From Cystobacter ferrugineus (lineage in GTDB: Bacteria; Myxococcota; Myxococcia; Myxococcales; Myxococcaceae): a stretch of DNA of 64,000 nucleotides. Where the stretch lies: assembly GCF_001887355.1 (NCBI RefSeq), contig NZ_MPIN01000001.1, positions 969,932-1,033,931 on the forward strand, given 5' to 3'. The translations under genes were made by a program, and so were the position numbers. Below, in pieces: positions 1 through 64,000 of the stretch. Below the pieces are notes generated by a model. That model saw nothing but the letters and a program-made list of their open reading frames with translations, ran no database searches and was not told the DNA's origin. Each line of letters begins with the position of its first letter. The first letter of the stretch is position 1.

Positions 1-1
1 G

Positions 2-577
2 AACTTGTCCAGTGTGGACATACGGCCCAACAACTCGAATGTTTGCATTCACGAGTTTCCTCCCGAGGAACTGAATCGGGTTGGCGTGCAGCAGATGGTG
101 GACTGGGTCGTGAGCATCGCCGAACAACACCCTTTCGAAACGGGACAGTTCGGTTACGCGTTCAACCAACTCCAGCGAACGTGGACGAGCCAGGCGGACG
201 AGTTCGTCGGCGGTGTCGCCATGCGGTTTCTGGGGTTTGATATCCTGGATCCCGCGCTTGCCCGAGAGGCGCGCGGTCTGGTCCCCAATTGTTCCTGGTT
301 GAACCTCCTGGGGGATGGAGTGGTTGAGCGGTTGGGCGGGGAGCAGGCCATTCGCCATGCGCTCTCCTCGGCGGTCCAGGTGCGCCGGATCTCCGGAGGA
401 TTGCTCCTTCGGGCGGGCGAACTGCCGCCCATCGGCGACGTCAACCGCCGGGCCCCCGATCTCGGTCCCGTCCGGGAGGTGGCTCGGCTCACCCGGCCTC
501 TACGCGTGACGAAGCGGGTGCTCTTCTACGGAACAGAGGAGTTTCGGAATGCCTGGGTCCACCGCTTTGATGAATGA
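2..577 (+). CDS. DUF3396-like type VI immunity family protein, 5' truncated by window edge
   Basis: The reading frame is open to the left edge of the window, so the true start lies upstream; a TTG at position 5 is only the first possible start inside the window. The visible 190 residues resemble the C-terminal part of DUF3396 proteins, called type VI immunity family in annotation pipelines. Support comes from a segment with LPPIGDVNR followed by a Leu/Arg-rich helix and a closing AWVHRFDE tail. No signal peptide or membrane segment is visible. It lies in the same orientation about 0.9 kb before vgrG, and its stop overlaps the next gene by 8 bp, so the two are probably co-translated. An immunity role is inferred from family and position, not shown. 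Confidence 0.6.
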   Translation, partial: NLSSVDIRPNNSNVCIHEFPPEELNRVGVQQMVDWVVSIAEQHPFETGQFGYAFNQLQRTWTSQADEFVGGVAMRFLGFDILDPALAREARGLVPNCSWLNLLGDGVVERLGGEQAIRHALSSAVQVRRISGGLLLRAGELPPIGDVNRRAPDLGPVREVARLTRPLRVTKRVLFYGTEEFRNAWVHRFDE

Positions 578-1328
578 CTCGACCGAGCGGCTGTTCGGAG
601 TCCACCTCGGGCCCCATCCCCGCCCTGGGGAGTGGACCCTGCGCGTCCTCCCACTCGAGCCCTGGACGGAGCACGAGCGCGCGAGGTGGGTGGCGTTGAT
701 CCAGGACGGGTTCATCCACCTGGCCGTCGTGGGCGGACTTTGCGGAGAACGAGGCAGCCCCCTCGCCCCTGGCTTTTCCGGTGATGTGGAGTTGTGGGAG
801 GTCGATGACTGGATCGAGTGGCGATTCGGCGTGCTCGATATCGATTCCAGGTCGGCTTCGCTGCTGCTCAACTTGTGCGAATGGGGCGCCTTCAACATTG
901 CTCCCGCGTTGCAGGTGGAAGTGCAGGCAGAGGGCCTGACGCTTGCCGAGGAACCCGCTGGCCGCCCGCTGCCGCAAAGGGCCTCCCAGCTGAGCTTCGA
1001 GGTGGATGAGCGTGACCAGCGGGACGTGTACTCGTCGATCCAGGTCGAGTTCGTCCACAAACTGTCAGGAGCGCAGATCATCCAGATCTCGCACCTTCTA
1101 CAGCCCTGGCACACTGCGCTGTTCCGATGGGGCTTCTCCCTCCCGGCGCTTGCTCCAGGGTCGTCGGTCGTGCGCCCGGAGGATCCGCCGATCGTGATCG
1201 CGGGCGATCTGTGGTGCTGGAACTTCGAAACGTTCACCGCACGTTACGAGGCCTTTGATGTCTTCCTGAACTGCCTGGAGCGAATCCACCACACCCTGTG
1301 CCCTGTCAGGGCCGTGGCGATAGATTAG
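570..1328 (+). CDS. Hypothetical protein, possible second immunity or accessory protein
   Basis: A 252-residue acidic, apparently soluble protein that I cannot assign to a known family. The ATG at 570 is preferred to the one at 549 because it lies in an ATGAATGA overlap with the stop of the preceding DUF3396-like gene, the usual arrangement for translational coupling. There is no signal peptide, lipobox or membrane helix. The sequence is rich in Trp and Leu and shows no recognisable catalytic motif. Its position between an immunity-like gene and vgrG suggests a part in the same type VI secretion locus, perhaps as immunity or adaptor protein; that is inference from context only. Confidence 0.6.
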   Translation: MNDSTERLFGVHLGPHPRPGEWTLRVLPLEPWTEHERARWVALIQDGFIHLAVVGGLCGERGSPLAPGFSGDVELWEVDDWIEWRFGVLDIDSRSASLLLNLCEWGAFNIAPALQVEVQAEGLTLAEEPAGRPLPQRASQLSFEVDERDQRDVYSSIQVEFVHKLSGAQIIQISHLLQPWHTALFRWGFSLPALAPGSSVVRPEDPPIVIAGDLWCWNFETFTARYEAFDVFLNCLERIHHTLCPVRAVAID

Positions 1329-1478
1329 AACGATGTCGCGCGCGGGCGCGCAGCAAGCCCATTTTCGATCCCACGTCGTTCCAGTCCATGCCAGACTTCG
1401 GGTCCCTGGGAACGAGGGGACATACGCGTGCTTTCTCTGGCTCTCTCTTGATGGTCTTGAAGGGTGGTGCAGTCAACC

Positions 1479-3632
1479 ATGGTTGCTCGGGCTCAAATTC
1501 ATGGACAGGGTGATTCACCGCTCTTCGTGTTCGACGTCAAGGGCCTCGCGGATCCCCTGCGGGTAGTGCGTTTCTCGGGCACGGAGGGGATGTCGAGCCT
1601 CTTCGAGTTCCAGGTGGAACTGGCCAGCGAGAACCCCTATATCGACTTCGCGGAGGTGGTGGGCAAGTCGGCGCTCTTGACGATCCGGGGGGCGGAGGCG
1701 CTCAGGTGCCTGCACGGCATGGTCAGCTGCTTCGAGCAACTCCACGAGCTGCCCCGCTACACCCTCTATCGAGCCACCGTGTCGCCGCTGGTGTGGCGGC
1801 TCGAGCATCGCCACGACTGCCGCATCTTCCAGAAGCTGGACACGCCGACCATTCTGAAGAAGGTCTTCGAGGCAGGGTCCATCCCCTCCGACCGCGTGCG
1901 CTTCGTGCTGACGGGCAACTACGAGCCGCGTGACTACTGCGTGCAGTACCGGGAGTCGGACTGGGCCTTCGCCAGCCGGCTGATGGAAGAGGACGGCATC
2001 TTCTATTTCTTCGAGCACGACACGGACAAGCATGTGCTGGTGATCGGAGATGGGCGGCCGGCCCTCAAACCCATCCATGCGACGGAAGCACTCCCCTTTC
2101 GGCGGGAGACGGGCATGGCGGTCCTGGAGGACCACGTGCGCCGCTTCCACTTCCGCGAAGAGGTGCGCTCGGGCAGGACGACCCTGCGCGACTTCAGGTT
2201 CAAGCAGCCCGAGCTGAGGATGGAGGTCGAGCAGCGGGCTGAGGTGGATGCGGATCTGGAGGTCTATGACTATCCAGGGGAGTACCAGGATCCCTCCCTG
2301 GGAACGCCGGCCAAGGGCAGGACGATCGCCAAGGTGCGGCTGGAGGAGTTCCAGGCGACGAAGCGTGTCGGCCAGGGCGAGAGCGATTGTGAGCGGTTGT
2401 GCCCGGGACGGCTATTCAAGCTGGAAGAGCACTCGCGCGGTGACTACAACGGGCGCTATCTGCTCACCCGGGTACGGCACGAGGGCGCTCAGCCCCAAGT
2501 CCTGGACGAGGAGTCCCAAGGGGGGGAGTTCAACTACTCCAACGACTTCCTGTGCATTCCAGAGAACGTGCCCTTCCGGCCGGCACGGGTGACTCCCCGG
2601 AGTCACGTGAAGGGCGTCCAGACGGCGGTGGTCGTGGGCCCATCGGGGGAGGAGATCCATGTGGACGAGTGGGGCCGGGTGAAGGTCCAGTTCCACTGGG
2701 ATCGGCAGGGCAAGCGAGATGAGCACAGCTCGTGCTGGGTGCGCGTGAGCCAGTTGTGGGCGGGAGAGGCCTGGGGGGCCATGTTCATCCCCCGCATCGG
2801 CCAGGAGGTCATCGTCGACTTCATCGAAGGTGACCCGGACCGGCCCATCATCATTGGCAGAGTGTATAACGGCAACAATTTCGTGCCCTATGAACTGCCA
2901 GCGCAGAAAACGAAGAGCACCATCAAGTCCAGCTCAAGCTTGGGTGGGGAGGGCTACAACGAACTGCGCTACGAGGACAGGAAGGGGAACGAACAGATCT
3001 TCATGCACGCCCAGAGAAACATGGACGTGCACGTGAAGAACGACTCATTCGAGAACATTCTCCACGACCGGCACCAGACGATTGGTTCTCAGGGAAGTGG
3101 GGGAAAAGTGGGCGACCAGAATGAGCTCGTGTACCGCGACAAGAGCCTGACGGTGCACCGGCACCGTCAAGAGCAGGTCGGCGGGGACCTGAAACTGCTG
3201 GTGGGTGGGATCGATGGCGAAGGGGATGTGGATATCGTCATCCGCTCCAACCGGTTGGAGTTGGTGCACAAGGACAGCCACCTACATGTGAAGCAGAGCT
3301 TGAACGAGAAGGTGGACGTCGACCACTCGAAGACAGTGGGCAAGGATCTGCACCTGAAGGTAGGGCAGCTCACTGCGCTGGATTCGGGAAAGGAGATCCA
3401 CCTGAAGTCGACGAAGATCGTGATCGAGGCGTCGAGCGGGATCACGCTCAAGGGGCCGGGAGGCTTCATCACGATCGACTCGCGCGGAGTCGCCATCAAG
3501 GGCAAACTCATTCAGAATAACTCGGGCGGCTCGGCGTTGACGGGGAGCGGATCAAGCCCGACGCATCCTGCGGACGCGGTGGAGGCGCAGCCCACCGTTC
3601 CGACGGAAGCGGATGACGGAAGCCTCCCGTGA
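1479..3632 (+). CDS. vgrG: Type VI secretion tip protein VgrG
   Basis: VgrG trimers form the puncturing spike of the type VI secretion system and carry effectors to target cells. The 717-residue protein has the gp27-like N-terminal region, a central gp5/OB segment around residues 370-470 (RVKVQFHWD, then SCWVRVSQ and IPRIGQEVIVDF) and a C-terminal beta-helix region with repeated short blocks such as VHVKNDS. It ends in a Pro/Thr-rich tail that may hold cargo. The ATG at 1479 is chosen; an in-frame GTG at 1464 is possible, and a GAAGGG at about 1459 could serve either. No other type VI structural gene is in the window, so this is an orphan vgrG. The expected downstream effector is absent and IS debris lies there instead. 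Confidence 0.93.
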   Translation: MVARAQIHGQGDSPLFVFDVKGLADPLRVVRFSGTEGMSSLFEFQVELASENPYIDFAEVVGKSALLTIRGAEALRCLHGMVSCFEQLHELPRYTLYRATVSPLVWRLEHRHDCRIFQKLDTPTILKKVFEAGSIPSDRVRFVLTGNYEPRDYCVQYRESDWAFASRLMEEDGIFYFFEHDTDKHVLVIGDGRPALKPIHATEALPFRRETGMAVLEDHVRRFHFREEVRSGRTTLRDFRFKQPELRMEVEQRAEVDADLEVYDYPGEYQDPSLGTPAKGRTIAKVRLEEFQATKRVGQGESDCERLCPGRLFKLEEHSRGDYNGRYLLTRVRHEGAQPQVLDEESQGGEFNYSNDFLCIPENVPFRPARVTPRSHVKGVQTAVVVGPSGEEIHVDEWGRVKVQFHWDRQGKRDEHSSCWVRVSQLWAGEAWGAMFIPRIGQEVIVDFIEGDPDRPIIIGRVYNGNNFVPYELPAQKTKSTIKSSSSLGGEGYNELRYEDRKGNEQIFMHAQRNMDVHVKNDSFENILHDRHQTIGSQGSGGKVGDQNELVYRDKSLTVHRHRQEQVGGDLKLLVGGIDGEGDVDIVIRSNRLELVHKDSHLHVKQSLNEKVDVDHSKTVGKDLHLKVGQLTALDSGKEIHLKSTKIVIEASSGITLKGPGGFITIDSRGVAIKGKLIQNNSGGSALTGSGSSPTHPADAVEAQPTVPTEADDGSLP

Positions 3633-3641
3633 TGCCAACGC

Positions 3642-3857
3642 GTGAGCCGTTTCTCGTGTCCACTGACGACGTGCCCACGCTCACTGAGCCAGCGGGCGAG
3701 AAAGAAGATGGAGGAGATATTCGGGTGGATGAAGACGGTGGGCGGAATGCGCAAGACGCGCTACCGAGGCCAGCGACGCGTCGGGCTGCATTTGCACTGG
3801 GTGGCCGTGGCCTACAACCTGGTGCGCATGGCAAAACTCATGCCCGCGGTGGCATGA
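3642..3857 (+). pseudogene. C-terminal fragment of an IS5-type DDE transposase
   Basis: About 70 codons encode only the end of a transposase. The segment MEEIFGWMKTVGG carries the Glu expected as the third catalytic residue of the DDE triad in IS5-group enzymes, and WVAVAYNLVRM is the usual C-terminal helix. The first two Asp residues and the DNA-binding part are missing. A sequence typical of an IS terminus, GGTTTTTCAGCAGCCTG, follows at 3991-4007 and probably marks the right end of the dead element. The fragment starts 10 bp after vgrG, so insertion and later deletion may have removed the gene that once followed vgrG. Confidence 0.75.
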
Positions 3858-4008
3858 GCCGCACCAACATAGGGTGAAGGGGCGACCCCAATGCCCCGAC
3901 CCCAGCTCCGGATGAATCATTGCGGAGCGCTTCTTCTCGCGGAGGGGTCCCAAAAGACCATGCGGCCCCTCCTGGAGACGGCTCGGGCCTGGTTTTTCAG
4001 CAGCCTGT

Positions 4009-4172
4009 TAGTCCTACTGTGTCATAAACGTTAGGCTTTGATGGACACGGCCCCGCTCACGAGCGGACGTACGCTTCCGGTCCTCTCGTCTGGCGTGCCT
4101 TCTCGTACCGACACGGCCGGAACCTCCTCTGGAACCGGCCAATCCCTTAACTTTATGACACAGTAGGATTAG
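4009..4172. mobile_element. MITE-like element with about 21-bp terminal inverted repeats
   Basis: The left end reads TAGTCCTACTGTGTCATAAA (4010-4028) and the right end, read on the other strand from 4171, is TAATCCTACTGTGTCATAAA, so the arms match at all but one base. The arms continue with weaker similarity (CGTTAGG against GTTAAGG). The interior of roughly 115 bp has no convincing gene. A short element with long inverted ends and no transposase is the form of a miniature inverted-repeat element. It abuts the presumed right end of the neighbouring IS remnant. TA/TTA at both borders would fit a TA target, but the mobilising family is not identified. Confidence 0.6.
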
Positions 4173-4185
4173 GGCAGTGTGCGCC

Positions 4186-5664
4186 TCACGCGGCCATGCG
4201 GCTGCGTCCCTGGATGCTGGCACCCGCCTCGGGGGACATGCGCCGGAAGAGCGGCCCGGCGAGCATCGTCACCACGCCCACGGCGACGAAGGGGAGGATG
4301 AACTGGTTCGGGGTGATGACGCCCTCGGCGTCTCCGCGCGCCAGGTGCAGCATCAACCCGCCGAAGCTGATGCCCAGGCTGAGCCCCATCTGCTGCGTCA
4401 CCACCGACAGCGTGGAGGCGTTGCTCACCGTGCCCTGGGGGATGTCCGCGTAGGCCACGGTGTTGAGGGCGGTGAACTGCATGGAGCGCATGAAGCCGCC
4501 CACCGTCAGCACCACGACCATGAGCGCCACCGGCGTCCACCCCCGGAAGAAGGCGGGCAGGGCCGTGAGCACGGCGGTGACGAAGTTGGCGTAGATCAGG
4601 GTGGAGCGGAAGCCGAACCGGCGGATGATGCCGGGAGCCACGGGCTTGCACGCCATGGCGCCCACGGCCGTGCCCACCGTCACCAGTCCCGTCTCCAGCG
4701 GCCCCCACCCGAGCCCCACCTGGAACAGCAGCGGCAGCAGGAAGGGCGTGGCACCCAGGCCCACCCGCACCACGGTGCCGCCGACGAGGCTCGCCCGGAA
4801 GGTGTCGTAGCGCACCAGCCGCACGTTGAGCACCGGCCGCTCCACCCGCAGGGCATGGCGGATGTAGGCCGCGATCGATCCGAGCGCGAGCCCCCACATG
4901 CCGAGCTGCACGGCCACCGGCACCAGCCCCATGCCCACCACCTCGGACGCGCCCACCAGCGAGGTGATGGCGGTGGCCGCGATGACGAAGCCCTTCATGT
5001 CGAACCGGCCCGGATAGGGCTGGTGCAGGGGCGGCACGAAGCGCAGCACCGCGAGCATGCCGAGGATTCCCACCGGCACGTTGATGAAGAAGATCCACGG
5101 CCAGTCCGCGATCTTCAGGATGAAGCCGGCCAGCGGAGGCCCCACGAGCGGACCGACCAGCGCGGGCATGGTGAACCAGCTCATCGCCGACACGAGCCGC
5201 TCGCGTGGGGCCGAGCTCACGACGATCAACCGCCCCACCGGCACCATCAGCGCACCCCCGACCCCCTGGAGCGTGCGGAAGACGACGAGCTCGGCCAGCG
5301 AGCGCGAGAAGCCACAGAGCACCGAGCCCGCGAGGAACACCCCCATGGCCGTCATGAACACGCGCCGGGGCCCGTGGCGATCGGCGATCCACCCGCTCGC
5401 CGGTGCCACCACCGCCAGCGCGAGGATGTAGGACGTCAGGGCCAGCTTCAGGTGCACCGGGTCACTGCCGAACGCCGTGGACAGCGCGGGCAGCGCGGTG
5501 GACAGCGCCGTGGAGTCGATGAACTCCATGAACAGCGCGCTGGCCACCGCGATGGAGGCGAGCCGGGAGCCCGTCTTGGATGGGGCGTGCTGGGCCTCGG
5601 TGGATGGAGGGGACGGAGTCACGACTGCTCTTATGCTCCCTGACCCCGGACCTGTCACGCCCAC
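4186..5664 (-). CDS. MFS multidrug exporter, DHA2 (EmrB/QacA) type
   Basis: This 492-residue integral membrane protein should export small toxic molecules by proton antiport. The first helix carries SALFMEFIDSTALSTALP, a form of the DHA2 motif, and loop 2-3 carries GWIADRHGPRR (motif A). Motif C-like glycines (GPLVGPPLAGFIL) follow. About 14 hydrophobic segments fit the DHA2 subgroup. The start is uncertain: about 30 polar residues precede the first helix, so an internal start is possible. The gene points away from the glutathione-transferase-like gene that begins 62 bp beyond its start, so the two share a divergent promoter region. The substrate cannot be deduced. Confidence 0.88.
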   Translation of the reverse strand: MGVTGPGSGSIRAVVTPSPPSTEAQHAPSKTGSRLASIAVASALFMEFIDSTALSTALPALSTAFGSDPVHLKLALTSYILALAVVAPASGWIADRHGPRRVFMTAMGVFLAGSVLCGFSRSLAELVVFRTLQGVGGALMVPVGRLIVVSSAPRERLVSAMSWFTMPALVGPLVGPPLAGFILKIADWPWIFFINVPVGILGMLAVLRFVPPLHQPYPGRFDMKGFVIAATAITSLVGASEVVGMGLVPVAVQLGMWGLALGSIAAYIRHALRVERPVLNVRLVRYDTFRASLVGGTVVRVGLGATPFLLPLLFQVGLGWGPLETGLVTVGTAVGAMACKPVAPGIIRRFGFRSTLIYANFVTAVLTALPAFFRGWTPVALMVVVLTVGGFMRSMQFTALNTVAYADIPQGTVSNASTLSVVTQQMGLSLGISFGGLMLHLARGDAEGVITPNQFILPFVAVGVVTMLAGPLFRRMSPEAGASIQGRSRMAA

Positions 5665-5725
5665 CGTGTTGACGGGCTCGCAGGCGCTCGCTCAGATGGC
5701 CGCTCCCTCGTCCATAGGAGTCCAC

Positions 5726-6667
5726 GTGCCCCAGCTCATCCTCCACCACTACCCGAGCTCGCCTTTCTCCGAGAAGATCCGCGCCATCCTCGGCTTCAAG
5801 GGGCTGCGCTGGAGCTCGGTGGTCATCCCCGTCATCATGCCCAAGCCCGACGTGGTGGCGCTGACGGGCGGCTACCGCAAGACGCCCTTCCTGCAGATCG
5901 GCTCGGACATCTACTGCGACTCGGCGCTCATCGCGGACGTGCTGGAGCGGCTCGCGCCCACGCCCACGCTCCACCCGCCCGAGTCGGCGGGGCTGACGCG
6001 CATCGTGGCGCAGTGGGCGGACTCCTCGCTGTTCGGGGCCGCCGTGGGCCACATCTTCCAGCCCGCGGGCGTGCAGAGCCTCTTCGGCCACCTGCCTCCG
6101 GCGCACATCAAGGCCTTCCTGGCCGATCGCGCGGCCCTGAGCGCTGGCGCCAGCTCGCCGGGCATGAATCCCCAGGAGGCCACGGGGGCGCTGCGCCTGT
6201 ACCTCCAGCAGCTCGACGCGCGGCTGGCGGATGGCCGGCCGTGGTTGTTCGGCCAGGCCCCGAGCCTCGCCGACTTCTCCGTCTACCACTGCCTCTGGTT
6301 CGTCCAGCAGGTGAAGGCGGTCTCGGGCATCCTCGACGAGTTCCCGCGCGTGAAGCCCTTCATCGACCGCTTCCAGACGTTCGGCCAGGCCGCGCCCGAG
6401 CAACTGTCGAGCACGGAGGCCATCGAGATCGCCGCGCGTGGCCGGCCCGAGGCCCTCGCCGACGAGCCCTTCCAGGACGCGCGGCAGGGGCTGGCGAAAG
6501 GTGCGCGCGTGAAGGTGTCGGCCACGGACTACGGCAAGGATCCGGTGGAAGGTGAGTTCGTGCTGTCCCGTCCAAATGAGCTCGCCATCCGGCGCACCGA
6601 CCCGCGCGCCGGAGAGCTGGTCGTCCACTTCCCGCGCCTCGGCTTCCAGGTGCGCGCGGCGGAGTGA
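5726..6667 (+). CDS. Glutathione S-transferase family protein
   Basis: A 313-residue cytosolic protein with an N-terminal thioredoxin-like GST domain (LILHHYPSSPFSEKIR, residues 4-19, with the Ser-containing SPFS in place of CPFC). An all-helical C-terminal half contains RPWLFGQAPSLADFSVYH, the typical GST-C N-capping region. About 90 additional C-terminal residues follow the GST fold and are unassigned. A GTG at 5726 is chosen because AGGAG at 5716-5720 lies 5 bases before it; an in-frame ATG at 5696 would add 10 residues. Such enzymes conjugate or reduce electrophiles, and the divergent MFS exporter would fit a shared detoxification role, but this is inference. Confidence 0.82.
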   Translation: MPQLILHHYPSSPFSEKIRAILGFKGLRWSSVVIPVIMPKPDVVALTGGYRKTPFLQIGSDIYCDSALIADVLERLAPTPTLHPPESAGLTRIVAQWADSSLFGAAVGHIFQPAGVQSLFGHLPPAHIKAFLADRAALSAGASSPGMNPQEATGALRLYLQQLDARLADGRPWLFGQAPSLADFSVYHCLWFVQQVKAVSGILDEFPRVKPFIDRFQTFGQAAPEQLSSTEAIEIAARGRPEALADEPFQDARQGLAKGARVKVSATDYGKDPVEGEFVLSRPNELAIRRTDPRAGELVVHFPRLGFQVRAAE

Positions 6668-6923
6668 GCCATCCTCCGCGGGGGGAGGTGTCCGTCCGTC
6701 CTCTTCCCGACAGCGCCGGGCCCTCCTGGCCCCAGGGACCATGGCACTGACACCCGTCGCCAGACGCTCCTCGGAATGAGCGAGAGACGCTGATTCCGGG
6801 TCGCGCCGGGAATCGATGTGGTTACTGTTTTTTCAATGTCTGGAGCCCGCACCCCGTGATCGGCTCCTGACCTTGAACCCGGACGGCGCGGGGGGTGGGG
6901 GCGCGCGTCCGATGGGAGGCACC

Positions 6924-8060
6924 ATGCTGCGTCGGATCCTGGAACCAGGCGGGCCCTCGAGTCCCATGAGGGAGCAGTCGCGAGGCTTCAAGACATCGCC
7001 GGTCCAGCGGGTGTTGATGACCACGGACGCGGTGAGTGGTGTGTGGACGGACTCGCTGGAGCTGTGCCGGGCGCTGGCGGCTCGGGGCGTGCGGGTGGAC
7101 CTGGCGCTGCTGGGAGGTCCCCTGTCCGCCGACCGGGGAATGGAGGCGCGGGACGTGCCCGGCCTCGTCCTCCACGAGAGCCCATGCCGGGCGGAGGCGT
7201 GGGAGACGTGGCTGCTGGAACTGGAGGAGCAACTGGCCCCCGACATCGTCCACCTCCATGTCGCCAGCCATGGGGAGCTCGCCTGGAAGGCACCGACATT
7301 GGTGGTGGCGCACGCATGTCCCCTGTCGTGTTGCGAGGCCCTCCCGGGAGAGCACGCGCCGGAGCGCTACGCACACCACTGGCGGGAGACGACGCGGGGC
7401 CTGCGCGCGGCGGGGTGCGTGGTGGCGCCCACTTCGGCCATGCTCGCCTCCGTCGAGCGGCACCATGGCCCCTTCCGCTCCACGCGCGTCATTCCCCCCG
7501 CGCGGCGCGCGGAGGCCTTCCTCCCGGATGCGAAGGAGTCCTTCGTGTTCTCGTCGTGCCGGGTGTGGGACGAGACCAAGAACCTGGCGGCGCTGGAGGC
7601 CATCGCTCCGAGGCTCTCCGTGCCGGTGTGCATCGCGGGGCAGGCACCTCGCACCGTGCAGGCGGAGTCGCTGGGGCTCCTGTCGCCGTGGGAGCTCGCC
7701 GGGTGGATGTCCCGGGCGGCCGTGTTCGCGCTGCCCGCGCGCTACGAGCCCTTCGGACTGTCCGTGCTGGAGGCCGCGCTCGCCGGGTGCGCGCTGGTGC
7801 TCGGAGACCTTCCCAGCCTGCGCGAGGTGTGGGGAGACGCCGCGCTCTTCGTCCACCCGGATGACGTGGAGGGGCTCGCGCAGGCCCTACGCTGGTTGAT
7901 GACGCACCCCACCGAGCGCGAGGGCCGGGCCAACCGGGCCCGCAACCGCGCGCTCACCTTCACGCCCCGCCGCATGGCGGAGGCGTACCTCGAACTCTAC
8001 GCCGCGCTGCGCGTGCGGCCCCTCGACTCGTGGGGGCACCCGCTCCTGCACGCGGGCTGA
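6924..8060 (+). CDS. GT4-type glycosyltransferase (copy 1)
   Basis: A 378-residue GT-B fold glycosyltransferase that should move a sugar from a nucleotide donor. The C-terminal half has the GT4 donor site ARYEPFGLSVLEAALAG (E-x7-E pattern) followed by GDLPSLREVW and VHPDD. The ATG at 6924 is preferred because GGGAGG lies at 6914-6919, 4 bases upstream; 6966 is an alternative that matches the length of the second copy at 19528-20649. The two proteins are close paralogues over their whole length. The gene is convergent with the inositol-phosphate synthase gene, with only 14 bp between stops, and marks the left border of the glycoside cluster. Acceptor and sugar are unknown. Confidence 0.88.
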   Translation: MLRRILEPGGPSSPMREQSRGFKTSPVQRVLMTTDAVSGVWTDSLELCRALAARGVRVDLALLGGPLSADRGMEARDVPGLVLHESPCRAEAWETWLLELEEQLAPDIVHLHVASHGELAWKAPTLVVAHACPLSCCEALPGEHAPERYAHHWRETTRGLRAAGCVVAPTSAMLASVERHHGPFRSTRVIPPARRAEAFLPDAKESFVFSSCRVWDETKNLAALEAIAPRLSVPVCIAGQAPRTVQAESLGLLSPWELAGWMSRAAVFALPARYEPFGLSVLEAALAGCALVLGDLPSLREVWGDAALFVHPDDVEGLAQALRWLMTHPTEREGRANRARNRALTFTPRRMAEAYLELYAALRVRPLDSWGHPLLHAG

Positions 8061-8074
8061 CCCGGGACTCCGGC

Positions 8075-9376
<1,302 letters not shown>

Positions 9377-9599
9377 CTGTTCCTCATGGTGTTGTCCTCG
9401 GAGGCTGGAGGACCAATGTACACATGAGAATCGCATCGGCTCTTGGCCCCGGGGACAATTTACTTGTGATGAGAGAGGTTTCCTCCGGAGTCATGTCGGC
9501 CGGGTGACGTGCGAGGTGTCCTGTAGTGGTCTGTTCGTGGAATGTCTCGCGTCACATCTCGTGCTTCGTGCGAATCCTGGGTTCGGGTTGGAAATTGGG

Positions 9600-10376
9600 A
9601 TGGTGATGACACCAGACGAGATGACAACAGAGCAACTGGAGCAGCGGGTGCGCTCGTTGGGGGAGTGGTTCCACAACCTGGACCTGAAGGGCGTGCGCAC
9701 CGCGCCCCATCACTTCCTCGGGGACTTCCCGACGGTGTTCTGGAATCGTTTCCAGCACGCCTTCCCCACGGACCTGAAGGGCAAGTCCGTGTTGGATATT
9801 GGCTGCAACGGCGGGTTCTACAGCATCGAGATGAAGCGGCGCGGGGCGGCGCGCGTGGTGGGCATCGACTCCGATGAGCGCTATCTGGCGCAGGCCCGCT
9901 TCGCCACCCAGGTGCTGGGCGTGGACGTGGAACTGCTCCAGATGAACGTCTACGACGTGGGCGCGCTGGGCGAGAAGTTCGACATCGTGCTGTTCATGGG
10001 CGTGTTCTACCACCTGCGCCATCCGCTGCTGGCGCTGGACCTGCTCTACGAGCACGTCGTCAAGGAGTTGCTCATCTTCCAGACCCTGGAGCGGGGCAGC
10101 GATGAGGTGGGCGAGCTCGCCCGGGACTACCCCATCTCCGAGCGGGCCATCTTCGATCGGCCGGAGTATCCGAAGATGCACTTCATCGAATACCGCTACG
10201 CGGGGGACTGGACGAACTGGTGGGCTCCCAACCGCGCATGCACCGAGGCGATGCTGCGCGCGGCGGGGTTCGACCTGCTCGAGCACCCTTCACGTGAGGT
10301 CTACATCTGCCGGCGTGGCCAACGCCCGACCGCCTGGGGCGCGGTCTATCCCCGACACCCGGAGTCCGTCCAATGA
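9600..10376 (+). CDS. CmoB-like SAM-dependent methyltransferase (TIGR04290-like)
   Basis: A 258-residue class I methyltransferase. The region EWFHNLDLKGVRTAP followed by the SAM site VLDIGCNGGFYSIEM resembles CmoB/DUF1698 proteins, which act on wobble uridine of tRNA, but this shorter type sits in glycosyl clusters and probably modifies a sugar or lipid. Other blocks are VGIDSDERYL (acidic residue for the SAM ribose) and LFMGVFYHLRHPL. The start is uncertain: ATG codons at 9600, 9606 and 9621 are all in frame and none has a strong ribosome site. The stop overlaps the start of the next gene (ATGA), so the two are coupled. I recall the TIGR04290 name from family knowledge; it was not checked. 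Confidence 0.8.
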   Translation: MVMTPDEMTTEQLEQRVRSLGEWFHNLDLKGVRTAPHHFLGDFPTVFWNRFQHAFPTDLKGKSVLDIGCNGGFYSIEMKRRGAARVVGIDSDERYLAQARFATQVLGVDVELLQMNVYDVGALGEKFDIVLFMGVFYHLRHPLLALDLLYEHVVKELLIFQTLERGSDEVGELARDYPISERAIFDRPEYPKMHFIEYRYAGDWTNWWAPNRACTEAMLRAAGFDLLEHPSREVYICRRGQRPTAWGAVYPRHPESVQ

Positions 10377-11260
10377 TCGAAGCCATCAAGCTGTGGAACG
10401 AGCCCAACAACATGTCCCACTGGGACTTCGGGATCGACAAGGATTGGAGCATCTTCTCGCGCATGGTGCGCCTCGCCGGGGAGGCGGTGCGGGCGGAGAA
10501 TCCGTTGATCACCCGCGTCCTCGGGGGCATGTCTCCCATCGACGTGGCCTTCCTCCGCCGGATGTCCGACCAGGGCGCGCTGGACGAGGTGGACGTCGTG
10601 GCGGTGCATGGCTTCCCGCTGGACTGGAACCACTGGCAGATCCACGAGTGGCCCGACCGCATCGCCGAGGTGCGTGCCGCCTCGCGCCACCCCGTGTGGG
10701 TGACCGAGGTGGGTGTCTCCACCTTTGGCGCCGAGGAAGTGCAGGAGTTTGGCCTGCGGCGCACCGCGGAGCTGCTGCTCGACCAGGTGGACCGGGTGTT
10801 CTGGTACAGCCTCTATGACCTGCCGAAGGCCTGGCCGGCGACCACGCGCCACCGCGAGGCCGAGGGCTCGTCCTACTACCGGCACTTCTACATGGGGCTC
10901 ATCAAGGAGGATGGCACGCCCAAGCGCGCGCTGCGCCACCTCGCGGACTACACGCCCCAGATGGGTATCTGCCAGTGGTTCCACTTCGAGGATCCCCGGC
11001 TGGATGACGCGGTGGCGTGGCTCGAGAAGCTGGGCGTCAAGAAGCTGCGCACGGGCCTGAGCTGGGCGGACAGCCACCGGCCCAACGCGGATGCCTGGTT
11101 CGACCAGCAGATGAGCGCGCTCGAGGACTTCGACGTGACGCTGACGTACTGCTTCACCCCGGGCTCGCGCGGCATCAACGATCACCACACGAGTCCGCCC
11201 CAGCAGGTCGAGGAGTTCGCCGAGTTCTGCGCGCGGATGACCCGCCGTTACGCGAAGTAG
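10373..11260 (+). CDS. Glycoside-hydrolase-like TIM barrel with circularly permuted order
   Basis: A 295-residue protein with the signatures of a retaining clan-A glycosidase (GH39/GH5 type), possibly a xylosidase. LWNEPNN (residues 7-13) supplies the acid/base Glu10 and WVTEVG (109-114) the nucleophile Glu112. VDVVAVHGFP (73-82) and VFWYSLYD (142-149) look like later barrel strands. The segments that should precede the NEP motif, LGVKKLRTGLSW (220-231), VTLTYCFTP (255-263) and EEFAEFCARMTRRYA (280-294), come at the C-terminus instead. No signal peptide is seen, so it acts in the cytoplasm. The start is fixed by the ATGA overlap with the preceding gene, which leaves no room for a missing N-terminal half. 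Confidence 0.75.
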   Translation: MIEAIKLWNEPNNMSHWDFGIDKDWSIFSRMVRLAGEAVRAENPLITRVLGGMSPIDVAFLRRMSDQGALDEVDVVAVHGFPLDWNHWQIHEWPDRIAEVRAASRHPVWVTEVGVSTFGAEEVQEFGLRRTAELLLDQVDRVFWYSLYDLPKAWPATTRHREAEGSSYYRHFYMGLIKEDGTPKRALRHLADYTPQMGICQWFHFEDPRLDDAVAWLEKLGVKKLRTGLSWADSHRPNADAWFDQQMSALEDFDVTLTYCFTPGSRGINDHHTSPPQQVEEFAEFCARMTRRYAK

Positions 11261-11276
11261 CCTTTCCGGAGACGGT

Positions 11277-13043
11277 ATGCCGCTGCGTGACACGCCCTGG
11301 CGTTGGTTGCTCCCGCTGCTGGCGCTGGCCGCCTGTGCCACGTCCCGCACGGGAGGACCTTCCTCCGCGCCCGCCGAGGTGGAGCGGCTCGCGCGCTTCG
11401 AGGTGGACTTCGAGTTGCCCGGGAGCACCCGGCACCCGGACGATGTCTCCATCGAGGCGCGCTTCACCGCGCCCTCCGGACAGCAGGTGACGGTGGGGGG
11501 CTTCGCCCTGGCCGAGGGCGGCTTCCGCGTGCGCTTCACCCCGCGCGAGACGGGGGAGTACCAGTACGCCGTCAAGGCGGATGGCGGCTCGGGCCCGCGC
11601 GAGGTGGCCTCGGGGCGCTTCCGGGTGCGTCCGAGCGACCGCCGGGGCTTCGTGCGCCGGAGCGCCGCGTCCGCGCATCAACTGTCCTGGGAGGAGGGCA
11701 CTCCCTTCTTCCCGCTCGGGGAGAACCGCTTCAACATCTACGACGCCTCGTGGAACTACAACCAGTTCCCGGCGCCCGAGTACGTGGCCTACATGGCCCG
11801 CAACGGGATGAACACGCTGCGGATCTTCATCTTCACCGACTGCGAGCGGGAGGAGCCAGAGCCCGGACCCCAGCCGGGTTGTCTGGAGCCCCAGGTGGGG
11901 CGCTTCGATGCCCAGGTGGCCGCGCAATACGACGCCATCCTCGAGGCCGCCGAGCGCCACGGCATCTATGTCATCTTCACGCTCTTCGCCGTCGGCTTCA
12001 CGCCCGGCGAGACGTGGAAGAGCTGGGAGGACAATCCCTACAGCACCGCCCGGGGAGGCCCCGCCGCGACGCCCGAGGAGTTCTTCGAGCGCGAGGACAT
12101 CCGGAAGGCCGCCGAGCGCAAGCTGCGCTACGTGCTCGACCGCTATGGCTACTCGCCACATTTCCTCGCCGTGGACCTGCTCAACGAGCCGGAGTGGGAT
12201 GGCAACAACGGCGAGGAGAGCTGGGTGCCCTGGGGCGAGCACATGGCCGCCGTCTGGCACGCCGCGGATCCCTACGGGCACCTCGTCACCATGGGCTCGG
12301 TGGGGTTGCACTGGAACGTGAATGGGGACGAGCGCCCCTGGTACGCCCACCCGGGCAACGACCTCTTGCAGTGGCACCTGTACGGCAAGGAGTACTACGA
12401 GGTCCACGCGCTGGCGGCCGAGTTCTCGCGCAAGATCGCCGAGACGTGGGGCTATGACAAACCCATCCTCTGTGGCGAGTTCGGCTACGGCGGGGATGAT
12501 CCCCAGACGTTCGATCACACCCACGTGGGCATCTGGAGCGCGACCTTCTCGGGAGCGGGAGTGCTGGCGCACAGCGCGCCGCCCTTCACACCTGACTCGG
12601 ATGTGTTGATGACGCCCGAGCGCGGCCACCACTTCCGGGTGCTGTCGGACTTCCTGTCGAGGCTGTCCACCTCGCCGCCGCTGCTGCCCCGGCCCGCGCC
12701 GTCCGCGACTCCCGAGGGCACTCGCGTCTGGGCGCTCGGACGCCCTGGCTATCAGGCGCTGTGGGTGATGGGCGCGCGCGACGGCTACGGCTCCCGCGTC
12801 GAGGGCGCCACCGTGCGGTTGGAGGGTGCCACCGGATGCCATCGCGTCACCTGGTGGGACGACGTGACGGGCGAGCAACTCCATACGGAGGAGTCATGGG
12901 CGAAGCCAGACGGACTGCTGCTGCGGGTGCCTGGCTTTGTCAGACATGTGGCGGGCCTGGTGGAGGCCCTGCCCGGGATGTCGGGTGACGTTCAGGACGC
13001 CACGCGTTGTCCGGCGGAACGATTGCCGGGTGAGCGGCGCTGA
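11277..13043 (+). CDS. Lipoprotein glycoside hydrolase with DUF5060-like N-domain and GH5-like barrel
   Basis: A 588-residue exported lipoprotein: a charged start, a hydrophobic run and the lipobox LALAAC with Cys20. Residues about 35-120 form a beta-sandwich of the DUF5060 kind (FRVRFTPRETGEYQYAV). The barrel begins near residue 140 (FFPLGENRFN) and contains LLNEPEW with the acid/base Glu304 and ILCGEFGYGG with the likely nucleophile Glu401. A C-terminal beta domain follows. It starts 16 bp after the permuted glycosidase and is probably in the same operon. An outer-membrane or periplasmic glycosidase in a biosynthetic cluster may trim or release the product. Substrate unknown. Confidence 0.82.
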   Translation: MPLRDTPWRWLLPLLALAACATSRTGGPSSAPAEVERLARFEVDFELPGSTRHPDDVSIEARFTAPSGQQVTVGGFALAEGGFRVRFTPRETGEYQYAVKADGGSGPREVASGRFRVRPSDRRGFVRRSAASAHQLSWEEGTPFFPLGENRFNIYDASWNYNQFPAPEYVAYMARNGMNTLRIFIFTDCEREEPEPGPQPGCLEPQVGRFDAQVAAQYDAILEAAERHGIYVIFTLFAVGFTPGETWKSWEDNPYSTARGGPAATPEEFFEREDIRKAAERKLRYVLDRYGYSPHFLAVDLLNEPEWDGNNGEESWVPWGEHMAAVWHAADPYGHLVTMGSVGLHWNVNGDERPWYAHPGNDLLQWHLYGKEYYEVHALAAEFSRKIAETWGYDKPILCGEFGYGGDDPQTFDHTHVGIWSATFSGAGVLAHSAPPFTPDSDVLMTPERGHHFRVLSDFLSRLSTSPPLLPRPAPSATPEGTRVWALGRPGYQALWVMGARDGYGSRVEGATVRLEGATGCHRVTWWDDVTGEQLHTEESWAKPDGLLLRVPGFVRHVAGLVEALPGMSGDVQDATRCPAERLPGERR

Positions 13044-13100
13044 GCACACTGCGCGGTCCACGCCCAGGCATGTGGAGGAAACGACGGTATGGAGGTGGGA

Positions 13101-14069
13101 ATGTCGAGCGCGACAATGAATGCGGCGGTGCTCGCGGGGCCCAAGGGCGCCCGGATCGAGCGCGTGGCTCGGCCCGAGCCAGGGCCGGGCACCTTGCGGG
13201 TGAAGCTCGAGGGCTGTGGAGTGTGTGGTTCCAACCTTCCCGTCTGGGAGGGGCGCGAGTGGTTCCGCTATCCGATGCAGCCGGGCGCCCCGGGTCATGA
13301 GGGCTGGGGTGTGGTGGACGCGGTGGGCAGTGGCGTGACGGGCTTCCAGGTGGGCCAGCGTGTGGCGACCCTGTCGTCGGCCGCGTATGCCGAATACGAC
13401 GTGGTGAGCACGGAGTCGGCGGTGCTGCTGCCCCCGTCGCTCGCGGGCAAGCCCTTCCCGGGCGAGCCCCTGGGCTGTGCCATGAACATCTTCCGCCGCG
13501 GCGACATCCAGGCCGGACAGACGGTGGCCATCATCGGCATCGGCTTCCTCGGGGCGCTGGTGACGCGGCTGGCGACGAACGCCGGGGCGCGTGTCCTCGC
13601 CATCACCCGGCGGCCCTACGCGCTCGAGCTGGCGCGCATGTACGGCGCCGCCGAGTGCATTCCCATGGATGACCACTACAAGATCATCGAGCGCGTGAAG
13701 TCGCTCACCCATGGCACCTTCTGCGACCGGGTCATCGAGGTGGTGGGCGAGCAGTGGCCGCTGGATCTCGCCGCCGAGCTCACGCGCGAGCGCGGCAAGC
13801 TCATCATCGCGGGCTACCACCAGGACGGACCGCGCCAGGTGAACATGCAGCTCTGGAACTGGCGCGGCCTGGACGTCATCAATGCGCACGAGCGCGATCC
13901 CAAGGTCTACGTGGAGGGCATCCGGCTCGCCGTGGACGAGGTCGCATCGGGCCGGCTGGATCCCTTCCCGCTCTTCACCCACCGCTTCGGGCTGGATGAA
14001 CTCAACCTCGCCTTCGAGACGATGCGCACCCGTCCCGAGGGCTTCCTCAAGGCGCTCATCACCGTATGA
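13101..14069 (+). CDS. Zinc-type MDR dehydrogenase (sugar or polyol alcohol dehydrogenase-like)
   Basis: This 322-residue medium-chain dehydrogenase should oxidise or reduce a hydroxyl group with NAD(P). The catalytic-zinc region is present (CGVCGSNLP and PGHEGWG), but the four-Cys structural zinc loop of classical alcohol dehydrogenases is absent. The nucleotide-binding motif is IIGIGFLGALV. The ATG at 13101 is chosen because GGAGG at 13091-13095 lies 5 bases upstream; the upstream in-frame ATG at 13089 overlaps that site. Its stop overlaps the start of the Gfo/Idh/MocA gene by four bases, so the two oxidoreductases are coupled and may act one after the other on the same sugar. Confidence 0.82.
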   Translation: MSSATMNAAVLAGPKGARIERVARPEPGPGTLRVKLEGCGVCGSNLPVWEGREWFRYPMQPGAPGHEGWGVVDAVGSGVTGFQVGQRVATLSSAAYAEYDVVSTESAVLLPPSLAGKPFPGEPLGCAMNIFRRGDIQAGQTVAIIGIGFLGALVTRLATNAGARVLAITRRPYALELARMYGAAECIPMDDHYKIIERVKSLTHGTFCDRVIEVVGEQWPLDLAAELTRERGKLIIAGYHQDGPRQVNMQLWNWRGLDVINAHERDPKVYVEGIRLAVDEVASGRLDPFPLFTHRFGLDELNLAFETMRTRPEGFLKALITV

Positions 14070-15076
14070 ACGGACATCCGATACAGCGAACCGTGCCCCG
14101 TCCGAGGTTGGGTTTTCTCGGCGTGGGTTGGATTGGACGCCACCGCATGGAGGCCATCATCCGCGGCGAGCGGGCCGAGGTGGTGGGCGTGGCGGATCCC
14201 AGTGAGGCCGCCGCTCAGGATGCCCAGCGGCTCGCGCCGGGCAGCGTGCGGGTGGACTCGCTCGATGCGCTGCTGGAACTGGGGCTCGATGGGGTGGTCA
14301 TCGCCACGCCCAGCGCGTTCCACGCCGAGCAGTCCGTGCGGGCCCTGGAGCGGGGCGTGGCCGTGTTCTGCCAGAAGCCGCTCGGCCGCACCCAGGAGGA
14401 GGTCCGGCGCGTGGTGGACGCCGCGCGCGCGGCGGACCGGCTGCTGGGCGTGGACCTCAGCTATCGCTTCACCACCGGGATGCGGCGGCTGCGCGAGCAC
14501 ATCCAGTCGGGTGCGCTGGGCGACATCCACGCGGTGAACCTCGTCTTCCACAATGCCTATGGCCCGGACAAGGCGTGGTTCTTCGATCCGAAGCTCGCGG
14601 GCGGCGGGTGCGTGATGGACCTGGGCATCCACCTGGTGGATCTGGCGCTCTGGGTGCTGGGCTTTCCCGAGGTGCGGCGCGTGACGAGCCAGCTCTTCGC
14701 CCAGGGCCGTCCCATCTCCGGGCGCACGGAGTCAGTCGAGGACTTCGCCGCCGCGCAGTTGGAGCTCGCCCCGGGCACCGCCGTCCAGCTCGCGTGCTCC
14801 TGGAAGCTGTCCGCCGGGTGCGACGCGGTCATCGAGGCCTCCTTCTATGGCACCCAGGGGGGCGCGTCGTTCCGCAACGTGAACGGCTCCTTCTACGACT
14901 TCACGGCGGACCTGTTCCGGGGGACCTCGCGTGAGCGTCTCACCGAGCCGCCGGATGAGTGGGGCGGCCGGGCCGCGGCGGACTGGGCGGCCCGTCTGGC
15001 CCAGGGTGCTCGCTTCGAGCCGGAGTCCGAGCGGCTCGTCCAGGTGGCGAGCGCGCTGGATCGCATCTACGGCTGA
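14066..15076 (+). CDS. Gfo/Idh/MocA family oxidoreductase
   Basis: A 336-residue NAD(P)-dependent sugar or inositol dehydrogenase-like enzyme. The Rossmann motif is LGFLGVGWIGRHRM near residue 12. The substrate-site segment has FCQKPLGRT, with the Lys-Pro of the EKP-type motif, and GGGCVMDLGIHLVDLALWVLG carries the Asp-x3-His pair typical of the family's catalytic site. It overlaps the preceding dehydrogenase gene at ATGA. Because an inositol-phosphate synthase gene is close by, an inositol or keto-sugar substrate is attractive, but the sequence alone does not fix it. Confidence 0.87.
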   Translation: MNGHPIQRTVPRPRLGFLGVGWIGRHRMEAIIRGERAEVVGVADPSEAAAQDAQRLAPGSVRVDSLDALLELGLDGVVIATPSAFHAEQSVRALERGVAVFCQKPLGRTQEEVRRVVDAARAADRLLGVDLSYRFTTGMRRLREHIQSGALGDIHAVNLVFHNAYGPDKAWFFDPKLAGGGCVMDLGIHLVDLALWVLGFPEVRRVTSQLFAQGRPISGRTESVEDFAAAQLELAPGTAVQLACSWKLSAGCDAVIEASFYGTQGGASFRNVNGSFYDFTADLFRGTSRERLTEPPDEWGGRAAADWAARLAQGARFEPESERLVQVASALDRIYG

Positions 15077-15196
15077 GAGGCCGGGCGGACGGGCGGCGGC
15101 TTTCCGGCGAGGACACTTGCCAGTGCAGCGCCCGGATGCCCGGATGTTCCAAGGACCCTGGAAGGAGTCTGAATCCGCGGACGTTCACGGGCGGAC

Positions 15197-17005
15197 ATGC
15201 AGACCCCTTCCGTGTCTCGAGGCACCCTCTGGCGGGCGATGGGCTACCTTCGCCCTCACCGCCGTGCGGTCGTCACCGTCCTCTTCTTCGTCCTCGTCTC
15301 CACGGGCCTGAGCGTCATCGAGCCGCTCGCGCTCAAGCGCGTCTTCGATCAGCTCGGCGCGGGTGGCACCCCGGGCGCGGTGCTCGCCGCGGTGGGGGCG
15401 CTGGTGGCCATTGGACTGGCGCGCGAGGTGCTCGGAGCCCTGTCCAACACGCTCACCTGGCGCACGCGCATCAGCGTGCACTTCGCCCTCAACGAGGCCA
15501 CGGTCTCCCGCCTCCACCGGTTGCCCCTGAGCTTCCACCGCGAGGAGGGCGTGGGCGCCACCATGACGAAGCTCGATCGCGGCATGCAGGGCTTCGTGGG
15601 GGCCATCACCGACCTCACCTTCAACGTCCTGCCCGCGGCGACGTACCTGGTGCTCTGCGTGGTCGTCATGTTCCAGCTCGACTGGCGCCTGGCGTTGCTG
15701 GCGCTGGCGTTCGCGCCCATTCCGGTGCTCATCGCCCGCAAGGCGGCGCCCGTGCAGACGCGGCGGGAGCAGACGCTCATGGACCGCTGGACGAAGATCT
15801 ACGCCCGCTTCAACGAGGTGCTCTCGGGCATCGTGACGGTGAAGAGCTTCGCCATGGAGGAGCGTGAGAAGCAGCGCTTCCTGCACGACGTGCGCGAGGC
15901 CAATGCCGTGGTCACGCATGGTGTGGCCTTCGACTCGACGGTCAATGCCAGCCAGGGCCTCGTCGTGCTCGTGGCGCGCGTGGCGTTGATTGGCATGGGC
16001 GGCCTGCTCGTGCTCCGAGGGGAGATCTCCGCGGGCACCCTGGTGGCGTTCCTGGGCTACATCGGTGGACTCTTCGGTCCGGTCCAGGGTCTGAGCGGTG
16101 TGTACAAGACCTTGCGGACCGCCTCGGTGGCCATCAACCAGGTCTTCTCCATCCTCGATGCCCAGGACAACCTGGGCGATGCGCCGGACGCCACCGAGGT
16201 CACGGCGTTGCACGGTGACGTGGAGTTCGAGAACATCCACTTCGCCTATCCCTCCACGTCGGGTCCGGGCCGGCCGCTGCTCAATGGCATCGATCTGCGG
16301 GTCAAGCAGGGCGAGACGATCGCCCTGGTGGGGCCGAGTGGCGCGGGCAAGACCACGCTGATGAGCCTGTTGTGCCGCTTCTACGATCCGGTCGAGGGCG
16401 TGGTGCGCATCGACGGCCAGGACATCCGCTCGTTCAAGCAGTTGTCGCTGCGGCGCCACATCGGCGTGGTGTTGCAGGACTCGTTGCTCTTCAACGAGAG
16501 CGTGCGCGGCAACATCGCCTACGGACGGCCCGAGGCCACCCAGGAGGAGATCGAGGCCGCGGCCCGCGCCGCGCATGCCCACGAGTTCATCATGCGCCTG
16601 CCCCAGGGCTACGACACCGTGGTGGGCGAGCGGGGCAGCCGGTTGTCCGCGGGTGAGCGTCAGCGCATCGCCATCGCGCGCTCGCTCCTCAAGAATCCCC
16701 CCGTCCTCATCCTGGACGAGCCCACCAGCGCGCTCGACGCGGAGAGCGAGGCGCTCGTGCAGGAGGCGCTGGACAAGCTGATGAAGGGCCGCACCACCTT
16801 CGCCATCGCCCACCGTCTCTCCACGGTGGTGCACGCGGACCGCATCCTCGTCCTAAAGGAGGGGCGGATCGTCGAGGAGGGCACGCATGCCCGGCTGATG
16901 CAACTCAACGGCTACTACGCCTCGCTCGTGCGCCGGCAGACGCGCGGGCTGCTGCCCGAACTGTCCTCGTTCCCGGACTCCCGGTCCGTATCCGCCGTGG
17001 CCTGA
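15197..17005 (+). CDS. ABC exporter, fused permease and ATPase (MsbA-like)
   Basis: A 602-residue half-transporter expected to work as a homodimer in the inner membrane. Residues 20-320 hold the six-helix exporter domain. The ATPase half has Walker A GPSGAGKTT (379-387), Q-loop VVLQDSLLFNESV, signature LSAGE (483-487, in place of LSGGQ), Walker B LILDE (504-508) and the H-loop in FAIAHRLS. It follows the Gfo/Idh/MocA gene by 120 bp on the same strand. Being the only exporter of the cluster, it probably flips or exports the lipid-linked product or a saccharide. A role in lipid A export, as for MsbA itself, is less likely in this setting. Confidence 0.9.
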   Translation: MQTPSVSRGTLWRAMGYLRPHRRAVVTVLFFVLVSTGLSVIEPLALKRVFDQLGAGGTPGAVLAAVGALVAIGLAREVLGALSNTLTWRTRISVHFALNEATVSRLHRLPLSFHREEGVGATMTKLDRGMQGFVGAITDLTFNVLPAATYLVLCVVVMFQLDWRLALLALAFAPIPVLIARKAAPVQTRREQTLMDRWTKIYARFNEVLSGIVTVKSFAMEEREKQRFLHDVREANAVVTHGVAFDSTVNASQGLVVLVARVALIGMGGLLVLRGEISAGTLVAFLGYIGGLFGPVQGLSGVYKTLRTASVAINQVFSILDAQDNLGDAPDATEVTALHGDVEFENIHFAYPSTSGPGRPLLNGIDLRVKQGETIALVGPSGAGKTTLMSLLCRFYDPVEGVVRIDGQDIRSFKQLSLRRHIGVVLQDSLLFNESVRGNIAYGRPEATQEEIEAAARAAHAHEFIMRLPQGYDTVVGERGSRLSAGERQRIAIARSLLKNPPVLILDEPTSALDAESEALVQEALDKLMKGRTTFAIAHRLSTVVHADRILVLKEGRIVEEGTHARLMQLNGYYASLVRRQTRGLLPELSSFPDSRSVSAVA

Positions 17006-17307
17006 CGCCGTAGTACCCGGGTACAACATCCGGAGTAGGGTCGGCTGACCGACTGAACACGTTGGAAATTGTCGGTTCTCCGACGGATGTCGCGAGGTGT
17101 CCTCAGTCCCCGGTCCCATGGACAATGAGTCTGGTGTAGACGGTCTTGTTTGTAGGACAAAACCGTCACGCCAGGACTGCCGTGAGTCATTGTGGTGCTT
17201 ACCGTTGCCAGGAAATGAGGAGGCCACCGTTCAGGCGGTGGGCTCTTCTTTCCCGGTTTCATGGACGCGACCGCGATGTCTGGCGCGGCATTTGTCTGGG
17301 AGGGAGC
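17006..17307 (+). promoter_or_regulatory. Intergenic control region before the SDR/glycosyltransferase operon
   Basis: These 302 bases contain no convincing gene. They hold a perfect 12-bp palindrome GTACCCGGGTAC (17013-17024), a small hairpin GTCGG/CCGAC at 17071-17084, and a strong inverted repeat with 11-bp arms and one mismatch (17139-17149 and 17157-17167, 7-base loop). None is followed by a T run, so they look like operator or leader structures and not terminators. The string GCGAGGTGTCCT at 17092-17103 also occurs at 9511-9522 ahead of the methyltransferase operon. Promoter function is inferred only from position. Confidence 0.35.
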
Positions 17308-18429
17308 ATGAGGCGCAAGCAGGTACTCATCACGGGAGGGGCGGGTTTCATTGGATCTCATCTGGCGGATGAGCTCCTCGCGCACGGCTATCGTGTCCGG
17401 GCGTTGGATGCGCTGTTTCCGCAGGTCCACGGCGAGGGACGGGAGCGTCCGGCCTATCTGAATCCAGACGTGGAGTTGCTCATCGGCGACGTGCGGGACC
17501 GCGATGCGGTCCGGCGCGCGCTCGAGGACGTGGACGTGGTCTACCACTTCGCCGCGGCCGTGGGCGTGGGCCAGAGCATGTACGAGGTGGCGCACTACAC
17601 CTCGGTGAACAACGTGGGCACCGCGGTGTTGATGGAAGCACTCATCGCTCGTCCCGTGGAGCGGCTGGTGGTCGCCTCCAGCATGAGCATCTACGGCGAG
17701 GGGCTCTTCCGCATGCCGGATGGGCGGCTCGTGCCCGGCACGGATCGCACCCTGGAGCAACTCCAGTCGGGCGATTGGGAATTGCGCGGCCCCAACGGGG
17801 AGCTGCTCTCGCCGCTGCCCACGCCCGAGACGAAGGCCCCGGGGCTCTCGTCCGTGTATGCCCTGTCCAAGTATGACCAGGAGCGGCTGTGCCTCATCAC
17901 CGGCCGCGCCTACAACATCCCCACGGTGGCGCTGCGCTTCTTCAACGTGTACGGCCCGCGTCAGGCTTTGTCCAATCCCTACACCGGGGTGCTCGCCATC
18001 TTCGCGTCGCGGATGCTCAACGGCAACGCGCCGCTCATCTTCGAGGATGGGATGCAGCAGCGCGACTTCGTGAACGTGCACGACGTGGCGCGGGCCTGCC
18101 GTCTGGCCATGGACTCCCAGGACGCTCCCGGCAATGTCATCAACATCGGCAGCGGCCGCTGTGTCACCGTGCGCGAGGTGGCGCGGGCGCTCGGCGAGGT
18201 GATGGGCCTGCCGCACCTGCGGCCCGCGGTGACGGGCAAGTACCGCATGGGTGACATCCGCCATTGTTTCGCCGACATCACCCGGGCCCGCCAGCTCCTG
18301 GGCTACGAGCCCCAGGTGGAATTCCAGACGGGCCTGGCCGAGCTGGCGCAATGGCTCGAGGGCCAGGTGGCCACGGATCGCGTGGCCGAGGCGAAGGCGG
18401 AGCTCGAGGCGCGGGGATTGACCGTATGA
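17308..18429 (+). CDS. Nucleotide-sugar SDR epimerase/dehydratase
   Basis: A 373-residue extended short-chain dehydrogenase acting on nucleotide sugars. It has the NAD motif GGAGFIG (residues 9-15), the YxxxK pair in VYALSKYDQ, and the extended-SDR blocks LRFFNVYGPRQ and RDFVNVHDVARA. The pattern is closest to epimerases such as dTDP-rhamnose 4-epimerase or UDP-glucose 4-epimerase. The ATG at 17308 has GGGAGGGAG just upstream. An open frame reaching back to 17146 has no ribosome site and reads through the control region. The stop overlaps the next SDR gene at ATGA, so the two act as a pair. Confidence 0.87.
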   Translation: MRRKQVLITGGAGFIGSHLADELLAHGYRVRALDALFPQVHGEGRERPAYLNPDVELLIGDVRDRDAVRRALEDVDVVYHFAAAVGVGQSMYEVAHYTSVNNVGTAVLMEALIARPVERLVVASSMSIYGEGLFRMPDGRLVPGTDRTLEQLQSGDWELRGPNGELLSPLPTPETKAPGLSSVYALSKYDQERLCLITGRAYNIPTVALRFFNVYGPRQALSNPYTGVLAIFASRMLNGNAPLIFEDGMQQRDFVNVHDVARACRLAMDSQDAPGNVINIGSGRCVTVREVARALGEVMGLPHLRPAVTGKYRMGDIRHCFADITRARQLLGYEPQVEFQTGLAELAQWLEGQVATDRVAEAKAELEARGLTV

Positions 18430-19511
18430 GCAAGACGCGGGTGGGACGGCAGAACGGTCACGGCGGGAAGGTGGTCATCTTCGGAGGCGCCGGGTTCATC
18501 GGCTCCAACGTGGCGGACCAGTGCCTGCGCGAGGGCCGCCAGGTGCGGATCTTCGACAACGTCTCGCGCGCTGGCGTGGAGCGCAACCTGCGCTGGCTCA
18601 AGGAGCGCCATGGCGCGCTGCTCGAGGTGACGGTGGGCGACGTCCGCGACGAACAGGCGGTACGGCGGGCGGTGCAGGGCGCCACCGAGGCGTACCACTT
18701 CGCGGCCCAGGTGGCGGTGACCACCAGCCTCGAGGGCCCGGTGCACGACTTCGAGGTGAACGCGCGCGGGACGCTCAACGTCCTGGAGGCGCTGCGGAAC
18801 ATGGAGGAGCCGGCCTCGCTGCTCTTCACCTCGACGAACAAGGTCTACGGCGGACTGCCGGGGATGGAGTTCGTCAAGGAAGGCCGCCGCTACGTGCCTC
18901 GGGACGAGGACATCCGCGCCCAGGGCCTGAGCGAGCGCTGCCCGCTCGACTTCGAGAGCCCCTATGGCTGCTCCAAGGGCGCGGCGGACCAGTACGTGCT
19001 CGACTATGGGCACTCCTTCGGCTTGCGGACCGTGGTGTTCCGGATGAGCTGCATCTACGGCCCGCGTCAGTTCGGCACCGAGGACCAGGGCTGGGTGGCG
19101 CACTTCCTCCTCCGGGCGCTGGCGGGCCGGCCCATCACCCTCTACGGGGATGGCATGCAGGTGCGCGACATCCTCTTCGTGGAGGACCTGGTGCGCGCCA
19201 TGCGTCTGGCGCAGACGAACATCGAGCAGCTCCGGGGACAGGCCTTCAACATGGGTGGTGGCCCGGAGCGCACCGTGAGCCTGCTGGAGTTGCTCGATCT
19301 GATTTCCCGGCACACCGGACGGTCTCCGGAGGTCCGCTTCGAGGACTGGCGCACCGGGGATCAGCGCTACTACGTCTCCGACACCCGCAGGTTCCAGGCC
19401 GCCACGGGCTGGATGCCGCGGGTGGGAGTCGAACAAGGGGTGGCCCGGCTCCTCCACTGGTTGGAAGAGCTGGCAACGACGAACACCGAAGTCGCGGTCC
19501 ACGCGGGATGA
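18426..19511 (+). CDS. Nucleotide-sugar SDR, CDP-paratose 2-epimerase-like
   Basis: A 361-residue extended SDR. After a short polar start it shows FGGAGFIGSNVAD (NAD site), TSTNKVYGG, SPYGCSKGAADQY (catalytic Tyr and Lys) and YGPRQFGTEDQGWVAHF. The last three resemble CDP-paratose 2-epimerase, which inverts C2 of CDP-3,6-dideoxy sugars. No other CDP-dideoxy-sugar genes are in view, so the real substrate may be another nucleotide sugar. The start is set by the four-base overlap with the preceding SDR gene. Confidence 0.85.
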   Translation: MSKTRVGRQNGHGGKVVIFGGAGFIGSNVADQCLREGRQVRIFDNVSRAGVERNLRWLKERHGALLEVTVGDVRDEQAVRRAVQGATEAYHFAAQVAVTTSLEGPVHDFEVNARGTLNVLEALRNMEEPASLLFTSTNKVYGGLPGMEFVKEGRRYVPRDEDIRAQGLSERCPLDFESPYGCSKGAADQYVLDYGHSFGLRTVVFRMSCIYGPRQFGTEDQGWVAHFLLRALAGRPITLYGDGMQVRDILFVEDLVRAMRLAQTNIEQLRGQAFNMGGGPERTVSLLELLDLISRHTGRSPEVRFEDWRTGDQRYYVSDTRRFQAATGWMPRVGVEQGVARLLHWLEELATTNTEVAVHAG

Positions 19512-19527
19512 GCCGGGAGGTTTGCGG

Positions 19528-20649
19528 ATGCCGACGGTCCAACGGGTGTTGATGACCGCCGACACGGTGGGCGGTGTCTGGGCCTATGCCCTGGAGTTGT
19601 GCCGCGCCCTCGGGCAGGGGGGCATCCAGGTGGACCTGGCGACGCTGGGGTCGCGGGTGTCCGCCGCGCAGTGGCGCGAGGCGAGGCAACTGCCAAACCT
19701 CACCATCCATGAGAGCCATTACCGGCTGGAGTGGATGGACGAGCCCTGGGATGACGTGCGCGCCTCCGGGCAATGGCTGCTCGAGCTGGAGGCGGCGCTG
19801 TCTCCCGACATCGTCCACCTCAATGGCTTCTGCCATGGCGCGCTGCCCTGGCGGACGCCGGCGCTGGTGGTGTCGCACTCGTGCGTTCTCTCCTGGTGGG
19901 AGGCGGTGAAGGGGGAGCCCGCTCCCGAGCAATACGCGCACTACCGGCGCGAGGTGTCGCGGGGGCTGCGCGCGGCGGCGTGCGTGGTGGCTCCCAGCGC
20001 CGCCATGCTCGAGGCCACCGAGCGGCTCCATGGTCCCTTGCGCTTCACGCGTGTCATTCCCAACGCGCGGCGGGCGGAGGCCTATCCTCCCGGAGCGAAG
20101 GAAGAGTTCGTGCTCGCGGCGGGCCGGCTGTGGGACGAGGCCAAGAACCTGGCGGCGCTGGACGCGGTCGCGCCGGGGCTGCCCTTTCCCGTGCGCGTCG
20201 CCGGTGAGGTCCAGCACCCGGGAGGCGGCGGCAGGGCCCGGGCTCCGCACGTGGAATCGCTCGGAGCGCTGGCGCCCGGGGAGCTCGCCGGGTGGATGGC
20301 GAGGGCGGCCATCTACGCGCTGCCCGCGCGCTATGAGCCCTTCGGGTTGTCCATCCTGGAGGCCGCGCTCGCCGGGTGCGCGCTGGTGCTCGGGGACATC
20401 CCCAGCCTGCGCGAGGTGTGGGGCGAGGCCGCGCGCTTCGTCCACCCGGACGACGAGGACGGGCTCGCGCGCGCGCTGCGGGAGTTGATGGCCCATCCCG
20501 CCGAGCGCGAGCGCCTGGCCTGTGCGGCCCGCGCCCGGGCGCTCACCTTCACGCCCCGCCGCATGGTGGAGGCGTATCTCGAACTCTATGCCGCGCTGCG
20601 CGCGCGGCCTTCCGAGGCGTGGGTGCGTCCCGCGCCCCATGCTTCCTGA
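19528..20649 (+). CDS. GT4-type glycosyltransferase (copy 2)
   Basis: A 373-residue GT-B enzyme paralogous to the gene at 6924-8060. They share VQRVLMT near the start, ELCRALG, the donor-site block PARYEPFGLS and the ending TFTPRRM-EAYLELYAALR. The ATG at 19528 has GGGAGG at 19515-19520, 7 bases away; a TTG at 19522 is too close to that site. It follows the SDR gene by 16 bp and stays in the same operon. Having a close paralogue at the border of the same cluster suggests duplication and addition of two similar sugars, or one enzyme now redundant. Confidence 0.9.
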   Translation: MPTVQRVLMTADTVGGVWAYALELCRALGQGGIQVDLATLGSRVSAAQWREARQLPNLTIHESHYRLEWMDEPWDDVRASGQWLLELEAALSPDIVHLNGFCHGALPWRTPALVVSHSCVLSWWEAVKGEPAPEQYAHYRREVSRGLRAAACVVAPSAAMLEATERLHGPLRFTRVIPNARRAEAYPPGAKEEFVLAAGRLWDEAKNLAALDAVAPGLPFPVRVAGEVQHPGGGGRARAPHVESLGALAPGELAGWMARAAIYALPARYEPFGLSILEAALAGCALVLGDIPSLREVWGEAARFVHPDDEDGLARALRELMAHPAERERLACAARARALTFTPRRMVEAYLELYAALRARPSEAWVRPAPHAS

Positions 20650-20667
20650 CGGCCCCCTTCATTCATC

Positions 20668-21807
20668 ATGCGCATCGTCCTCTTCTGTCATTCCCTGTTG
20701 TCCGACTGGAACCATGGCAACGCGCACTTCCTTCGCGGCGTGGTGACGGAGCTCACCCTGCGTGGCCACGAGGTGCGGGTCCTCGAGCCCGAGGACGCCT
20801 GGAGCTTGCGCAACCTGCTGGCCGAGCCCACCGGGGCGGCGGTGCTGGAGGAGGTGCGGACCGTCTACCCGGCCGTGCGTCCCGAGCGCTACACGCCCGA
20901 CTCGCTCGATCTGGATCGCGTGCTCGACGGGGCCCACCTCGTCATCGTCCACGAGTGGAGCCCGCCGGAGCTGGTGCGGCGCCTGGGCGAGCGGCGCCGG
21001 GCGGGTGGCTCCTTCCGCCTGCTCTTCCATGACACCCACCACCGCAGCGTGAGCGCCCGGGAGGAGATGGCGCGCTACGAGTTGACCCACTACGACGGCG
21101 TGCTCGCCTTCGGGGATGTCATCCGGCGCATCTACCTGGAGCAGGGCTGGGCCGCGCGGGCCTGGACGTGGCACGAGGCCGCGGACACGCGTGTGTTCCA
21201 CCCCCTGCCGCACCTGGCGGCGGAGAGGGATCTCGTCTGGGTGGGCAACTGGGGCGACGACGAGCGCACCGCGGAGCTGCATGAGTTCCTGTTGGAGCCG
21301 GTGAAGGCGCTCGGTCTGAAGGCGCGGGTGCATGGCGTGCGCTATCCGGACGCCGCGCGCGAGGCGCTCGCCACCTCGGGCATCGAGTACGCGGGATGGC
21401 TGCCCAACCACCGCGCGCCCCAGGCCTTCTCCCAGGCGCGCGTGACGGTCCACGTGCCGCGCCGGCCCTATACCCAGGCGCTGCCTGGCATTCCCACCAT
21501 CCGCCCCTTCGAGGCGCTCGCCTGTGGCATTCCCCTGGTGTCGGCGCCGTGGTCGGACGCGGAGGGTCTCTTCACCCCGGGCCGGGACTTCCTCGTCGCC
21601 ACCAACGGAGAGGAAATGCGGCGCCACCTGCGTGCGCTGATCGCCGACGAGGGGCTGTGCCGCGAGCTGGCGGAGCACGGCCGGCGCACGGTGCTCGCGC
21701 GCCACACCTGTGGGCACCGCGTGGAGGAGCTTCTGCGCATCTGCCAGTCATTGGGAATGAGCGCTTCACAGTGTCACCCGCTGGCGCGGGAAAGGAGCAC
21801 CCCATGA
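20668..21807 (+). CDS. CgeB-like glycosyltransferase 1
   Basis: A 379-residue glycosyltransferase of the CgeB/DUF3880 kind, a GT-B relative named after a spore-coat maturation protein. N-terminal MRIVLFCHSLLSDWNHGNAHFLRG marks the first Rossmann fold. The donor half has RPFEALACGIPLVSAPWSDAEGLFTPGRDF, with the Glu expected to hold the nucleotide ribose. It is the first of three related genes in a row, each about 360-380 residues, and its stop overlaps the next start at ATGA. Three similar enzymes in series suggest stepwise addition of sugars to one acceptor. Confidence 0.83.
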   Translation: MRIVLFCHSLLSDWNHGNAHFLRGVVTELTLRGHEVRVLEPEDAWSLRNLLAEPTGAAVLEEVRTVYPAVRPERYTPDSLDLDRVLDGAHLVIVHEWSPPELVRRLGERRRAGGSFRLLFHDTHHRSVSAREEMARYELTHYDGVLAFGDVIRRIYLEQGWAARAWTWHEAADTRVFHPLPHLAAERDLVWVGNWGDDERTAELHEFLLEPVKALGLKARVHGVRYPDAAREALATSGIEYAGWLPNHRAPQAFSQARVTVHVPRRPYTQALPGIPTIRPFEALACGIPLVSAPWSDAEGLFTPGRDFLVATNGEEMRRHLRALIADEGLCRELAEHGRRTVLARHTCGHRVEELLRICQSLGMSASQCHPLARERSTP

Positions 21808-22910
21808 GCAAGGGTTCGCGTATCGCCTTCTTCGGCTCGAGCCTCGTCTCGGCCTACTGGAACGGAGCGGCCACCTACTACCGTGGCATCATCCGCGCGC
21901 TGCACGAGCGCGGGCACCACGTCACCTTCTACGAGCCGGATGCCTACGAGCGCCAGCAGCACCGCGACATGGCGGATCCGGACTGGGCGCGCGTGGTTGT
22001 CTATTCGGCGCGGGGTACCGAGGCGCTCGAGCGTTGCCTGGAAGAGGCCCGGGACGCGGACGTGGTGGTGAAGGCGAGCGGTGTGGGCGTGTTCGACGCC
22101 CTGCTCGAGGCGCGCGTGCTGGAACTGCGGCGTTCGGGCAACCAGGTGGTGTTCTGGGACGTCGACGCGCCGGCCACGCTCGAGCGCATGGAGAAGGATC
22201 CGAGCGATCCCTTCCGGGCGCTGGTGCCGCGCTACGATCACATCCTCACCTACGGGGGCGGAGAGCCGGTGGTGTCGGCCTACCGGGCGCTCGGGGCGCG
22301 CGAGTGCGTGCCCATCTACAACGCGTTGGATCCACACACCCACCACCCGGTGGCGGCGGATGCGCGCTTCGAGGGGGACCTGGCCTTCCTGGGAAACCGG
22401 CTGCCGGACCGCGAGGCGCGCGTGGAGGCCTTCTTCCTGAAGGCCGCGAGCCTCCTGCCCGGCTCTCGCTTCCTCTTGGGGGGCAGCGGCTGGGGAGATC
22501 GCGCGCTGCCGGAGAACGTGAAGTACCTGGGCCACGTCTACACGCAGGACCACAACGCGCTGAACTGCTCGGCGCGCGCGGTGCTCAACATCAATCGTGA
22601 CAGCATGGCCCGCTTCGGCTTCTCGCCGGCCACGCGGGTGTTCGAGGCCGCGGGGGCGGGCGCCTGTATCATCACCGACGCCTTCAAGGGCGTGGAGCTG
22701 TTCCTGGAGCCCGGGAAGGAAATCCTCGTGGCGCACTCGGGCGAGGAGGTCGCCGCGCACGTGCGCGCATTGAGTGGGCCCGAGTCGCGGCGCATCGGTC
22801 AGGCGGCGCTCCAGCGCGTGCTGTCCGAGCACACGTATGCCCATCGTGCCTCGAAGGTGGAGGAGGTGCTGGGCCTTCCCTCCACCGGTACTCGCGAGCG
22901 GGTGGCCTGA
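21804..22910 (+). CDS. CgeB-like glycosyltransferase 2
   Basis: A 368-residue paralogue of its two neighbours. It begins IAFFGSSLVSAYWNGAATYYRG, matching the start of the third copy, and has the donor-half block ATRVFEAAGAGACIITD followed by LEPGKEILVAHSGEE. The ATG overlaps the preceding stop by four bases. No signal peptide or membrane helix is present, so it works in the cytoplasm or at the inner face of the membrane. Its donor sugar is unknown; UDP-glucuronate is one possibility because ugd is in the same operon. Confidence 0.83.
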   Translation: MSKGSRIAFFGSSLVSAYWNGAATYYRGIIRALHERGHHVTFYEPDAYERQQHRDMADPDWARVVVYSARGTEALERCLEEARDADVVVKASGVGVFDALLEARVLELRRSGNQVVFWDVDAPATLERMEKDPSDPFRALVPRYDHILTYGGGEPVVSAYRALGARECVPIYNALDPHTHHPVAADARFEGDLAFLGNRLPDREARVEAFFLKAASLLPGSRFLLGGSGWGDRALPENVKYLGHVYTQDHNALNCSARAVLNINRDSMARFGFSPATRVFEAAGAGACIITDAFKGVELFLEPGKEILVAHSGEEVAAHVRALSGPESRRIGQAALQRVLSEHTYAHRASKVEEVLGLPSTGTRERVA

Positions 22911-22913
22911 GCC

Positions 22914-24002
22914 ATGGAGACCCAGCGGATGCGGATCGTCATTCTCGGCCTGTCCATCACCTCGAGCTGGGGCAACGGACACGCCACGACCTACCGGGGG
23001 CTGGTGCGCGAGCTGGTGCGGCGCGGACACGACGTGCTGTTCCTCGAGCGGGACGTGCCCTGGTACGCCTCCAATCGTGACATGCCCCGGCCGCCCTATG
23101 GGCGCACCGAGCTGTACTCGGACCTCGCGGACCTGAAGGAGCGCTTCACGGACGCGGTGCGCGGCGCGGACCTGGTCGTGGTGGGCTCCTACGTCCCCCA
23201 GGGGGTGGAGGTGGGCGCCTGGGTGCAGCGCACCGCCCGGGGCGTCACGGCCTTCTATGACATCGACACGCCCGTGACGCTGGCGAAGCTCGCGCGCAAG
23301 GACTTCGAGTACCTCTCGCCCGAGCTGATTCCCGGCTATGCGCTCTACCTGTCCTTCACGGGGGGCCCGCTGCTCCAGAGCATCGAGCGCGAGCTGGGCT
23401 CACCCGCGGCCCGGCCGCTCTACTGTAGCTGCGATCCCGAGCTGTACGCGCCCCAGACGCGCGAGCCGCTCTGGGACCTGGGCTACCTGGGCACCTACAG
23501 TGATGACCGGCAGCCGGTGTTGGAGCGCTTGATGCTCGACGCGGCGCGGGCGCTGACCTCGGGCCGTTTCGTGGTCGCCGGACCGCAGTATCCCGCCAGC
23601 ATCGCGTGGCCCGCCAACGTGGCGCGCGTGGAGCACCTGGCGCCGCCCGAGCATCCGGCGTTCTACAACTCCCAGCGCTTCACGCTGAACGTCACCCGGG
23701 CGGACATGGTGCGCGCGGGCTACTCCCCGAGTGTGCGGCTGTTCGAGGCCGCCGCATGCGCGGTGCCCATCATCAGCGATGCGTGGGAGGGGCTCGACAC
23801 CTTCTTCCGGCCGGGCGAGGAGATCCTCATCTCTCGCTCCGGGGAGGAGACGCGGCGCTACCTCCAGGAAGTGCCGGAGGCGGAGCGCCAGGAGATGGGC
23901 CGGAAGGCACGGGCCCGGGTGCTGGCCGCTCACACGGCGGCGCATCGCGCGGAGACGTTGGAGGACTACGCCCGGTCGGTGAGTTCAGGACGGAAGCCCT
24001 AG
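22914..24002 (+). CDS. CgeB-like glycosyltransferase 3
   Basis: A 362-residue third member of the CgeB-like series: MRIVILGLSITSSWGNGHATTYRG at the start and SVRLFEAAACAVPIISDAWEGLDTF with FRPGEEILI in the donor half. It starts three bases after the previous stop; an in-frame ATG at 22929 would remove five residues and is possible. The neighbouring ugd gene begins 18 bp downstream. It is closer to copy 2 than to copy 1 in motif spelling, which suggests successive tandem duplications. Confidence 0.83.
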   Translation: METQRMRIVILGLSITSSWGNGHATTYRGLVRELVRRGHDVLFLERDVPWYASNRDMPRPPYGRTELYSDLADLKERFTDAVRGADLVVVGSYVPQGVEVGAWVQRTARGVTAFYDIDTPVTLAKLARKDFEYLSPELIPGYALYLSFTGGPLLQSIERELGSPAARPLYCSCDPELYAPQTREPLWDLGYLGTYSDDRQPVLERLMLDAARALTSGRFVVAGPQYPASIAWPANVARVEHLAPPEHPAFYNSQRFTLNVTRADMVRAGYSPSVRLFEAAACAVPIISDAWEGLDTFFRPGEEILISRSGEETRRYLQEVPEAERQEMGRKARARVLAAHTAAHRAETLEDYARSVSSGRKP

Positions 24003-24020
24003 GCGAGAGAGGCGGGACGT

Positions 24021-25328
24021 ATGAAGATCGCGGTCATTGGTACGGGGTACGTGGGTCTGGTGGCGGGGACCTGCTTCGCGGAGTCCGGGCATGAGGTCAC
24101 CTGCATCGACGTCAACCCGAGGAAGATCCAGGCGCTGAGGCGGGGCGAGGTGCCCATCTACGAGCCGGGTCTGGAGGAACTGGTGCGCCGCAATGCCGCC
24201 GCGGGCCGCCTCCACTTCACCGAGGAACTGGCGGGAGCGGTAGGGCCCGCGCAGGTGGTGTTCATCGCCGTGGGGACTCCAGAGGGCGAGACGGGTCGCG
24301 CGGATCTGCAATACGTGCTCGCCGCCGCCGAGCAGGTGGGCCGGGCGCTGCGGCAGTACACGGTCATCGTGGACAAGAGCACGGTGCCGGTGGGCACGGC
24401 GGACAAGGTGCACGAGGTCATCGCCCGCCACACCCGGTGTGAGTTCGACGTGGTGTCCAACCCCGAGTTCCTCAAGGAAGGGGCGGCGCTGGAGGACTTC
24501 CTCAAGCCGGACCGGGTGGTGATTGGCACGCGCTCGGAGCGGGCGCGCAAGCTCATGGCCGAGCTGTATGCGCCCTTCGTGCGCACGGAGAGCCCCATCC
24601 TCTTCATGGATCCGTGCTCGGCGGAGCTGACCAAGTACGCGGCCAACGCGATGCTCGCCACGCGCATCTCGTTCATGAATGACATGGCCGCGCTCTGCGA
24701 GAAGGTGGGCGCGGACGTGGAGCAGGTGCGCAAGGGAATGGGCGCGGACAAGCGCATCGGCTATTCCTTCCTGCACCCGGGGATTGGTTATGGCGGGAGT
24801 TGTTTTCCCAAGGACGTGAAGGCGCTGACGGCCACGGCGCGCGACGTGGGGCTGGAGTTCGACCTGCTGCGCGCGGTGGAGAACACCAACGCGAGGCAGA
24901 AGCGATGCCTGCTGACCAAGGCGCTGAGACACTTTGGCGACCTGTCCGAGCGCACCTTCGCGGTGTGGGGTCTGGCGTTCAAGCCGAAGACGGACGACAT
25001 GCGGGAAGCGCCGTCGGTGGAGCTCATCGAGGGCTTGCTCGGCAAGGGCGCGCGGGTGCAATGCCATGATCCGGTGGCGGTCGAGAGCGCGCGCCGCTAC
25101 TTCGGCGACCGGGTGCTGTACGCCCCTACGTGCTACGCGGCGGCGGAGGGGGCCGATGCGATCTTCCTGGTGACGGAGTGGAACGAGTTCCGCCACCCGG
25201 ACCTGAAGCGGCTCAAGGCGACGATGAAGAGTCCCACGCTCTTCGATGGCCGCAACGTCATCGATCCCCGGCTCGCGCGCGAGGAGGGCTTCACCTACTT
25301 CGGCATCGGCCGGCCCTCCGCCTCTTGA
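24021..25328 (+). CDS. ugd: UDP-glucose 6-dehydrogenase
   Basis: This 435-residue cytosolic enzyme oxidises UDP-glucose to UDP-glucuronate with two NAD. It has the N-terminal NAD motif IGTGYVGLVAGTCFAE, the KSTVPVGT block, NPEFLKEG, the Lys-containing ELTKYAANA, and GIGYGGSCFPKD with the catalytic Cys261. Length and domain order are those of the family. It closes the long forward operon 18 bp after the third CgeB-like gene and would supply uronic acid, or a pentose or galacturonate derived from it by the two SDR enzymes. Confidence 0.95.
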   Translation: MKIAVIGTGYVGLVAGTCFAESGHEVTCIDVNPRKIQALRRGEVPIYEPGLEELVRRNAAAGRLHFTEELAGAVGPAQVVFIAVGTPEGETGRADLQYVLAAAEQVGRALRQYTVIVDKSTVPVGTADKVHEVIARHTRCEFDVVSNPEFLKEGAALEDFLKPDRVVIGTRSERARKLMAELYAPFVRTESPILFMDPCSAELTKYAANAMLATRISFMNDMAALCEKVGADVEQVRKGMGADKRIGYSFLHPGIGYGGSCFPKDVKALTATARDVGLEFDLLRAVENTNARQKRCLLTKALRHFGDLSERTFAVWGLAFKPKTDDMREAPSVELIEGLLGKGARVQCHDPVAVESARRYFGDRVLYAPTCYAAAEGADAIFLVTEWNEFRHPDLKRLKATMKSPTLFDGRNVIDPRLAREEGFTYFGIGRPSAS

Positions 25329-25408
25329 GGGCTCTGGGCGTCTCCTGAAGGTTGTCAGAGAGCGGAACTACCCTGAGGGGAGGCTGTGCTTCCCCCGGGG
25401 TGGCGCTC

Positions 25409-25636
25409 ATGCTGACAAGGATTCACTCGCTCCTCTCTTGGCGGTACTTCGCCGAGGCGACAGGCATTGGCTTGTCGCTCCTGGCCGCGCTGGTGCTCCT
25501 GGCGGGATGCTCCACGGGCTCGCCGCGCGGAAGCCTGACGAGCGGCTGGGGCCTGCACTCCCGGCCCGTCGCCTCACGGGGGGATGGGCGGGAGCGGTTT
25601 CGCCGTTGGGCTGGATTCCTCACCTGGGAAAGCTGA
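25409..25636 (+). pseudogene. Lipoprotein leader probably severed from the toxin gene by a frameshift
   Basis: A 75-codon frame has a basic start, a hydrophobic run and the lipobox VLLAGC, followed by STGSPRGS and a short tail. It overlaps the 5' part of the SitA-like toxin frame by 53 bases, in another phase. The toxin frame is open from 25539 and has no leader of its own, although toxins of this type are lipoproteins. The SitA5-like gene at 56431 likewise has CATGTPRGS after its hydrophobic leader. The simplest reading is one gene split by a one- or two-base indel between 25539 and 25636. A separate small lipoprotein, or programmed frameshifting, are alternatives. Confidence 0.55.
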
Positions 25637-27635
25637 GGCGGGGGATGCGCTCAGCTGTGGAGGCGTGGCGGTGCCCGCGGGGTGGCCCGATTTCTCCTCC
25701 GGAGATGCGGAGGCGTTGCTGGCACCCTTCCTGAGGTGTGCCTCACCCGCCGAGTACGTGGCGTTGCAGCAGCGGGTGGACATGCCCCGGCTGGTGGAGG
25801 CGTTGGATGACTGGGGAGCCGTGCGGCTCGGTGCCCTGGGGCCCGTGCGCGCGGACGCCGCTGGAATCCTCCTCCGAAAGCGCGTCTCCTTCCTGCTCGC
25901 CGTCACCGAGCGCTACGGCGTCTTCTACGCCGAGGTGTTCACCCTCTACGTGCTGCACACGGCCCATGACGATGAGGTGGACGGGCTGTTGCGGTACCTG
26001 GCCCGGGACAAGCAGTTGGGGCAGACGCTGGGGCTGATGCCCGAGGTGCACGAGGAGTTGGCGGGGAGAGGCATGGCGCTCTCGGCCTATCCGGAGCGGG
26101 GAGAGCGGGCGGGTGACGTGCTGAGGGGGCTGGGCCGTGCCGCCCGGGATGCGCTGTCCACGAGCCTGGCGAGCGACGGTGCCCGCTACAGCGAGCTGTC
26201 CGCGCGACGGGAGCAGTTGCCGGTGCCCTACCAGGAGGCGCTGAATGAGGTGGAGAGGGCCCTGGCGTGGAGGCACTTCGCCCCGGGTAGCGTGGTGGTG
26301 GGGAGCTTCGACGCGGCGACGTTCGGCGTGCCGCTGGGCTTCGCCTACCTGGTGGCCGGGACGGGGCAGGGGCTCGCCTCGCTGTCGCGGGGCCAATACG
26401 AGCAGGCCACGCGCGAGTTGGCGCCAGCGGCGGTGGTGGTGGGCCTGTACGCGGGGGGCCGGGGCATACGTGCCCTGTCCGAGACCCGAGGGGCTCCAGG
26501 CATAGGGTTGGGAGGAGCGCGAGGGCTTCGGCGTCTGGCGGTGCTCCAGGAGATGGGGCGGCAGTGGGAGACGCGGCTGGGAGTGGAGGGCGTGCGGGAG
26601 TTGCTGCGGGACATCCGGGCCCGGAGGGAAGCGGCCCACTTCGTGGCCGTGGGAGGAGTGGACGCGGCGCTGGCGTTGCGCGAGGCGCGGGGAGATGTGG
26701 CTCGGGCGCAGGCGTGGCTGTCCCAGGCGAAGCCACAGCGCTCCGGTTCGCCGGTGGGAGGCACGGGGAAGGGGGCTGGGACAGGGGCTTCCGTGGCGGA
26801 GGACACGGCACGCCCCACCTCGAAGCGCCCCCTGGGCACCGAGCGTCTCGGGAGCCTGGACGCGTGGGTGGATGAGCAGGCGGGGCTCACCCGGGAGGTG
26901 CTGGAGGCCCGGCTGGTGTGGGTGGAACTCGATGCCGAGGGACCGCGCCTTCCCCGGGATGTGGCGGTGTTGGAGCGGCAGCGGCCGACCCTGGAGGCCC
27001 CGCCTCCCGGAGCGGAAGGCAACCCGCTGTGGGGCGAGTACGTCGCCTATCGCGAGGAGCGCCTTGGGGAACTCAAGCAGGGCAAGGCCGTGGAGGGGCC
27101 GCTGCGTTGGGAGGGCTACGAGCGGATGCGGGGAGGGTTCGCTCGGGGGATGGCCTTCGAGCGACTCATGGTGGAGCGCCTGCGGGTCGACGCGGCCCGG
27201 CCTCGGGCCGAGCGCCAATTCCTCGGGGATTTCGACCGGCCGTGTATCGAGAGGAGTGTGGGCGTGTGGAAGCAGAGCAGTGGCTTGCGCTTCGCGGATG
27301 TGCTCGTCATCGAGGATGGTCCGAATGTCGGACGGCCTCCTCGCGTGGAGACGTTCAGCTTCAAGAGCCGCGACTTGTCGAGGTTGAAGGGTAATCCCTT
27401 GGTCGCGAAGATGATTGCGGACGCGAGGGAGGCCTTGGGGTATTACGGGGAGACGTTGGACATCCGTCGATCTTCCCTCCAACTGCTGCTGCATCAAGTC
27501 CGCGAGGTGCCGGTCCGAAGGGTTCGCCTCATCTATGAGGGCGGCCCACTCAAACCCAAGGATGCCGATGCCATGAAGGCATTCATGATCAGTGTCCGGG
27601 AGAATGCTCCGGGAGTGGAGGTGTTGTTCCAATGA
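25584..27635 (+). CDS. SitA-like polymorphic toxin, main frame
   Basis: A 683-residue protein resembling large myxobacterial SitA6-type lipoprotein toxins that pass between kin by outer-membrane exchange. The N-terminal half (about residues 35-330) is the family body, with FSSGDAEALLAPF, LVEALDDWGAVRLGALGP, a conserved EVFTLYVLH helix and a glycine-rich hydrophobic region. The last 200 residues, from about 480 (YVAYREERLGELK), form a separate polar domain ending in the FSFKSRDLSRLKGNP area and a beta-rich tail; this is the likely toxin, and its phase and Lys content hint at a nuclease. The frame lacks a signal peptide (see the leader at 25409-25636). Its stop overlaps the immunity gene at ATGA. 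Confidence 0.65.
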   Translation: MGGSGFAVGLDSSPGKAEAGDALSCGGVAVPAGWPDFSSGDAEALLAPFLRCASPAEYVALQQRVDMPRLVEALDDWGAVRLGALGPVRADAAGILLRKRVSFLLAVTERYGVFYAEVFTLYVLHTAHDDEVDGLLRYLARDKQLGQTLGLMPEVHEELAGRGMALSAYPERGERAGDVLRGLGRAARDALSTSLASDGARYSELSARREQLPVPYQEALNEVERALAWRHFAPGSVVVGSFDAATFGVPLGFAYLVAGTGQGLASLSRGQYEQATRELAPAAVVVGLYAGGRGIRALSETRGAPGIGLGGARGLRRLAVLQEMGRQWETRLGVEGVRELLRDIRARREAAHFVAVGGVDAALALREARGDVARAQAWLSQAKPQRSGSPVGGTGKGAGTGASVAEDTARPTSKRPLGTERLGSLDAWVDEQAGLTREVLEARLVWVELDAEGPRLPRDVAVLERQRPTLEAPPPGAEGNPLWGEYVAYREERLGELKQGKAVEGPLRWEGYERMRGGFARGMAFERLMVERLRVDAARPRAERQFLGDFDRPCIERSVGVWKQSSGLRFADVLVIEDGPNVGRPPRVETFSFKSRDLSRLKGNPLVAKMIADAREALGYYGETLDIRRSSLQLLLHQVREVPVRRVRLIYEGGPLKPKDADAMKAFMISVRENAPGVEVLFQ

Positions 27636-28972
27636 AGGTGCTGGAATTCCACGACCTGAAGGAAGAGGACAGTCTCCGGCTAGACTTCAATGGGGCCCTC
27701 GACTCGCAGGTGCCACTGGAAGAGGAACTGGGTTCCTTCCTTCTGGCTCTTGAGGCGTACTCCGAAGGCTGGATGCCGGACGTCATCGACGGTAAGCGAC
27801 GGCGCAAGTACTCCCGTGCTTCTTTCTGGAAGGCGCTGGAGGAGGCTCGCGACGGGAAAAGCACGTCTCTTGGGCTCTACCGGACGAAATGGCCTGCCTT
27901 GGACATGTGGTTCTGGCTTTGGCTTTCGCCAGGAGCACATGAAGTGCATATCTCGATCAAGGTGAAGCCGCTGTCCGTCTTCGCGGAGGCGGAGCGCTGT
28001 CACCGATTCGTGGAGATGATGCGCGCCTGGGCCTCGCGCTACCCGGTCTCCCATGCTGCGGCCCACAGTCTGGCGGACAGGGGATTGGCGGACTCTCCCA
28101 ACTTCGGCCGCGACATGCAGACGGCCATCCGGGATGGGTTCGACAAGATCTACGAGGTGTTCTGGCTCAACGTCTTCGGTCCGAAGCTGGTGCAAGCCGT
28201 GGGGCGCGAGCGCATGTTGTCCACGCCGGCCTGGCGGGTGGAGGAGTTGCCCAATGGAGCCGTGCTCGTGGTGACGTGGCCCACGGCGGCGGACTTCGCC
28301 AGCGACGAGGCTCGCATTGCCCAGGCCCGCGTCCATGCCCACCTCCGGCCGGACCTGGACTTCGACACCCTGTTGCGCACCCTGCGCGAGCGCAGCGCCA
28401 TGCTCGCCCCCGTGGAGCCCCGCTTCCACCCGGACGTGGCGCCGCTCCTCTCCCGCGTGGTGGATAGCGTCGCCATTCACGAGCGCCAGCGGAAGATTTC
28501 CGAGCTCAATGCCTGGCAGCCACCCGAGCCCGAGGAATGGCTCCCCGCCACCGCCGAGCTGCCCTCGGACGTGGTGGACCCAGAGCGGGCTCGAGCGCAT
28601 TACCGCTACCTCGCCGAGCACCTGGTGGCGCTGCTGCACACGAAAGTCCCCTCCGTCTTCAAGGCAACCCCCGAGTCCCTCACGGACGTGGACTACCAGT
28701 TGTGGCATGAGGAGTTCCCCCGCGTGTTCGAGCGGGAGAAGGTTGACGCGCTCGCGGTGCCCGCCATGGGCGCCTACCTGGGAGAGGTGTTGGTGCGCCA
28801 CCTGGGGGGCCAGTGGATTCCCCGTCAGAAGCTGGAGGAGGCCCAAGTGCGCGTAGGCGACCGGGTCTGGCTGCCCTTCCTCCGGGCCTGGCGCTCCATG
28901 CGCACCTGCCAGTCGTTGTTGGACTTCTCCCTCACCCAGCTCTACCGCGTCGCCGAGCGGCACCGCTCCTGA
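27632..28972 (+). CDS. Candidate immunity protein for the SitA-like toxin, two-part
   Basis: A 446-residue soluble protein without signal peptide. It starts inside the stop codon of the toxin gene (ATGA), the arrangement expected for cognate immunity. The first 260 residues contain conserved-looking WFWLWLSPG and DKIYEVFWLNVFG. The last 150 residues appear to be a second domain with MGAYLGEVLVRHLGGQWIPRQKLEEAQVRVGDRVWLPF. I do not recognise an assigned immunity family. Local G+C in the first 300 bases is lower than in the rest, which may mark a swapped specificity segment. Function is inferred from position. Confidence 0.6.
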   Translation: MKVLEFHDLKEEDSLRLDFNGALDSQVPLEEELGSFLLALEAYSEGWMPDVIDGKRRRKYSRASFWKALEEARDGKSTSLGLYRTKWPALDMWFWLWLSPGAHEVHISIKVKPLSVFAEAERCHRFVEMMRAWASRYPVSHAAAHSLADRGLADSPNFGRDMQTAIRDGFDKIYEVFWLNVFGPKLVQAVGRERMLSTPAWRVEELPNGAVLVVTWPTAADFASDEARIAQARVHAHLRPDLDFDTLLRTLRERSAMLAPVEPRFHPDVAPLLSRVVDSVAIHERQRKISELNAWQPPEPEEWLPATAELPSDVVDPERARAHYRYLAEHLVALLHTKVPSVFKATPESLTDVDYQLWHEEFPRVFEREKVDALAVPAMGAYLGEVLVRHLGGQWIPRQKLEEAQVRVGDRVWLPFLRAWRSMRTCQSLLDFSLTQLYRVAERHRS

Positions 28973-29717
28973 GGGGCGAGGGAGCGACATCCTCCGCTCG
29001 GGGCCCCCGTGAGACAAGGTCCACGCGCCGGTCGAGCAACTGCTCGAGGTGCTCCAGGACGAAGTCCTCCCGGGGCTCGCGCTCCTCGAGCGAGGGCGTC
29101 ACGTGGAGGAGCCATCGCGTGAGTGCGGCCTGCCCCTAGAGAGAGGGAATCGGTTCCACGGCCGGCCGGGTGACGGGCCCGTCCTGATAACCCGCCGCGG
29201 CCTTCCAGGTGCGCAGCCGGCGGAGCAGATCCAGGTGGGTGATCGCCAGCACGTCCACTCCGCCCAGCACGTCGAGCGCGTATCGGGCGAGCACCGCGTC
29301 GAACCAGCCGTAGCGGACCTGGCCCTGCCAGTCATTGAGCGTGTTGTGCTCGGAGAGCAGCGGCCGCAATTCCTCCGTCTCCGTGGGCAGCGGTCCCGCA
29401 CCGTGGCGCACCATGTGGCTGCGCAGCACGCCCACCCGTTCAATCTCCAGGTCCACGCCACTCTCGGCGATGAGGCCGAGTGCGTTGTCCGCGGTGCAGC
29501 GGGACCAGGTGGTGTACGGGTGGAAACCCCGCCACTCGTCGAGCAGCACGCCCTGCGCTCCCTCGAACACCGTGGCGGGAGCCTCGGCCATCCAGCGCGC
29601 GAGCAGGGTGTCCGCGGCCACGAGTCCGAGCGTCTCCAGCCGCTTCGCCCGCTCCATACGCGCTCGGCCATGGGCGTTCTCTCCTGGGGGCAGCGGCCCC
29701 CGAGGATAGCCGCTCAA
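28932..29717 (-). pseudogene. purA: Adenylosuccinate synthetase-like remnant with in-frame amber codon
   Basis: The frame encodes the middle and end of a PurA-like protein: TVFEGAQGVLLDEW, HPYTTWSRCTADN, VLRSHMVRHGAGPLPTE and HNTLNDWQGQVRYGWFD match GTP-dependent adenylosuccinate synthetases. The N-terminal third with the GDEGKGK loop is missing, and the next gene ends only 14 bp away. A TAG at 29136-29138 interrupts the frame, but the same frame continues with LTRWLLHVTPSLEE and VDLVSRGPRAEDV, which fits the normal C-terminal part, before a TGA at 28932-28934. The extension runs under the 3' end of the convergent immunity gene. The gene is therefore dead in two ways; a functional purA must be elsewhere. 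Confidence 0.75.
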
Positions 29718-29730
29718 CGCGCGAGCCGGC

Positions 29731-30777
29731 TCACTTGCGCAGGCTGGCGATGTCGATCACGAAGCGGTAGCGCACGTCGCTCTTGATCATGCGCTCGTAG
29801 GCCTCGTTGATCTTCTGGACGGGGATGACCTCGATGTCCGCGGCCACGTTGTGCTTGCCGCAGAAGTCGAGCATCTCCTGGGTCTCGCGGATGCCGCCGA
29901 TGAGCGAGCCGGCGAGCCGGCGCCGGCGGAAGACGAGGGGTCCGGCGGCCAGGGGGACGGGAGCCTCGGGTAGGCCCACGAGCACCATGGTGCCATCCAC
30001 CTTCAGCAGGTTGAGGTAGGCGTTGTAGTCGTGCGGGGCGGAGACGGTGTCGAGGATGAAGTTGAAGGAGCCCGCGAGCTTCTTGAACGTGTCCTTGTCG
30101 GACGTGGCGGCGAAGTGCCTGGCGCCCAGGGCGAGCGCGTCCTCGCGCTTCTTCTCCGAGGTGCTCAGCACGGTGACCTCGGCGCCCATCTCCTTGGCGA
30201 GCTTCACGCCCATGTGGCCGAGTCCGCCCAGGCCCACCACGGCCACCTTGTCCCCGGCCTTCACGCCGAAGTGGCGCAGGGGCGAGTACGTGGTGATGCC
30301 CGCGCACAAGAGCGGCGCGGCGCGGTCCAGCGGGAGGTTGTCGGGGATGCGCAGCACGTACTGCTCGTTCACCGTGATGCGGGTGGAGTAGCCACCCTGG
30401 GTGACGGTGCCCTGACGATCCTTGGCGTTGTACGTGCCCACCATGCCCCGGTCGCAGTACTGCTCCTCGCCCGCCTGGCAGTTGGTGCACTCGCGGCAGG
30501 AGTCCACGAAACAGCCCACGCCCACGGAGTCGCCGACCTTGTAGCGGGTGACGGACTTGCCCACCTGGGCGACCTTCCCGACGATCTCATGGCCGGGCAC
30601 GAGCGGGTACATCGCCTTGCCCCACTCGTCGCGCACCGTGTGGATGTCCGAGTGGCACACGCCACAGAAGAGGATGTCGATGAGCACGTCGTGAGGGCCG
30701 GGCTCGCGGCGCTCGAACGAGAAGGGTGCCAGGGGGGCCTTGGCGCTGGGGGCGGCGTAGGCTTGAACGGTCGGCAT
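29731..30777 (-). CDS. NAD(P)-dependent zinc alcohol dehydrogenase (YahK/CAD-like)
   Basis: A 348-residue zinc alcohol dehydrogenase that should interconvert aldehydes and primary alcohols. It has the catalytic-zinc residues in [10 protein letters not shown] and PGHEIVG, the complete structural-zinc loop [15 protein letters not shown], and the nucleotide motif [10 protein letters not shown]. The order and spacing fit the cinnamyl-alcohol-dehydrogenase-like branch. The ATG at 30777 is preferred because the upstream frame has no homology and GGAGAG lies 8 bases before it. It appears to be a single-gene unit; the region to the next gene (30868-30963) holds nothing else clear. Confidence 0.9.
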
Positions 30778-30963
30778 GAAGAAGACTCTCCGAAAGGTGA
30801 AGGAACAACACGGCATGCGCCGGATCGACTCTCGGACCCAAGGGCGCCGCGGGACACTAACGGGCACCGCTGGAGGGGGCCCTGAAAGAATGTGAGATCA
30901 TGAGTGCTCGCGTGCTTATACGTGCGAGCGCTCAGTACCGGGGGTGCGGCTGACGCCGGGCCG

Positions 30964-32697
30964 TCAGTGGCCGCCGTCCGTGGGGGCGGCGGGTGCCTTG
31001 TCTTCCGGCTCTTCCACGCCGACGTTGCCGGCGTTCACGAGCTCCGAGTCGTCGCGCAGGAAGACCTGGGCGCTGGCGCTGACCTCGTCCGGGGTCATCC
31101 CGGTGAGGACCACGCTCGCGGTGCGGGCTCGGCTGGCGAGCGCCGTCTCGCCGAGCGCTCCGTGGATGCGGGTGAGCGCGATGTGGATTTCCGGATCGAA
31201 CGGATCCGAGGAGAGCGCATCCAGGTAGGACTGGCGGGCCTTCTGGTAGTCCTCGCGGTGCAGGAAGATGCGGCCCAGGTGCACGTTCGTGGTCGGAGAG
31301 CCCGGGTGCACGCGCAGCGAGCCGCGCAGCACCTGCTCCGCCTCGTCCAGCCGTCGCAGCTCCAGGAGCGCGAGCGCGTACTTGTTGGACACGGACTCGT
31401 ACTTGTCGCCCACGAGCTTGTGCGCGCGCGAGTACTCCTCGGCGGCGGCCTTGATGCGGTTGCGCTCGCGCATGAGCTCGCCCAGGTGGGCGAACTTGCG
31501 CGCCGGTATCTCCGTCACCTCCGCGAAGTCGCCGAAGGAGATCTCCCGTCCCTTCTTCTTGTCGTCCGGCTCCTTGGCGTTCTCCTTGAGCACGACTTCC
31601 TCGGGCGGCAGCAGCTCCTGGGGGAAGGGCTGCTGCTTGATGTGCGCGAGCCAGTTCTTCTCGAACTGGGCGAAGGACATGTCCGTGGCGCCCTCCACCG
31701 CCTTGCGGTCCTGTTTGCCATCGCGCAGGCCGAGGATGATGTCGCGCAGGCCCTTGTTGCCCTGGGTCTTGTAGACGTAGTCCATGGCGAAATAGACCTC
31801 GGCGAAGGCGGTGGCGGCGTCCTCGGCGGTGGGCAGCATGGCGATGGAGGGGTGCATCTTCTCGAAGGGGATGAGCTTGTCCTCCTTCACCCGCCGCCCG
31901 AGCAGCGCCAGCGTGGAGGGCGTCATGGCGAGCCCTGGCTTGCCGCGCCAGCGCGACTCGAGGAACTTGGCCAGGCCCTCGTGCAGCCAGATGGGCACGG
32001 TGTTGTGGCTCATCTGGCTGACCACCAGGTGGATGTACTCGTGCGCGAGCGTGTCCTGCCAGTCGTAGCCGCGCGCCACGGCCTTGGGGCTCGTCACCAT
32101 GAGCTTGTTGAACTTGCAGATGGCGATGGTGCCCGTCGTCTGGATCTGCTGATAGGTGAGGGTGCTCACCTTGGACAGCTCGCGCGCGTTGTTCACCACC
32201 TCCACGCGCACCTTGCCCGGAGGCCGGTGGCCCAGGTCCTCGGCGAGCGCGCGGTGGATGGACTCCAGCGTCTCCAGCGCGTAGGGCGCCAGCACCTCGT
32301 CCTTGCCCGGAGGGTAGTAGAAGATGAAGTGCTCGCTCTCCACGGAGCGGTGGCCCTTGACGATGTCGCGCGTGTCCTTGGCCAGCCGCAGGTAGCTGCC
32401 CGGCTTGTCCTCGATGCGCGACTTCTGCAGGAGCTCCACCGCCTCCGGGTAGTTGCCCTCCTCGAAGGCCACGCGGCCCTGGTAGTACTTGAGCGGCTCG
32501 ATGTCCTCCGGGACGAGGCCCTCGAGCGCCGTCAGCTCGCGGCGCGCCGTGGGCACGTCCCAGTTGTCCAGCGCCGACTCCACCTTGCCCAGCCGATCCT
32601 TGAGCTCGTTCTTCGACGACTCCTCGGCGCGCGCGCCCAGGGGGGCGCTCAGCACCAGCGCCAGCAGCAACAGGGATGTGCTCGCGGCACGCGTCAT
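30964..32697 (-). CDS. Exported peptidase-MA-like metalloprotease with TPR repeats
   Basis: A 577-residue protein with a signal peptide (cleavage probably after GARA). Residues about 40-110 are TPR-like helices. The zinc-protease core has HEYIH (219-223) and a downstream Glu in WLHEGLAKFLE, the HExxH plus Glu arrangement of gluzincins in the peptidase-MA family. Residues 390-530 hold more TPR-like repeats (YALALLELRRLDEAE). The ATG at 32697 overlaps the stop of the DUF4175 gene as TGATG; a GTG at 32700 is also possible. Coupling to the DUF4175 gene suggests a shared envelope function. The natural substrate is unknown. Confidence 0.83.
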   Translation of the reverse strand: MTRAASTSLLLLALVLSAPLGARAEESSKNELKDRLGKVESALDNWDVPTARRELTALEGLVPEDIEPLKYYQGRVAFEEGNYPEAVELLQKSRIEDKPGSYLRLAKDTRDIVKGHRSVESEHFIFYYPPGKDEVLAPYALETLESIHRALAEDLGHRPPGKVRVEVVNNARELSKVSTLTYQQIQTTGTIAICKFNKLMVTSPKAVARGYDWQDTLAHEYIHLVVSQMSHNTVPIWLHEGLAKFLESRWRGKPGLAMTPSTLALLGRRVKEDKLIPFEKMHPSIAMLPTAEDAATAFAEVYFAMDYVYKTQGNKGLRDIILGLRDGKQDRKAVEGATDMSFAQFEKNWLAHIKQQPFPQELLPPEEVVLKENAKEPDDKKKGREISFGDFAEVTEIPARKFAHLGELMRERNRIKAAAEEYSRAHKLVGDKYESVSNKYALALLELRRLDEAEQVLRGSLRVHPGSPTTNVHLGRIFLHREDYQKARQSYLDALSSDPFDPEIHIALTRIHGALGETALASRARTASVVLTGMTPDEVSASAQVFLRDDSELVNAGNVGVEEPEDKAPAAPTDGGH

Positions 32698-35600
32698 CAC
32701 TTCACCAGCTCCTCGTAGTAGCGCTTCACCTGATCCCGGTACTTCTCCGGCGTGCCTTCCTTCATGGCGTCGAGCAGGTCCTTCCGGAACTCGCGCGGTG
32801 CCTGGTAGGCCTCCTCGTCGGGGATCTCCACCTTGTCGCGCGGATCCTGGCCGTTGCCCTGTCCGCGCCCCGAGCCCATGCCCATGGGCAGCGGCAGCCC
32901 GCGCCCCTTGCCCTTGCGCTGCTGGCTCTCCTTCATCTGCTTCTGGAACTGGCGCAGGCCCTCGAGCGCCGCCTGCTGCTCGCCGTGGCCCCGGTTGGCG
33001 TCCTTGCCCTGCATGCGCTGCGCGGCCTCGCCCATGCGCCGGCCAATCTCCTCCATCTGCTCGCCGGCCTCCTGGCCGAACAGGGGCGCCATCTGCTCCA
33101 TCTCCTCCATCTGCTGGCGCAGACCCTTGGACTGTTGCTCCAGCGCCTGCTGCTCCTCGGCGAGCTGCTGCAACTGCTGCTTTTCCTGGGGGCTGAGATG
33201 CGAGCCGGGGGGCGGGAAGAGCGACTGGAGCTTGCGATTGACCTCCTCCATGGTGCGCGCGTCCTCCTCCAACTGCTCGGCGAGTTCCTCCGACTGGCGG
33301 CGCACCGCGGGCGGGTTGCCGTACATCTCGTCCAGCGAGCGCTGCTGCTCACCGTAGTGGGCGAGCTGCTGGGCCGCCTCGGAGGCGCGCTGGGCGGACT
33401 CCGCCGCTAGGTCGTAGTCGTCCACCTTGAGCGCGTTCTTCGCGTTCTCCAGCTCCGACTGGGCCTGTTCCAGCGGGAAGGAGGCGCGGCTGCTGAGCTG
33501 ATCCGGCCGCAGCTCCTGGTAGTCCTTCTGCACCTTCTCGATCTGCCGCTGCAGCTCTTCCTTCATCGCCTTGCCGCGCTCGGCGAGCCGGTCCTGGTTC
33601 TGCTTCTTGGCTTGATCGCGGATGGACTGGGTGGCGTCGGCCACGCGCTGCTGCTCCTTGGCCGTCTTCTCCAGGTCGCTCATGAACTGGCCGAACTTCT
33701 GCGTGAGCTCGGGGAACTGCTCGCCGCCGAACTCCTCCTGCGCGTCGTTGAGGCCGTTGAGCATCTCGTCCATCTGCATGGACAGCTCCTGGAGCTTGGC
33801 GAGCGCCTCGTCCGTCTTGCCCTCGCGCATGAGCCGCTCCACGTCATCCAGCGCGCTCTGCATGTCCTGGTCCTTCATCATGTCCTGAAGGGCCTCGGCG
33901 TTGAGGTGCTCGTCGCGGATGCCCCGGCGCAGCTCGGCCATGCGCTGCATCAGCTCCTCGATGCGCGCGCGCATCTGCTGGATCTGCTGCATCACCTGCT
34001 CGCGCGTCTGCTCGTCGGGCTTGGACTTGTACTCCTCGATGAGGTTGGCCAGCTCCCGGCGCTCGTTGGCGAGCTGCTTGGCCAGCTCCTGCAGCGCCTC
34101 GAGCTTCTGCCGGTCCAGGAGCGACTCCAGGTAGAGCACGTCCTTCTCCAGCTCGGTGATCTCCTCGGAGACGAGCGCGCCCAGGCGCTCGCCGACGCCG
34201 AAGTCATTGCCGGCCTGGCGCTGCTGGGTGCGCTGGTAGACGCGGCGGAAGTCCGAGGTGGCGCGCACGCGCTGGCCCAGCGTGCTGGCGATGTTGGTGA
34301 GCGCGGTGACGAGCTCGGCCGGGGTGTCGCGCTCGCGGCGCAGCTCCTGGGCGAGCGTGCCCAGGTCCGCCACCAGCGTCTGGCCACTCGTGTCCACCGC
34401 CTGCGCGGCGAGCACCTTCTTCACGTCCCGTACCTTCTCCCGCTCGGGGCCCTCGAGCCGGTCGGCCAGGTGGTCCACCATGCGGCCCCAGAGCGCCTCG
34501 ACCTTCTGCAGCGCGGCGCGCAGGTGCTCGGCGGCGCTGTAGACGCGCAGCACCTGGGTGCGGCTCACGCCCCGCTTGGGGCCCTCCACCGCGTCGTTGT
34601 CCCGGGCCTCGATGAAGTAGGAGATGCGGTCTCCCGGCTGCACCTTCAGCGTGCCGAGGTTCCAGTTGTAGGTACCCTTGTCGCGGCGGCCATCCTGGCG
34701 GGGCAGGGGGATGCGCGACTCCTCCTTGGATCCCGGCACGCGGAAGACGAGCGCGAGGCCATTGAGGCCATAGTCGTCGCTGGCCTCGTACTTGAGCACC
34801 ACCTGCTGGCCGGGATCGATCTCGAGCTCCGCCGCGGGTGTGAGGAGCTGCACCTGGGGCGGGGCGTCCGCCTCCACGTTGAGCGGGATGTCCGGCCCGG
34901 TGGCCAGGGGCGCGCGGCCGGTGTCGTAGAAGACGAAGTGGTAGCTGCCCGCCTTCTTCGCCACGAAGGAGCCCACCAGCTCGCGCTTGTCCGTGACGGT
35001 GAGCGGGAGCACCTCGCCGTTGACGACCAGCTCCGCGCGCTGCACCTCCCGGTCCGAGCGCGTCTTGAGCTGCACCTCGGTGCCCGCCGGAGCGCTCACC
35101 TCGCCGTTGGTGCCCGGCACGGTGCGCGGGGTGAGCCCCGTGTACGCCGGGTAGCGGTAGGTGATCTCGATGTCGCCGGTGATGGGCTCGCGCGTCTCGG
35201 CCTGGGCGACGGGGTTGAGCGACTCGAGCGCCTTGTTCCACCCCAGGCGCCAGTGCGCACCGGCGAGCAGGAGCACGCACGCCAGCACGAGCACCGTCCC
35301 GCCGAGCACGAGCCCCGCCTGCTTCACCCGCGAGCCATCCACCACCCGGCCCACGTCCACGTGCCGCACGCGCGCGTCCATCTGGCGCAGGAAGGCGTCG
35401 GCGAGGGTGGCGGAGTGGCCCGGCTGCCGGTCCTGCTCCCGGGCCAGCTCCACCGCGGCGAGCACGTCCAGCGACAGGGCGGGCTGGCGCTCGCCGATGA
35501 GGCGCGCGGTCCGGAAGTCATCGCCCACGGTGCGCAGGGAGAGCCCGACGCCGAAGCCCACGGCGAGCAGCGCGCCCGCCACGGGCGCGAGCATCATCAC

Positions 35601-35849
35601 CCAGCGGCCTCCCGTGGGCGTGGCCAGGGCGAGGAAGCCTCCGGCCACCCACAACCCGAGGCACAGCGCCACTCCGAGCAGCGCGCCCTGGAACCAGAGC
35701 TGACGGCGTTGGCGCGCGCGCACCGCGGCCAGCAACTCCACGACGCCCGAGGGGCGCGGCCCGAGGGAGCGCACCGCGGGAGGCGCCGGGGGCGGAGGCG
35801 GTGGAGGAGGAAGTTCGGGACCTGTGGGCTGCGGGGGTTCTAGGTTCAC
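32697..35849 (-). CDS. DUF4175-like large membrane and coiled-coil protein
   Basis: A 1050-residue protein anchored by two hydrophobic pairs near residues 50-105 and one at about 178-200. After a proline-rich start come a periplasmic beta region (residues 220-420, with ITYRYPAYTGL and KYEASDDYGLNGLALVFRV) and then about 550 residues of charged, Gln/Glu-rich coiled coil. The end is Gly/Gln-rich and basic. This matches the DUF4175 layout, a family of large envelope proteins without established function. It is translationally coupled to the peptidase-MA gene, whose product is also exported. The antisense strand is open for 743 codons because of codon bias; that is a shadow. Confidence 0.85.
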   Translation of the reverse strand: MNLEPPQPTGPELPPPPPPPPAPPAVRSLGPRPSGVVELLAAVRARQRRQLWFQGALLGVALCLGLWVAGGFLALATPTGGRWVMMLAPVAGALLAVGFGVGLSLRTVGDDFRTARLIGERQPALSLDVLAAVELAREQDRQPGHSATLADAFLRQMDARVRHVDVGRVVDGSRVKQAGLVLGGTVLVLACVLLLAGAHWRLGWNKALESLNPVAQAETREPITGDIEITYRYPAYTGLTPRTVPGTNGEVSAPAGTEVQLKTRSDREVQRAELVVNGEVLPLTVTDKRELVGSFVAKKAGSYHFVFYDTGRAPLATGPDIPLNVEADAPPQVQLLTPAAELEIDPGQQVVLKYEASDDYGLNGLALVFRVPGSKEESRIPLPRQDGRRDKGTYNWNLGTLKVQPGDRISYFIEARDNDAVEGPKRGVSRTQVLRVYSAAEHLRAALQKVEALWGRMVDHLADRLEGPEREKVRDVKKVLAAQAVDTSGQTLVADLGTLAQELRRERDTPAELVTALTNIASTLGQRVRATSDFRRVYQRTQQRQAGNDFGVGERLGALVSEEITELEKDVLYLESLLDRQKLEALQELAKQLANERRELANLIEEYKSKPDEQTREQVMQQIQQMRARIEELMQRMAELRRGIRDEHLNAEALQDMMKDQDMQSALDDVERLMREGKTDEALAKLQELSMQMDEMLNGLNDAQEEFGGEQFPELTQKFGQFMSDLEKTAKEQQRVADATQSIRDQAKKQNQDRLAERGKAMKEELQRQIEKVQKDYQELRPDQLSSRASFPLEQAQSELENAKNALKVDDYDLAAESAQRASEAAQQLAHYGEQQRSLDEMYGNPPAVRRQSEELAEQLEEDARTMEEVNRKLQSLFPPPGSHLSPQEKQQLQQLAEEQQALEQQSKGLRQQMEEMEQMAPLFGQEAGEQMEEIGRRMGEAAQRMQGKDANRGHGEQQAALEGLRQFQKQMKESQQRKGKGRGLPLPMGMGSGRGQGNGQDPRDKVEIPDEEAYQAPREFRKDLLDAMKEGTPEKYRDQVKRYYEELVK

Positions 35850-36000
35850 GCTGTCTCGTCCGCTCGGTCGTGTGGCAACCCCCGACAGGGTCGCCTATTT
35901 CCGATCTGTAGCAGGCTCGAGCGCGTGGCGCGCTGTCATGCACCCCGAGCGGTCGTGCTTCCGCCGCCCGTGTCCGCCGTTGGAAGCTTGGGGCGGCCGT

Positions 36001-36648
36001 TCAGCGCTGGGGCGAGGGGTTGGCCGGTGCATCGGCGGCCGGCGGCACGACCGCTTCCTCCTTGGTCAGCGAGGGGCTCTGGGCGTACTCGCCCGGCGAA
36101 TCCGCTCCGCCCAGTTCCTCGGCGAGCGCCATCAGGGCCTCCTGGGCGGCCTGGAGCCGGGGGCGCGACAGACGAGAGAGCACCCGCTCCACGGCGGCCT
36201 CCACGGTCCCCGTGGCGGGTATATCCATGGTGCGGCCCGTCTCGGTGAGGGCGAAGAGGGCCTTGCGTCCGTCGAGCGGATCCGACTTGCGCTCGAGCAG
36301 CCCCCGCTTCTCCATGCGCTTGAGCACGCCGGTGAGCGTGCTGGGGTGCACGTGCATGATATGCGCGAGCCGGCCCGCGGTGATGCCGGGAAAACGCCCC
36401 ACCAACCGGAGCACCAGCCGCTGCGGACCCGTCAGGCCCAGCGTGGACTCCATGCGCTTGGAGGTGGACTGCAAACCGTGGTCGACCGCCCACAGCAGTC
36501 GCATGAACTCCAGGACCTCGCCCAGTGGGGCCTTGTTGTCCCTGCCCGCGGTGGGCGACTCAGCCACTTCGTCGATTGGCTTCATTTCTACAGTGTCCCT
36601 GAATTCTACCGATGATCGCCTGTCCCGGCGCTGCACGGAGTTACGCAT
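36001..36648 (-). CDS. MarR family transcriptional regulator
   Basis: A 215-residue winged-helix DNA-binding protein. The MarR core spans residues about 45-150: LGLTGPQRLVLRLVGRFPGITAGRLAHIMHVHPSTLTGVLKRMEKRGLLERKSDPLDGRKALFALT includes the recognition helix and the wing with the DxR motif. Unstructured tails lie on both sides. The ATG at 36648 has AGGA about 7 bases upstream; an ATG at 36585 would remove 21 residues. TTCTAC occurs twice (36588 and 36604) near the second start and may be part of an operator. The gene is divergent from a methyltransferase gene at 36845. Ligand and targets are unknown. Confidence 0.88.
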   Translation of the reverse strand: MRNSVQRRDRRSSVEFRDTVEMKPIDEVAESPTAGRDNKAPLGEVLEFMRLLWAVDHGLQSTSKRMESTLGLTGPQRLVLRLVGRFPGITAGRLAHIMHVHPSTLTGVLKRMEKRGLLERKSDPLDGRKALFALTETGRTMDIPATGTVEAAVERVLSRLSRPRLQAAQEALMALAEELGGADSPGEYAQSPSLTKEEAVVPPAADAPANPSPQR

Positions 36649-36844
36649 CCAAGTCCTACCTGTTCTGAAAAATCAATACCTTGGCGCTCCCAGGATCTTC
36701 CGGGGCCGTCCTTGGGCGGGGTGCCCACCGAGTGACGGAACGAGAGTTCGTTGAGTTCCCTACGACTTCACGTTTGGAGGATTCTGCCGGTCACCCGGCA
36801 TCCCTCGGGAGCGGGCCGGACATGTGGGAGAAGGGCTCCTTGGT

Positions 36845-37582
36845 ATGACACCATCCCTGGATTCGGAAGCCCGGAAGCGCGACCAGGAGGACCTGGAGGG
36901 GTTCGAGCTGCCCTTCTTCCAGAAGCTCGTCGTCCTGCTCTGGGCACTGCTGATCAGCATCCTCGCGCGGCTCACGGACCTGGTGCTGCTGCTCGGGCAT
37001 CCCCGGCTGCTGCGGCCCTACCTGGGCATCTGGCTCGCCGAGCGCCTGCATTCACCCTACCGGGCCCGGCGCACGTTCGAGGTGGTGCGGGCGCTGCAGA
37101 GCACGGGTCAGCGCTTCCGGGAGCTCATCTACGGCGAGACACCGTTGCTCACGGCGCTGTGGGCATTCCGGCGGGCGGGGCTGGGTCCGGGCAGCCGGCT
37201 GGTGGACCTGGGGGCGGGGCGGGGGCGGGTGCTCATCGCGGCGCGCTGGCTGGGGGCGGAGGCGGTGGGCGTGGAACTCATCGCCAGCCACGTGGAGAGC
37301 GTGGCGAAGCGGCTCGGGCCCGCGGGCATCACGCTCGTGCAGGGCGACGCGGCCCGGGCGGACCTGAGCGGCGCCACGCACGTCTTCACCAACTGGTTGG
37401 CGCTCGCCCCGGAGACGAAGGCGAAGCTCGTCGAGCGCTTCCGCACCTGCGCGCCCGGCACGCGCTTCATCACGGTGACCCATCCCATCGAGGCCGAGGA
37501 CTTCGTGCGCTGCTCGCGCCACCGGCTGCTCTTCACGTGGGGCTTCGAGTTCGTGTGGATTCACGAGTACCGGCCCGGGTGA
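36845..37582 (+). CDS. Membrane-anchored class I SAM methyltransferase-like protein
   Basis: A 245-residue protein. Residues about 20-55 are hydrophobic (LVVLLWALLISILARLTDLVLLLG), giving one membrane helix. The following domain has the SAM motif LVDLGAGRGRVLIAA, the acidic VGVELIASHVE strand and a later THVFTNWL. The short loop and AGRGR spelling are like those of DOT1/ATP-synthase-Lys methyltransferase-type proteins. An ATG at 36845 is preferred to a GTG at 36824, with GAAGGG upstream. It is divergent from the MarR gene. The substrate, protein or lipid, cannot be told. Confidence 0.78.
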   Translation: MTPSLDSEARKRDQEDLEGFELPFFQKLVVLLWALLISILARLTDLVLLLGHPRLLRPYLGIWLAERLHSPYRARRTFEVVRALQSTGQRFRELIYGETPLLTALWAFRRAGLGPGSRLVDLGAGRGRVLIAARWLGAEAVGVELIASHVESVAKRLGPAGITLVQGDAARADLSGATHVFTNWLALAPETKAKLVERFRTCAPGTRFITVTHPIEAEDFVRCSRHRLLFTWGFEFVWIHEYRPG

Positions 37583-37596
37583 GCGCGGCGCTGAGG

Positions 37597-37872
37597 ATGG
37601 TGGGTGAACGCCGCGCTCGCGAAGAAGCCCTTCTCGCCTTGGAGGCGAACACGCCCGCTCGTCGAACCGTGTGCTGGAGGTTCGCACACCTGTTTCTGGC
37701 CAGTGTCCTGCTCGCGGGTTGTGTCAACGGTCCTCAACGGTTCGTGCGCGGGGAATTGCGTCTCGACTCGGTACGTGCCGCCCAGCTCCGCCATGCGGTC
37801 ATCGTGGGCGAAGTTGCGAGTCCTGTTGCCCCCGCCGCTACTCGGGTCGTGGCGTCCAGCTTCATCCGGTAG
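37597..37872 (+). pseudogene. Lipoprotein leader fragment of a decayed toxin gene
   Basis: This 91-codon frame contains a hydrophobic leader with the lipobox SVLLAGC, then about 45 residues (RFVRGELRLDSVRAAQLR) and a stop. A short lipoprotein of this type would be unusual by itself, but such a leader is how SitA-like toxins begin. The next 500 bases hold pieces of a toxin C-terminus and of an immunity protein in two other frames, so this is best read as the 5' end of a toxin gene that lost its body. The exact start is unsure: a GTG about 24 codons in gives a more usual leader length. Confidence 0.5.
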
Positions 37873-37911
37873 GCCCCGCTTCTGCTCACCCTGCTCAAGA
37901 GTGATGCCGCG

Positions 37912-38190
37912 GTGAGTACTTTCGAGGAGCGCCTCGCGGAGTGCGCCAGACAAGCCGAGCAGCAGGTGAACTCCTCGTTCTTCGGCAACCGCTCCCCGAC
38001 TCGCGCGGAGTGTGGCGAGGAGGTGGATGTGGATGGCTGCGGTGGGCGCATCACCCGGGCCATGCTCCTGGGTCAGCGAAAGCATGCTCTTGCCCTCCAG
38101 TGCGCTCGCGAGGTTCTCGAGCAACTCTGGCCCGCGCCTTTCAGCATCGAGCAGCGCTACCGCTACTATCAGCATGCCGAGATCCTCGAG
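37912..38190 (+). pseudogene. Fragment of a polymorphic-toxin C-terminal domain
   Basis: The frame reads FEERLAECARQAEQQVN, then RITRAMLLGQRKHALALQC and FSIEQRYRYY. This is the start of a toxin domain that I associate with myxobacterial polymorphic toxins and that normally continues with a PDIVxH-type nuclease-like core; that core is missing here. The frame then leaves homology and ends at 38232. It lies between a lipoprotein leader fragment and an immunity-like remnant. The family memory is moderate and was not checked by a search. Confidence 0.5.
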
Positions 38191-38394
38191 ACGGTCAGAG
38201 CGCCTGCTGCTCTCCCTCGGCGAGTGGCCTGATGCCATCGATACCGCGAAGGAGCACCACCTACCTCAATACCTGGCGCTGGCGCACCTGATGGAGCCGT
38301 TCCTCTACGAGCAGCACACCAACAGGTTCTCCGTGGAGAGGGACATCATGCGCCACTGGGTTCGCCATCTGTCCCGAATTGTTGGCGAAACCTG
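38190..38394 (+). pseudogene. C-terminal remnant of a DUF3396-like immunity protein
   Basis: In a second frame the sequence reads LLLSLGEWPDAIDTAKEHH, then YLALAHLMEPFLYEQ and MRHWVRHLSRI before a TGA at about 38392-38394. The length and residue pattern match the last 60 residues of DUF3396-type immunity proteins. It has no start and is joined directly to the toxin fragment, so a deletion seems to have removed the toxin end and the beginning of the immunity gene in one event. Confidence 0.45.
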
Positions 38395-38485
38395 AACAGT
38401 GATGCCCATCCCGGCTCATTGTCTCCGCGTGTCCGCGGACGGATACATCTCCCATGCCGATGACGAGCGGCGAGGGAGAAAGACC

Positions 38486-39241
38486 ATGAGTGGGACAAAG
38501 CAGGGCGGGACGAAGAGCAAGGTGGCGATCGTCACGGGTGCATCCCGCGGCATCGGCGCGGCGATCGCGGAGCGGCTGGCCCGGGACGGCTTCTCCGTGG
38601 TGGTCAACTACTCGAGCGATGCCTCCCCCGCCGAGGTGCTGGTGCGCGGCATCCAGAGCACGGGAGGGCGTGCGATCGCCGTGAGGGCCGATGTCAGTGA
38701 TGCGGGGGCGGTGCGCCGCATGTTCGAGGCCACGGAGGCGGAGTTCGGCGGCATCGACGTGCTCGTCAACAACGCGGGCATCATGTCGCTCGCCCGCATC
38801 GCCGAGACCGATGACACCACGTTCGAGCGCCTGATGAACGTCAACGTGAAGGGCACGTTCAACACCCTGCGCGAGGGGGCGGTCCGCATCCGCGAGGGTG
38901 GCCGGATCATCAACTTCTCCTCCAGCGTCGTGGGTCTGCTCCAGCCGACCTACGGGGTCTATGCCGCCACGAAGGCCGCGGTGGAGGCCATGACGAGCGT
39001 GCTCGCCAAGGAACTCCGGGGCCGCTCCATCACCGTGAACGCCATCGCTCCGGGACCGACCGCGACCGACCTCTTCCTCAAGGGCAAGCCGCAGGAGGCC
39101 ATCGACCGGCTCGCCAAGGCCGCTCCGCTCGAGCGGCTCGGCCAGCCCGAGGACATCGCGCGGGCCGTGGCCTTCCTCGCCGGCCCTGATGGGGCGTGGA
39201 TCAACGGTCAGACGCTGCGCGCCAACGGCGGAATCATCTAG
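38486..39241 (+). CDS. SDR family oxidoreductase (3-oxoacyl-ACP reductase-like)
   Basis: A 251-residue classical short-chain dehydrogenase. It has the NADP motif TGASRGIGAAIAE, NNAG in VLVNNAGIM, the catalytic Ser in INFSSSVVGL and YAATK with catalytic Tyr and Lys, and the ending AFLAGPDGAWINGQTLRANGG. The family includes FabG and many detoxifying or secondary-metabolism reductases. The ATG at 38486 has GAGGGAG upstream. It is convergent with cysA, 31 bp apart, and has no operon partner, so a role in fatty-acid synthesis is unlikely to be its main one. Confidence 0.9.
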   Translation: MSGTKQGGTKSKVAIVTGASRGIGAAIAERLARDGFSVVVNYSSDASPAEVLVRGIQSTGGRAIAVRADVSDAGAVRRMFEATEAEFGGIDVLVNNAGIMSLARIAETDDTTFERLMNVNVKGTFNTLREGAVRIREGGRIINFSSSVVGLLQPTYGVYAATKAAVEAMTSVLAKELRGRSITVNAIAPGPTATDLFLKGKPQEAIDRLAKAAPLERLGQPEDIARAVAFLAGPDGAWINGQTLRANGGII

Positions 39242-39272
39242 GGCCTTGGCTCATCAGCCGCCTGGACTGCCC

Positions 39273-40334
39273 TCAGATGACGTAGTCGCCGACGAACACC
39301 TTGGCCATGCGCACGTCGGCATGCACGAGATCCCCCTCGACGACACCCAGGTTGTCGAACTCGGAGCGGGGCACCTCGACGGCCATGCTCTCCCCGGTGG
39401 GCAGTTTGAGCAGCACCTTCACGTACCCACCCACGGGCTTGAGCCGCTTCACCAGGCTCGCCGTGGGCTCCTCCGCACCCTGCGCCGGTTTGACGAGCTT
39501 GATGTCATGCGGGCGGACGAAGGCCTGCACCGTTTCTCCCTCGCGCGCGCTCTGGGGCGCCTCCACCACCAGCGAGCCCACCCGGGCCCGGCCCGACTGC
39601 ACCTGGCCGCGCAGCACGCTCGTGCCCCCCACGAAGGAGGCCACGAAGGGCGTGGCCGGCCGATCATAGATTTCCTCCGGCGGCCCCTCCTGCGCCACCC
39701 GCCCCTCGCTCAGCACCACCACGTGCTGGGAAATCTCCAGCGCCTCCTCCTGGTCATGCGTGACGAGCAGTGTGGTGACACCCGTGCGCTCGTGCAGGGA
39801 TTGGAGCCACTCGCGCAGCTCCACGCGCACGCGGCTGTCCAGCGCGCCGAAGGGCTCGTCCAGCAGCAGCAGCTTGGGCCGGATGGCGAGCGCCCGCGCG
39901 AACGCCACGCGCTGGCGCTGTCCTCCCGAGAGCTGCCCGGGGTAGCGCTCGCCCAGCTCCTCCAATTGAACGAGCTTGAGCATCTCGTCCACGCGCGCCT
40001 CCACCTCGGCGCGCGGCAGCCGGCGCGTCTCCAGCCCGAAGGCCAGGTTCTTGCGCACCGTCATGTGCTTGAAGAGCGCGTAGCTCTGGAAGACGACCCC
40101 GATGCCGCGCTGCTGCACGGGCATGTTCGTGCAATCCACGCCCTCGATGAGCACACGCCCCGCGTCCGGCAACTCCAGGCCCGCGATGATCCGCAGCAGC
40201 GTGCTCTTGCCCGCCCCCGAGGGGCCCAGCAGCGTGGTGATGGCCCCCGAGGGCGCTTGGAAGGACACGTCCGACACGGCGGGCGTCCCGCCTTGCGTGA
40301 ACTGCCGGGTCAGGTGCTCGACGATGACGCTCAT
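39273..40334 (-). CDS. cysA: Sulfate/thiosulfate ABC transporter ATP-binding protein
   Basis: A 353-residue ATPase that powers sulfate import. It shows Walker A LGPSGAGKSTLL, signature LSGGQRQRVAFARAL, Walker B LLLLDEPFGALD and the H-loop THDQEEALE, then a C-terminal regulatory beta domain of the TOBE type (AFVRPHDIKL and the end VRMAKVFVGDYVI). The ATG at 40334 overlaps the stop of cysW by four bases. It is the last gene of the order sbp-cysT-cysW-cysA, the usual composition of a sulfate importer. Confidence 0.95.
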   Translation of the reverse strand: MSVIVEHLTRQFTQGGTPAVSDVSFQAPSGAITTLLGPSGAGKSTLLRIIAGLELPDAGRVLIEGVDCTNMPVQQRGIGVVFQSYALFKHMTVRKNLAFGLETRRLPRAEVEARVDEMLKLVQLEELGERYPGQLSGGQRQRVAFARALAIRPKLLLLDEPFGALDSRVRVELREWLQSLHERTGVTTLLVTHDQEEALEISQHVVVLSEGRVAQEGPPEEIYDRPATPFVASFVGGTSVLRGQVQSGRARVGSLVVEAPQSAREGETVQAFVRPHDIKLVKPAQGAEEPTASLVKRLKPVGGYVKVLLKLPTGESMAVEVPRSEFDNLGVVEGDLVHADVRMAKVFVGDYVI

Positions 40335-41179
40335 GGGGACTCGGCCCTCCACTCGACGTACTTCTTGATGGCCAGGGTGATCAGCGCGAGCACCGTGAGC
40401 AGCGAGGCCACGGAAAACGCTCCCGCGAGGTTGTATTCGTTGTAGAGGATCTCCGCGTGCAGCGGCAGGGTGTTGGTCACCCCGCGCACGTGTCCGGAGA
40501 CGACCGACACCGCGCCGAACTCGCCCATCGCGCGCGCGTTGCACAGCAGCACGCCGTAGAGCACGCCCCACTTCACCTTGGGCAGCGTCACGTGCCAGAA
40601 GGTGCGCCAGCCGCTGGCCCCCAGCGACAGTGCCGCCTCCTCTTCGTCCTGCCCCTGGGCCTGCATGACGGGCAGCACCTCGCGCACCACGAAGGGGAAG
40701 GTGATGAACACCGTGGCCAGCACGATGCCGGGCACCGCGAAGATGATTTGAATTTCCCGCTCGGCCAGCCACGGGCCGAACCAGCCCTGCCGGCCGAAGA
40801 GCAGCACGAAGATGAGCCCCGCGATGACGGGCGACACGCTGAAGGGCAGGTCGATGAGCGTGAGCAGTACGTCCCGCCCCCAGAAGCGGAAGTGCGCGAT
40901 GAGCCACGCGGCGGCCAGCCCGAACACCAGGTTGAGTGGCACGGCGATGGCGGCGGCCAGGAGCGTGAGGCGGATGGCCGACATCGTCTCGGGATCGCTC
41001 AGGGCCGCCAGGTACGCGCCCACGCCCTTCTGCAGGGCGTAGGTGAACACGGCCAAAAGCGGCACGACGAGGAAGACGCCGAGGAAGGCGAGCGCTCCGC
41101 CGATGAGCAGCCAGCGCATCAGCGCGGGAGCCGCGACGGTGCGCCGGGCGCGCTGCGGGATGACGGTGGCCGGGTGCAT
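40331..41179 (-). CDS. cysW: Sulfate ABC transporter permease CysW
   Basis: A 282-residue inner-membrane permease with about six helices. The ABC-permease coupling loop is EEAALSLGASGWRTFWHVTLP, and NARAMGEFGAVSVVSGH and PLHAEILYNEY are typical of CysW. It pairs with CysT as a heterodimer. It starts 16 bp after cysT ends and overlaps cysA. No operator site can be named from the sequence. Confidence 0.94.
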   Translation of the reverse strand: MHPATVIPQRARRTVAAPALMRWLLIGGALAFLGVFLVVPLLAVFTYALQKGVGAYLAALSDPETMSAIRLTLLAAAIAVPLNLVFGLAAAWLIAHFRFWGRDVLLTLIDLPFSVSPVIAGLIFVLLFGRQGWFGPWLAEREIQIIFAVPGIVLATVFITFPFVVREVLPVMQAQGQDEEEAALSLGASGWRTFWHVTLPKVKWGVLYGVLLCNARAMGEFGAVSVVSGHVRGVTNTLPLHAEILYNEYNLAGAFSVASLLTVLALITLAIKKYVEWRAESP

Positions 41180-41195
41180 GGGCGCGGCTCTCCTC

Positions 41196-42035
41196 CTACT
41201 CGGGCCGGGCCTCGAGCCGGCGATGGCTCCAGCGCTGGAGCAGGTTGACGACCAGCAGCAGCGCGAACGACACGAGGAGCATGACCCCGGCGATGGCCGT
41301 GGCGCCCGCGTAGTCGTACTGCTCCAGCCGGGTGATGATGAGTAGCGGCGCGATTTCCGTCTTCAAGGGCATGTTGCCGGAGATGAAGACGACCGAGCCG
41401 TACTCGCCGATGGCCCGGGCGAAAGCGAGCGTGAAGCCGCTGAGCAGCGCGGGGAAGACGGCTGGCAGCAGCACGTGCGTGAATGTCCTCCACGGCGAGG
41501 CGCCGAGCGTGGCGGCCGCCTCCTCCACGTCCGCGTCGAGCTCCTCGAGCACGGGCTGCACGGTGCGCACCACGAAGGGCAGGCCGATGAAGGTGAGCGC
41601 CACGCCCACGCCTAGCGGGGTGAAGGCCACCTTGATGCCCCAGGCCTCCAGGTAGCGCCCGTACCAGCCGTTGTGCGAGTAGAGCGTGGTGAGCGTGAGC
41701 CCGGCCACGGCGGTGGGCAGGGCGAAGGGCAGGTCCACCAGCGCGTCCACGAGCGCTCGGCCCGGGAAGCGGTAGCGCACGAGCACCCACGCCACGAGCA
41801 GTCCGAAGACGGTGTTGACGAGCGCGGCGAAGAAGGCCGCGCCGAAGCTCAGCCGGTAGGCGGCGAGCACGCGGGGCGAGGCCACGGTGGCCCAGAACTG
41901 CTCCCACGTCAGACTGAACGTCTTGAGGAAGAGGGCCGACAGCGGAATGAGGACGATGAGGCCCAGGTAGAACCAGCTCAGGCCCAACGTCAGCCCGAAG
42001 CCCGGCAGGACGCGGCGGCGCGCGGTGGGTTGCAT
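41196..42035 (-). CDS. cysT: Sulfate ABC transporter permease CysT
   Basis: A 279-residue permease (also called CysU) with about six membrane helices and the coupling loop EEAAATLGASPWRTFTHVLLP. FARAIGEYGSVVFISGNMP and LIITRLEQYDYAGATAIA are characteristic of the CysT branch. The ATG at 42035 lies 8 bases after the binding-protein stop, so the transporter genes are one transcript. The frame is open far upstream but without homology there. Confidence 0.94.
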   Translation of the reverse strand: MQPTARRRVLPGFGLTLGLSWFYLGLIVLIPLSALFLKTFSLTWEQFWATVASPRVLAAYRLSFGAAFFAALVNTVFGLLVAWVLVRYRFPGRALVDALVDLPFALPTAVAGLTLTTLYSHNGWYGRYLEAWGIKVAFTPLGVGVALTFIGLPFVVRTVQPVLEELDADVEEAAATLGASPWRTFTHVLLPAVFPALLSGFTLAFARAIGEYGSVVFISGNMPLKTEIAPLLIITRLEQYDYAGATAIAGVMLLVSFALLLVVNLLQRWSHRRLEARPE

Positions 42036-42043
42036 GGTCGCGC

Positions 42044-43090
42044 TCACTGGGCCTGGGGCACGTAGAGTTGATCGAACGTGCCGCCGTCCTCGAAGTGTTG
42101 CTTCTGCGCCTGCTTCCAGCCACCCGCCACCTCCTCGAGCGTGAAGAGCTTCACCGGGGCGAGGCTCTTGCCGGCCTTCTGGGCGGCCTGGGCCGAGCGC
42201 GGCCGGTAGTGGTGCTTCGCGGCGATCTCCTGTCCCTCCTCGGTGTAGAGGAAGCGCAGGTAGGCCTCGGCCAGGGCGCGCGTGCCCTTGCGGTCCACGT
42301 TCTTGTCCACGATCGCCACGGGCGGCTCGGCGAGGATGCTGTCCGAGGGGGTGATGATCTCGAAGCGCTCGGGGCCCACCTCCTGGGTGAGCAGATAGGC
42401 CTCGTTCTCCCACGCGAGCAGCACGTCCCCGAGTTCGCGCTCGGCGAAGGTGGTGGTGGCGCCGCGCGCGCCCGAGTCCAGCACGGGCACGTTCTTGAAC
42501 AGGGCGGTGATGTACTGGCGCGCCTGGGCCTCGTCTCCACCGGACTTGCGCAGCGCATGGCCCCAGGCGGCGAGGTAGTTCCAGCGCGCGCCTCCGGACG
42601 TCTTGGGATTGGGGGTAATCACGGACACGCCGGGGCGCACCAGATCCTCCCAGTCATGGATGCCCTGGGGATTGCCCTTGCGCACCACGAAGACGATGGT
42701 GGACGTGTACGGCGCGCTGTGCTCGGGCAGGCGCGACTGCCAGTCGGCCGGCAGGAGCTGCGCCTTGTCGTGCAGCATGTCGATGTCGTACGCGAGCGCG
42801 AGCGTCACGACGTCCGCGTCCAGCCCGTCGATGACGGCGCGCGCCTGCTTGCCCGAGCCGCCATGGGACTGCTTGATGGTGGGCTTGGTCCCCGTCTTCG
42901 CCTCCCATTGCCTGGCGAAAGCGGCGTTGAGGTCCGCGTAGAGCTCGCGCGTGGGATCGTACGAGACGTTGAGCAGGGTGGCGGCGTCGGACGGCGCGGC
43001 GGCTGGCTTCGAACAGCCCGTCCAGACGGACAGGGCGGCCAGGAGCACGGTGAGCAGGGGCGCGGTGAGGGGCGGGTGATGAGTCTTCAT
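42044..43090 (-). CDS. sbp: Periplasmic sulfate-binding protein
   Basis: A 348-residue substrate-binding protein. The leader ends in SVWTGC, which could be a lipobox with an unusual Trp at -3, so it may be a lipoprotein and not a free periplasmic protein. Family blocks are [48 protein letters not shown] and [17 protein letters not shown]. These match sulfate-binding proteins of the Sbp/CysP group. The start at 43090 has GAGG 7 bases upstream. It is the first gene of the sulfate operon, with a structured leader upstream. Confidence 0.93.
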
Positions 43091-43143
43091 GTGGTGGCCT
43101 CGGTCGGGTGACCGCGAGTTCCCGGGTGCATTCGAGGCCCGAC

Positions 43144-43227
43144 AAGAGCCATGAAAGTCGAAGGCCCACCGTCCCTCGCGGGAGTGGGCTCTTCGTTGCT
43201 TGCCTCCGTCAGCCTCCACGCTGACGG
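43144..43227 (-). promoter_or_regulatory. Structured leader of the sulfate operon
   Basis: Between sbp (start 43090) and the divergent kinase gene lie two strong hairpins. One at 43206-43227 has an 8-bp perfect stem CCGTCAGC/GCTGACGG and a 6-base loop. The other has nested stems GCCCAC 43164-43169 with GTGGGC 43184-43189 around TCCC/GGGA (43172-43175, 43180-43183). Its arms can instead pair AAGAGCC 43144-43150 with GGCTCTT 43187-43193. Mutually exclusive pairing in a sulfur-gene leader suggests RNA-level control, but no known riboswitch core was recognised. Confidence 0.35.
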
Positions 43228-43324
43228 CGGACGAGCGCCCACCGCCGGGACCGACAGCAACAGCAGACTTCCTGGCGGGACGGGGTGGACATTGACGCGC
43301 CTAACGTGCCCGGCACATGTCCGT

Positions 43325-43350
43325 TTGTCAAGACAACTCTCCGTTATAGC
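43325..43350 (+). promoter_or_regulatory. Possible promoter or operator of the kinase gene
   Basis: TTGTC-AA-GACAA (43325-43336) is an inverted repeat that could be an operator, and TTATAG at 43344-43349 resembles a -10 box; the spacing to a -35 is short. A strong Shine-Dalgarno-like AAGGAGG at 43353-43359 follows, 10 bases before an in-frame ATG at 43370, which is an alternative start of the kinase gene. Confidence 0.25.
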
Positions 43351-43447
43351 GGAAGGAGGGCGGACAGGGATGTCTCTCGCCGCGCGGGCAGGCGGCGCGC
43401 CGGGGCGGCTCCAGGGCCTTCCGGGCGGGTCGGCTAGAGTGGACGCC

Positions 43448-45076
43448 ATGCAAGCCGCCGCACCGCGAGCCGCGCGCTCATCCCAGTTGCTGCAGGAGTA
43501 CCTGGCCCAGGACGTCGTCCCCCGGGAGGTGTCCATTGCCCGGTTCATGCGCGGGATGGTGTCGTTCAGTTGCGTGGCGGCGCTGCTGCTCTCCGGGCCG
43601 ATCGGCTGGAAGCTGTCGTTGTGCCTCGCGGCGCTGACGGGGGCGTTGAGTCTCTATTACACGCTCATGCTGCGCGCCCTGCGGCAGGGCGGCTTCCACC
43701 CGGCGATGCAGTGGGTGGACAGCGCCCTCACGGTGTCCATTCCCGCCGTGGTGTTCCTCGCCGACGTGTACTTCAACGGGGCCGTGTACGCGCTCACCAC
43801 GCCGCCAGCGTATGCCTGGGGCACGCTCATCGTCGTGTGCGCGCTGCGCACCAACCGCCATCTGGCGTACTTCGCCGCGGCGCTCGCGGCGCTGGAGTAC
43901 CTGCTGCTCTATCTGCTGGTGGCCCAGCCCCGGCTGCCCCCCGACTCCCCGGACACGCTGGAACTGCCCATGGTGTTCCTGCGCTGCGTGTTCCTCTTCT
44001 CCTACGGCCCGCTCACGGCGACGCTCGGCACGCTCATCATGAACAAGGCCGGCGAGGCGCTGCGCGCCATCCGGGAGAAGGACGTGATGGGCAAGTACTT
44101 CCTCCACGAGCGGCTGGGCGTGGGCGGCATGGCCGAGGTGTTCCGCGCCACCTACAGCCCCGAGGGCGGCTTCGAGAAACAGGTGGCCATCAAGCGCGTG
44201 CTGCCCGCGTACGCGGACAACGAGGAGTTCCTCGCCCTGTTCCGGCGCGAGGCGGAGCTGGGCTCGCTGCTCAACCACCCCAACATCGTCCAGGTGCTCG
44301 ACCTGGGCCGGCACCAGGGCACGGTCTTCCTCGCCCTGGAGTACGTGGACGGCCTGTCGCTGAGCACGCTCCTGCAGCGCGTGCGGCGGCTGCCTCCGGC
44401 GGCGGTGGCCTATATCGGCGCGGAGATGGCCCTGGCGCTCGCGTACATGCACGGGCGCACGGGCCGCCGCGGCGAGCCGCTCGGTCTCGTGCACCGCGAC
44501 CTCAACCCGCCCAACATCCTCCTGTCGCGCATCGGCGAGGTGAAGCTGTCGGACTTCGGCGTCGCGCGCGCGGCCAATCAGCTCGCCCTCACCCGCGCCC
44601 AGACGGTGCGCGGCAAGGCGGGCTACATGGCCCCCGAGCAGGCCCATGGTCTGGCGCTGGACGGCCGCGCGGATCTCTTCGCCCTGGGCCTCACGCTGTA
44701 CGAGGCCCTCACTGGTCAGCCCGCGCTCCACGGAGAGAACGACGCCGAGCTGATGGTCGCCTCCACCCAGCAGGACGTGCCCCCGCCCTCGCACCTGGTG
44801 CCGGGCATCTCGCCCGCCCTGGACGCCATCATCGCCGGCCTGCTGCGCAGGGACCTGGCGCAGCGCACGCGCTCGGCGGAGGTGCTGGGGCGGCAGTTCC
44901 TGGCGCTCCCGGGCGCCGAGGCCCCGTATGTCCATGGCCAGCGGCAGTTGATCGACGCCCTGCGCGAGGCCACCACGCAGACCGCCACGCCCGTGCAGCC
45001 CCTGCAACTCACGCCCGACCTGGCCCTGACCGAGGCGGCCGAGGCGCTGCCCGCGCCCCATGTGAACCGACGCTGA
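43448..45076 (+). CDS. Membrane-anchored Ser/Thr protein kinase (PknB-like)
   Basis: A 542-residue kinase. Unusually for the common PknB layout, the membrane part comes first: about six hydrophobic segments in residues 38-200. The kinase domain follows from about 214, with the glycine loop GVGGMAEVF (224-232), Lys249 in VAIKR, HRDLNPPNIL (349-358, catalytic Asp351), DFGVAR (369-374) and GYMAPEQ. A roughly 50-residue tail ends in LTPDLALTEAAEALPAP. An ATG at 43370 would add 26 residues. The gene is divergent from sbp and convergent with the hydrolase gene. Pieces of its 3' end are found again at 56251-56340 and 58807-59062. Confidence 0.92.
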   Translation: MQAAAPRAARSSQLLQEYLAQDVVPREVSIARFMRGMVSFSCVAALLLSGPIGWKLSLCLAALTGALSLYYTLMLRALRQGGFHPAMQWVDSALTVSIPAVVFLADVYFNGAVYALTTPPAYAWGTLIVVCALRTNRHLAYFAAALAALEYLLLYLLVAQPRLPPDSPDTLELPMVFLRCVFLFSYGPLTATLGTLIMNKAGEALRAIREKDVMGKYFLHERLGVGGMAEVFRATYSPEGGFEKQVAIKRVLPAYADNEEFLALFRREAELGSLLNHPNIVQVLDLGRHQGTVFLALEYVDGLSLSTLLQRVRRLPPAAVAYIGAEMALALAYMHGRTGRRGEPLGLVHRDLNPPNILLSRIGEVKLSDFGVARAANQLALTRAQTVRGKAGYMAPEQAHGLALDGRADLFALGLTLYEALTGQPALHGENDAELMVASTQQDVPPPSHLVPGISPALDAIIAGLLRRDLAQRTRSAEVLGRQFLALPGAEAPYVHGQRQLIDALREATTQTATPVQPLQLTPDLALTEAAEALPAPHVNRR

Positions 45077-45102
45077 GCCTCGGTGGGCATCCAGCGCGGT
45101 GG

Positions 45103-45138
45103 CGCGGTGCATGCGCTCATCGTTCCGCTTGCACCGCG
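45103..45138. terminator. Possible bidirectional terminator hairpin
   Basis: A perfect 9-bp inverted repeat, CGCGGTGCA (45103-45111) and TGCACCGCG (45130-45138), with an 18-base loop lies between the convergent kinase and hydrolase genes. There is no clear T run, so function as a terminator is only suggested by position. Confidence 0.35.
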
Positions 45139-45186
45139 GTGGCGAAGCTGAACGCGACCGCTCCTCGTCGGTTGGGACGCCGACGT

Positions 45187-46755
45187 CTACCGGGCCTCGT
45201 TCCCATCCGCCTGGGCGGCGGTGGTGGCTGGGGGCTCGACGAGGAACCTGATGCGGCCCTCGGCCGCGCAGGAGGTATCAGGCCGAACCGCGGGCTTGCG
45301 CAGGAACGCCCGGGAGATGTCCGCCGCGCAGGGATGCGAGGAGAGCACCGCGTGAGAGCCGCCCGCGATGACCACGTGGTGGCCATGCTTGAGGGGCCGC
45401 ACCGCGGCGCTCGCCAGCCCCGGCGGGGTGACGGGGTCGAACTCTCCCGAGAGCAGCAGCGTGGGCACCTTGGACACCACCGGTTCGTACCAGGCAGCCT
45501 CCGCGGTGCCCGCGGGCCACTGGGCGCAGGTGTTGAACATGTCGAGCTGCGTGGGCAGGAAGAAGCCCCGGAGCTCCGGCAGCGCCCCGGCCGCTCCCGC
45601 CGTCACCGCCTCGGGGGTGGTGGCGGACACCTCTTCGCGGCACAGCGTGGAGAGGTGCATGCCGTAGCTGAGACGCATGAACGACGTCAGCACCGGCGAG
45701 GCGCCGATGGCGTTGCCAAGCAGCGTGGTCTGCTCCTCCTTCAGTGCGTGGAGCATGGCGGGGAGCGTCTCCAGAAGCGCCGGGTCCTGGAGGAAGCTGT
45801 GCAGGAACTGGACGAAGATGGCTCCGTTCACCTGCATGCGGCCACTCCGGCCCTCCTGGGTCTGGAAGACCACCGGGAGGGGCCGCGCGTCGAGGGACTG
45901 CACCACCGAGGAGAAGAGGGGCTCCAACGAGGGATAGCGGGCGTTGCAGGCCGCGTCCGCGGCGCAGACCTCGAACACCTTGCGCAGGGAGCGGTCGAAG
46001 CCCGGCACCGCCTGGAGGTAGAGGTTGTCCCGCGGCGGCAGCACCGAGTCGACGATGGCGCTTCGCACGCGCTGGGGCGCCCGGCGGAGCACCTCCATCG
46101 CCAGCCGCGAGCCGTAGGCGGAGCCTCGGAGGTTGATGTGCTGGAACCCCAGCGCGACCCGGAGCGCCTCCACGTCCCCGGCGCTCTCCTGGGTGTTGTA
46201 GGCCGTGATGTCAATGCCCTGGCCCTGCAGGCGCGCACTGCACCGGCGCAGCGGGTCCGGATACGGCATACCGACCTCCCAGCACTCCAGCGCCGGCTGG
46301 GACGCCCCGACGCCGCGCTGGTCGAACACGATGAGCTGCCGGTCCGGGGCGAGGGCCTCCACCCGCTCCCGTGTCAGGGTGCTCGCGAGGTAGGCGGCGC
46401 GAACTCCCGGGCCTCCCTCCAGGAGCACCACCGGATCCTTCGCCTTCACCTCCTCGGGGTTTCCGAAGAGGGCCACCGCGAGGTGGATCCACTTGCCCTC
46501 CGGCTGGGCGTGGTGCTCCGGGACGGCGACGTAGCCGCACCGCACCGTCTCGCCTTCCACCTGGTCAGGTGCCAGCGAGAACCAGCACGGCGTTGGCTCG
46601 AAGCCCACTGGCGCGTGCTTCTTCACCAGGGCCATGCCAGTGCTGTCCATTGCGGAGGATGGCTCGGCCTCGTCCGCCTGGCCGCAGCCCGCGAGCAGCA
46701 ACCCACTTCCCACCCGCACCAGCCAACGCGTCAGCCCTCTTCTCGAGAAACGCAT
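45187..46755 (-). CDS. S33-type alpha/beta-hydrolase lipoprotein lacking the expected Ser
   Basis: A 522-residue lipoprotein (leader with LLLAGC, Cys24) of the tripeptidyl-aminopeptidase-like S33 group. VVLLEGGPG (109-117) is the oxyanion-hole motif, LIVFDQRGVGAS the next block, and the C-terminal cap ends with LLLSGEFDPVTPP (Asp440) and IAGGSHAV (His468). The elbow that normally reads GGSYG reads GSAYG (211-215), so Ala213 stands where the nucleophile Ser should be. The neighbouring Ser212 is one position off. The protein may be a non-catalytic binder, or use a shifted Ser. GAGGA lies 5 bases before the ATG at 46755. Confidence 0.85.
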   Translation of the reverse strand: MRFSRRGLTRWLVRVGSGLLLAGCGQADEAEPSSAMDSTGMALVKKHAPVGFEPTPCWFSLAPDQVEGETVRCGYVAVPEHHAQPEGKWIHLAVALFGNPEEVKAKDPVVLLEGGPGVRAAYLASTLTRERVEALAPDRQLIVFDQRGVGASQPALECWEVGMPYPDPLRRCSARLQGQGIDITAYNTQESAGDVEALRVALGFQHINLRGSAYGSRLAMEVLRRAPQRVRSAIVDSVLPPRDNLYLQAVPGFDRSLRKVFEVCAADAACNARYPSLEPLFSSVVQSLDARPLPVVFQTQEGRSGRMQVNGAIFVQFLHSFLQDPALLETLPAMLHALKEEQTTLLGNAIGASPVLTSFMRLSYGMHLSTLCREEVSATTPEAVTAGAAGALPELRGFFLPTQLDMFNTCAQWPAGTAEAAWYEPVVSKVPTLLLSGEFDPVTPPGLASAAVRPLKHGHHVVIAGGSHAVLSSHPCAADISRAFLRKPAVRPDTSCAAEGRIRFLVEPPATTAAQADGNEAR

Positions 46756-46982
46756 GCTTCCTCTTGGGTTTGGTTGGGCACGGCGTGTCGCGTTCAGCCG
46801 CGGGCCTTCCCCTGGAGGTGTGGCCCCGTGCGCCAGTCCTCGGTCTGGCATGATTACAGGATTTATCGAAAATTTTGAACCCCTTGTGCCTCCTGGATTA
46901 CCGGAAAAGCATGACGCCATGTGTCGTGGAGCGCATGGCGGGGGCGCAGTCCACCCCCCATGGCCTCGGTGACGAAAGAGAA

Positions 46983-47016
46983 CCGGCCGGGCGCCCCACC
47001 TGGCTCGCCCGGCCGG
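46983..47016 (-). terminator. Rho-independent terminator after the GH114-like gene
   Basis: An 11-bp perfect stem, CGCCCGGCCGG paired with CCGGCCGGGCG around a 12-base loop (46994-47005), is followed on the minus strand by a T-rich stretch TTCTCTTT. It lies 24 bases after the GH114-like stop. Confidence 0.7.
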
Positions 47017-47039
47017 CCATCCCTCGAAGCGTCCGGGGC

Positions 47040-48554
47040 CTACTGCGGATCCCACCCGGCGTTCACGGTCATCTTGTTCAGCGCACGCACGGAGACATAG
47101 GGGACGAAGCCGGCCGCACGCGAGCGGGTATAGGCATCCGCGATGTGCGCGGCCTGCACCGCGTAGTCCACGGAGAGCACGAGCTTGCCCGCGGCACGCA
47201 CGCGCGCGGCGTTGTTCCGGTTCTCCGCGCACCAGTCCGCGGAGCACGCCTTGTCGTCCGACCAGTACATGTCCTCCATGCCCAGCCCATCGATGGCCCC
47301 GAGGTAGCCCTCGTAGTCGATGAGCTCGGGGGAGTTCTGCGGCATGACCTTGAAGGAGGGGTTCTTGGACTTCGCGTACTGGCTGATGCGCGAGATGAGC
47401 GCCACCATCTTGCGCGCCAGGTCCTCACGGTTGGTGCCCGCGGCGTTGGCGGGGATCTCCTCGTAGGTCACCACCATGTCCAGGTAGCAGCCAGTGAAGC
47501 CGGCGGCGAGCGCCTGGTCGATACGGCCCTGGACGATGGGCCACCAGCGCTCGTCCCAGTACTTCACGTACTGCTCGTCCGGCCAGCCGTCCACCGCGCC
47601 GAGCTTCATGTCCGCCGGCACCAGGCTCCACTCGGGGCGGTACTCCTCGATGGCGCCGATCTCGAAGTAGGCGAGCACCTGCTTGCCGGTGGCCTTCACC
47701 GCCGCGAGCTCATCGCTCCGGAAGTAGTCGTCCGACCCGTCACGCGACAGCTCGATGATGGCCAGGTTGAACTTGGAGGCGGCAATCTGGTCCAGCTTGT
47801 TGTTGGCGTAATTGGTCAGCTGGTAGGTGAAGCTGGTGACGCCCTCCCAGGGCACGGGCGTGCTGGTGCCCGCATCGGTGGTACCCGCGTCTGGCGTGGA
47901 GCCACCGGCGTCGGGAGTGGAGGTCCCCGAGTCCGGCGTGGTGCTGCCCGCGTCCGTCCCCTCGAGCTGGAGACGCACCACCAGCAGGTCGAGCTGCGAG
48001 GCATCCGCCGACGACGACGTGCTGTAGCGCAGCTTGAAGGGGCCACCGCTCACGAAGCGTCCCACGGGCGCGGGGAGCGCGAGCGAGGTGGACGTCCACG
48101 TCCAGGAACTGGCGAAGGTGTTGTCACCCACCACCACCCAGGCACCCGCCTGGTAGTCCCAGGCCTCGAAGAGCCAGCGCATCTCCGAGCGCAAGGGGCC
48201 GCGGTAGTTGATGCCCACCTCGGCGGCCTGTACCGCCGAAGCGCTCACGTCCAAAGGCAGCGCATGGGTGCACGTCGCCGAGCTGTTGGCGGCGAACTCC
48301 ACGTACTCGGCCCAGCGATCCTCGGTGCCGGACAGGGTCTGGGTGGCGAGTGCCTGCGCACTCTGCCCCGAGCCGATGGAGCCGCGCAGCACCTGGAGGG
48401 TGGAGCACGTCAGGGTCCGGGCGTTGGTGAGTGCCGCCGCTTCGGGAGCTCCTGACTCAATCTCCGCCTGGGGGGGCTCGTGGCACGCGGTGATGACCGC
48501 GAGCAAGGTCAGAGAGAGTCGGGCCAGAGTGTATCTCACGGGTGATCTCCTCAT
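47040..48554 (-). CDS. GH114-like (MJ1477/TM1410) glycoside hydrolase lipoprotein
   Basis: A 504-residue exported protein. The leader has the lipobox VITAC. Residues about 45-190 are a beta-sandwich that may bind carbohydrate. A low-complexity linker with repeats of TPDAG follows (about 200-235). The catalytic TIM barrel from about 240 has FTYQLTNYANN, LAYFEIGAIEEYR, GCYLDMVVTYEE and GLGMEDMYWSDD, as in endo-alpha-1,4-polygalactosaminidase relatives. It probably cuts amino-sugar polymers outside the cell. It is divergent from the GH43-like gene, so prey or matrix polysaccharide use may be coordinated. Confidence 0.85.
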   Translation of the reverse strand: MRRSPVRYTLARLSLTLLAVITACHEPPQAEIESGAPEAAALTNARTLTCSTLQVLRGSIGSGQSAQALATQTLSGTEDRWAEYVEFAANSSATCTHALPLDVSASAVQAAEVGINYRGPLRSEMRWLFEAWDYQAGAWVVVGDNTFASSWTWTSTSLALPAPVGRFVSGGPFKLRYSTSSSADASQLDLLVVRLQLEGTDAGSTTPDSGTSTPDAGGSTPDAGTTDAGTSTPVPWEGVTSFTYQLTNYANNKLDQIAASKFNLAIIELSRDGSDDYFRSDELAAVKATGKQVLAYFEIGAIEEYRPEWSLVPADMKLGAVDGWPDEQYVKYWDERWWPIVQGRIDQALAAGFTGCYLDMVVTYEEIPANAAGTNREDLARKMVALISRISQYAKSKNPSFKVMPQNSPELIDYEGYLGAIDGLGMEDMYWSDDKACSADWCAENRNNAARVRAAGKLVLSVDYAVQAAHIADAYTRSRAAGFVPYVSVRALNKMTVNAGWDPQ

Positions 48555-48884
48555 GGGATCGAACCTTTGGGTGATGACAACACCGATGCGGGGGTTGCAT
48601 CGGCGCGCGCCCTTATGCCTCGTCCCTGGCTTGATAGGAATTCATATTTTCCATTTATTTCGGTTCCTTCTATTTTTCGGAATGAATGGGAATTCCACCG
48701 CGCACGATCTCAATGTCTGGCATTGCGCCGCGGTGGCGTATTGGAACCCACCCCGCGATGGGCAGGAGCATCATCCCAGCGGCTCGCCCTTTCAGGTGTT
48801 TCTATGATATCATGTATTCCAGGTTTTTTATTGACGCGATACCCGGCTTTGCTCTTCGATGGGCGCCCCTCCAGGAGGACTCTC
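48555..48884. promoter_or_regulatory. Divergent control region of two secreted hydrolase genes
   Basis: These 330 bases are notably AT-rich at 48636-48690 compared with the rest of the window. They contain a perfect palindrome ATGATATCAT (48804-48813) and TTGACG at 48831-48836, a possible -35 box for the GH43-like gene about 50 bases before its start. No gene is supported here, although frames run through it. The palindrome is a candidate operator. Confidence 0.35.
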
Positions 48885-51041
48885 GTGCTGATCTCCCCGC
48901 GCCCCCAAGCCACCCCATGGAAGGCCGCTACGCTGCTGCGCGTGATGGTGTGCGGCCTCTTCGTGCTCATCGCGCCGCGTGCCCACGCATCGGGGACGTT
49001 CGTCAACCCGCTGAACACCAGTGCGGACCCGTGGATGCAGTACCACAACGGCTCCTACTACCTGGCCACCACCCAGGGGAGTTCGATCAAGATCTGGAAG
49101 GCGGCGTCGATCTCGGGCCTGCTGACAGCCACGCCGACGACCGTGTGGACCGGCTGCTGCAACGTCTGGGCATCCGAGTTCCACCTGCTCAACGGCCCGA
49201 ACGGCCCGCGCTGGTACCTCTACTACACCAAGGACGATGGGACCGACGTCAACCACCGCATGTACGTCTTGGAGAGCAGCGGCACGGATCCGCTGGGCCC
49301 CTACACGGACAAGGGCCGGATCGCGACCGATCCCAACAACCAGTACTACGCCATCGACGGCAGCGTCCTGCGCAAGAGCGACGGCTCGCTGTACTTCCTC
49401 TGGGCCGGGCACCCGGGGCACCTGCTCTACATCGCGCCGATGAGCAACCCGTGGACCATCAGCGGCGCCCGGGTCAACATCCCCGCGTCGGGCTTTGGAT
49501 GCACCGAGGTGCGTGAAGGCCCGGTGGTGCTCCAGCGCAACGGTCGGATCTTCCTGACCTACTCCGCTTGCGACACGGGCAAGCCGGACTACAGGCTTGG
49601 CATGCTCACCGCCAACGAGAGCAGCAACGTGATGAACCCCGCCTCCTGGTCACAGACGGCCAACCCGGTGTTCCAGCGCAACGATGCCAACGGGGCCTTC
49701 GGGCCTGGGCACCATGGGTTCTTCAAGTCGCCCGATGGGACCGAGGACTGGATCATCTATCACGCGAAGACCACCACCGAGTTCACGTACAACGGCCGCA
49801 CGACCCGAGCGCAGCGCATCACCTGGAATGCCGATGGGACGCCGAACTTCGGCGGCCCGGTGTCCCTCGGAGCCACGCTGACCAAGCCCTCGGGTGACAA
49901 CGGGCCCAGCCCCATCACGCTGAACGACAACGCCACCGGCACGGGCCTCCAGCAGTTCGAGTACACCGGGAGTTGGAGCTACGGGCCTTCCTGCGGGGTC
50001 GGCTGCTACCAGGGAGATGATCACTACTCCAACACCGCCAACGCCTCCGTGCAGGTGCGCTTCAACGGCACGCGGATCGTCCTTTATGGCGCGAAGGACC
50101 CCTCGCACGGCATCGGGGCGGTCTCGATCGATGGGGGGGCGGAGACGCTCGTGGACTTCTACCAGTCACCGCGCCAGGGCCATCAGGTCATGTACATCAG
50201 CCCGGTGCTCAGCGCTGGTCCGCACACGCTCAAGCTCCGCGTCACCGGGACCAAGAATGGCGCCTCCGGTGGCTACTACCTCACGATCGATCGGGTCGAC
50301 ATCAGCGCCAGCGCGACCGATGCCACCCGGTACGAGGCCGAGCACGCGCAGTTGACGAATGCCCGTGTCGCCAGCATCGCGAGCGCGTCGAACGGGCAGA
50401 AGGCCGGCTACATCGACTACGCGGACAGCGCGGTGCGCTTCACCGTCAACGTCCCCAAGGCCGGCACGCACGCGGTCACCGTGCGCTATGCCAATGGCTG
50501 GGGGGCTAGCAGCCACAATGTCTCGGTCAACGGGGGAGCGCCCTTCGGCGTGAACTATGCCAACAACGGGGTGGATGTCTGGAGTTCGCTGACGTTGCAG
50601 GTGCCCCTGAACGCGGGGAACAACACGCTCACCTTCACGAAGGGCAGCAACTTCACCGAGCTGGACTACCTCGAACTGCCCCGCTACGAGGCCGAGAACG
50701 CGACGATCTTCCACGCCGCGATCGCCTCCCAGGCCAGCGCGTCGAACGGGCAGAAGGTTGGCTACATCGATTACGCGGACAGCTTCGTGGAGTTCCGGGT
50801 CAATGTCCCCAGCTCGGGCACCTATACCCTGCGCACGCTCTACAGCAACGGCTGGGGCGCCAGCAGCCACAACATCTCGGTCAATGGCGGCGCTCCCTTC
50901 AGCCAGAGCTATGCCAACAACGGCGTCGATGTCTGGACGGCGGCCACCACCACCGTGAACCTCAACGCGGGCACCAACACCATCCGCTTCACGAAGGGGG
51001 CCCAGTTCACGGAGCTGGATTACATCGAGATCTACAGGTGA
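48885..51041 (+). CDS. Secreted GH43-like arabinofuranosidase/xylosidase with tandem carbohydrate-binding domains
   Basis: A 718-residue exported protein. The GTG at 48885 has AGGAGG at 48873-48878, 6 bases upstream, and gives a signal peptide ending in RAHA-SGT. The five-bladed propeller catalytic domain covers about 37-335: Asp48 (ADPWMQYHNG) as base, Asp158 (YYAIDGS) and Glu211 (VREGPVVL) as acid fit GH43. A jelly-roll domain (355-475) is followed by two closely similar CBM6/35-like domains (482-599 and 600-718), each with YEAE, ASNGQK-GYIDYADS and GWGASSHN-SVNGGAPF. It probably releases arabinose or xylose from plant-type polymers. Confidence 0.87.
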   Translation: MLISPRPQATPWKAATLLRVMVCGLFVLIAPRAHASGTFVNPLNTSADPWMQYHNGSYYLATTQGSSIKIWKAASISGLLTATPTTVWTGCCNVWASEFHLLNGPNGPRWYLYYTKDDGTDVNHRMYVLESSGTDPLGPYTDKGRIATDPNNQYYAIDGSVLRKSDGSLYFLWAGHPGHLLYIAPMSNPWTISGARVNIPASGFGCTEVREGPVVLQRNGRIFLTYSACDTGKPDYRLGMLTANESSNVMNPASWSQTANPVFQRNDANGAFGPGHHGFFKSPDGTEDWIIYHAKTTTEFTYNGRTTRAQRITWNADGTPNFGGPVSLGATLTKPSGDNGPSPITLNDNATGTGLQQFEYTGSWSYGPSCGVGCYQGDDHYSNTANASVQVRFNGTRIVLYGAKDPSHGIGAVSIDGGAETLVDFYQSPRQGHQVMYISPVLSAGPHTLKLRVTGTKNGASGGYYLTIDRVDISASATDATRYEAEHAQLTNARVASIASASNGQKAGYIDYADSAVRFTVNVPKAGTHAVTVRYANGWGASSHNVSVNGGAPFGVNYANNGVDVWSSLTLQVPLNAGNNTLTFTKGSNFTELDYLELPRYEAENATIFHAAIASQASASNGQKVGYIDYADSFVEFRVNVPSSGTYTLRTLYSNGWGASSHNISVNGGAPFSQSYANNGVDVWTAATTTVNLNAGTNTIRFTKGAQFTELDYIEIYR

Positions 51042-51065
51042 TGGTCTCCAGTGCCCCGGGGGGTA

Positions 51066-51086
51066 GGCAGCGCTCATGGCGCTGCC
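51066..51086 (+). terminator. Terminator hairpin after the GH43-like gene
   Basis: GGCAGCGC (51066-51073) and GCGCTGCC (51079-51086) form a perfect 8-bp stem with a 5-base loop, followed by TGCTCTTGT. It lies 25 bases past the stop codon. Confidence 0.6.
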
Positions 51087-51144
51087 TGCTCTTGTCGTGA
51101 AAGAGATCCACTGGGCTTGAGCCGGGGGTTACGTGGACGTTGGG

Positions 51145-51460
51145 TTATGTCGCCAACTTCAGCGGTAAGGCCGCAAGCTCAAAATCCACAGGGCTGACGT
51201 AGCCGAGTGTCGAGTGCCGCCGCTGCCGGTTGTAGAAGACCTCGATGTACTCGAAGAGCGTCAACCGCGCTTGCTCGTGCGTGGCGAAGTCCCTGGTGTA
51301 GACGAGTTCCTGCTTGCCGGTCGATGCTCTCGCCTCTCTCGAGGCGATTGGGAGCCACGGGCTGGTGGTGGCGCGAATCCGTCGTGGACACGTAGCGCCG
51401 TTGCCTCCTCGCGGCCAGCCCTTGCTCGCTCATGAGCCGGACCACTCGCTTGCGACTCAC
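51145..51460 (-). pseudogene. IS3-family transposase remnant
   Basis: Two pieces of an IS3 OrfB-like protein remain on the minus strand. The 5' part reads SRKRVVRLMSEQGLAARRQRR and TTDSRHHQPVAPNRLER. The 3' part, in another frame, reads VYTRDFATHEQAR, LFEYIEVFYNRQRRHSTLGYVSP and a TAA at 51145-51147. Most of the DDE core between them is deleted, with a frame change at the junction near 51325. It lies directly before a group of genes with somewhat different composition, so it may be the scar of the event that brought them in. Confidence 0.8.
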
Positions 51461-51614
51461 CGAGCCTGGCCGCGGGCCAGACCGTGGACTTGGAGGCTGA
51501 ACCCATCCCGGCGGCCGGATTCTTCGACGTCACCGCACCCTGCTGACAGTACGGTGGCAGCAGCCCTTCGCTACATCGACTCGCGGCCGATCTCCGGCGC
51601 GGCGAGGAGCGAAG

Positions 51615-52658
51615 ATGCGGTACAACATTCTGGGACGGACCGGGCTGTTCGTGTCCGAACTGTGCCTCGGCACGATGAACTTCGGCACCAACCTCGGCAA
51701 ATATGCCGCGGCTGGTGGGCTCGAGGAGCGCGACGCACTGCCGCTCTTCGCCCGCGCGTTCGATGCCGGCATCAACTTCGTCGACACCGCGAACGTCTAT
51801 GCAAGCGGACAATCGGAGGAGATCACCGGCCGCGCGATCAGGTCGCTGGGCATCTCGCGCCATGATGTGATCGTCGCGACCAAGGTCGAGCACGCCGTCG
51901 GCACCGGTCCCAACGACGCGGGCGCGACACGTCACCACCTCCTGCATCAGGTGAAGGCGAGCCTGACGCGGCTCGGCACCGACTACATCGATCTCTACCA
52001 ACTCCATGGCTGGGATCCAGTGACCCCGCTCGAGGAGACGATCCGCGCGCTCGATGATCTCGTGCGCCAGGGCCACGTCCGCTACGTCGGAGTCTCCAAC
52101 TGGGCGGCGTGGCAGGTGGTCAAGGCACTGGGTATCGCCGAGCGGCTGAACGCGTCACCGTTCCAGAGCTTCCAGGGCTATTACTCGCTCGCCAGCCGCG
52201 ACCTCGAACGCGAGCTCGCGCCGATGCTGGCCAGCGAGCGGCTGGCGCTGATGGTGTTCAGCCCGCTCGCCGGCGGCTTCCTGACCGGGAAGTACCAGCA
52301 CGGCGGGAACGGCCGACGCAGCGCCATCCCCTTCCCGCCGGTCGACGAGGCGCGCGGCGAGCGCGTGCTCGCGGCGATGGATGGCGTCGCGGCCGCGCAT
52401 GGCGTGCCGCTGGCGACCATCGCGCTCGCGTGGCTCTTGCATCGGCGCGTCGTGACCAGCGTCATCCTCGGTGCGAAGCGCCTCGCTCAGCTCGAGGACC
52501 AGCTCAAGGCCGTCGACGTCACGCTGTCGGACGACGAGATACGGACCCTGACCGACGCGAGCGCGCTGTCCGTCGAGTACCCCGGCTGGGCGCTGCGGGT
52601 GAACGACGCCCCACGCGAGGCACTGCTGCAAACCGGCCGCCTGCCGACCGAAGACTGA
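51615..52658 (+). CDS. Aldo/keto reductase
   Basis: A 347-residue NADPH-dependent reductase with a TIM barrel. It has LCLGTMNFGTNLG at the start, FVDTANVYASGQSEE with the catalytic Asp and Tyr, ATKVEHAVG with Lys, and a later YIDLYQLHGWDP with His. The C-terminal part has VILGAKRLAQLEDQL, the NADP-binding region. AGGAG sits 5 bases before the ATG. Of the group AKR, DUF1761, WYL regulator it is the first gene, with 42 bp to the next. Codon choice (many GCGATC and GATC pairs) differs a little from the flanking genes. Confidence 0.9.
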   Translation: MRYNILGRTGLFVSELCLGTMNFGTNLGKYAAAGGLEERDALPLFARAFDAGINFVDTANVYASGQSEEITGRAIRSLGISRHDVIVATKVEHAVGTGPNDAGATRHHLLHQVKASLTRLGTDYIDLYQLHGWDPVTPLEETIRALDDLVRQGHVRYVGVSNWAAWQVVKALGIAERLNASPFQSFQGYYSLASRDLERELAPMLASERLALMVFSPLAGGFLTGKYQHGGNGRRSAIPFPPVDEARGERVLAAMDGVAAAHGVPLATIALAWLLHRRVVTSVILGAKRLAQLEDQLKAVDVTLSDDEIRTLTDASALSVEYPGWALRVNDAPREALLQTGRLPTED

Positions 52659-52700
52659 TCCAGGCCCGGGTTCTTCCACACCGATAAGGGAGTAAAACCG

Positions 52701-53117
52701 ATGACCGAAGCATTCTCACAAATGAACTGGCTGGCCGTTCTGGTGGCGACCGTCGCCCATTTTGCCCTGGGCGGCGTCTGGTACATGGTGCTGTTTCCCA
52801 AGCAATACAGGGCCTCGCTCGGCAAGGGCGACCAGCCGGCGCAGAAGCCGGGTCCACTGTTCATGGTGGGGCCGTTCGTGTGCAGCGCGATCAACATCGC
52901 GACGACCGTGTTCCTCCTGCGCGCGCTCGGCATCACGACCTACGGCGATGCGCTGCTCCTGGGGGCGATCGTCGGCATCGGCTATCTGGTGCCGATGACG
53001 GTCAATATCGCCATCAACCCCAACTTCCCGCGGCCGTTCTACTACAGCCTGATCAGCGGCCCGATGTTCACGCTGGGCAGCCTGATGTCGGCGGCGATCA
53101 TGGTCGCGATGTCGTAG
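52701..53117 (+). CDS. DUF1761 membrane protein
   Basis: A 138-residue integral membrane protein with about four helices. The block NWLAVLVATVAHFALGGVWYMVLFPKQYR is the usual DUF1761 start, and TVNIAINPNFPRPFYYSLISG is the conserved middle. Function of the family is not known. It begins 42 bp after the reductase gene and 37 bp before the regulator gene, so the three probably form one transcript. Confidence 0.85.
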   Translation: MTEAFSQMNWLAVLVATVAHFALGGVWYMVLFPKQYRASLGKGDQPAQKPGPLFMVGPFVCSAINIATTVFLLRALGITTYGDALLLGAIVGIGYLVPMTVNIAINPNFPRPFYYSLISGPMFTLGSLMSAAIMVAMS

Positions 53118-53154
53118 GATCGGGCGCGCCACATCATCACGAACGGACCCCACC

Positions 53155-53883
53155 ATGCGGCGCGCTGACCGACTGTTCGAGATCATCCAGGTGCTGCGCC
53201 GCGCGTCGGCCCCGCTGACCGCCGATGCGATCGCGGCGGAACTCGAGACCAGCAAGCGCACCATCTACCGCGACATCGGCGCGCTCATCGCGCAGCGCGT
53301 CCCGATCCGCGGCGAGGCGGGGGTCGGCTACATCCTCGAGCGCGGTTTCGACCTGCCGCCGCTGATGCTGACCTCGGACGAGATCGAGGCGGTCGCGCTG
53401 GGGGCCCAATGGGTGATGGCGCACGCCGACGCCACTCTCGCCCGCGCCGCCCTCGACGTCCTCGCCAAGATCGCGGCGATCGTGCCCGAGGACCTGCGCC
53501 CGATCATCGACGACCCCGCGGTCGGAACCCCGCCGTCGAGAGAGGTGCACGACGACGTCGACGTCGATGTCGCGAAGCTCCGCGAGTGGAGCCGGCAGGG
53601 GCGGAAGCTCGCGATCGGCTATATGGACAAGACCGGCCGGACGAGCGAGCGCGTCATCTGGCCGTTCATGGTGGGCTATGTCGCGACGGTGCGCGTCGTC
53701 ATGGCGTGGTGCGAGCTGCGCGCCGGCTTCCGGATCTTCCGCACCGATCGGTTGACATCGGTCGACTTCCGCGACGAGCGCTATCCCGAACACCCCGTCG
53801 TCCTACGCCGCCGCTGGCTGGCGACGATGAGAGAGGAGCATGCCAGGGCGCCTGTCCGCCCCCCTCATGCCGATCGCGCCTGA
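53155..53883 (+). CDS. YafY-type HTH and WYL-domain transcriptional regulator
   Basis: A 242-residue regulator. Residues 1-60 are a winged helix of the HTH_11 type (RADRLFEIIQVLRR, TSKRTIYRDIGALIAQ). The rest is a WYL-like ligand domain (RQGRKLAIGYMDKTGRTSERVIWPFMVGY), with LAIGY in place of the usual WYL-like tripeptide. It is last in the reductase/DUF1761 group and probably controls it. Small-molecule and nucleic-acid ligands are both known for this type. After its stop the DNA becomes degenerate for almost 1 kb. Confidence 0.88.
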   Translation: MRRADRLFEIIQVLRRASAPLTADAIAAELETSKRTIYRDIGALIAQRVPIRGEAGVGYILERGFDLPPLMLTSDEIEAVALGAQWVMAHADATLARAALDVLAKIAAIVPEDLRPIIDDPAVGTPPSREVHDDVDVDVAKLREWSRQGRKLAIGYMDKTGRTSERVIWPFMVGYVATVRVVMAWCELRAGFRIFRTDRLTSVDFRDERYPEHPVVLRRRWLATMREEHARAPVRPPHADRA

Positions 53884-54818
53884 CCGATGACCGCCTTCAC
53901 CCCGCGCCGCGAAGCGGTTCGTTGGTCGGAGCTCAACCGCATGCGCACCGGAGCGGCTCAAGGAGGGACGTCGACCTGATTGGTGCTTCAAGCCGGGAGG
54001 CGGAGAGCGAGCCAGGTCCACACGACCCCGGCCGCGCGGTTCCCCGGCTGCGGCGAGGGTGCTTCCCGTTGCGCGATCGGCTCGAGGCCAGCTTCGCGCG
54101 CGGGCGCCACGGTGTCCGCGACGGACAGGTCGAAGCCGGGTCGGCTCGCTGGCGTCGGGCCATGGCGTATCGCCAGGAGCAGCGTGCCGCCGACGGTGAG
54201 TAGGCCAGCAAGTGCCGGCAACGCTCGCGATCGATAGTGTCGAGATGATGCCAGACCCCGATCGAGAGGCTCTCACGCTCGCGCCAACCATAGCCATGCA
54301 AAGGCGGAGAAAACCAACCGGTTCACCTTGCCCGGCAAGGGAGACGCGGCGCCCAGGACGAAGAGCTCTCCGCCCGTCTGTCGCACGGACGTCGTGGTGG
54401 CGAGAGCCCTGATGAAGAGCTCGGAGGGACCACCTGATGCACAGAGGCGTGCATCCGGCGAAGGGGGCGGTGTCGTTACTCCCCTCCGCCATGCTGGCCG
54501 TGGGCGCCATGGCGACGAGGAACGCCGACATGGCGGAGATGGCGGTCCGGGAGGAGTGGAATGCCCTGGGCAGCTTCTTCATACGCAACACCTCATCGAC
54601 GGTTTGAAATGGACAACACGTATGACTTTTTTTGAGAGAGTGGAAATGACGCAGTGGCTGCGCATGCGGTGCGGGCATTTGTCCCTGGCCGAGCGAAGCG
54701 TCCTGCGAGACTCCCGGTACCGTCACGCTCCGGTCCAGCTCCGACTGACTCCGCTGCGCCGTGCCTCGCTGCCCGGTGCGCTCATCCGCGCTCCGTCCAG
54801 ACGGAGCGCGGCGAGCTA
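53884..54818. other. Degenerate region without a supported intact gene
   Basis: Nothing here makes a convincing complete gene. On the minus strand a short frame from an ATG at 54582 has a good ribosome site (GAGG about 8 bases upstream) and a signal-peptide-like start (MKKLPRAFHSSR, cleavage near SMA-EGS), then loses coding character at about 54420. A second minus-strand piece, 53988-54221, begins with a hydrophobic stretch and may be a fragment of a membrane protein. The region separates the WYL-regulator group from a toxin pseudogene and looks like a deletion-prone junction. Confidence 0.4.
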
Positions 54819-54959
54819 TTACAGTTCCTTGGCCAGCAAATGCAGTGGCATGGTGGGGCGCGCATCCGCGAAGGCGGTGAGCGAGTCGTAACCCCGCTCG
54901 CGGACCCACTCGTACAGGCGTGCCACCCAGTTGCCCTGAAAAGGATGTCTGTCGCTCAT
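54819..54959 (-). pseudogene. Truncated partner gene of the DUF2380-type toxin
   Basis: From an ATG at 54959, with GGGGAGAGG just upstream, 46 codons are read (MSDRHPFQGNWVARLYEW, then YDSLTAFADARP and LHLLAKEL) before a TAA. I recall a family of about 150-residue myxobacterial proteins, often labelled NUDIX, that start this way and continue LLAEELGKDD; if correct, only the first third remains. Its ATG overlaps the TGA that ends the extended toxin frame (ATGA), as expected for an immunity partner. Confidence 0.5.
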
Positions 54960-56164
54960 GATCCTCTCCCCGGGATGAAATTCATTGGGATGTAGTACGC
55001 CTTCATACGCTCTGCGACGATCTTCAGGATCTCGTTCCGTGTCAACAACCGGCCCACTCTGGACTCGGCTCTTCCCAAAACCTCCATGATCATCTGGTTC
55101 CATTCGTCGGGTCATGTGCGCCCCAGCTTCCAGTTACCCCCGCCGTGAATGGCCTCGTGGTGCGCCTGCTCCAGCTTGACGCAGAACTGGTCGATGTCCA
55201 TCTCGCCGGTGAACCCGCGCTTCTCGAACCACTCGCGGAACTCCTTGGGCAGGACGTGGTGCCGCGGAGGCTCGGCCATGCCGGCCCCCGTTTTGCCCGT
55301 CACGCGCATACCCCGCACCTCGGGGCTGTCGCCCAGCGCTTCGCGTACACCCCTGGGCAGTTCGCCGTGTGCCTCGGCCATCATCACCTGGCCCGCCTGA
55401 ATCCGCACGGCGGCGGTGACAGCGGGCAGGGAGAGGACGCCCGCTCGCACCAACTGGCGCATCATCTCCACCCACTCGGCGGAGACGACGAGCCGTGTGC
55501 CCATCATCACGCCGTTGGAGCCCACCATGAAGCCCACGCCGAGCGTGGCGGGGCCGGCTCGTGGCAGCAGCCGGGGCAGGGCGAACCTCAGCGCCGACAG
55601 CGTGGTGAGTGCCTCCATGGCATCCTTCAGTGCCAGCGCCTTCTGGAGGACTTCCGCCCCCTCGCGTATGGCCTCACGGAGTGCGGCGAACTCGCCGGTG
55701 AGGTGGCCCACCAGGGCGGGGACGTCTTGCTCCGCTGCCTCCACCTGCTCCGGCTCCAGCGAGGAGAGCGCCGTCATGTTGGGCTCGAGCATCTTCTGGG
55801 TGCGGTCCATCTTCACGAACAGCGTCTCCACGCCATGGAGGTGCCGGGAGAGCGCGACGTCGGTGAGGTTGAGGAAGTCAACCCATACGGCCAGGAGAAT
55901 GGAGCCCATCATGGCGGCTTCCAGCCGTGGGCCAGCCAGGCGCAGCAGGGCGAGCCTCATGTCCGAGTCCTCCACCTCCGAGGCGGCAGTGGCCAGCCGG
56001 GTGGTGGCTGCGAGCTCGGCGTCAATCCACCGCCGTTGATGTTCGCCGTAGTCGACGTAGCGGACGAAGATGCCGTTGCCTACGCCAGGGATGCCCAGGT
56101 GGCTGGCCTTGAGCCTGGAGAGTTCGCTGGAGACGCGGCGCGAGGAGGTGGAGACCTCGGTAGT
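54956..56164 (-). pseudogene. DUF2380/SitA6-like lipoprotein toxin, 5' truncated with nonsense codon
   Basis: The frame holds about 400 codons of a DUF2380-type myxobacterial toxin: SRLKASHLGIPGVGNGIFVRYVDYG, RWIDAELAATTRL, LALLRLAGPRLEAAMMG, then HHVLPKEFREWFEKRGF and AHHEAIHGGGNWKLGRT, a His-rich nuclease-like end (HH...H...H). A TGA at 55112-55114 stops it, but the same frame continues PDEWNQMIMEVLGRAE and LTRNEILKIVAERM to IPMNFIPGRGS, the normal ending, where Trp (TGG) is expected at the TGA. Another in-frame TGA at 56165-56167 precedes TTEVSTSS. The lipoprotein leader is missing. Confidence 0.7.
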
Positions 56165-56250
56165 TCAGCGCGCATGGTCCACCTCCAGGCCCACGGAAGC
56201 GAATGAGCCTGCCCCGGTTTTGTTTGTGGTTCTCCCGCATCTTAATTCAC

Positions 56251-56340
56251 GCCTGACATGGCCCTGACCGAGGCGGCCGAGGCGTTGCCCGCGCCCCGGG
56301 CGGGCCGATCCTGAGCGGCCCCTGGAGCCTTCCATGAAAG
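56251..56340 (+). repeat. Short copy of the kinase 3' end and downstream arsC leader
   Basis: Bases 56251-56303 repeat the kinase gene near 45011-45060 (GACCGAGGCGGCCGAGG, then TGCCCGCGCCC). The following GAGCGGCCCCTGGAGCCTTCCATGAAA matches the sequence just before arsC (GGCCCATTGGAGCTTCCATGAAG, 59041-59063). The fragment therefore repeats a junction, kinase end then arsC start, that is seen again at 58970-59063. Confidence 0.7.
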
Positions 56341-56430
56341 AAAACAACTCGGCGGCTTGACGGGCGCACACGCCTTTCCGTGTAGTTCCAGAGTGACGGC
56401 TTCTGGCTACGTCACTTCCGGAGGTGCGCC

Positions 56431-58116
56431 GTGTCCACCCGTTTTCCTGGCACTCGCCCTACGGGCGCGCGGCTGAGCCACTGCGTTGGCGCCTGGGCCC
56501 TCCTCATTATTCTCTTCCACTTCTCATGTGCCACGGGCACCCCACGAGGCAGCTTCGTCGCCTCCCGCTACCACTCGCTTACGCCTTCGTCGGCACCCAA
56601 GGAGCGTGTGGCCGCCACGGCGGAGCCCGGCCTCGAGTCCGCTACCGTGTACGCCGTGGACTTCCTGGAGCCTGGCACCGTCGCCACCCGGCCGGTGCCC
56701 ATTCCCAGGGCCGAGTTCCAGCAGGCCTTCCTGCGCCTCTCGCGCGACGTGCGGCTGGGGGCGAAGACTCCACAAGCGGCCGCCCGGGAGTTGCTTCACC
56801 TTCTGCCGCCACCCAAGGGGGGCGAGACGGTGGACAGCCAGGGAGAATGGCTGCTGGAGGTGTATCGCAACCAAGCCTACACCCTGGTGCCCGAGCGCCA
56901 GGAGGGCCCGGTGGTGCTCACTCCCGAGGCGGATGAAGCCCTGAGGGTCAGGTACCTCCAGTGGTGTGCACCCCGGGGAGGCGGCGACTGCCTGGGCTTG
57001 TTGGACGACGGGCCCTACCTGCGCACGGATGACCGGCGAGCGTTCGCCCTGGCCCTGGCTTTCGGCCACGTGCTCGACGAGACGCGCGAGGCCCTGGTGC
57101 ATGGGCTGCTGGACGTGCGGATGATGGTGTCCATGGTCGTCTGGTCGGTGGCTCTCTACTGCATGATGTGGGTAGTGCCCGAGCCGACAACCAAGGCCCT
57201 GGCCGCCGGCATGACCCTCCTCCTGATGGGCTACCTGGGCCTCCAGACGGTGTACGGCCTCATGAATGGATGGGTCCGGATGGCTGACACGGCGCATCAC
57301 GCCACCACCTTCGAGGAACTGCGTGCGGCGGGTGAGGACTTCGGCAAGGTGCTGGGCGAGGACGCGGCTCGGGCCATGATTCTCGCCGTGGCCTCGCTCA
57401 GCGGGCACACGCTGGGGCAGGTGCTGCCGCGGGTGAAGTCGCTCCCGCGCTTCAAGCTCGCCGGGAAGCAGTTCGAGGCGCAGGGCGGCGCCGCCGTCAT
57501 GGGGCGTCTGGAGGTGACGGAGGCGGCGCTCGCGACAGAGGGCGCCCTGGCCAAGGCTGTAGCGGCGGCGGAAACGGTAGCCACGTCTCCTCAGGGCCCC
57601 ATGGCCGTGGTGATGCTCAAGAAGGGGACGGGCAGTGGGTCGGGACTGGCTCCAGGGGGCCGCTCCGCCGAAACCGTCATTCGTCACCGGGGCGGCAACC
57701 GGCAGGTGGAACTCAGCGACGGTCAGCGCTGGCACTTGCCACGCGGAAAGTCGGCCGTGGACATTCCCGCCGAGGACAAGGTGGGGGACATGCTCCAGGA
57801 GGCCGTCACCCAGGTCGCGAGAGAGTGGGGGCCCCATCGACTCTCAGGCGCCGAAAAGAGGGCCATCGACGAAGCCAAGAAGAACGGGGAGTATTGGCTG
57901 GCGCGACTGCTGGAGCGCGAGGCTCGAGGACGCTACGTGGAGAGGGAGCTGAGACGAAAGTTCGACGGACTTCTTCGATTCAACCACCAGGGAGTCGACG
58001 TGATTGATCCCTCACCAGGAGGATACAAGTACGAGATTCTCTCCGGCACGGCGTCGAATCTGGCACGGCACGGTCGGCGTATGGCGGGCGAGTTCTTCTG
58101 GATGATCACCTTCTGA
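56431..58116 (+). CDS. SitA5-like polymorphic toxin lipoprotein
   Basis: A 561-residue toxin of the type passed between myxobacterial kin by outer-membrane exchange. The GTG at 56431 has GGAGG 6 bases upstream. The leader ends in HFSC, a poor lipobox, followed by ATGTPRGS. The family body has AVDFLEPGTVATRPVPI, VRYLQWC, GDCLGLL, MWVVPEPTTKALAAGMTLLLMGYLG and HATTFEELRAAGEDFGKVLGEDAAR (residues about 60-310). The last 150 residues are the variable toxin part: RWHLPRGKSAVD, RYVERELRRKFDGLLRFNHQGVDVID and KYEILSGTASNLARHGRRMAG, which looks like a nuclease fold. The gene for a candidate immunity protein follows after 11 bp. Confidence 0.8.
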   Translation: MSTRFPGTRPTGARLSHCVGAWALLIILFHFSCATGTPRGSFVASRYHSLTPSSAPKERVAATAEPGLESATVYAVDFLEPGTVATRPVPIPRAEFQQAFLRLSRDVRLGAKTPQAAARELLHLLPPPKGGETVDSQGEWLLEVYRNQAYTLVPERQEGPVVLTPEADEALRVRYLQWCAPRGGGDCLGLLDDGPYLRTDDRRAFALALAFGHVLDETREALVHGLLDVRMMVSMVVWSVALYCMMWVVPEPTTKALAAGMTLLLMGYLGLQTVYGLMNGWVRMADTAHHATTFEELRAAGEDFGKVLGEDAARAMILAVASLSGHTLGQVLPRVKSLPRFKLAGKQFEAQGGAAVMGRLEVTEAALATEGALAKAVAAAETVATSPQGPMAVVMLKKGTGSGSGLAPGGRSAETVIRHRGGNRQVELSDGQRWHLPRGKSAVDIPAEDKVGDMLQEAVTQVAREWGPHRLSGAEKRAIDEAKKNGEYWLARLLEREARGRYVERELRRKFDGLLRFNHQGVDVIDPSPGGYKYEILSGTASNLARHGRRMAGEFFWMITF

Positions 58117-58127
58117 AAGGAGCAGCC

Positions 58128-58760
58128 ATGGGGTGGCTGGAAAACGTCATCTACAAGAACCAGGAGATTGAAAACGAGCGGCTGGAACTGATGGACAAGA
58201 ACTCGCTTTACTTCCTCAGCACCGACCTGACGCTGCGTAACTGCACCGTCGTCCTGCGAGTTCCCGCCAGCCGCCTGGTCATCAAGCAGGCCCAATTCAT
58301 CCACTGCACCTTCGAGGTGAAGCAAGAGTTGAAGAACTACCAGGATTGGGTAACAGCCTCCCTGAAGGGTTGTTGCTTCAAGGGGAAACTGACGGGCTGT
58401 GACTTCGGATATTGGCCCGAGTACGGGAGTGACTCTTGGTTTCAGCATGGAGCCATCGAGGATTGTGACTTCACCGAGGCCCGCCTTGACGCTTGCCGAA
58501 TCATGGGGTGTGACCCCTCCACCATCCGCTTTCCCAAGTGGCCATGCTTCACCATCCTGGACCCCATAGAACGAGCCGCCGAGCTACGCAGCGTCAAGTG
58601 GCCGGGCCGGTATGGCTCTGTTGTCGTAGACGAGCTTCATACCCACCCGCCTCGCACCAGAGCGTTGACTGAACACGCCCCCACCATTGCGAAGCGGTTT
58701 GATACCACTCCGGAAGAACTCCGAGCAGTCATCGAGAAGTTCGACTGCATCGTCTACTGA
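58128..58760 (+). CDS. Candidate immunity protein for the SitA5-like toxin
   Basis: A 210-residue soluble protein. AAGGAGCAGCC directly before the ATG is a strong ribosome site. The first two thirds have pentapeptide-repeat-like beta strands with recurring Cys/Phe pairs (LRNCTVVL, QFIHCTFEV, KGCCFKGKLTGCDFGY, IEDCDFTEARLDACRIMGCD). The last 60 residues are helical. The gene follows the toxin by 11 bp and its base composition is lower in G+C than the flanks, as is common for immunity genes. No immunity family name can be given with confidence. Confidence 0.65.
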   Translation: MGWLENVIYKNQEIENERLELMDKNSLYFLSTDLTLRNCTVVLRVPASRLVIKQAQFIHCTFEVKQELKNYQDWVTASLKGCCFKGKLTGCDFGYWPEYGSDSWFQHGAIEDCDFTEARLDACRIMGCDPSTIRFPKWPCFTILDPIERAAELRSVKWPGRYGSVVVDELHTHPPRTRALTEHAPTIAKRFDTTPEELRAVIEKFDCIVY

Positions 58761-58806
58761 CGTGCGGAGAGTCGCCCTGGCGAAGGGCCGCGATGCAGCG
58801 ACAACT

Positions 58807-59057
58807 CAGCAGGACGTGCCTCCACCCTCGCACCTGGTGCCGGGCATCTCGCCTGGACTGGACGTCATCATCGCCGGCCTGCTGTGCAGAGACCTGCAGC
58901 AGCGCACGCGCTCGGCGGAGGTGCTGGGGCGGCAGTTCCACGCAGAACGCCACGCCCGTGCAGCCCCTGCAACTCACGCCCGACCTGGCCCTGACCGAGG
59001 CGGCCGAGTCCCTGCCCGCGCCCGGTGCCCACCGGCCCTCGGCCCATTGGAGCTTCC
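58807..59057 (+). pseudogene. Remnant of the Ser/Thr kinase 3' end
   Basis: Bases 58807-58939 are nearly identical to 44768-44900 of the kinase gene (reading QQDVPPPSHLVPGIS to TRSAEVLGRQF). About 73 bases of the kinase are then missing, which shifts the frame, and 58939-59020 resumes as 44974-45059 (TPVQPLQLTPDLALTEAAE). There is no start and no kinase core, so it cannot make a kinase. It lies between the toxin/immunity pair and arsC. Confidence 0.8.
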
Positions 59058-59459
59058 ATGAAGACCGTCATCTTCGCTTGCGTCCACAACGCGGGTCGCT
59101 CGCAAATGGCCGCCGCCTTCTTCAATGCGCTGGCGGACCCGGCGAAAGCCCACGGCGTATCCGCCGGCACGCAACCGGGGGAACGTGTCCACCCGGAGGT
59201 CCAGGCCGCCATGGCCGAGGTGGGCATCGACCTGTCAGGTGCGAAGCCCCAGCGCCTCACGGACGAGCTGGCCCAGAGCGCCCATTGGCTCATCACCATG
59301 GGGTGTGGTGAGGCGTGCCCCCATGTACCGGGCCTCCAGCGCGACGACTGGCCGCTGGAAGACCCCAAGGGAAAGTCCGTGGAGCAGGTCCGGCGGATTC
59401 GCGATGAGGTCTGCTCTCGCGTGTCGGAACTGCTGGCCCGGCAGGGCTGGGCCCGGTAG
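59058..59459 (+). CDS. arsC: Arsenate reductase, low-molecular-weight phosphatase type
   Basis: A 133-residue cytosolic enzyme that reduces arsenate to arsenite. The P-loop is FACVHNAGRS (Cys8, Arg14) and MGCGEACP supplies Cys83 and Cys87, near the second and third redox cysteines of thioredoxin-linked ArsC. DDWPLEDP is the acidic loop. The ATG at 59058 is used; the frame upstream is kinase remnant. No arsenite pump is adjacent, so another ars locus may exist. A protein-tyrosine phosphatase role is less likely given the Cys pair. Confidence 0.87.
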   Translation: MKTVIFACVHNAGRSQMAAAFFNALADPAKAHGVSAGTQPGERVHPEVQAAMAEVGIDLSGAKPQRLTDELAQSAHWLITMGCGEACPHVPGLQRDDWPLEDPKGKSVEQVRRIRDEVCSRVSELLARQGWAR

Positions 59460-59484
59460 CGGCTCGGCCGCGTTCCTCACCTGC

Positions 59485-59835
59485 TCAGCCCTTGCCGGGC
59501 TCCTGCTCGCGCACGCGCTCGGCCTTGAGCGTGGTGGCACCCTGGAGCGTGAGGTAGGGCTTGAGCTGGAGGAAGCGCTTCCTGCCGAAGCCCTTCACCC
59601 GCACCAGCTCCTCCACGCGCTTGAAGGGCCGCTTCTCCCGGAAGGCGATGATGCGCTGGGCGGCCTTCGCCCCCACGCTCGGCAGCGCGTCCAACTGCTC
59701 GCGCGTCGCCTCGTTCAGGTTCACCTGGCCCGTGTACCGGGTGCGCCACTTCGCGCCCGCCGCCCCCGCGTCCGCCGCCCCGAGCACCCCCACCAGCGCG
59801 AGCACCACCGCGCACCAGCCCGCTCGTCCGCTCAC
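59485..59835 (-). CDS. ComEA-like exported helix-hairpin-helix protein
   Basis: A 116-residue protein with a signal peptide (ALVGVLGAADAGA) and the double helix-hairpin-helix core VNLNEATREQLDALPSVGAKAAQRIIAFRE, then VKGFGRKRFLQLKPYL. Such proteins bind DNA at the cell surface in competence systems, but many stand-alone forms have no proven role. The GTG at 59835 overlaps the stop of the gene upstream by four bases, so the pair is coupled. Confidence 0.85.
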   Translation of the reverse strand: MSGRAGWCAVVLALVGVLGAADAGAAGAKWRTRYTGQVNLNEATREQLDALPSVGAKAAQRIIAFREKRPFKRVEELVRVKGFGRKRFLQLKPYLTLQGATTLKAERVREQEPGKG

Positions 59836-60089
59836 GAGTGGCCTCCCGCCGCCGACAGCGCGTCCAGTCCACCCTCCACGCCGTAGCGTCCGCCCCCGCT
59901 CGCTCCCGCCGAGTCCTTCTTGTCCGCCGCCTCGCGCACGTGCAGCTTGCCGTCCAGGGGCAGCACGTCCAGCAACACGTTGAGCGAGCCGTCCTTGTTC
60001 ACGAACGCGCTGCCCGCGCGCACCCAGATGCTCCCGCCCTTGCCCTCGCGGATGGAGAACACCGCCAACCGCTTTCCCGCCGTCAGCAT
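59832..60089 (-). CDS. Small hypothetical protein, single-strand-binding or DUF-like
   Basis: An 85-residue protein with a conserved-looking beta core (KRLAVFSIREGKGGSIWVRAGSAFVNKDGSLNVLLDVLPLDGKLHVREA) and a Gly/Ser-rich tail. The core resembles small proteins of about 60 residues often found in myxobacteria; I can assign no function. It overlaps the ComEA-like gene and should be expressed with it. Upstream, 60090-60360, holds no other supported gene. Confidence 0.6.
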   Translation of the reverse strand: MLTAGKRLAVFSIREGKGGSIWVRAGSAFVNKDGSLNVLLDVLPLDGKLHVREAADKKDSAGASGGGRYGVEGGLDALSAAGGHS

Positions 60090-60360
60090 CGTCTGATCCT
60101 TTGTCCTGCTCCCCGCGCCAGAAGTGGCGCGGTCCCTCGTCCCACAGCAGCGGTCATGCCAACGCGGCCCACCTCGGAGGACACCCGCGCAGGGCGTACA
60201 CGCTGGCCTCTTCCATCCCGGTGTGGGGACGGCGCCGACGTGTTTTCACCCTCGGAGTGCCGCCCCTGTGCTCCCGCGTCCCACCGCGTCATGGGGGGTA
60301 GCGCGGTTGAAAACCGTGCACACCTTGGTGCCCTCGCCACATGAGCTGGAGGCAGGAACC

Positions 60361-60921
60361 GTGCACCTGAAGTTCTCCACCCTCGCGTCTCAGTTCCTGG
60401 ATGATCCCCAGTCCGTGCGGCGCGCGGTGTGCTGGCCGGTGCTGGTGTGGGAGGCCACTCCCGTGGGCGTGGGTCCTGCCTTCGGCCGCAGGACGATGAC
60501 GGGGCTGTCGCTGCGCCGCCCCACGGTCGCCGAGCCGCTGGTGCTCGAGGTGCGCAAGCGCTCGCAGGTGGTGACGCCCTCCACGGGCATCACCCTGGGC
60601 CGCACGCTCGACAGCGACGTCATGGTGGAGGACCCCACCGTGTCGCGCGTGCACGCCTCCTTCAGCGAGGAGGCGCAGACGGGCATGTGGTACGTCTCCG
60701 ACAGCGGCAGCCACAACGGCACCTGGCAGAATGGCACCCTGCTCATCCCCGGCCGGCCGTCGCCGCTCTTCGAGCGGTCCTCGCTGCGCTTCGGGGACGT
60801 GATGGCCACCTTCCTCCAGTTCTCCGCCTTCAATCAGTTCATCCTCGACTGGTTGGCACGTCACTCGCGCGCCACGCCCACGCCCGAGAGTTTCTTGACG
60901 CGCCCGGGGGAAGCCCCCTAG
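60361..60921 (+). CDS. FHA-domain protein
   Basis: A 186-residue protein with a forkhead-associated domain in residues about 60-150: ITLGRTLDSDVMVEDPTVSRVHASF and SDSGSHNGTWQNGTLL carry the GR, SxxH and NG positions that bind phosphothreonine. An N-terminal stretch of about 55 residues has no known fold. The GTG at 60361 is chosen because GGAGG at 60348-60352 lies 8 bases upstream; the frame is open further up without homology. Likely a partner of a Ser/Thr kinase, of which one is in the window 15 kb away, but the link is not shown. Confidence 0.85.
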   Translation: MHLKFSTLASQFLDDPQSVRRAVCWPVLVWEATPVGVGPAFGRRTMTGLSLRRPTVAEPLVLEVRKRSQVVTPSTGITLGRTLDSDVMVEDPTVSRVHASFSEEAQTGMWYVSDSGSHNGTWQNGTLLIPGRPSPLFERSSLRFGDVMATFLQFSAFNQFILDWLARHSRATPTPESFLTRPGEAP

Positions 60922-60975
60922 GAAAGGCAGGCCCCTGGGGGCCCATGCCGGGTCCTCGAGCGGGAAGGCGGGCCC

Positions 60976-62931
60976 ATGCGGTGGTCTTCCCTCGCCGGGT
61001 GCCTGGCACTCGGCACGAGCGCGTCCGTTCTCGCCCAGCCTCCCGCGGCCCCAGGTCCGCAGGGCGAGCCCTTCCGTGTTCCCACCGTGGAGGTGGAGGA
61101 GGCGCGTCCCGTCTCCGAGCCGGCGGATTCCGCCTCGCGGCGTGATCCCAGTGGGGCCCTGACGGTGATCGACGGGGAGGAGGGAGCGGGCGCGGCGCGC
61201 GACACCGCGGCGCTGCTGTCCACCGCGCCCGGAGTCGTGGTGCAGGACTCGGGCGGCTACGGGCAGAGCAAGGGCGTGGTGGTGCGCGGGGCGTCCTCGA
61301 ATGGGACGCTGGTGCTGCTCGATGGCATTCCGCTCAATGGGGCCGGAGGCATCGCGGACGTGTCGCGCGTGCCCGTGGCGCTGGCCGAGCGCATCGAGGT
61401 GCTGCGCGGCGGCGCCGGGGCGCGCTACGGCTCGGGGGGCCTCGGCGGCGTCATCAACATCATCACCCGCCGCCCGGGTGAGAGCACGCGCGTGGCGGGC
61501 GAGCTGTCGTATGGGAGCTGGGACACGGCGGTGGGCTGGCTGTCCGCCACGGGGCCGATCGCGGGCAACGAGGTGCTGCTGTTGCTCCATGGTGGCCTGT
61601 CGCGCGGCAACTTCCGCTACCTCTTCGATCCGAGTCCCACGCTGCCCGGGGACGCGCTCGTGGAGTCGCGGCGCGCGAACAACGATGCCCACGGCGCGGG
61701 GGGACTGCTGCGGCTGCGGCGCGAGCTGGGCGGGGGCTTCTCCGTGGACGCGCTGGGCGAGCTGTCCCTCGACGGACGCGGGCTCGCGGGCACCGCGCAG
61801 AATCCGAGCGTGGACGCGCGGCAGTCCGCGCGCCGGGGCTCGGCGACGGTGCGGCTCGCGGGGGCGTTGCCGGGGGGCGGCGGCGTGGAGGCGCGCGCGT
61901 ACTACCGGCGGGACCGGTTGGCGCTCGACGGAGGATTGTGGAGCGGGACGCCGGCGCAGGTGCAACAGGTGGGCAGCGTGGAGGCGGAGGGGCGCAAGCG
62001 GTGGGGGCGGCACGCGCTGTCCGCGCTGGTGGGCGTGGGGGGCGAGGCCGTGTCCGCCGCGGAGACGGCCGCGGCCTCCGAGGGCGAGCCCGCGTGGTTC
62101 CGCGCGAGTGTCATGGCGATGGACGAGGTGCGGGCGTGGGACGAGCGCCTGACGATCGCGCCCTCGGTGCGCGTGGAGCGGGCGGGGCCCTACACGTTGT
62201 GGTCGCCGAAGCTGGGCGCCTCGCTGTTGCTGCCCGCGGGCCTCGAGCTGAGGGCGAACGCGGGACGGGCCCACCGCGCGCCGTCCTTCCTGGAGTTGTA
62301 CGTGCGCCAGGGCACGCTCCTGCCCAACCCGGCGCTGCGCCCCGAGAGCGCGCTGTACGCGGACGCGGCGGTGGTGCACCGCTCGGAGGTGTCCTCCGCC
62401 TCGGTGGGGGGCTATGCGAGCCTCTACGAGGATCTCATCTCCTACGAGGCCTATCCGCCCGGAGCGGCCCGGCCCTACAACTTCGTCCGGGCGCGCGTGG
62501 TGGGGCTGGAGGCCGAGGGCGAGTGGCGGCCCCATCCATTCCTCTCGGCCGCGTTGAGCTACACGCTCACCGTGTCGAATGATCTGCAACGCGACGGGCG
62601 CTTCTACCTGCGCGAGCTGCCCTACCGGCCCCGGCACAAGCTGTTCGCGCGGGTGCTGGGTGGCCCCCGGTGGCTCACGGGGCGCGTGGAGGTGCTGGCC
62701 CAGTCGGCCCACGCGCTGTCTCGGGACGGCGTGTTGACCCTGCCCGGCCGCGCCTTCGTCCATACGGGGGTGTCCAGCACCTTCGGCTCGCGCCCGGAGC
62801 TCACCGTGTCCCTCGAGGTGCGCAACCTGTTCGACGCGCGCGCCGAGGACTTCGTGGGCTATCCCCTGCCGGGCCGCGCCGTGTACGTGTCCGTGTCGGG
62901 CGCGTTCGAGCCGGGAAGGAAGACGCCATGA
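60976..62931 (+). CDS. TonB-dependent outer-membrane receptor, BtuB-like
   Basis: A 651-residue receptor. The signal peptide ends SASVLA-QPP. The plug spans residues about 50-160 (APGVVVQDSGGYGQSKGVVVRGAS, LDGIPLNGAGG, RIEVLRGGAGARYGSGGLGGVINIITRR), and the rest is a 22-strand barrel with RVERAGPYTLWSPKLGASLLLPAGLELRANAGRAHRAPSF. It takes up a scarce ligand such as a siderophore or corrinoid; type is not fixed. The C-terminus, GAFEPGRKTP, does not end in an aromatic residue as most barrels do. Its stop overlaps the next lipoprotein gene at ATGA. Confidence 0.9.
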   Translation: MRWSSLAGCLALGTSASVLAQPPAAPGPQGEPFRVPTVEVEEARPVSEPADSASRRDPSGALTVIDGEEGAGAARDTAALLSTAPGVVVQDSGGYGQSKGVVVRGASSNGTLVLLDGIPLNGAGGIADVSRVPVALAERIEVLRGGAGARYGSGGLGGVINIITRRPGESTRVAGELSYGSWDTAVGWLSATGPIAGNEVLLLLHGGLSRGNFRYLFDPSPTLPGDALVESRRANNDAHGAGGLLRLRRELGGGFSVDALGELSLDGRGLAGTAQNPSVDARQSARRGSATVRLAGALPGGGGVEARAYYRRDRLALDGGLWSGTPAQVQQVGSVEAEGRKRWGRHALSALVGVGGEAVSAAETAAASEGEPAWFRASVMAMDEVRAWDERLTIAPSVRVERAGPYTLWSPKLGASLLLPAGLELRANAGRAHRAPSFLELYVRQGTLLPNPALRPESALYADAAVVHRSEVSSASVGGYASLYEDLISYEAYPPGAARPYNFVRARVVGLEAEGEWRPHPFLSAALSYTLTVSNDLQRDGRFYLRELPYRPRHKLFARVLGGPRWLTGRVEVLAQSAHALSRDGVLTLPGRAFVHTGVSSTFGSRPELTVSLEVRNLFDARAEDFVGYPLPGRAVYVSVSGAFEPGRKTP

Positions 62932-64000
62932 CGCCGATGCGATGTGGAGGGATGGTCCTCGCGGTGCTCCTGTCCCTCGTGCTGGCGGGGTGTCCGGACG
63001 AGGGGCCGTTGTGCGCCGAGGGCCTGAGCGCTTGTGGAGACGCGTGCGTGGATCTCTCCAGCTCCTCGTCCCAGTGTGGGGCGTGCGGGGTGGCCTGTTC
63101 CGCCACGCAGCAGTGTGTCGAGGGGGCCTGTCAGTGCCGCGCGGGGGCGGTGCTGTGCGGAGGGGAGTGTGTCGTGACGGCGTCGGACCCGGCGCACTGT
63201 GGTGGGTGCGCGGGTGCGGGCGGCGTGGCGTGTGGCCCCGAGCAGGTGTGCGAGCAGGGCGAGTGCAAGGCCGCGTGCACCCTGGCGTCCTCCTCGCTCT
63301 GCGGGCGCTCGTGCGTGGACGTGCGGACGGATGCCTTCCATTGCGGCGCCTGCGGGAGCGTGTGCGCGGACGCGCGGAGCTGCCACCAGGGCCTGTGCAC
63401 GGATGACGTCGTCGCCGCGTGTTTCAACACCGGGCAGGTGGTGGGCATCCAGGCGGGAGCGGACGTGCGGGGGCCCGCGGTGCGGGTGGGCACGAGCCCC
63501 GTGTCCCTCGCGCTCATGCAGGACGTGCTGCTCGTGGTGGATGTCTCCTCGCGGCTGCTCCAGGCGCGGCTCTCCGATTACGGCGAGCTGCCCGCGCGCA
63601 CCCAGACCGGACAGGTCCCCAATCAGGTGCTCGTGCGCGAGCCCTTCGTCTACGTCCTCAACTCCACGAGCAACACGTTGCAGGTGCTGCGGCGCGACGG
63701 CGAGCCCGCTCCGGGTCCGGGTCCCCGCTTCCCCACGGGCATTTCCCTCACCAACGTGGGCAGTGTGAACTTCGGCGCCAACACCAACCCGTATGCCTTC
63801 ACCCTGGAGGGCACGGACGCGTATGTCTCGCTCCTCGGCAACCTCCAGGGGGACGCGTCCGCGGGGGGCCGGGTGGTGCGCGTCTCGGTGGCGGAGCCCA
63901 CCGCGCCCGCCATCACGGACACCTTCGTGCTGCCCTCGGGCGAGGCCCTGAGTCCCTTTCCTGGCCGCACCACGCTCCCCGCGCCCGCGGGCATCACCTC
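62928..64000 (+). CDS. Cys-rich lipoprotein with beta-propeller-like C-terminus, 3' truncated by window edge
   Basis: The frame opens with ATG at 62928, overlapping the receptor stop, and runs off the window after 357 codons. The leader has the lipobox LVLAGC. Residues about 20-150 hold at least four Cys-rich repeats of the form C-x-C-G-x-C with CGACGVAC-type spacing, like the repeats of other myxobacterial surface lipoproteins. The part after about 155 (VGIQAGADVRGPAVRVGTSP, then LNSTSNTLQVLRRDG) resembles blades of a YncE-like propeller. Coupling to a TonB receptor suggests it captures the receptor's ligand at the cell surface. Confidence 0.8.
   Translation, partial: MTPMRCGGMVLAVLLSLVLAGCPDEGPLCAEGLSACGDACVDLSSSSSQCGACGVACSATQQCVEGACQCRAGAVLCGGECVVTASDPAHCGGCAGAGGVACGPEQVCEQGECKAACTLASSSLCGRSCVDVRTDAFHCGACGSVCADARSCHQGLCTDDVVAACFNTGQVVGIQAGADVRGPAVRVGTSPVSLALMQDVLLVVDVSSRLLQARLSDYGELPARTQTGQVPNQVLVREPFVYVLNSTSNTLQVLRRDGEPAPGPGPRFPTGISLTNVGSVNFGANTNPYAFTLEGTDAYVSLLGNLQGDASAGGRVVRVSVAEPTAPAITDTFVLPSGEALSPFPGRTTLPAPAGIT

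Follow-up and report, generated by a model that had tools for sequence, protein, structure and literature searches.

The gene and its motifs

The window analysed here is a 64,000-nucleotide stretch of the Cystobacter ferrugineus genome (G000). The minus strand at 45187..46755 encodes a 522-residue protein of the S33/TAP-like alpha/beta-hydrolase fold with Ala at the nucleophile position, as judged from the open reading frame, Pfam, HMMER and a predicted model. The protein scores 67.4 bits against PF00561 (Abhydrolase_1; curated cut-off 25.8) and 60.4 bits against PF08386 (the TAP-like C-terminal family; curated cut-off 21). Each of its seven NCBIfam matches lies under the respective cut-off, and PADLOC matched a single general TAP-like model. 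Read by eye, the signal sequence (46684..46755, minus strand) ends in an L21-A22-G23-C24 lipobox, whose Cys24 is that of a predicted lipoprotein.

The GGPG oxyanion-hole motif (residues 114–117; 46405..46416), the catalytic acid position Asp440 (45436..45438) and the catalytic base position His468 (45352..45354), all on the minus strand, are kept according to the alignment, as the original prediction stated. Glu374 (45634..45636, minus strand), which may act in the lid, is present in 79 of the 83 Ser-type rows of alignment A2. This alignment was built without the window locus (L001), two loci with internal stops (L002 and L058), two short loci (L021 and L023) and the last 28 loci. The nucleophile elbow (46111..46125, minus strand), assigned by alignment and positioned with the predicted model, consists of G211-S212-A213-Y214-G215 and is encoded by GGC TCC GCC TAC GGC. 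The earlier reading of the codon GCC (46117..46119, minus strand) as Ala213, where the catalytic Ser is expected, is borne out.

Ala213 lies opposite the elbow Ser of Hip1 in gap-free HMMER alignments, and the nucleophile column of alignment A2 contains Ser in all 83 Ser-type rows, which confirms that the nucleophile is missing from the elbow. The window protein thus combines the profile scores, the predicted fold with a cap, the Asp and His positions and the GGPG motif of the S33 TAP-like/Hip1 group with Ala213 in place of the group's Ser nucleophile in G-x-S-x-G. The elbow had been predicted to read GSAYG instead of a family form GGSYG. GSAYG is indeed read here, but GGSYG is not the single family form, as Val, Ile or Leu is commoner than Gly at the x position.

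Orthologues and origin of the alanine

Overlapping searches were run over 39 relatives and over genomes of the family (96) and of the phylum Myxococcota (195). The phylum search scored at most seven candidates per genome, a depth at which close orthologues would rank first and beyond which more weak homologues may exist. Close orthologues are found in 5 of the 195 genomes, which belong to three genera (G000, G002, G010, G041 and G052). The copies are 95% (G002, same genus), 78% (G010 and G041) and 75–77% (G052) identical to the window protein, and the elbow reads GSAYG in four of the five, G000 included, and GSAHG in G052. The next relatives show at most 37% identity and have Ser at the elbow.

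An elbow census of 121 loci yielded 119 readable elbows, with two loci lacking a match, and covered all 108 places from the phylum search and 11 weaker ones. Ser is found in 114 and Ala in five of the readable elbows (103 and five, respectively, among the 108 phylum-search places), and the last 28 elbows added are all of the Ser type. Each of the five Ala copies has Ser at residue 212, which never occurs there among the 114 Ser-type homologues.

In a tree of 49 of 53 loci, from which four loci with short matches were dropped, all Ala rows fall to the same side of a branch supported at 100/100, and their stem measures 0.95 changes per column. According to a warning of the tree tool, L058, a long row, could be misjoined to the Ala clade, and the single origin of Ala is independent of where L058 joins. 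The alanine has one origin in this tree and is fixed in the clade. The lone mutation that the original prediction named as an alternative is not what is observed, given that Ala is common to all five close orthologues. Likewise, a sequencing error, in favour of which nothing was found, is ruled out by an identical Ala in five separate genomes, and both explanations can be set aside. Scans of genome contigs and viral contigs returned no named relatives. Matches from plasmids and phages are all below 60% identity and, among the matches listed, reach at most 31% and 26%, respectively.

Predicted structure and the position of Ser212

An AlphaFold2 model from an 87-row alignment has a pLDDT of 87.6 and a pTM of 0.87; the shallow alignment A1 gave a pLDDT of only 39.3. 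In the model, a strand (residues 207–212) is followed by a helix (residues 215–225), so that the strand ends with Ser212 and the turn contains residue 213. Residue 213, not Ser212, is therefore predicted to occupy the elbow tip, and the modelling check proposed earlier favours the absence of the nucleophile, with the qualification that a predicted model could miss a local change since its input alignment is dominated by Ser relatives. According to a survey of the fold, the nucleophile forms part of a G-X-Nuc-X-G motif and sits where the turn that follows strand 5 reaches its apex, and the residue preceding the nucleophile can touch ligands (PMC7034887).

By sequence, the nearest solved relatives are the mycobacterial Hip1/CaeA proteins (HMMER; 2.7e-57 with the family profile). 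The best fold matches in the PDB are tied between TnmK1 (Z 29.4–29.7) and Hip1 (Z 28.9–29.4) over 404–420 residues (VIA-align on a Foldseek list). The structures of TnmK1 (PDB 8e18 and 8e19) and TnmK2 (8g5t) resemble the window protein in fold with Z values of 28.2–29.7. TnmK1 catalyses C-C bond formation in enediyne biosynthesis.

A further explanation is that the protein is still catalytic by another chemistry, in which the nucleophile is displaced to Ser212 or the Asp440-His468 pair acts without a serine. This explanation would account for the restriction of Ser212 to the five Ala copies and for the retention of Asp440 and His468 in all five, and it draws on the C-C bond formation of TnmK1, a top structural match. 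Some C-C lyases of the fold also need no serine, according to a review (PMC11878206). However, in the model, which itself leans on an alignment of Ser relatives, Ser212 ends the strand and the turn is occupied by residue 213. Three copies have drifted at oxyanion, elbow or acid-loop positions, and TnmK1 itself has the elbow Ser in the alignment, where the window protein has Ala213. Catalysis by such a route is judged distinctly unlikely.

Changes beyond the nucleophile

The Ser rows have 57 columns conserved at 90% or more. All four Ala rows of the alignment, which does not contain the G002 copy, retain 47 of these columns. Seven of the 57 columns, including S213A, T216S and D140Q, differ in all four Ala rows. 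Each Ala row departs from the 57 columns at seven to nine positions versus at most six in 77 of the 83 Ser rows, the columns having been chosen on the Ser rows. Private changes are observed at positions that are invariant or nearly so in the Ser rows, namely G115N in G002, T443A in G010 and Y214H in G052. As a result of the first, the GGPG motif reads GNPG in G002 and is kept in the other four copies, G000 included. Changes at G115, T443 and Y214 are as expected if selection on catalysis is gone.

Each of the five copies retains the ten cysteines of the mature protein as well as Asp440 and His468. The longest invariant runs in the Ala clade (residues 236–258, 356–374 and 154–169) are of modest significance, with shuffle p values of 0.065 for the longest and 0.020 for the second. 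The fold seems to be retained, whereas the catalytic machinery is drifting in part. Four of the five copies are open across more than 500 codons. The lipoprotein start is intact in three copies; the G002 copy has an in-frame stop two codons after the lipobox Cys, and the G052 copy has Gly in place of this Cys, which the other four copies contain.

Selection on the alanine-type gene

With F3x4 codon frequencies, the pairwise omega of the Ala gene is 0.16–0.28 and significantly below 1 in all ten pairs, and that of the Ser paralogue is 0.04–0.10 in the four within-genus pairs with unsaturated dS. Because the genes are very GC-rich, other codon-frequency choices were run on seven of the ten pairs. 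Omega of the Ala gene then rises to 0.40–0.80 (equal frequencies), 0.31–0.61 (overall) or 0.21–0.41 (position 3). Six of the seven pairs remain significantly below 1 under all three choices (0.21–0.60), including pairs that inherited Ala from a shared ancestor. For the pair nearest the window, G000–G002, two of four codon models fail to separate omega from its neutral value (2dlnL 0.5 with equal and 2.2 with overall frequencies). The Ser paralogue has an omega of 0.05–0.34 in four pairs (0.11–0.34 with equal frequencies).

Parsimony assigns 100 synonymous and 131 nonsynonymous changes to all branches, and about 70% nonsynonymous changes are expected under uniform mutation. The G041, G052 and inner branches are significantly below neutral. 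The other end branches, with small counts, are not significantly so (synonymous to nonsynonymous changes of 4:6 in G000, 8:10 in G002 and 2:8 in G010). The parsimony counts and the other frequency choices show that constraint is weaker than F3x4 alone implied. Purifying selection is indicated in most pairs but is weak, weaker than in the Ser paralogue, and the evidence for it is weakest at G000–G002.

These values bear on the explanation that the gene is a decaying relic, that is, a horizontally spread hydrolase without its nucleophile that has little or no function and is kept until broken. Such decay would be consistent with the stop in G002 and the lost lipobox Cys in G052, with the private losses at G115, T443 and Y214, with the patchy distribution over 5 of 195 genomes, and with weak constraint, given that G000–G002 is indistinguishable from neutral in two codon models and three end branches are not significantly below neutral. 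It is at odds with the four copies that are open over more than 500 codons, the retention of all ten cysteines in every copy, and an omega significantly below 1 in six of seven pairs at every frequency choice, pairs sharing the ancestral Ala among them. The relic explanation is possible, on the unlikely side.

Movement of the gene and the variable island

The Ala gene lies at the left edge of a variable island, which spans 45078..59000 (no strand; right edge approximate) in genome comparisons, and is located 110 bases beyond the end of a kinase gene. A 1.8-kb block around the gene (45163..46959, no strand) matches a non-syntenic site on the G002 chromosome at 97% identity and is the unit common to both genomes; the G002 copy is found at another site. 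The flanks of the island are about 95% (mostly 94–96%) identical to G002 and G003. Window positions 31326–45077 and 59483–64000 match G002, and most of 7708–45077 and 59048–64000 match G003. At the island site, G003 contains 1.6 kb and G002 contains about 32 kb; a 2.2-kb part of the latter (window 48854–51077, 98%) is shared.

The 20-kb loci around the five copies share little beyond the gene, except for the flanks of G010 and G041. The G000 and G002 loci also share 0.2 kb before the gene and a separate transposase-like stretch of 207 bases. In the island, 206 bases (window positions 51110–51315) are 86% identical to part of a transposase-like open reading frame upstream of the G002 copy (L034 8042–8389; IS3-type by eye).

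With F3x4, dS of the Ala gene versus the Ser paralogue is 0.07 versus 0.23 for G000–G002 and 0.14 versus 0.44 for G010–G041. Between genera, it is 0.18–0.63 for the Ala gene versus at least 2.5 (saturated) for the Ser paralogue. The gene has moved between species.

Comparison with related proteins and interpretation

Hip1/CaeA (Rv2224c; PDB 5ugq and 7sfm), of the S33 tripeptidyl-peptidase cluster, resembles the window protein in its fold, its GGPG motif and the positions of Asp and His at an identity of about 21–24%. However, Hip1 has Ser228 at the position of Ala213 and is described as a protease (PMC4022732). There, the role of the serine was probed with the engineered mutant S228A, which is equivalent to the natural, clade-fixed Ala213. 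In the same account, S228A has a CD spectrum like that of the wild type and leaves azocasein and GroEL2 uncut. A DHFR-fragment assay indicates that it still interacts with the substrate GroEL2, in a way that "appears to be more robust" (PMC4022732). This precedent makes binding without cutting plausible for the Ala protein.

Pseudoenzymes are known, including some of this fold (PMC10211241 and PMC11878206). The DUF687 proteins of Chlamydia are described in the latter as having an alpha/beta-hydrolase fold without catalytic residues, and its authors propose binding or scaffolding for them (PMC11878206); the window protein differs in that it keeps Asp and His and misses the nucleophile. Among the open-licence papers listed, none described a horizontally moving clade of the TAP-like S33 branch with a naturally fixed Ser-to-Ala change, or such a protein in myxobacteria. 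A closer comparison is provided by the Ser paralogue of the window genome (G000:C2:1102770-1104071), which belongs to the same family at about 35% identity and has a lipoprotein-like start by eye, but has a GVSYG elbow and is under stronger constraint.

Compared with active homologues, whose activity is suggested by their motif and by Hip1, the Ala protein lacks an essential catalytic residue, as read from its sequence. The best explanation, about evenly poised between right and wrong, is that the protein is a mobile S33-fold pseudoenzyme that is kept for non-catalytic, perhaps ligand-binding, work and is decaying in some hosts. The nucleophile position would have turned into Ala within the tripeptidyl-aminopeptidase/Hip1 S33 branch, along the long stem that leads to a small clade from myxobacteria. 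In the same elbow, a new Ser would have arisen beside the Ala, converting xS to SA, whereas fold, cysteines and Asp-His pair would have been preserved. The secreted protein would then take up a peptide or similar ligand, or hold a protein partner, and leave it uncleaved, as an acyl-enzyme cannot form without a nucleophile. We infer that the Ala protein is probably non-catalytic, may bind a ligand and may reside in the envelope. The single gene, which has moved between species, would be weakly constrained and decay in some hosts. Instead of an isolated mutant, the protein is probably an enduring, non-cutting descendant that has passed from species to species. In favour of this explanation are the shared Ala with its single origin, the modelled elbow, an omega below 1 in most pairs, the retained columns and cysteines, the private changes and the Hip1 S228A precedent.

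The occurrence in only 5 of 195 genomes, the lack of a cross-genus neighbour hinting at a partner, the seven to nine departures of each Ala row from the conserved columns, and the G000–G002 pair and three end branches that are not clearly below neutral speak against the pseudoenzyme explanation. The peptide or ester binding suggested earlier is a possibility, and a strong claim for a dedicated binder is further weakened by the stop in G002, a member of the same genus, by the loss of the lipobox Cys in G052 and by constraint below that of the Ser paralogue. A bolder variant takes the change from xS to SA as a working re-tooling, in which Ser212 and the Asp440-His468 pair would either support a reaction, displaced-serine or serine-independent, or trap a ligand tightly, and the gene would spread among social myxobacteria through a transferable trait conferred by the envelope protein; this is regarded as a long shot. 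The Ala clade still evolves under some constraint, and its genomes also encode Ser-type paralogues, a natural contrast with which to ask whether the fold can be kept as a peptide or protein trap. Automatic annotation would presumably label the Ala protein a hydrolase, which calls for caution.

Neighbouring genes

No partner gene is shared across genera within the 20-kb loci of the five copies. In the island, a SitA5-family polymorphic toxin gene (56431-58116, plus strand; NF050093, 211 bits, cut-off 160) is directly followed by a possible immunity gene of no clear family (58128-58760, plus strand). A link between the Ala protein and kin discrimination through this toxin, whose gene is about 10 kb away in the window, was considered and rejected. 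Matches to the SitA5 escort domain (E at most 0.001) number 66 in G000 and 20–57 in five other genomes, a very large repertoire. Among the matches listed, the G041 contig has none, and the distance from the Ala gene to the closest match is about 24 kb (G002), 34 kb (G010) or 114 kb (G052). Because such matches are numerous per genome and remote from the other copies, the proximity in the window is no evidence of a link.

The island also contains a GH114 gene (47040-48554, minus strand) and a GH43+CBM35+CBM6 gene (48567-51041, plus strand). The product of 55112-55975 (minus strand) has a sub-threshold DUF2380 C-terminus (19.2 versus 26.3 bits), DUF2380 being a lipoprotein family of unknown function. 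Near the right edge, positions 58804-59023 contain partial repeats of the 3' end of the kinase gene at the island's left border.
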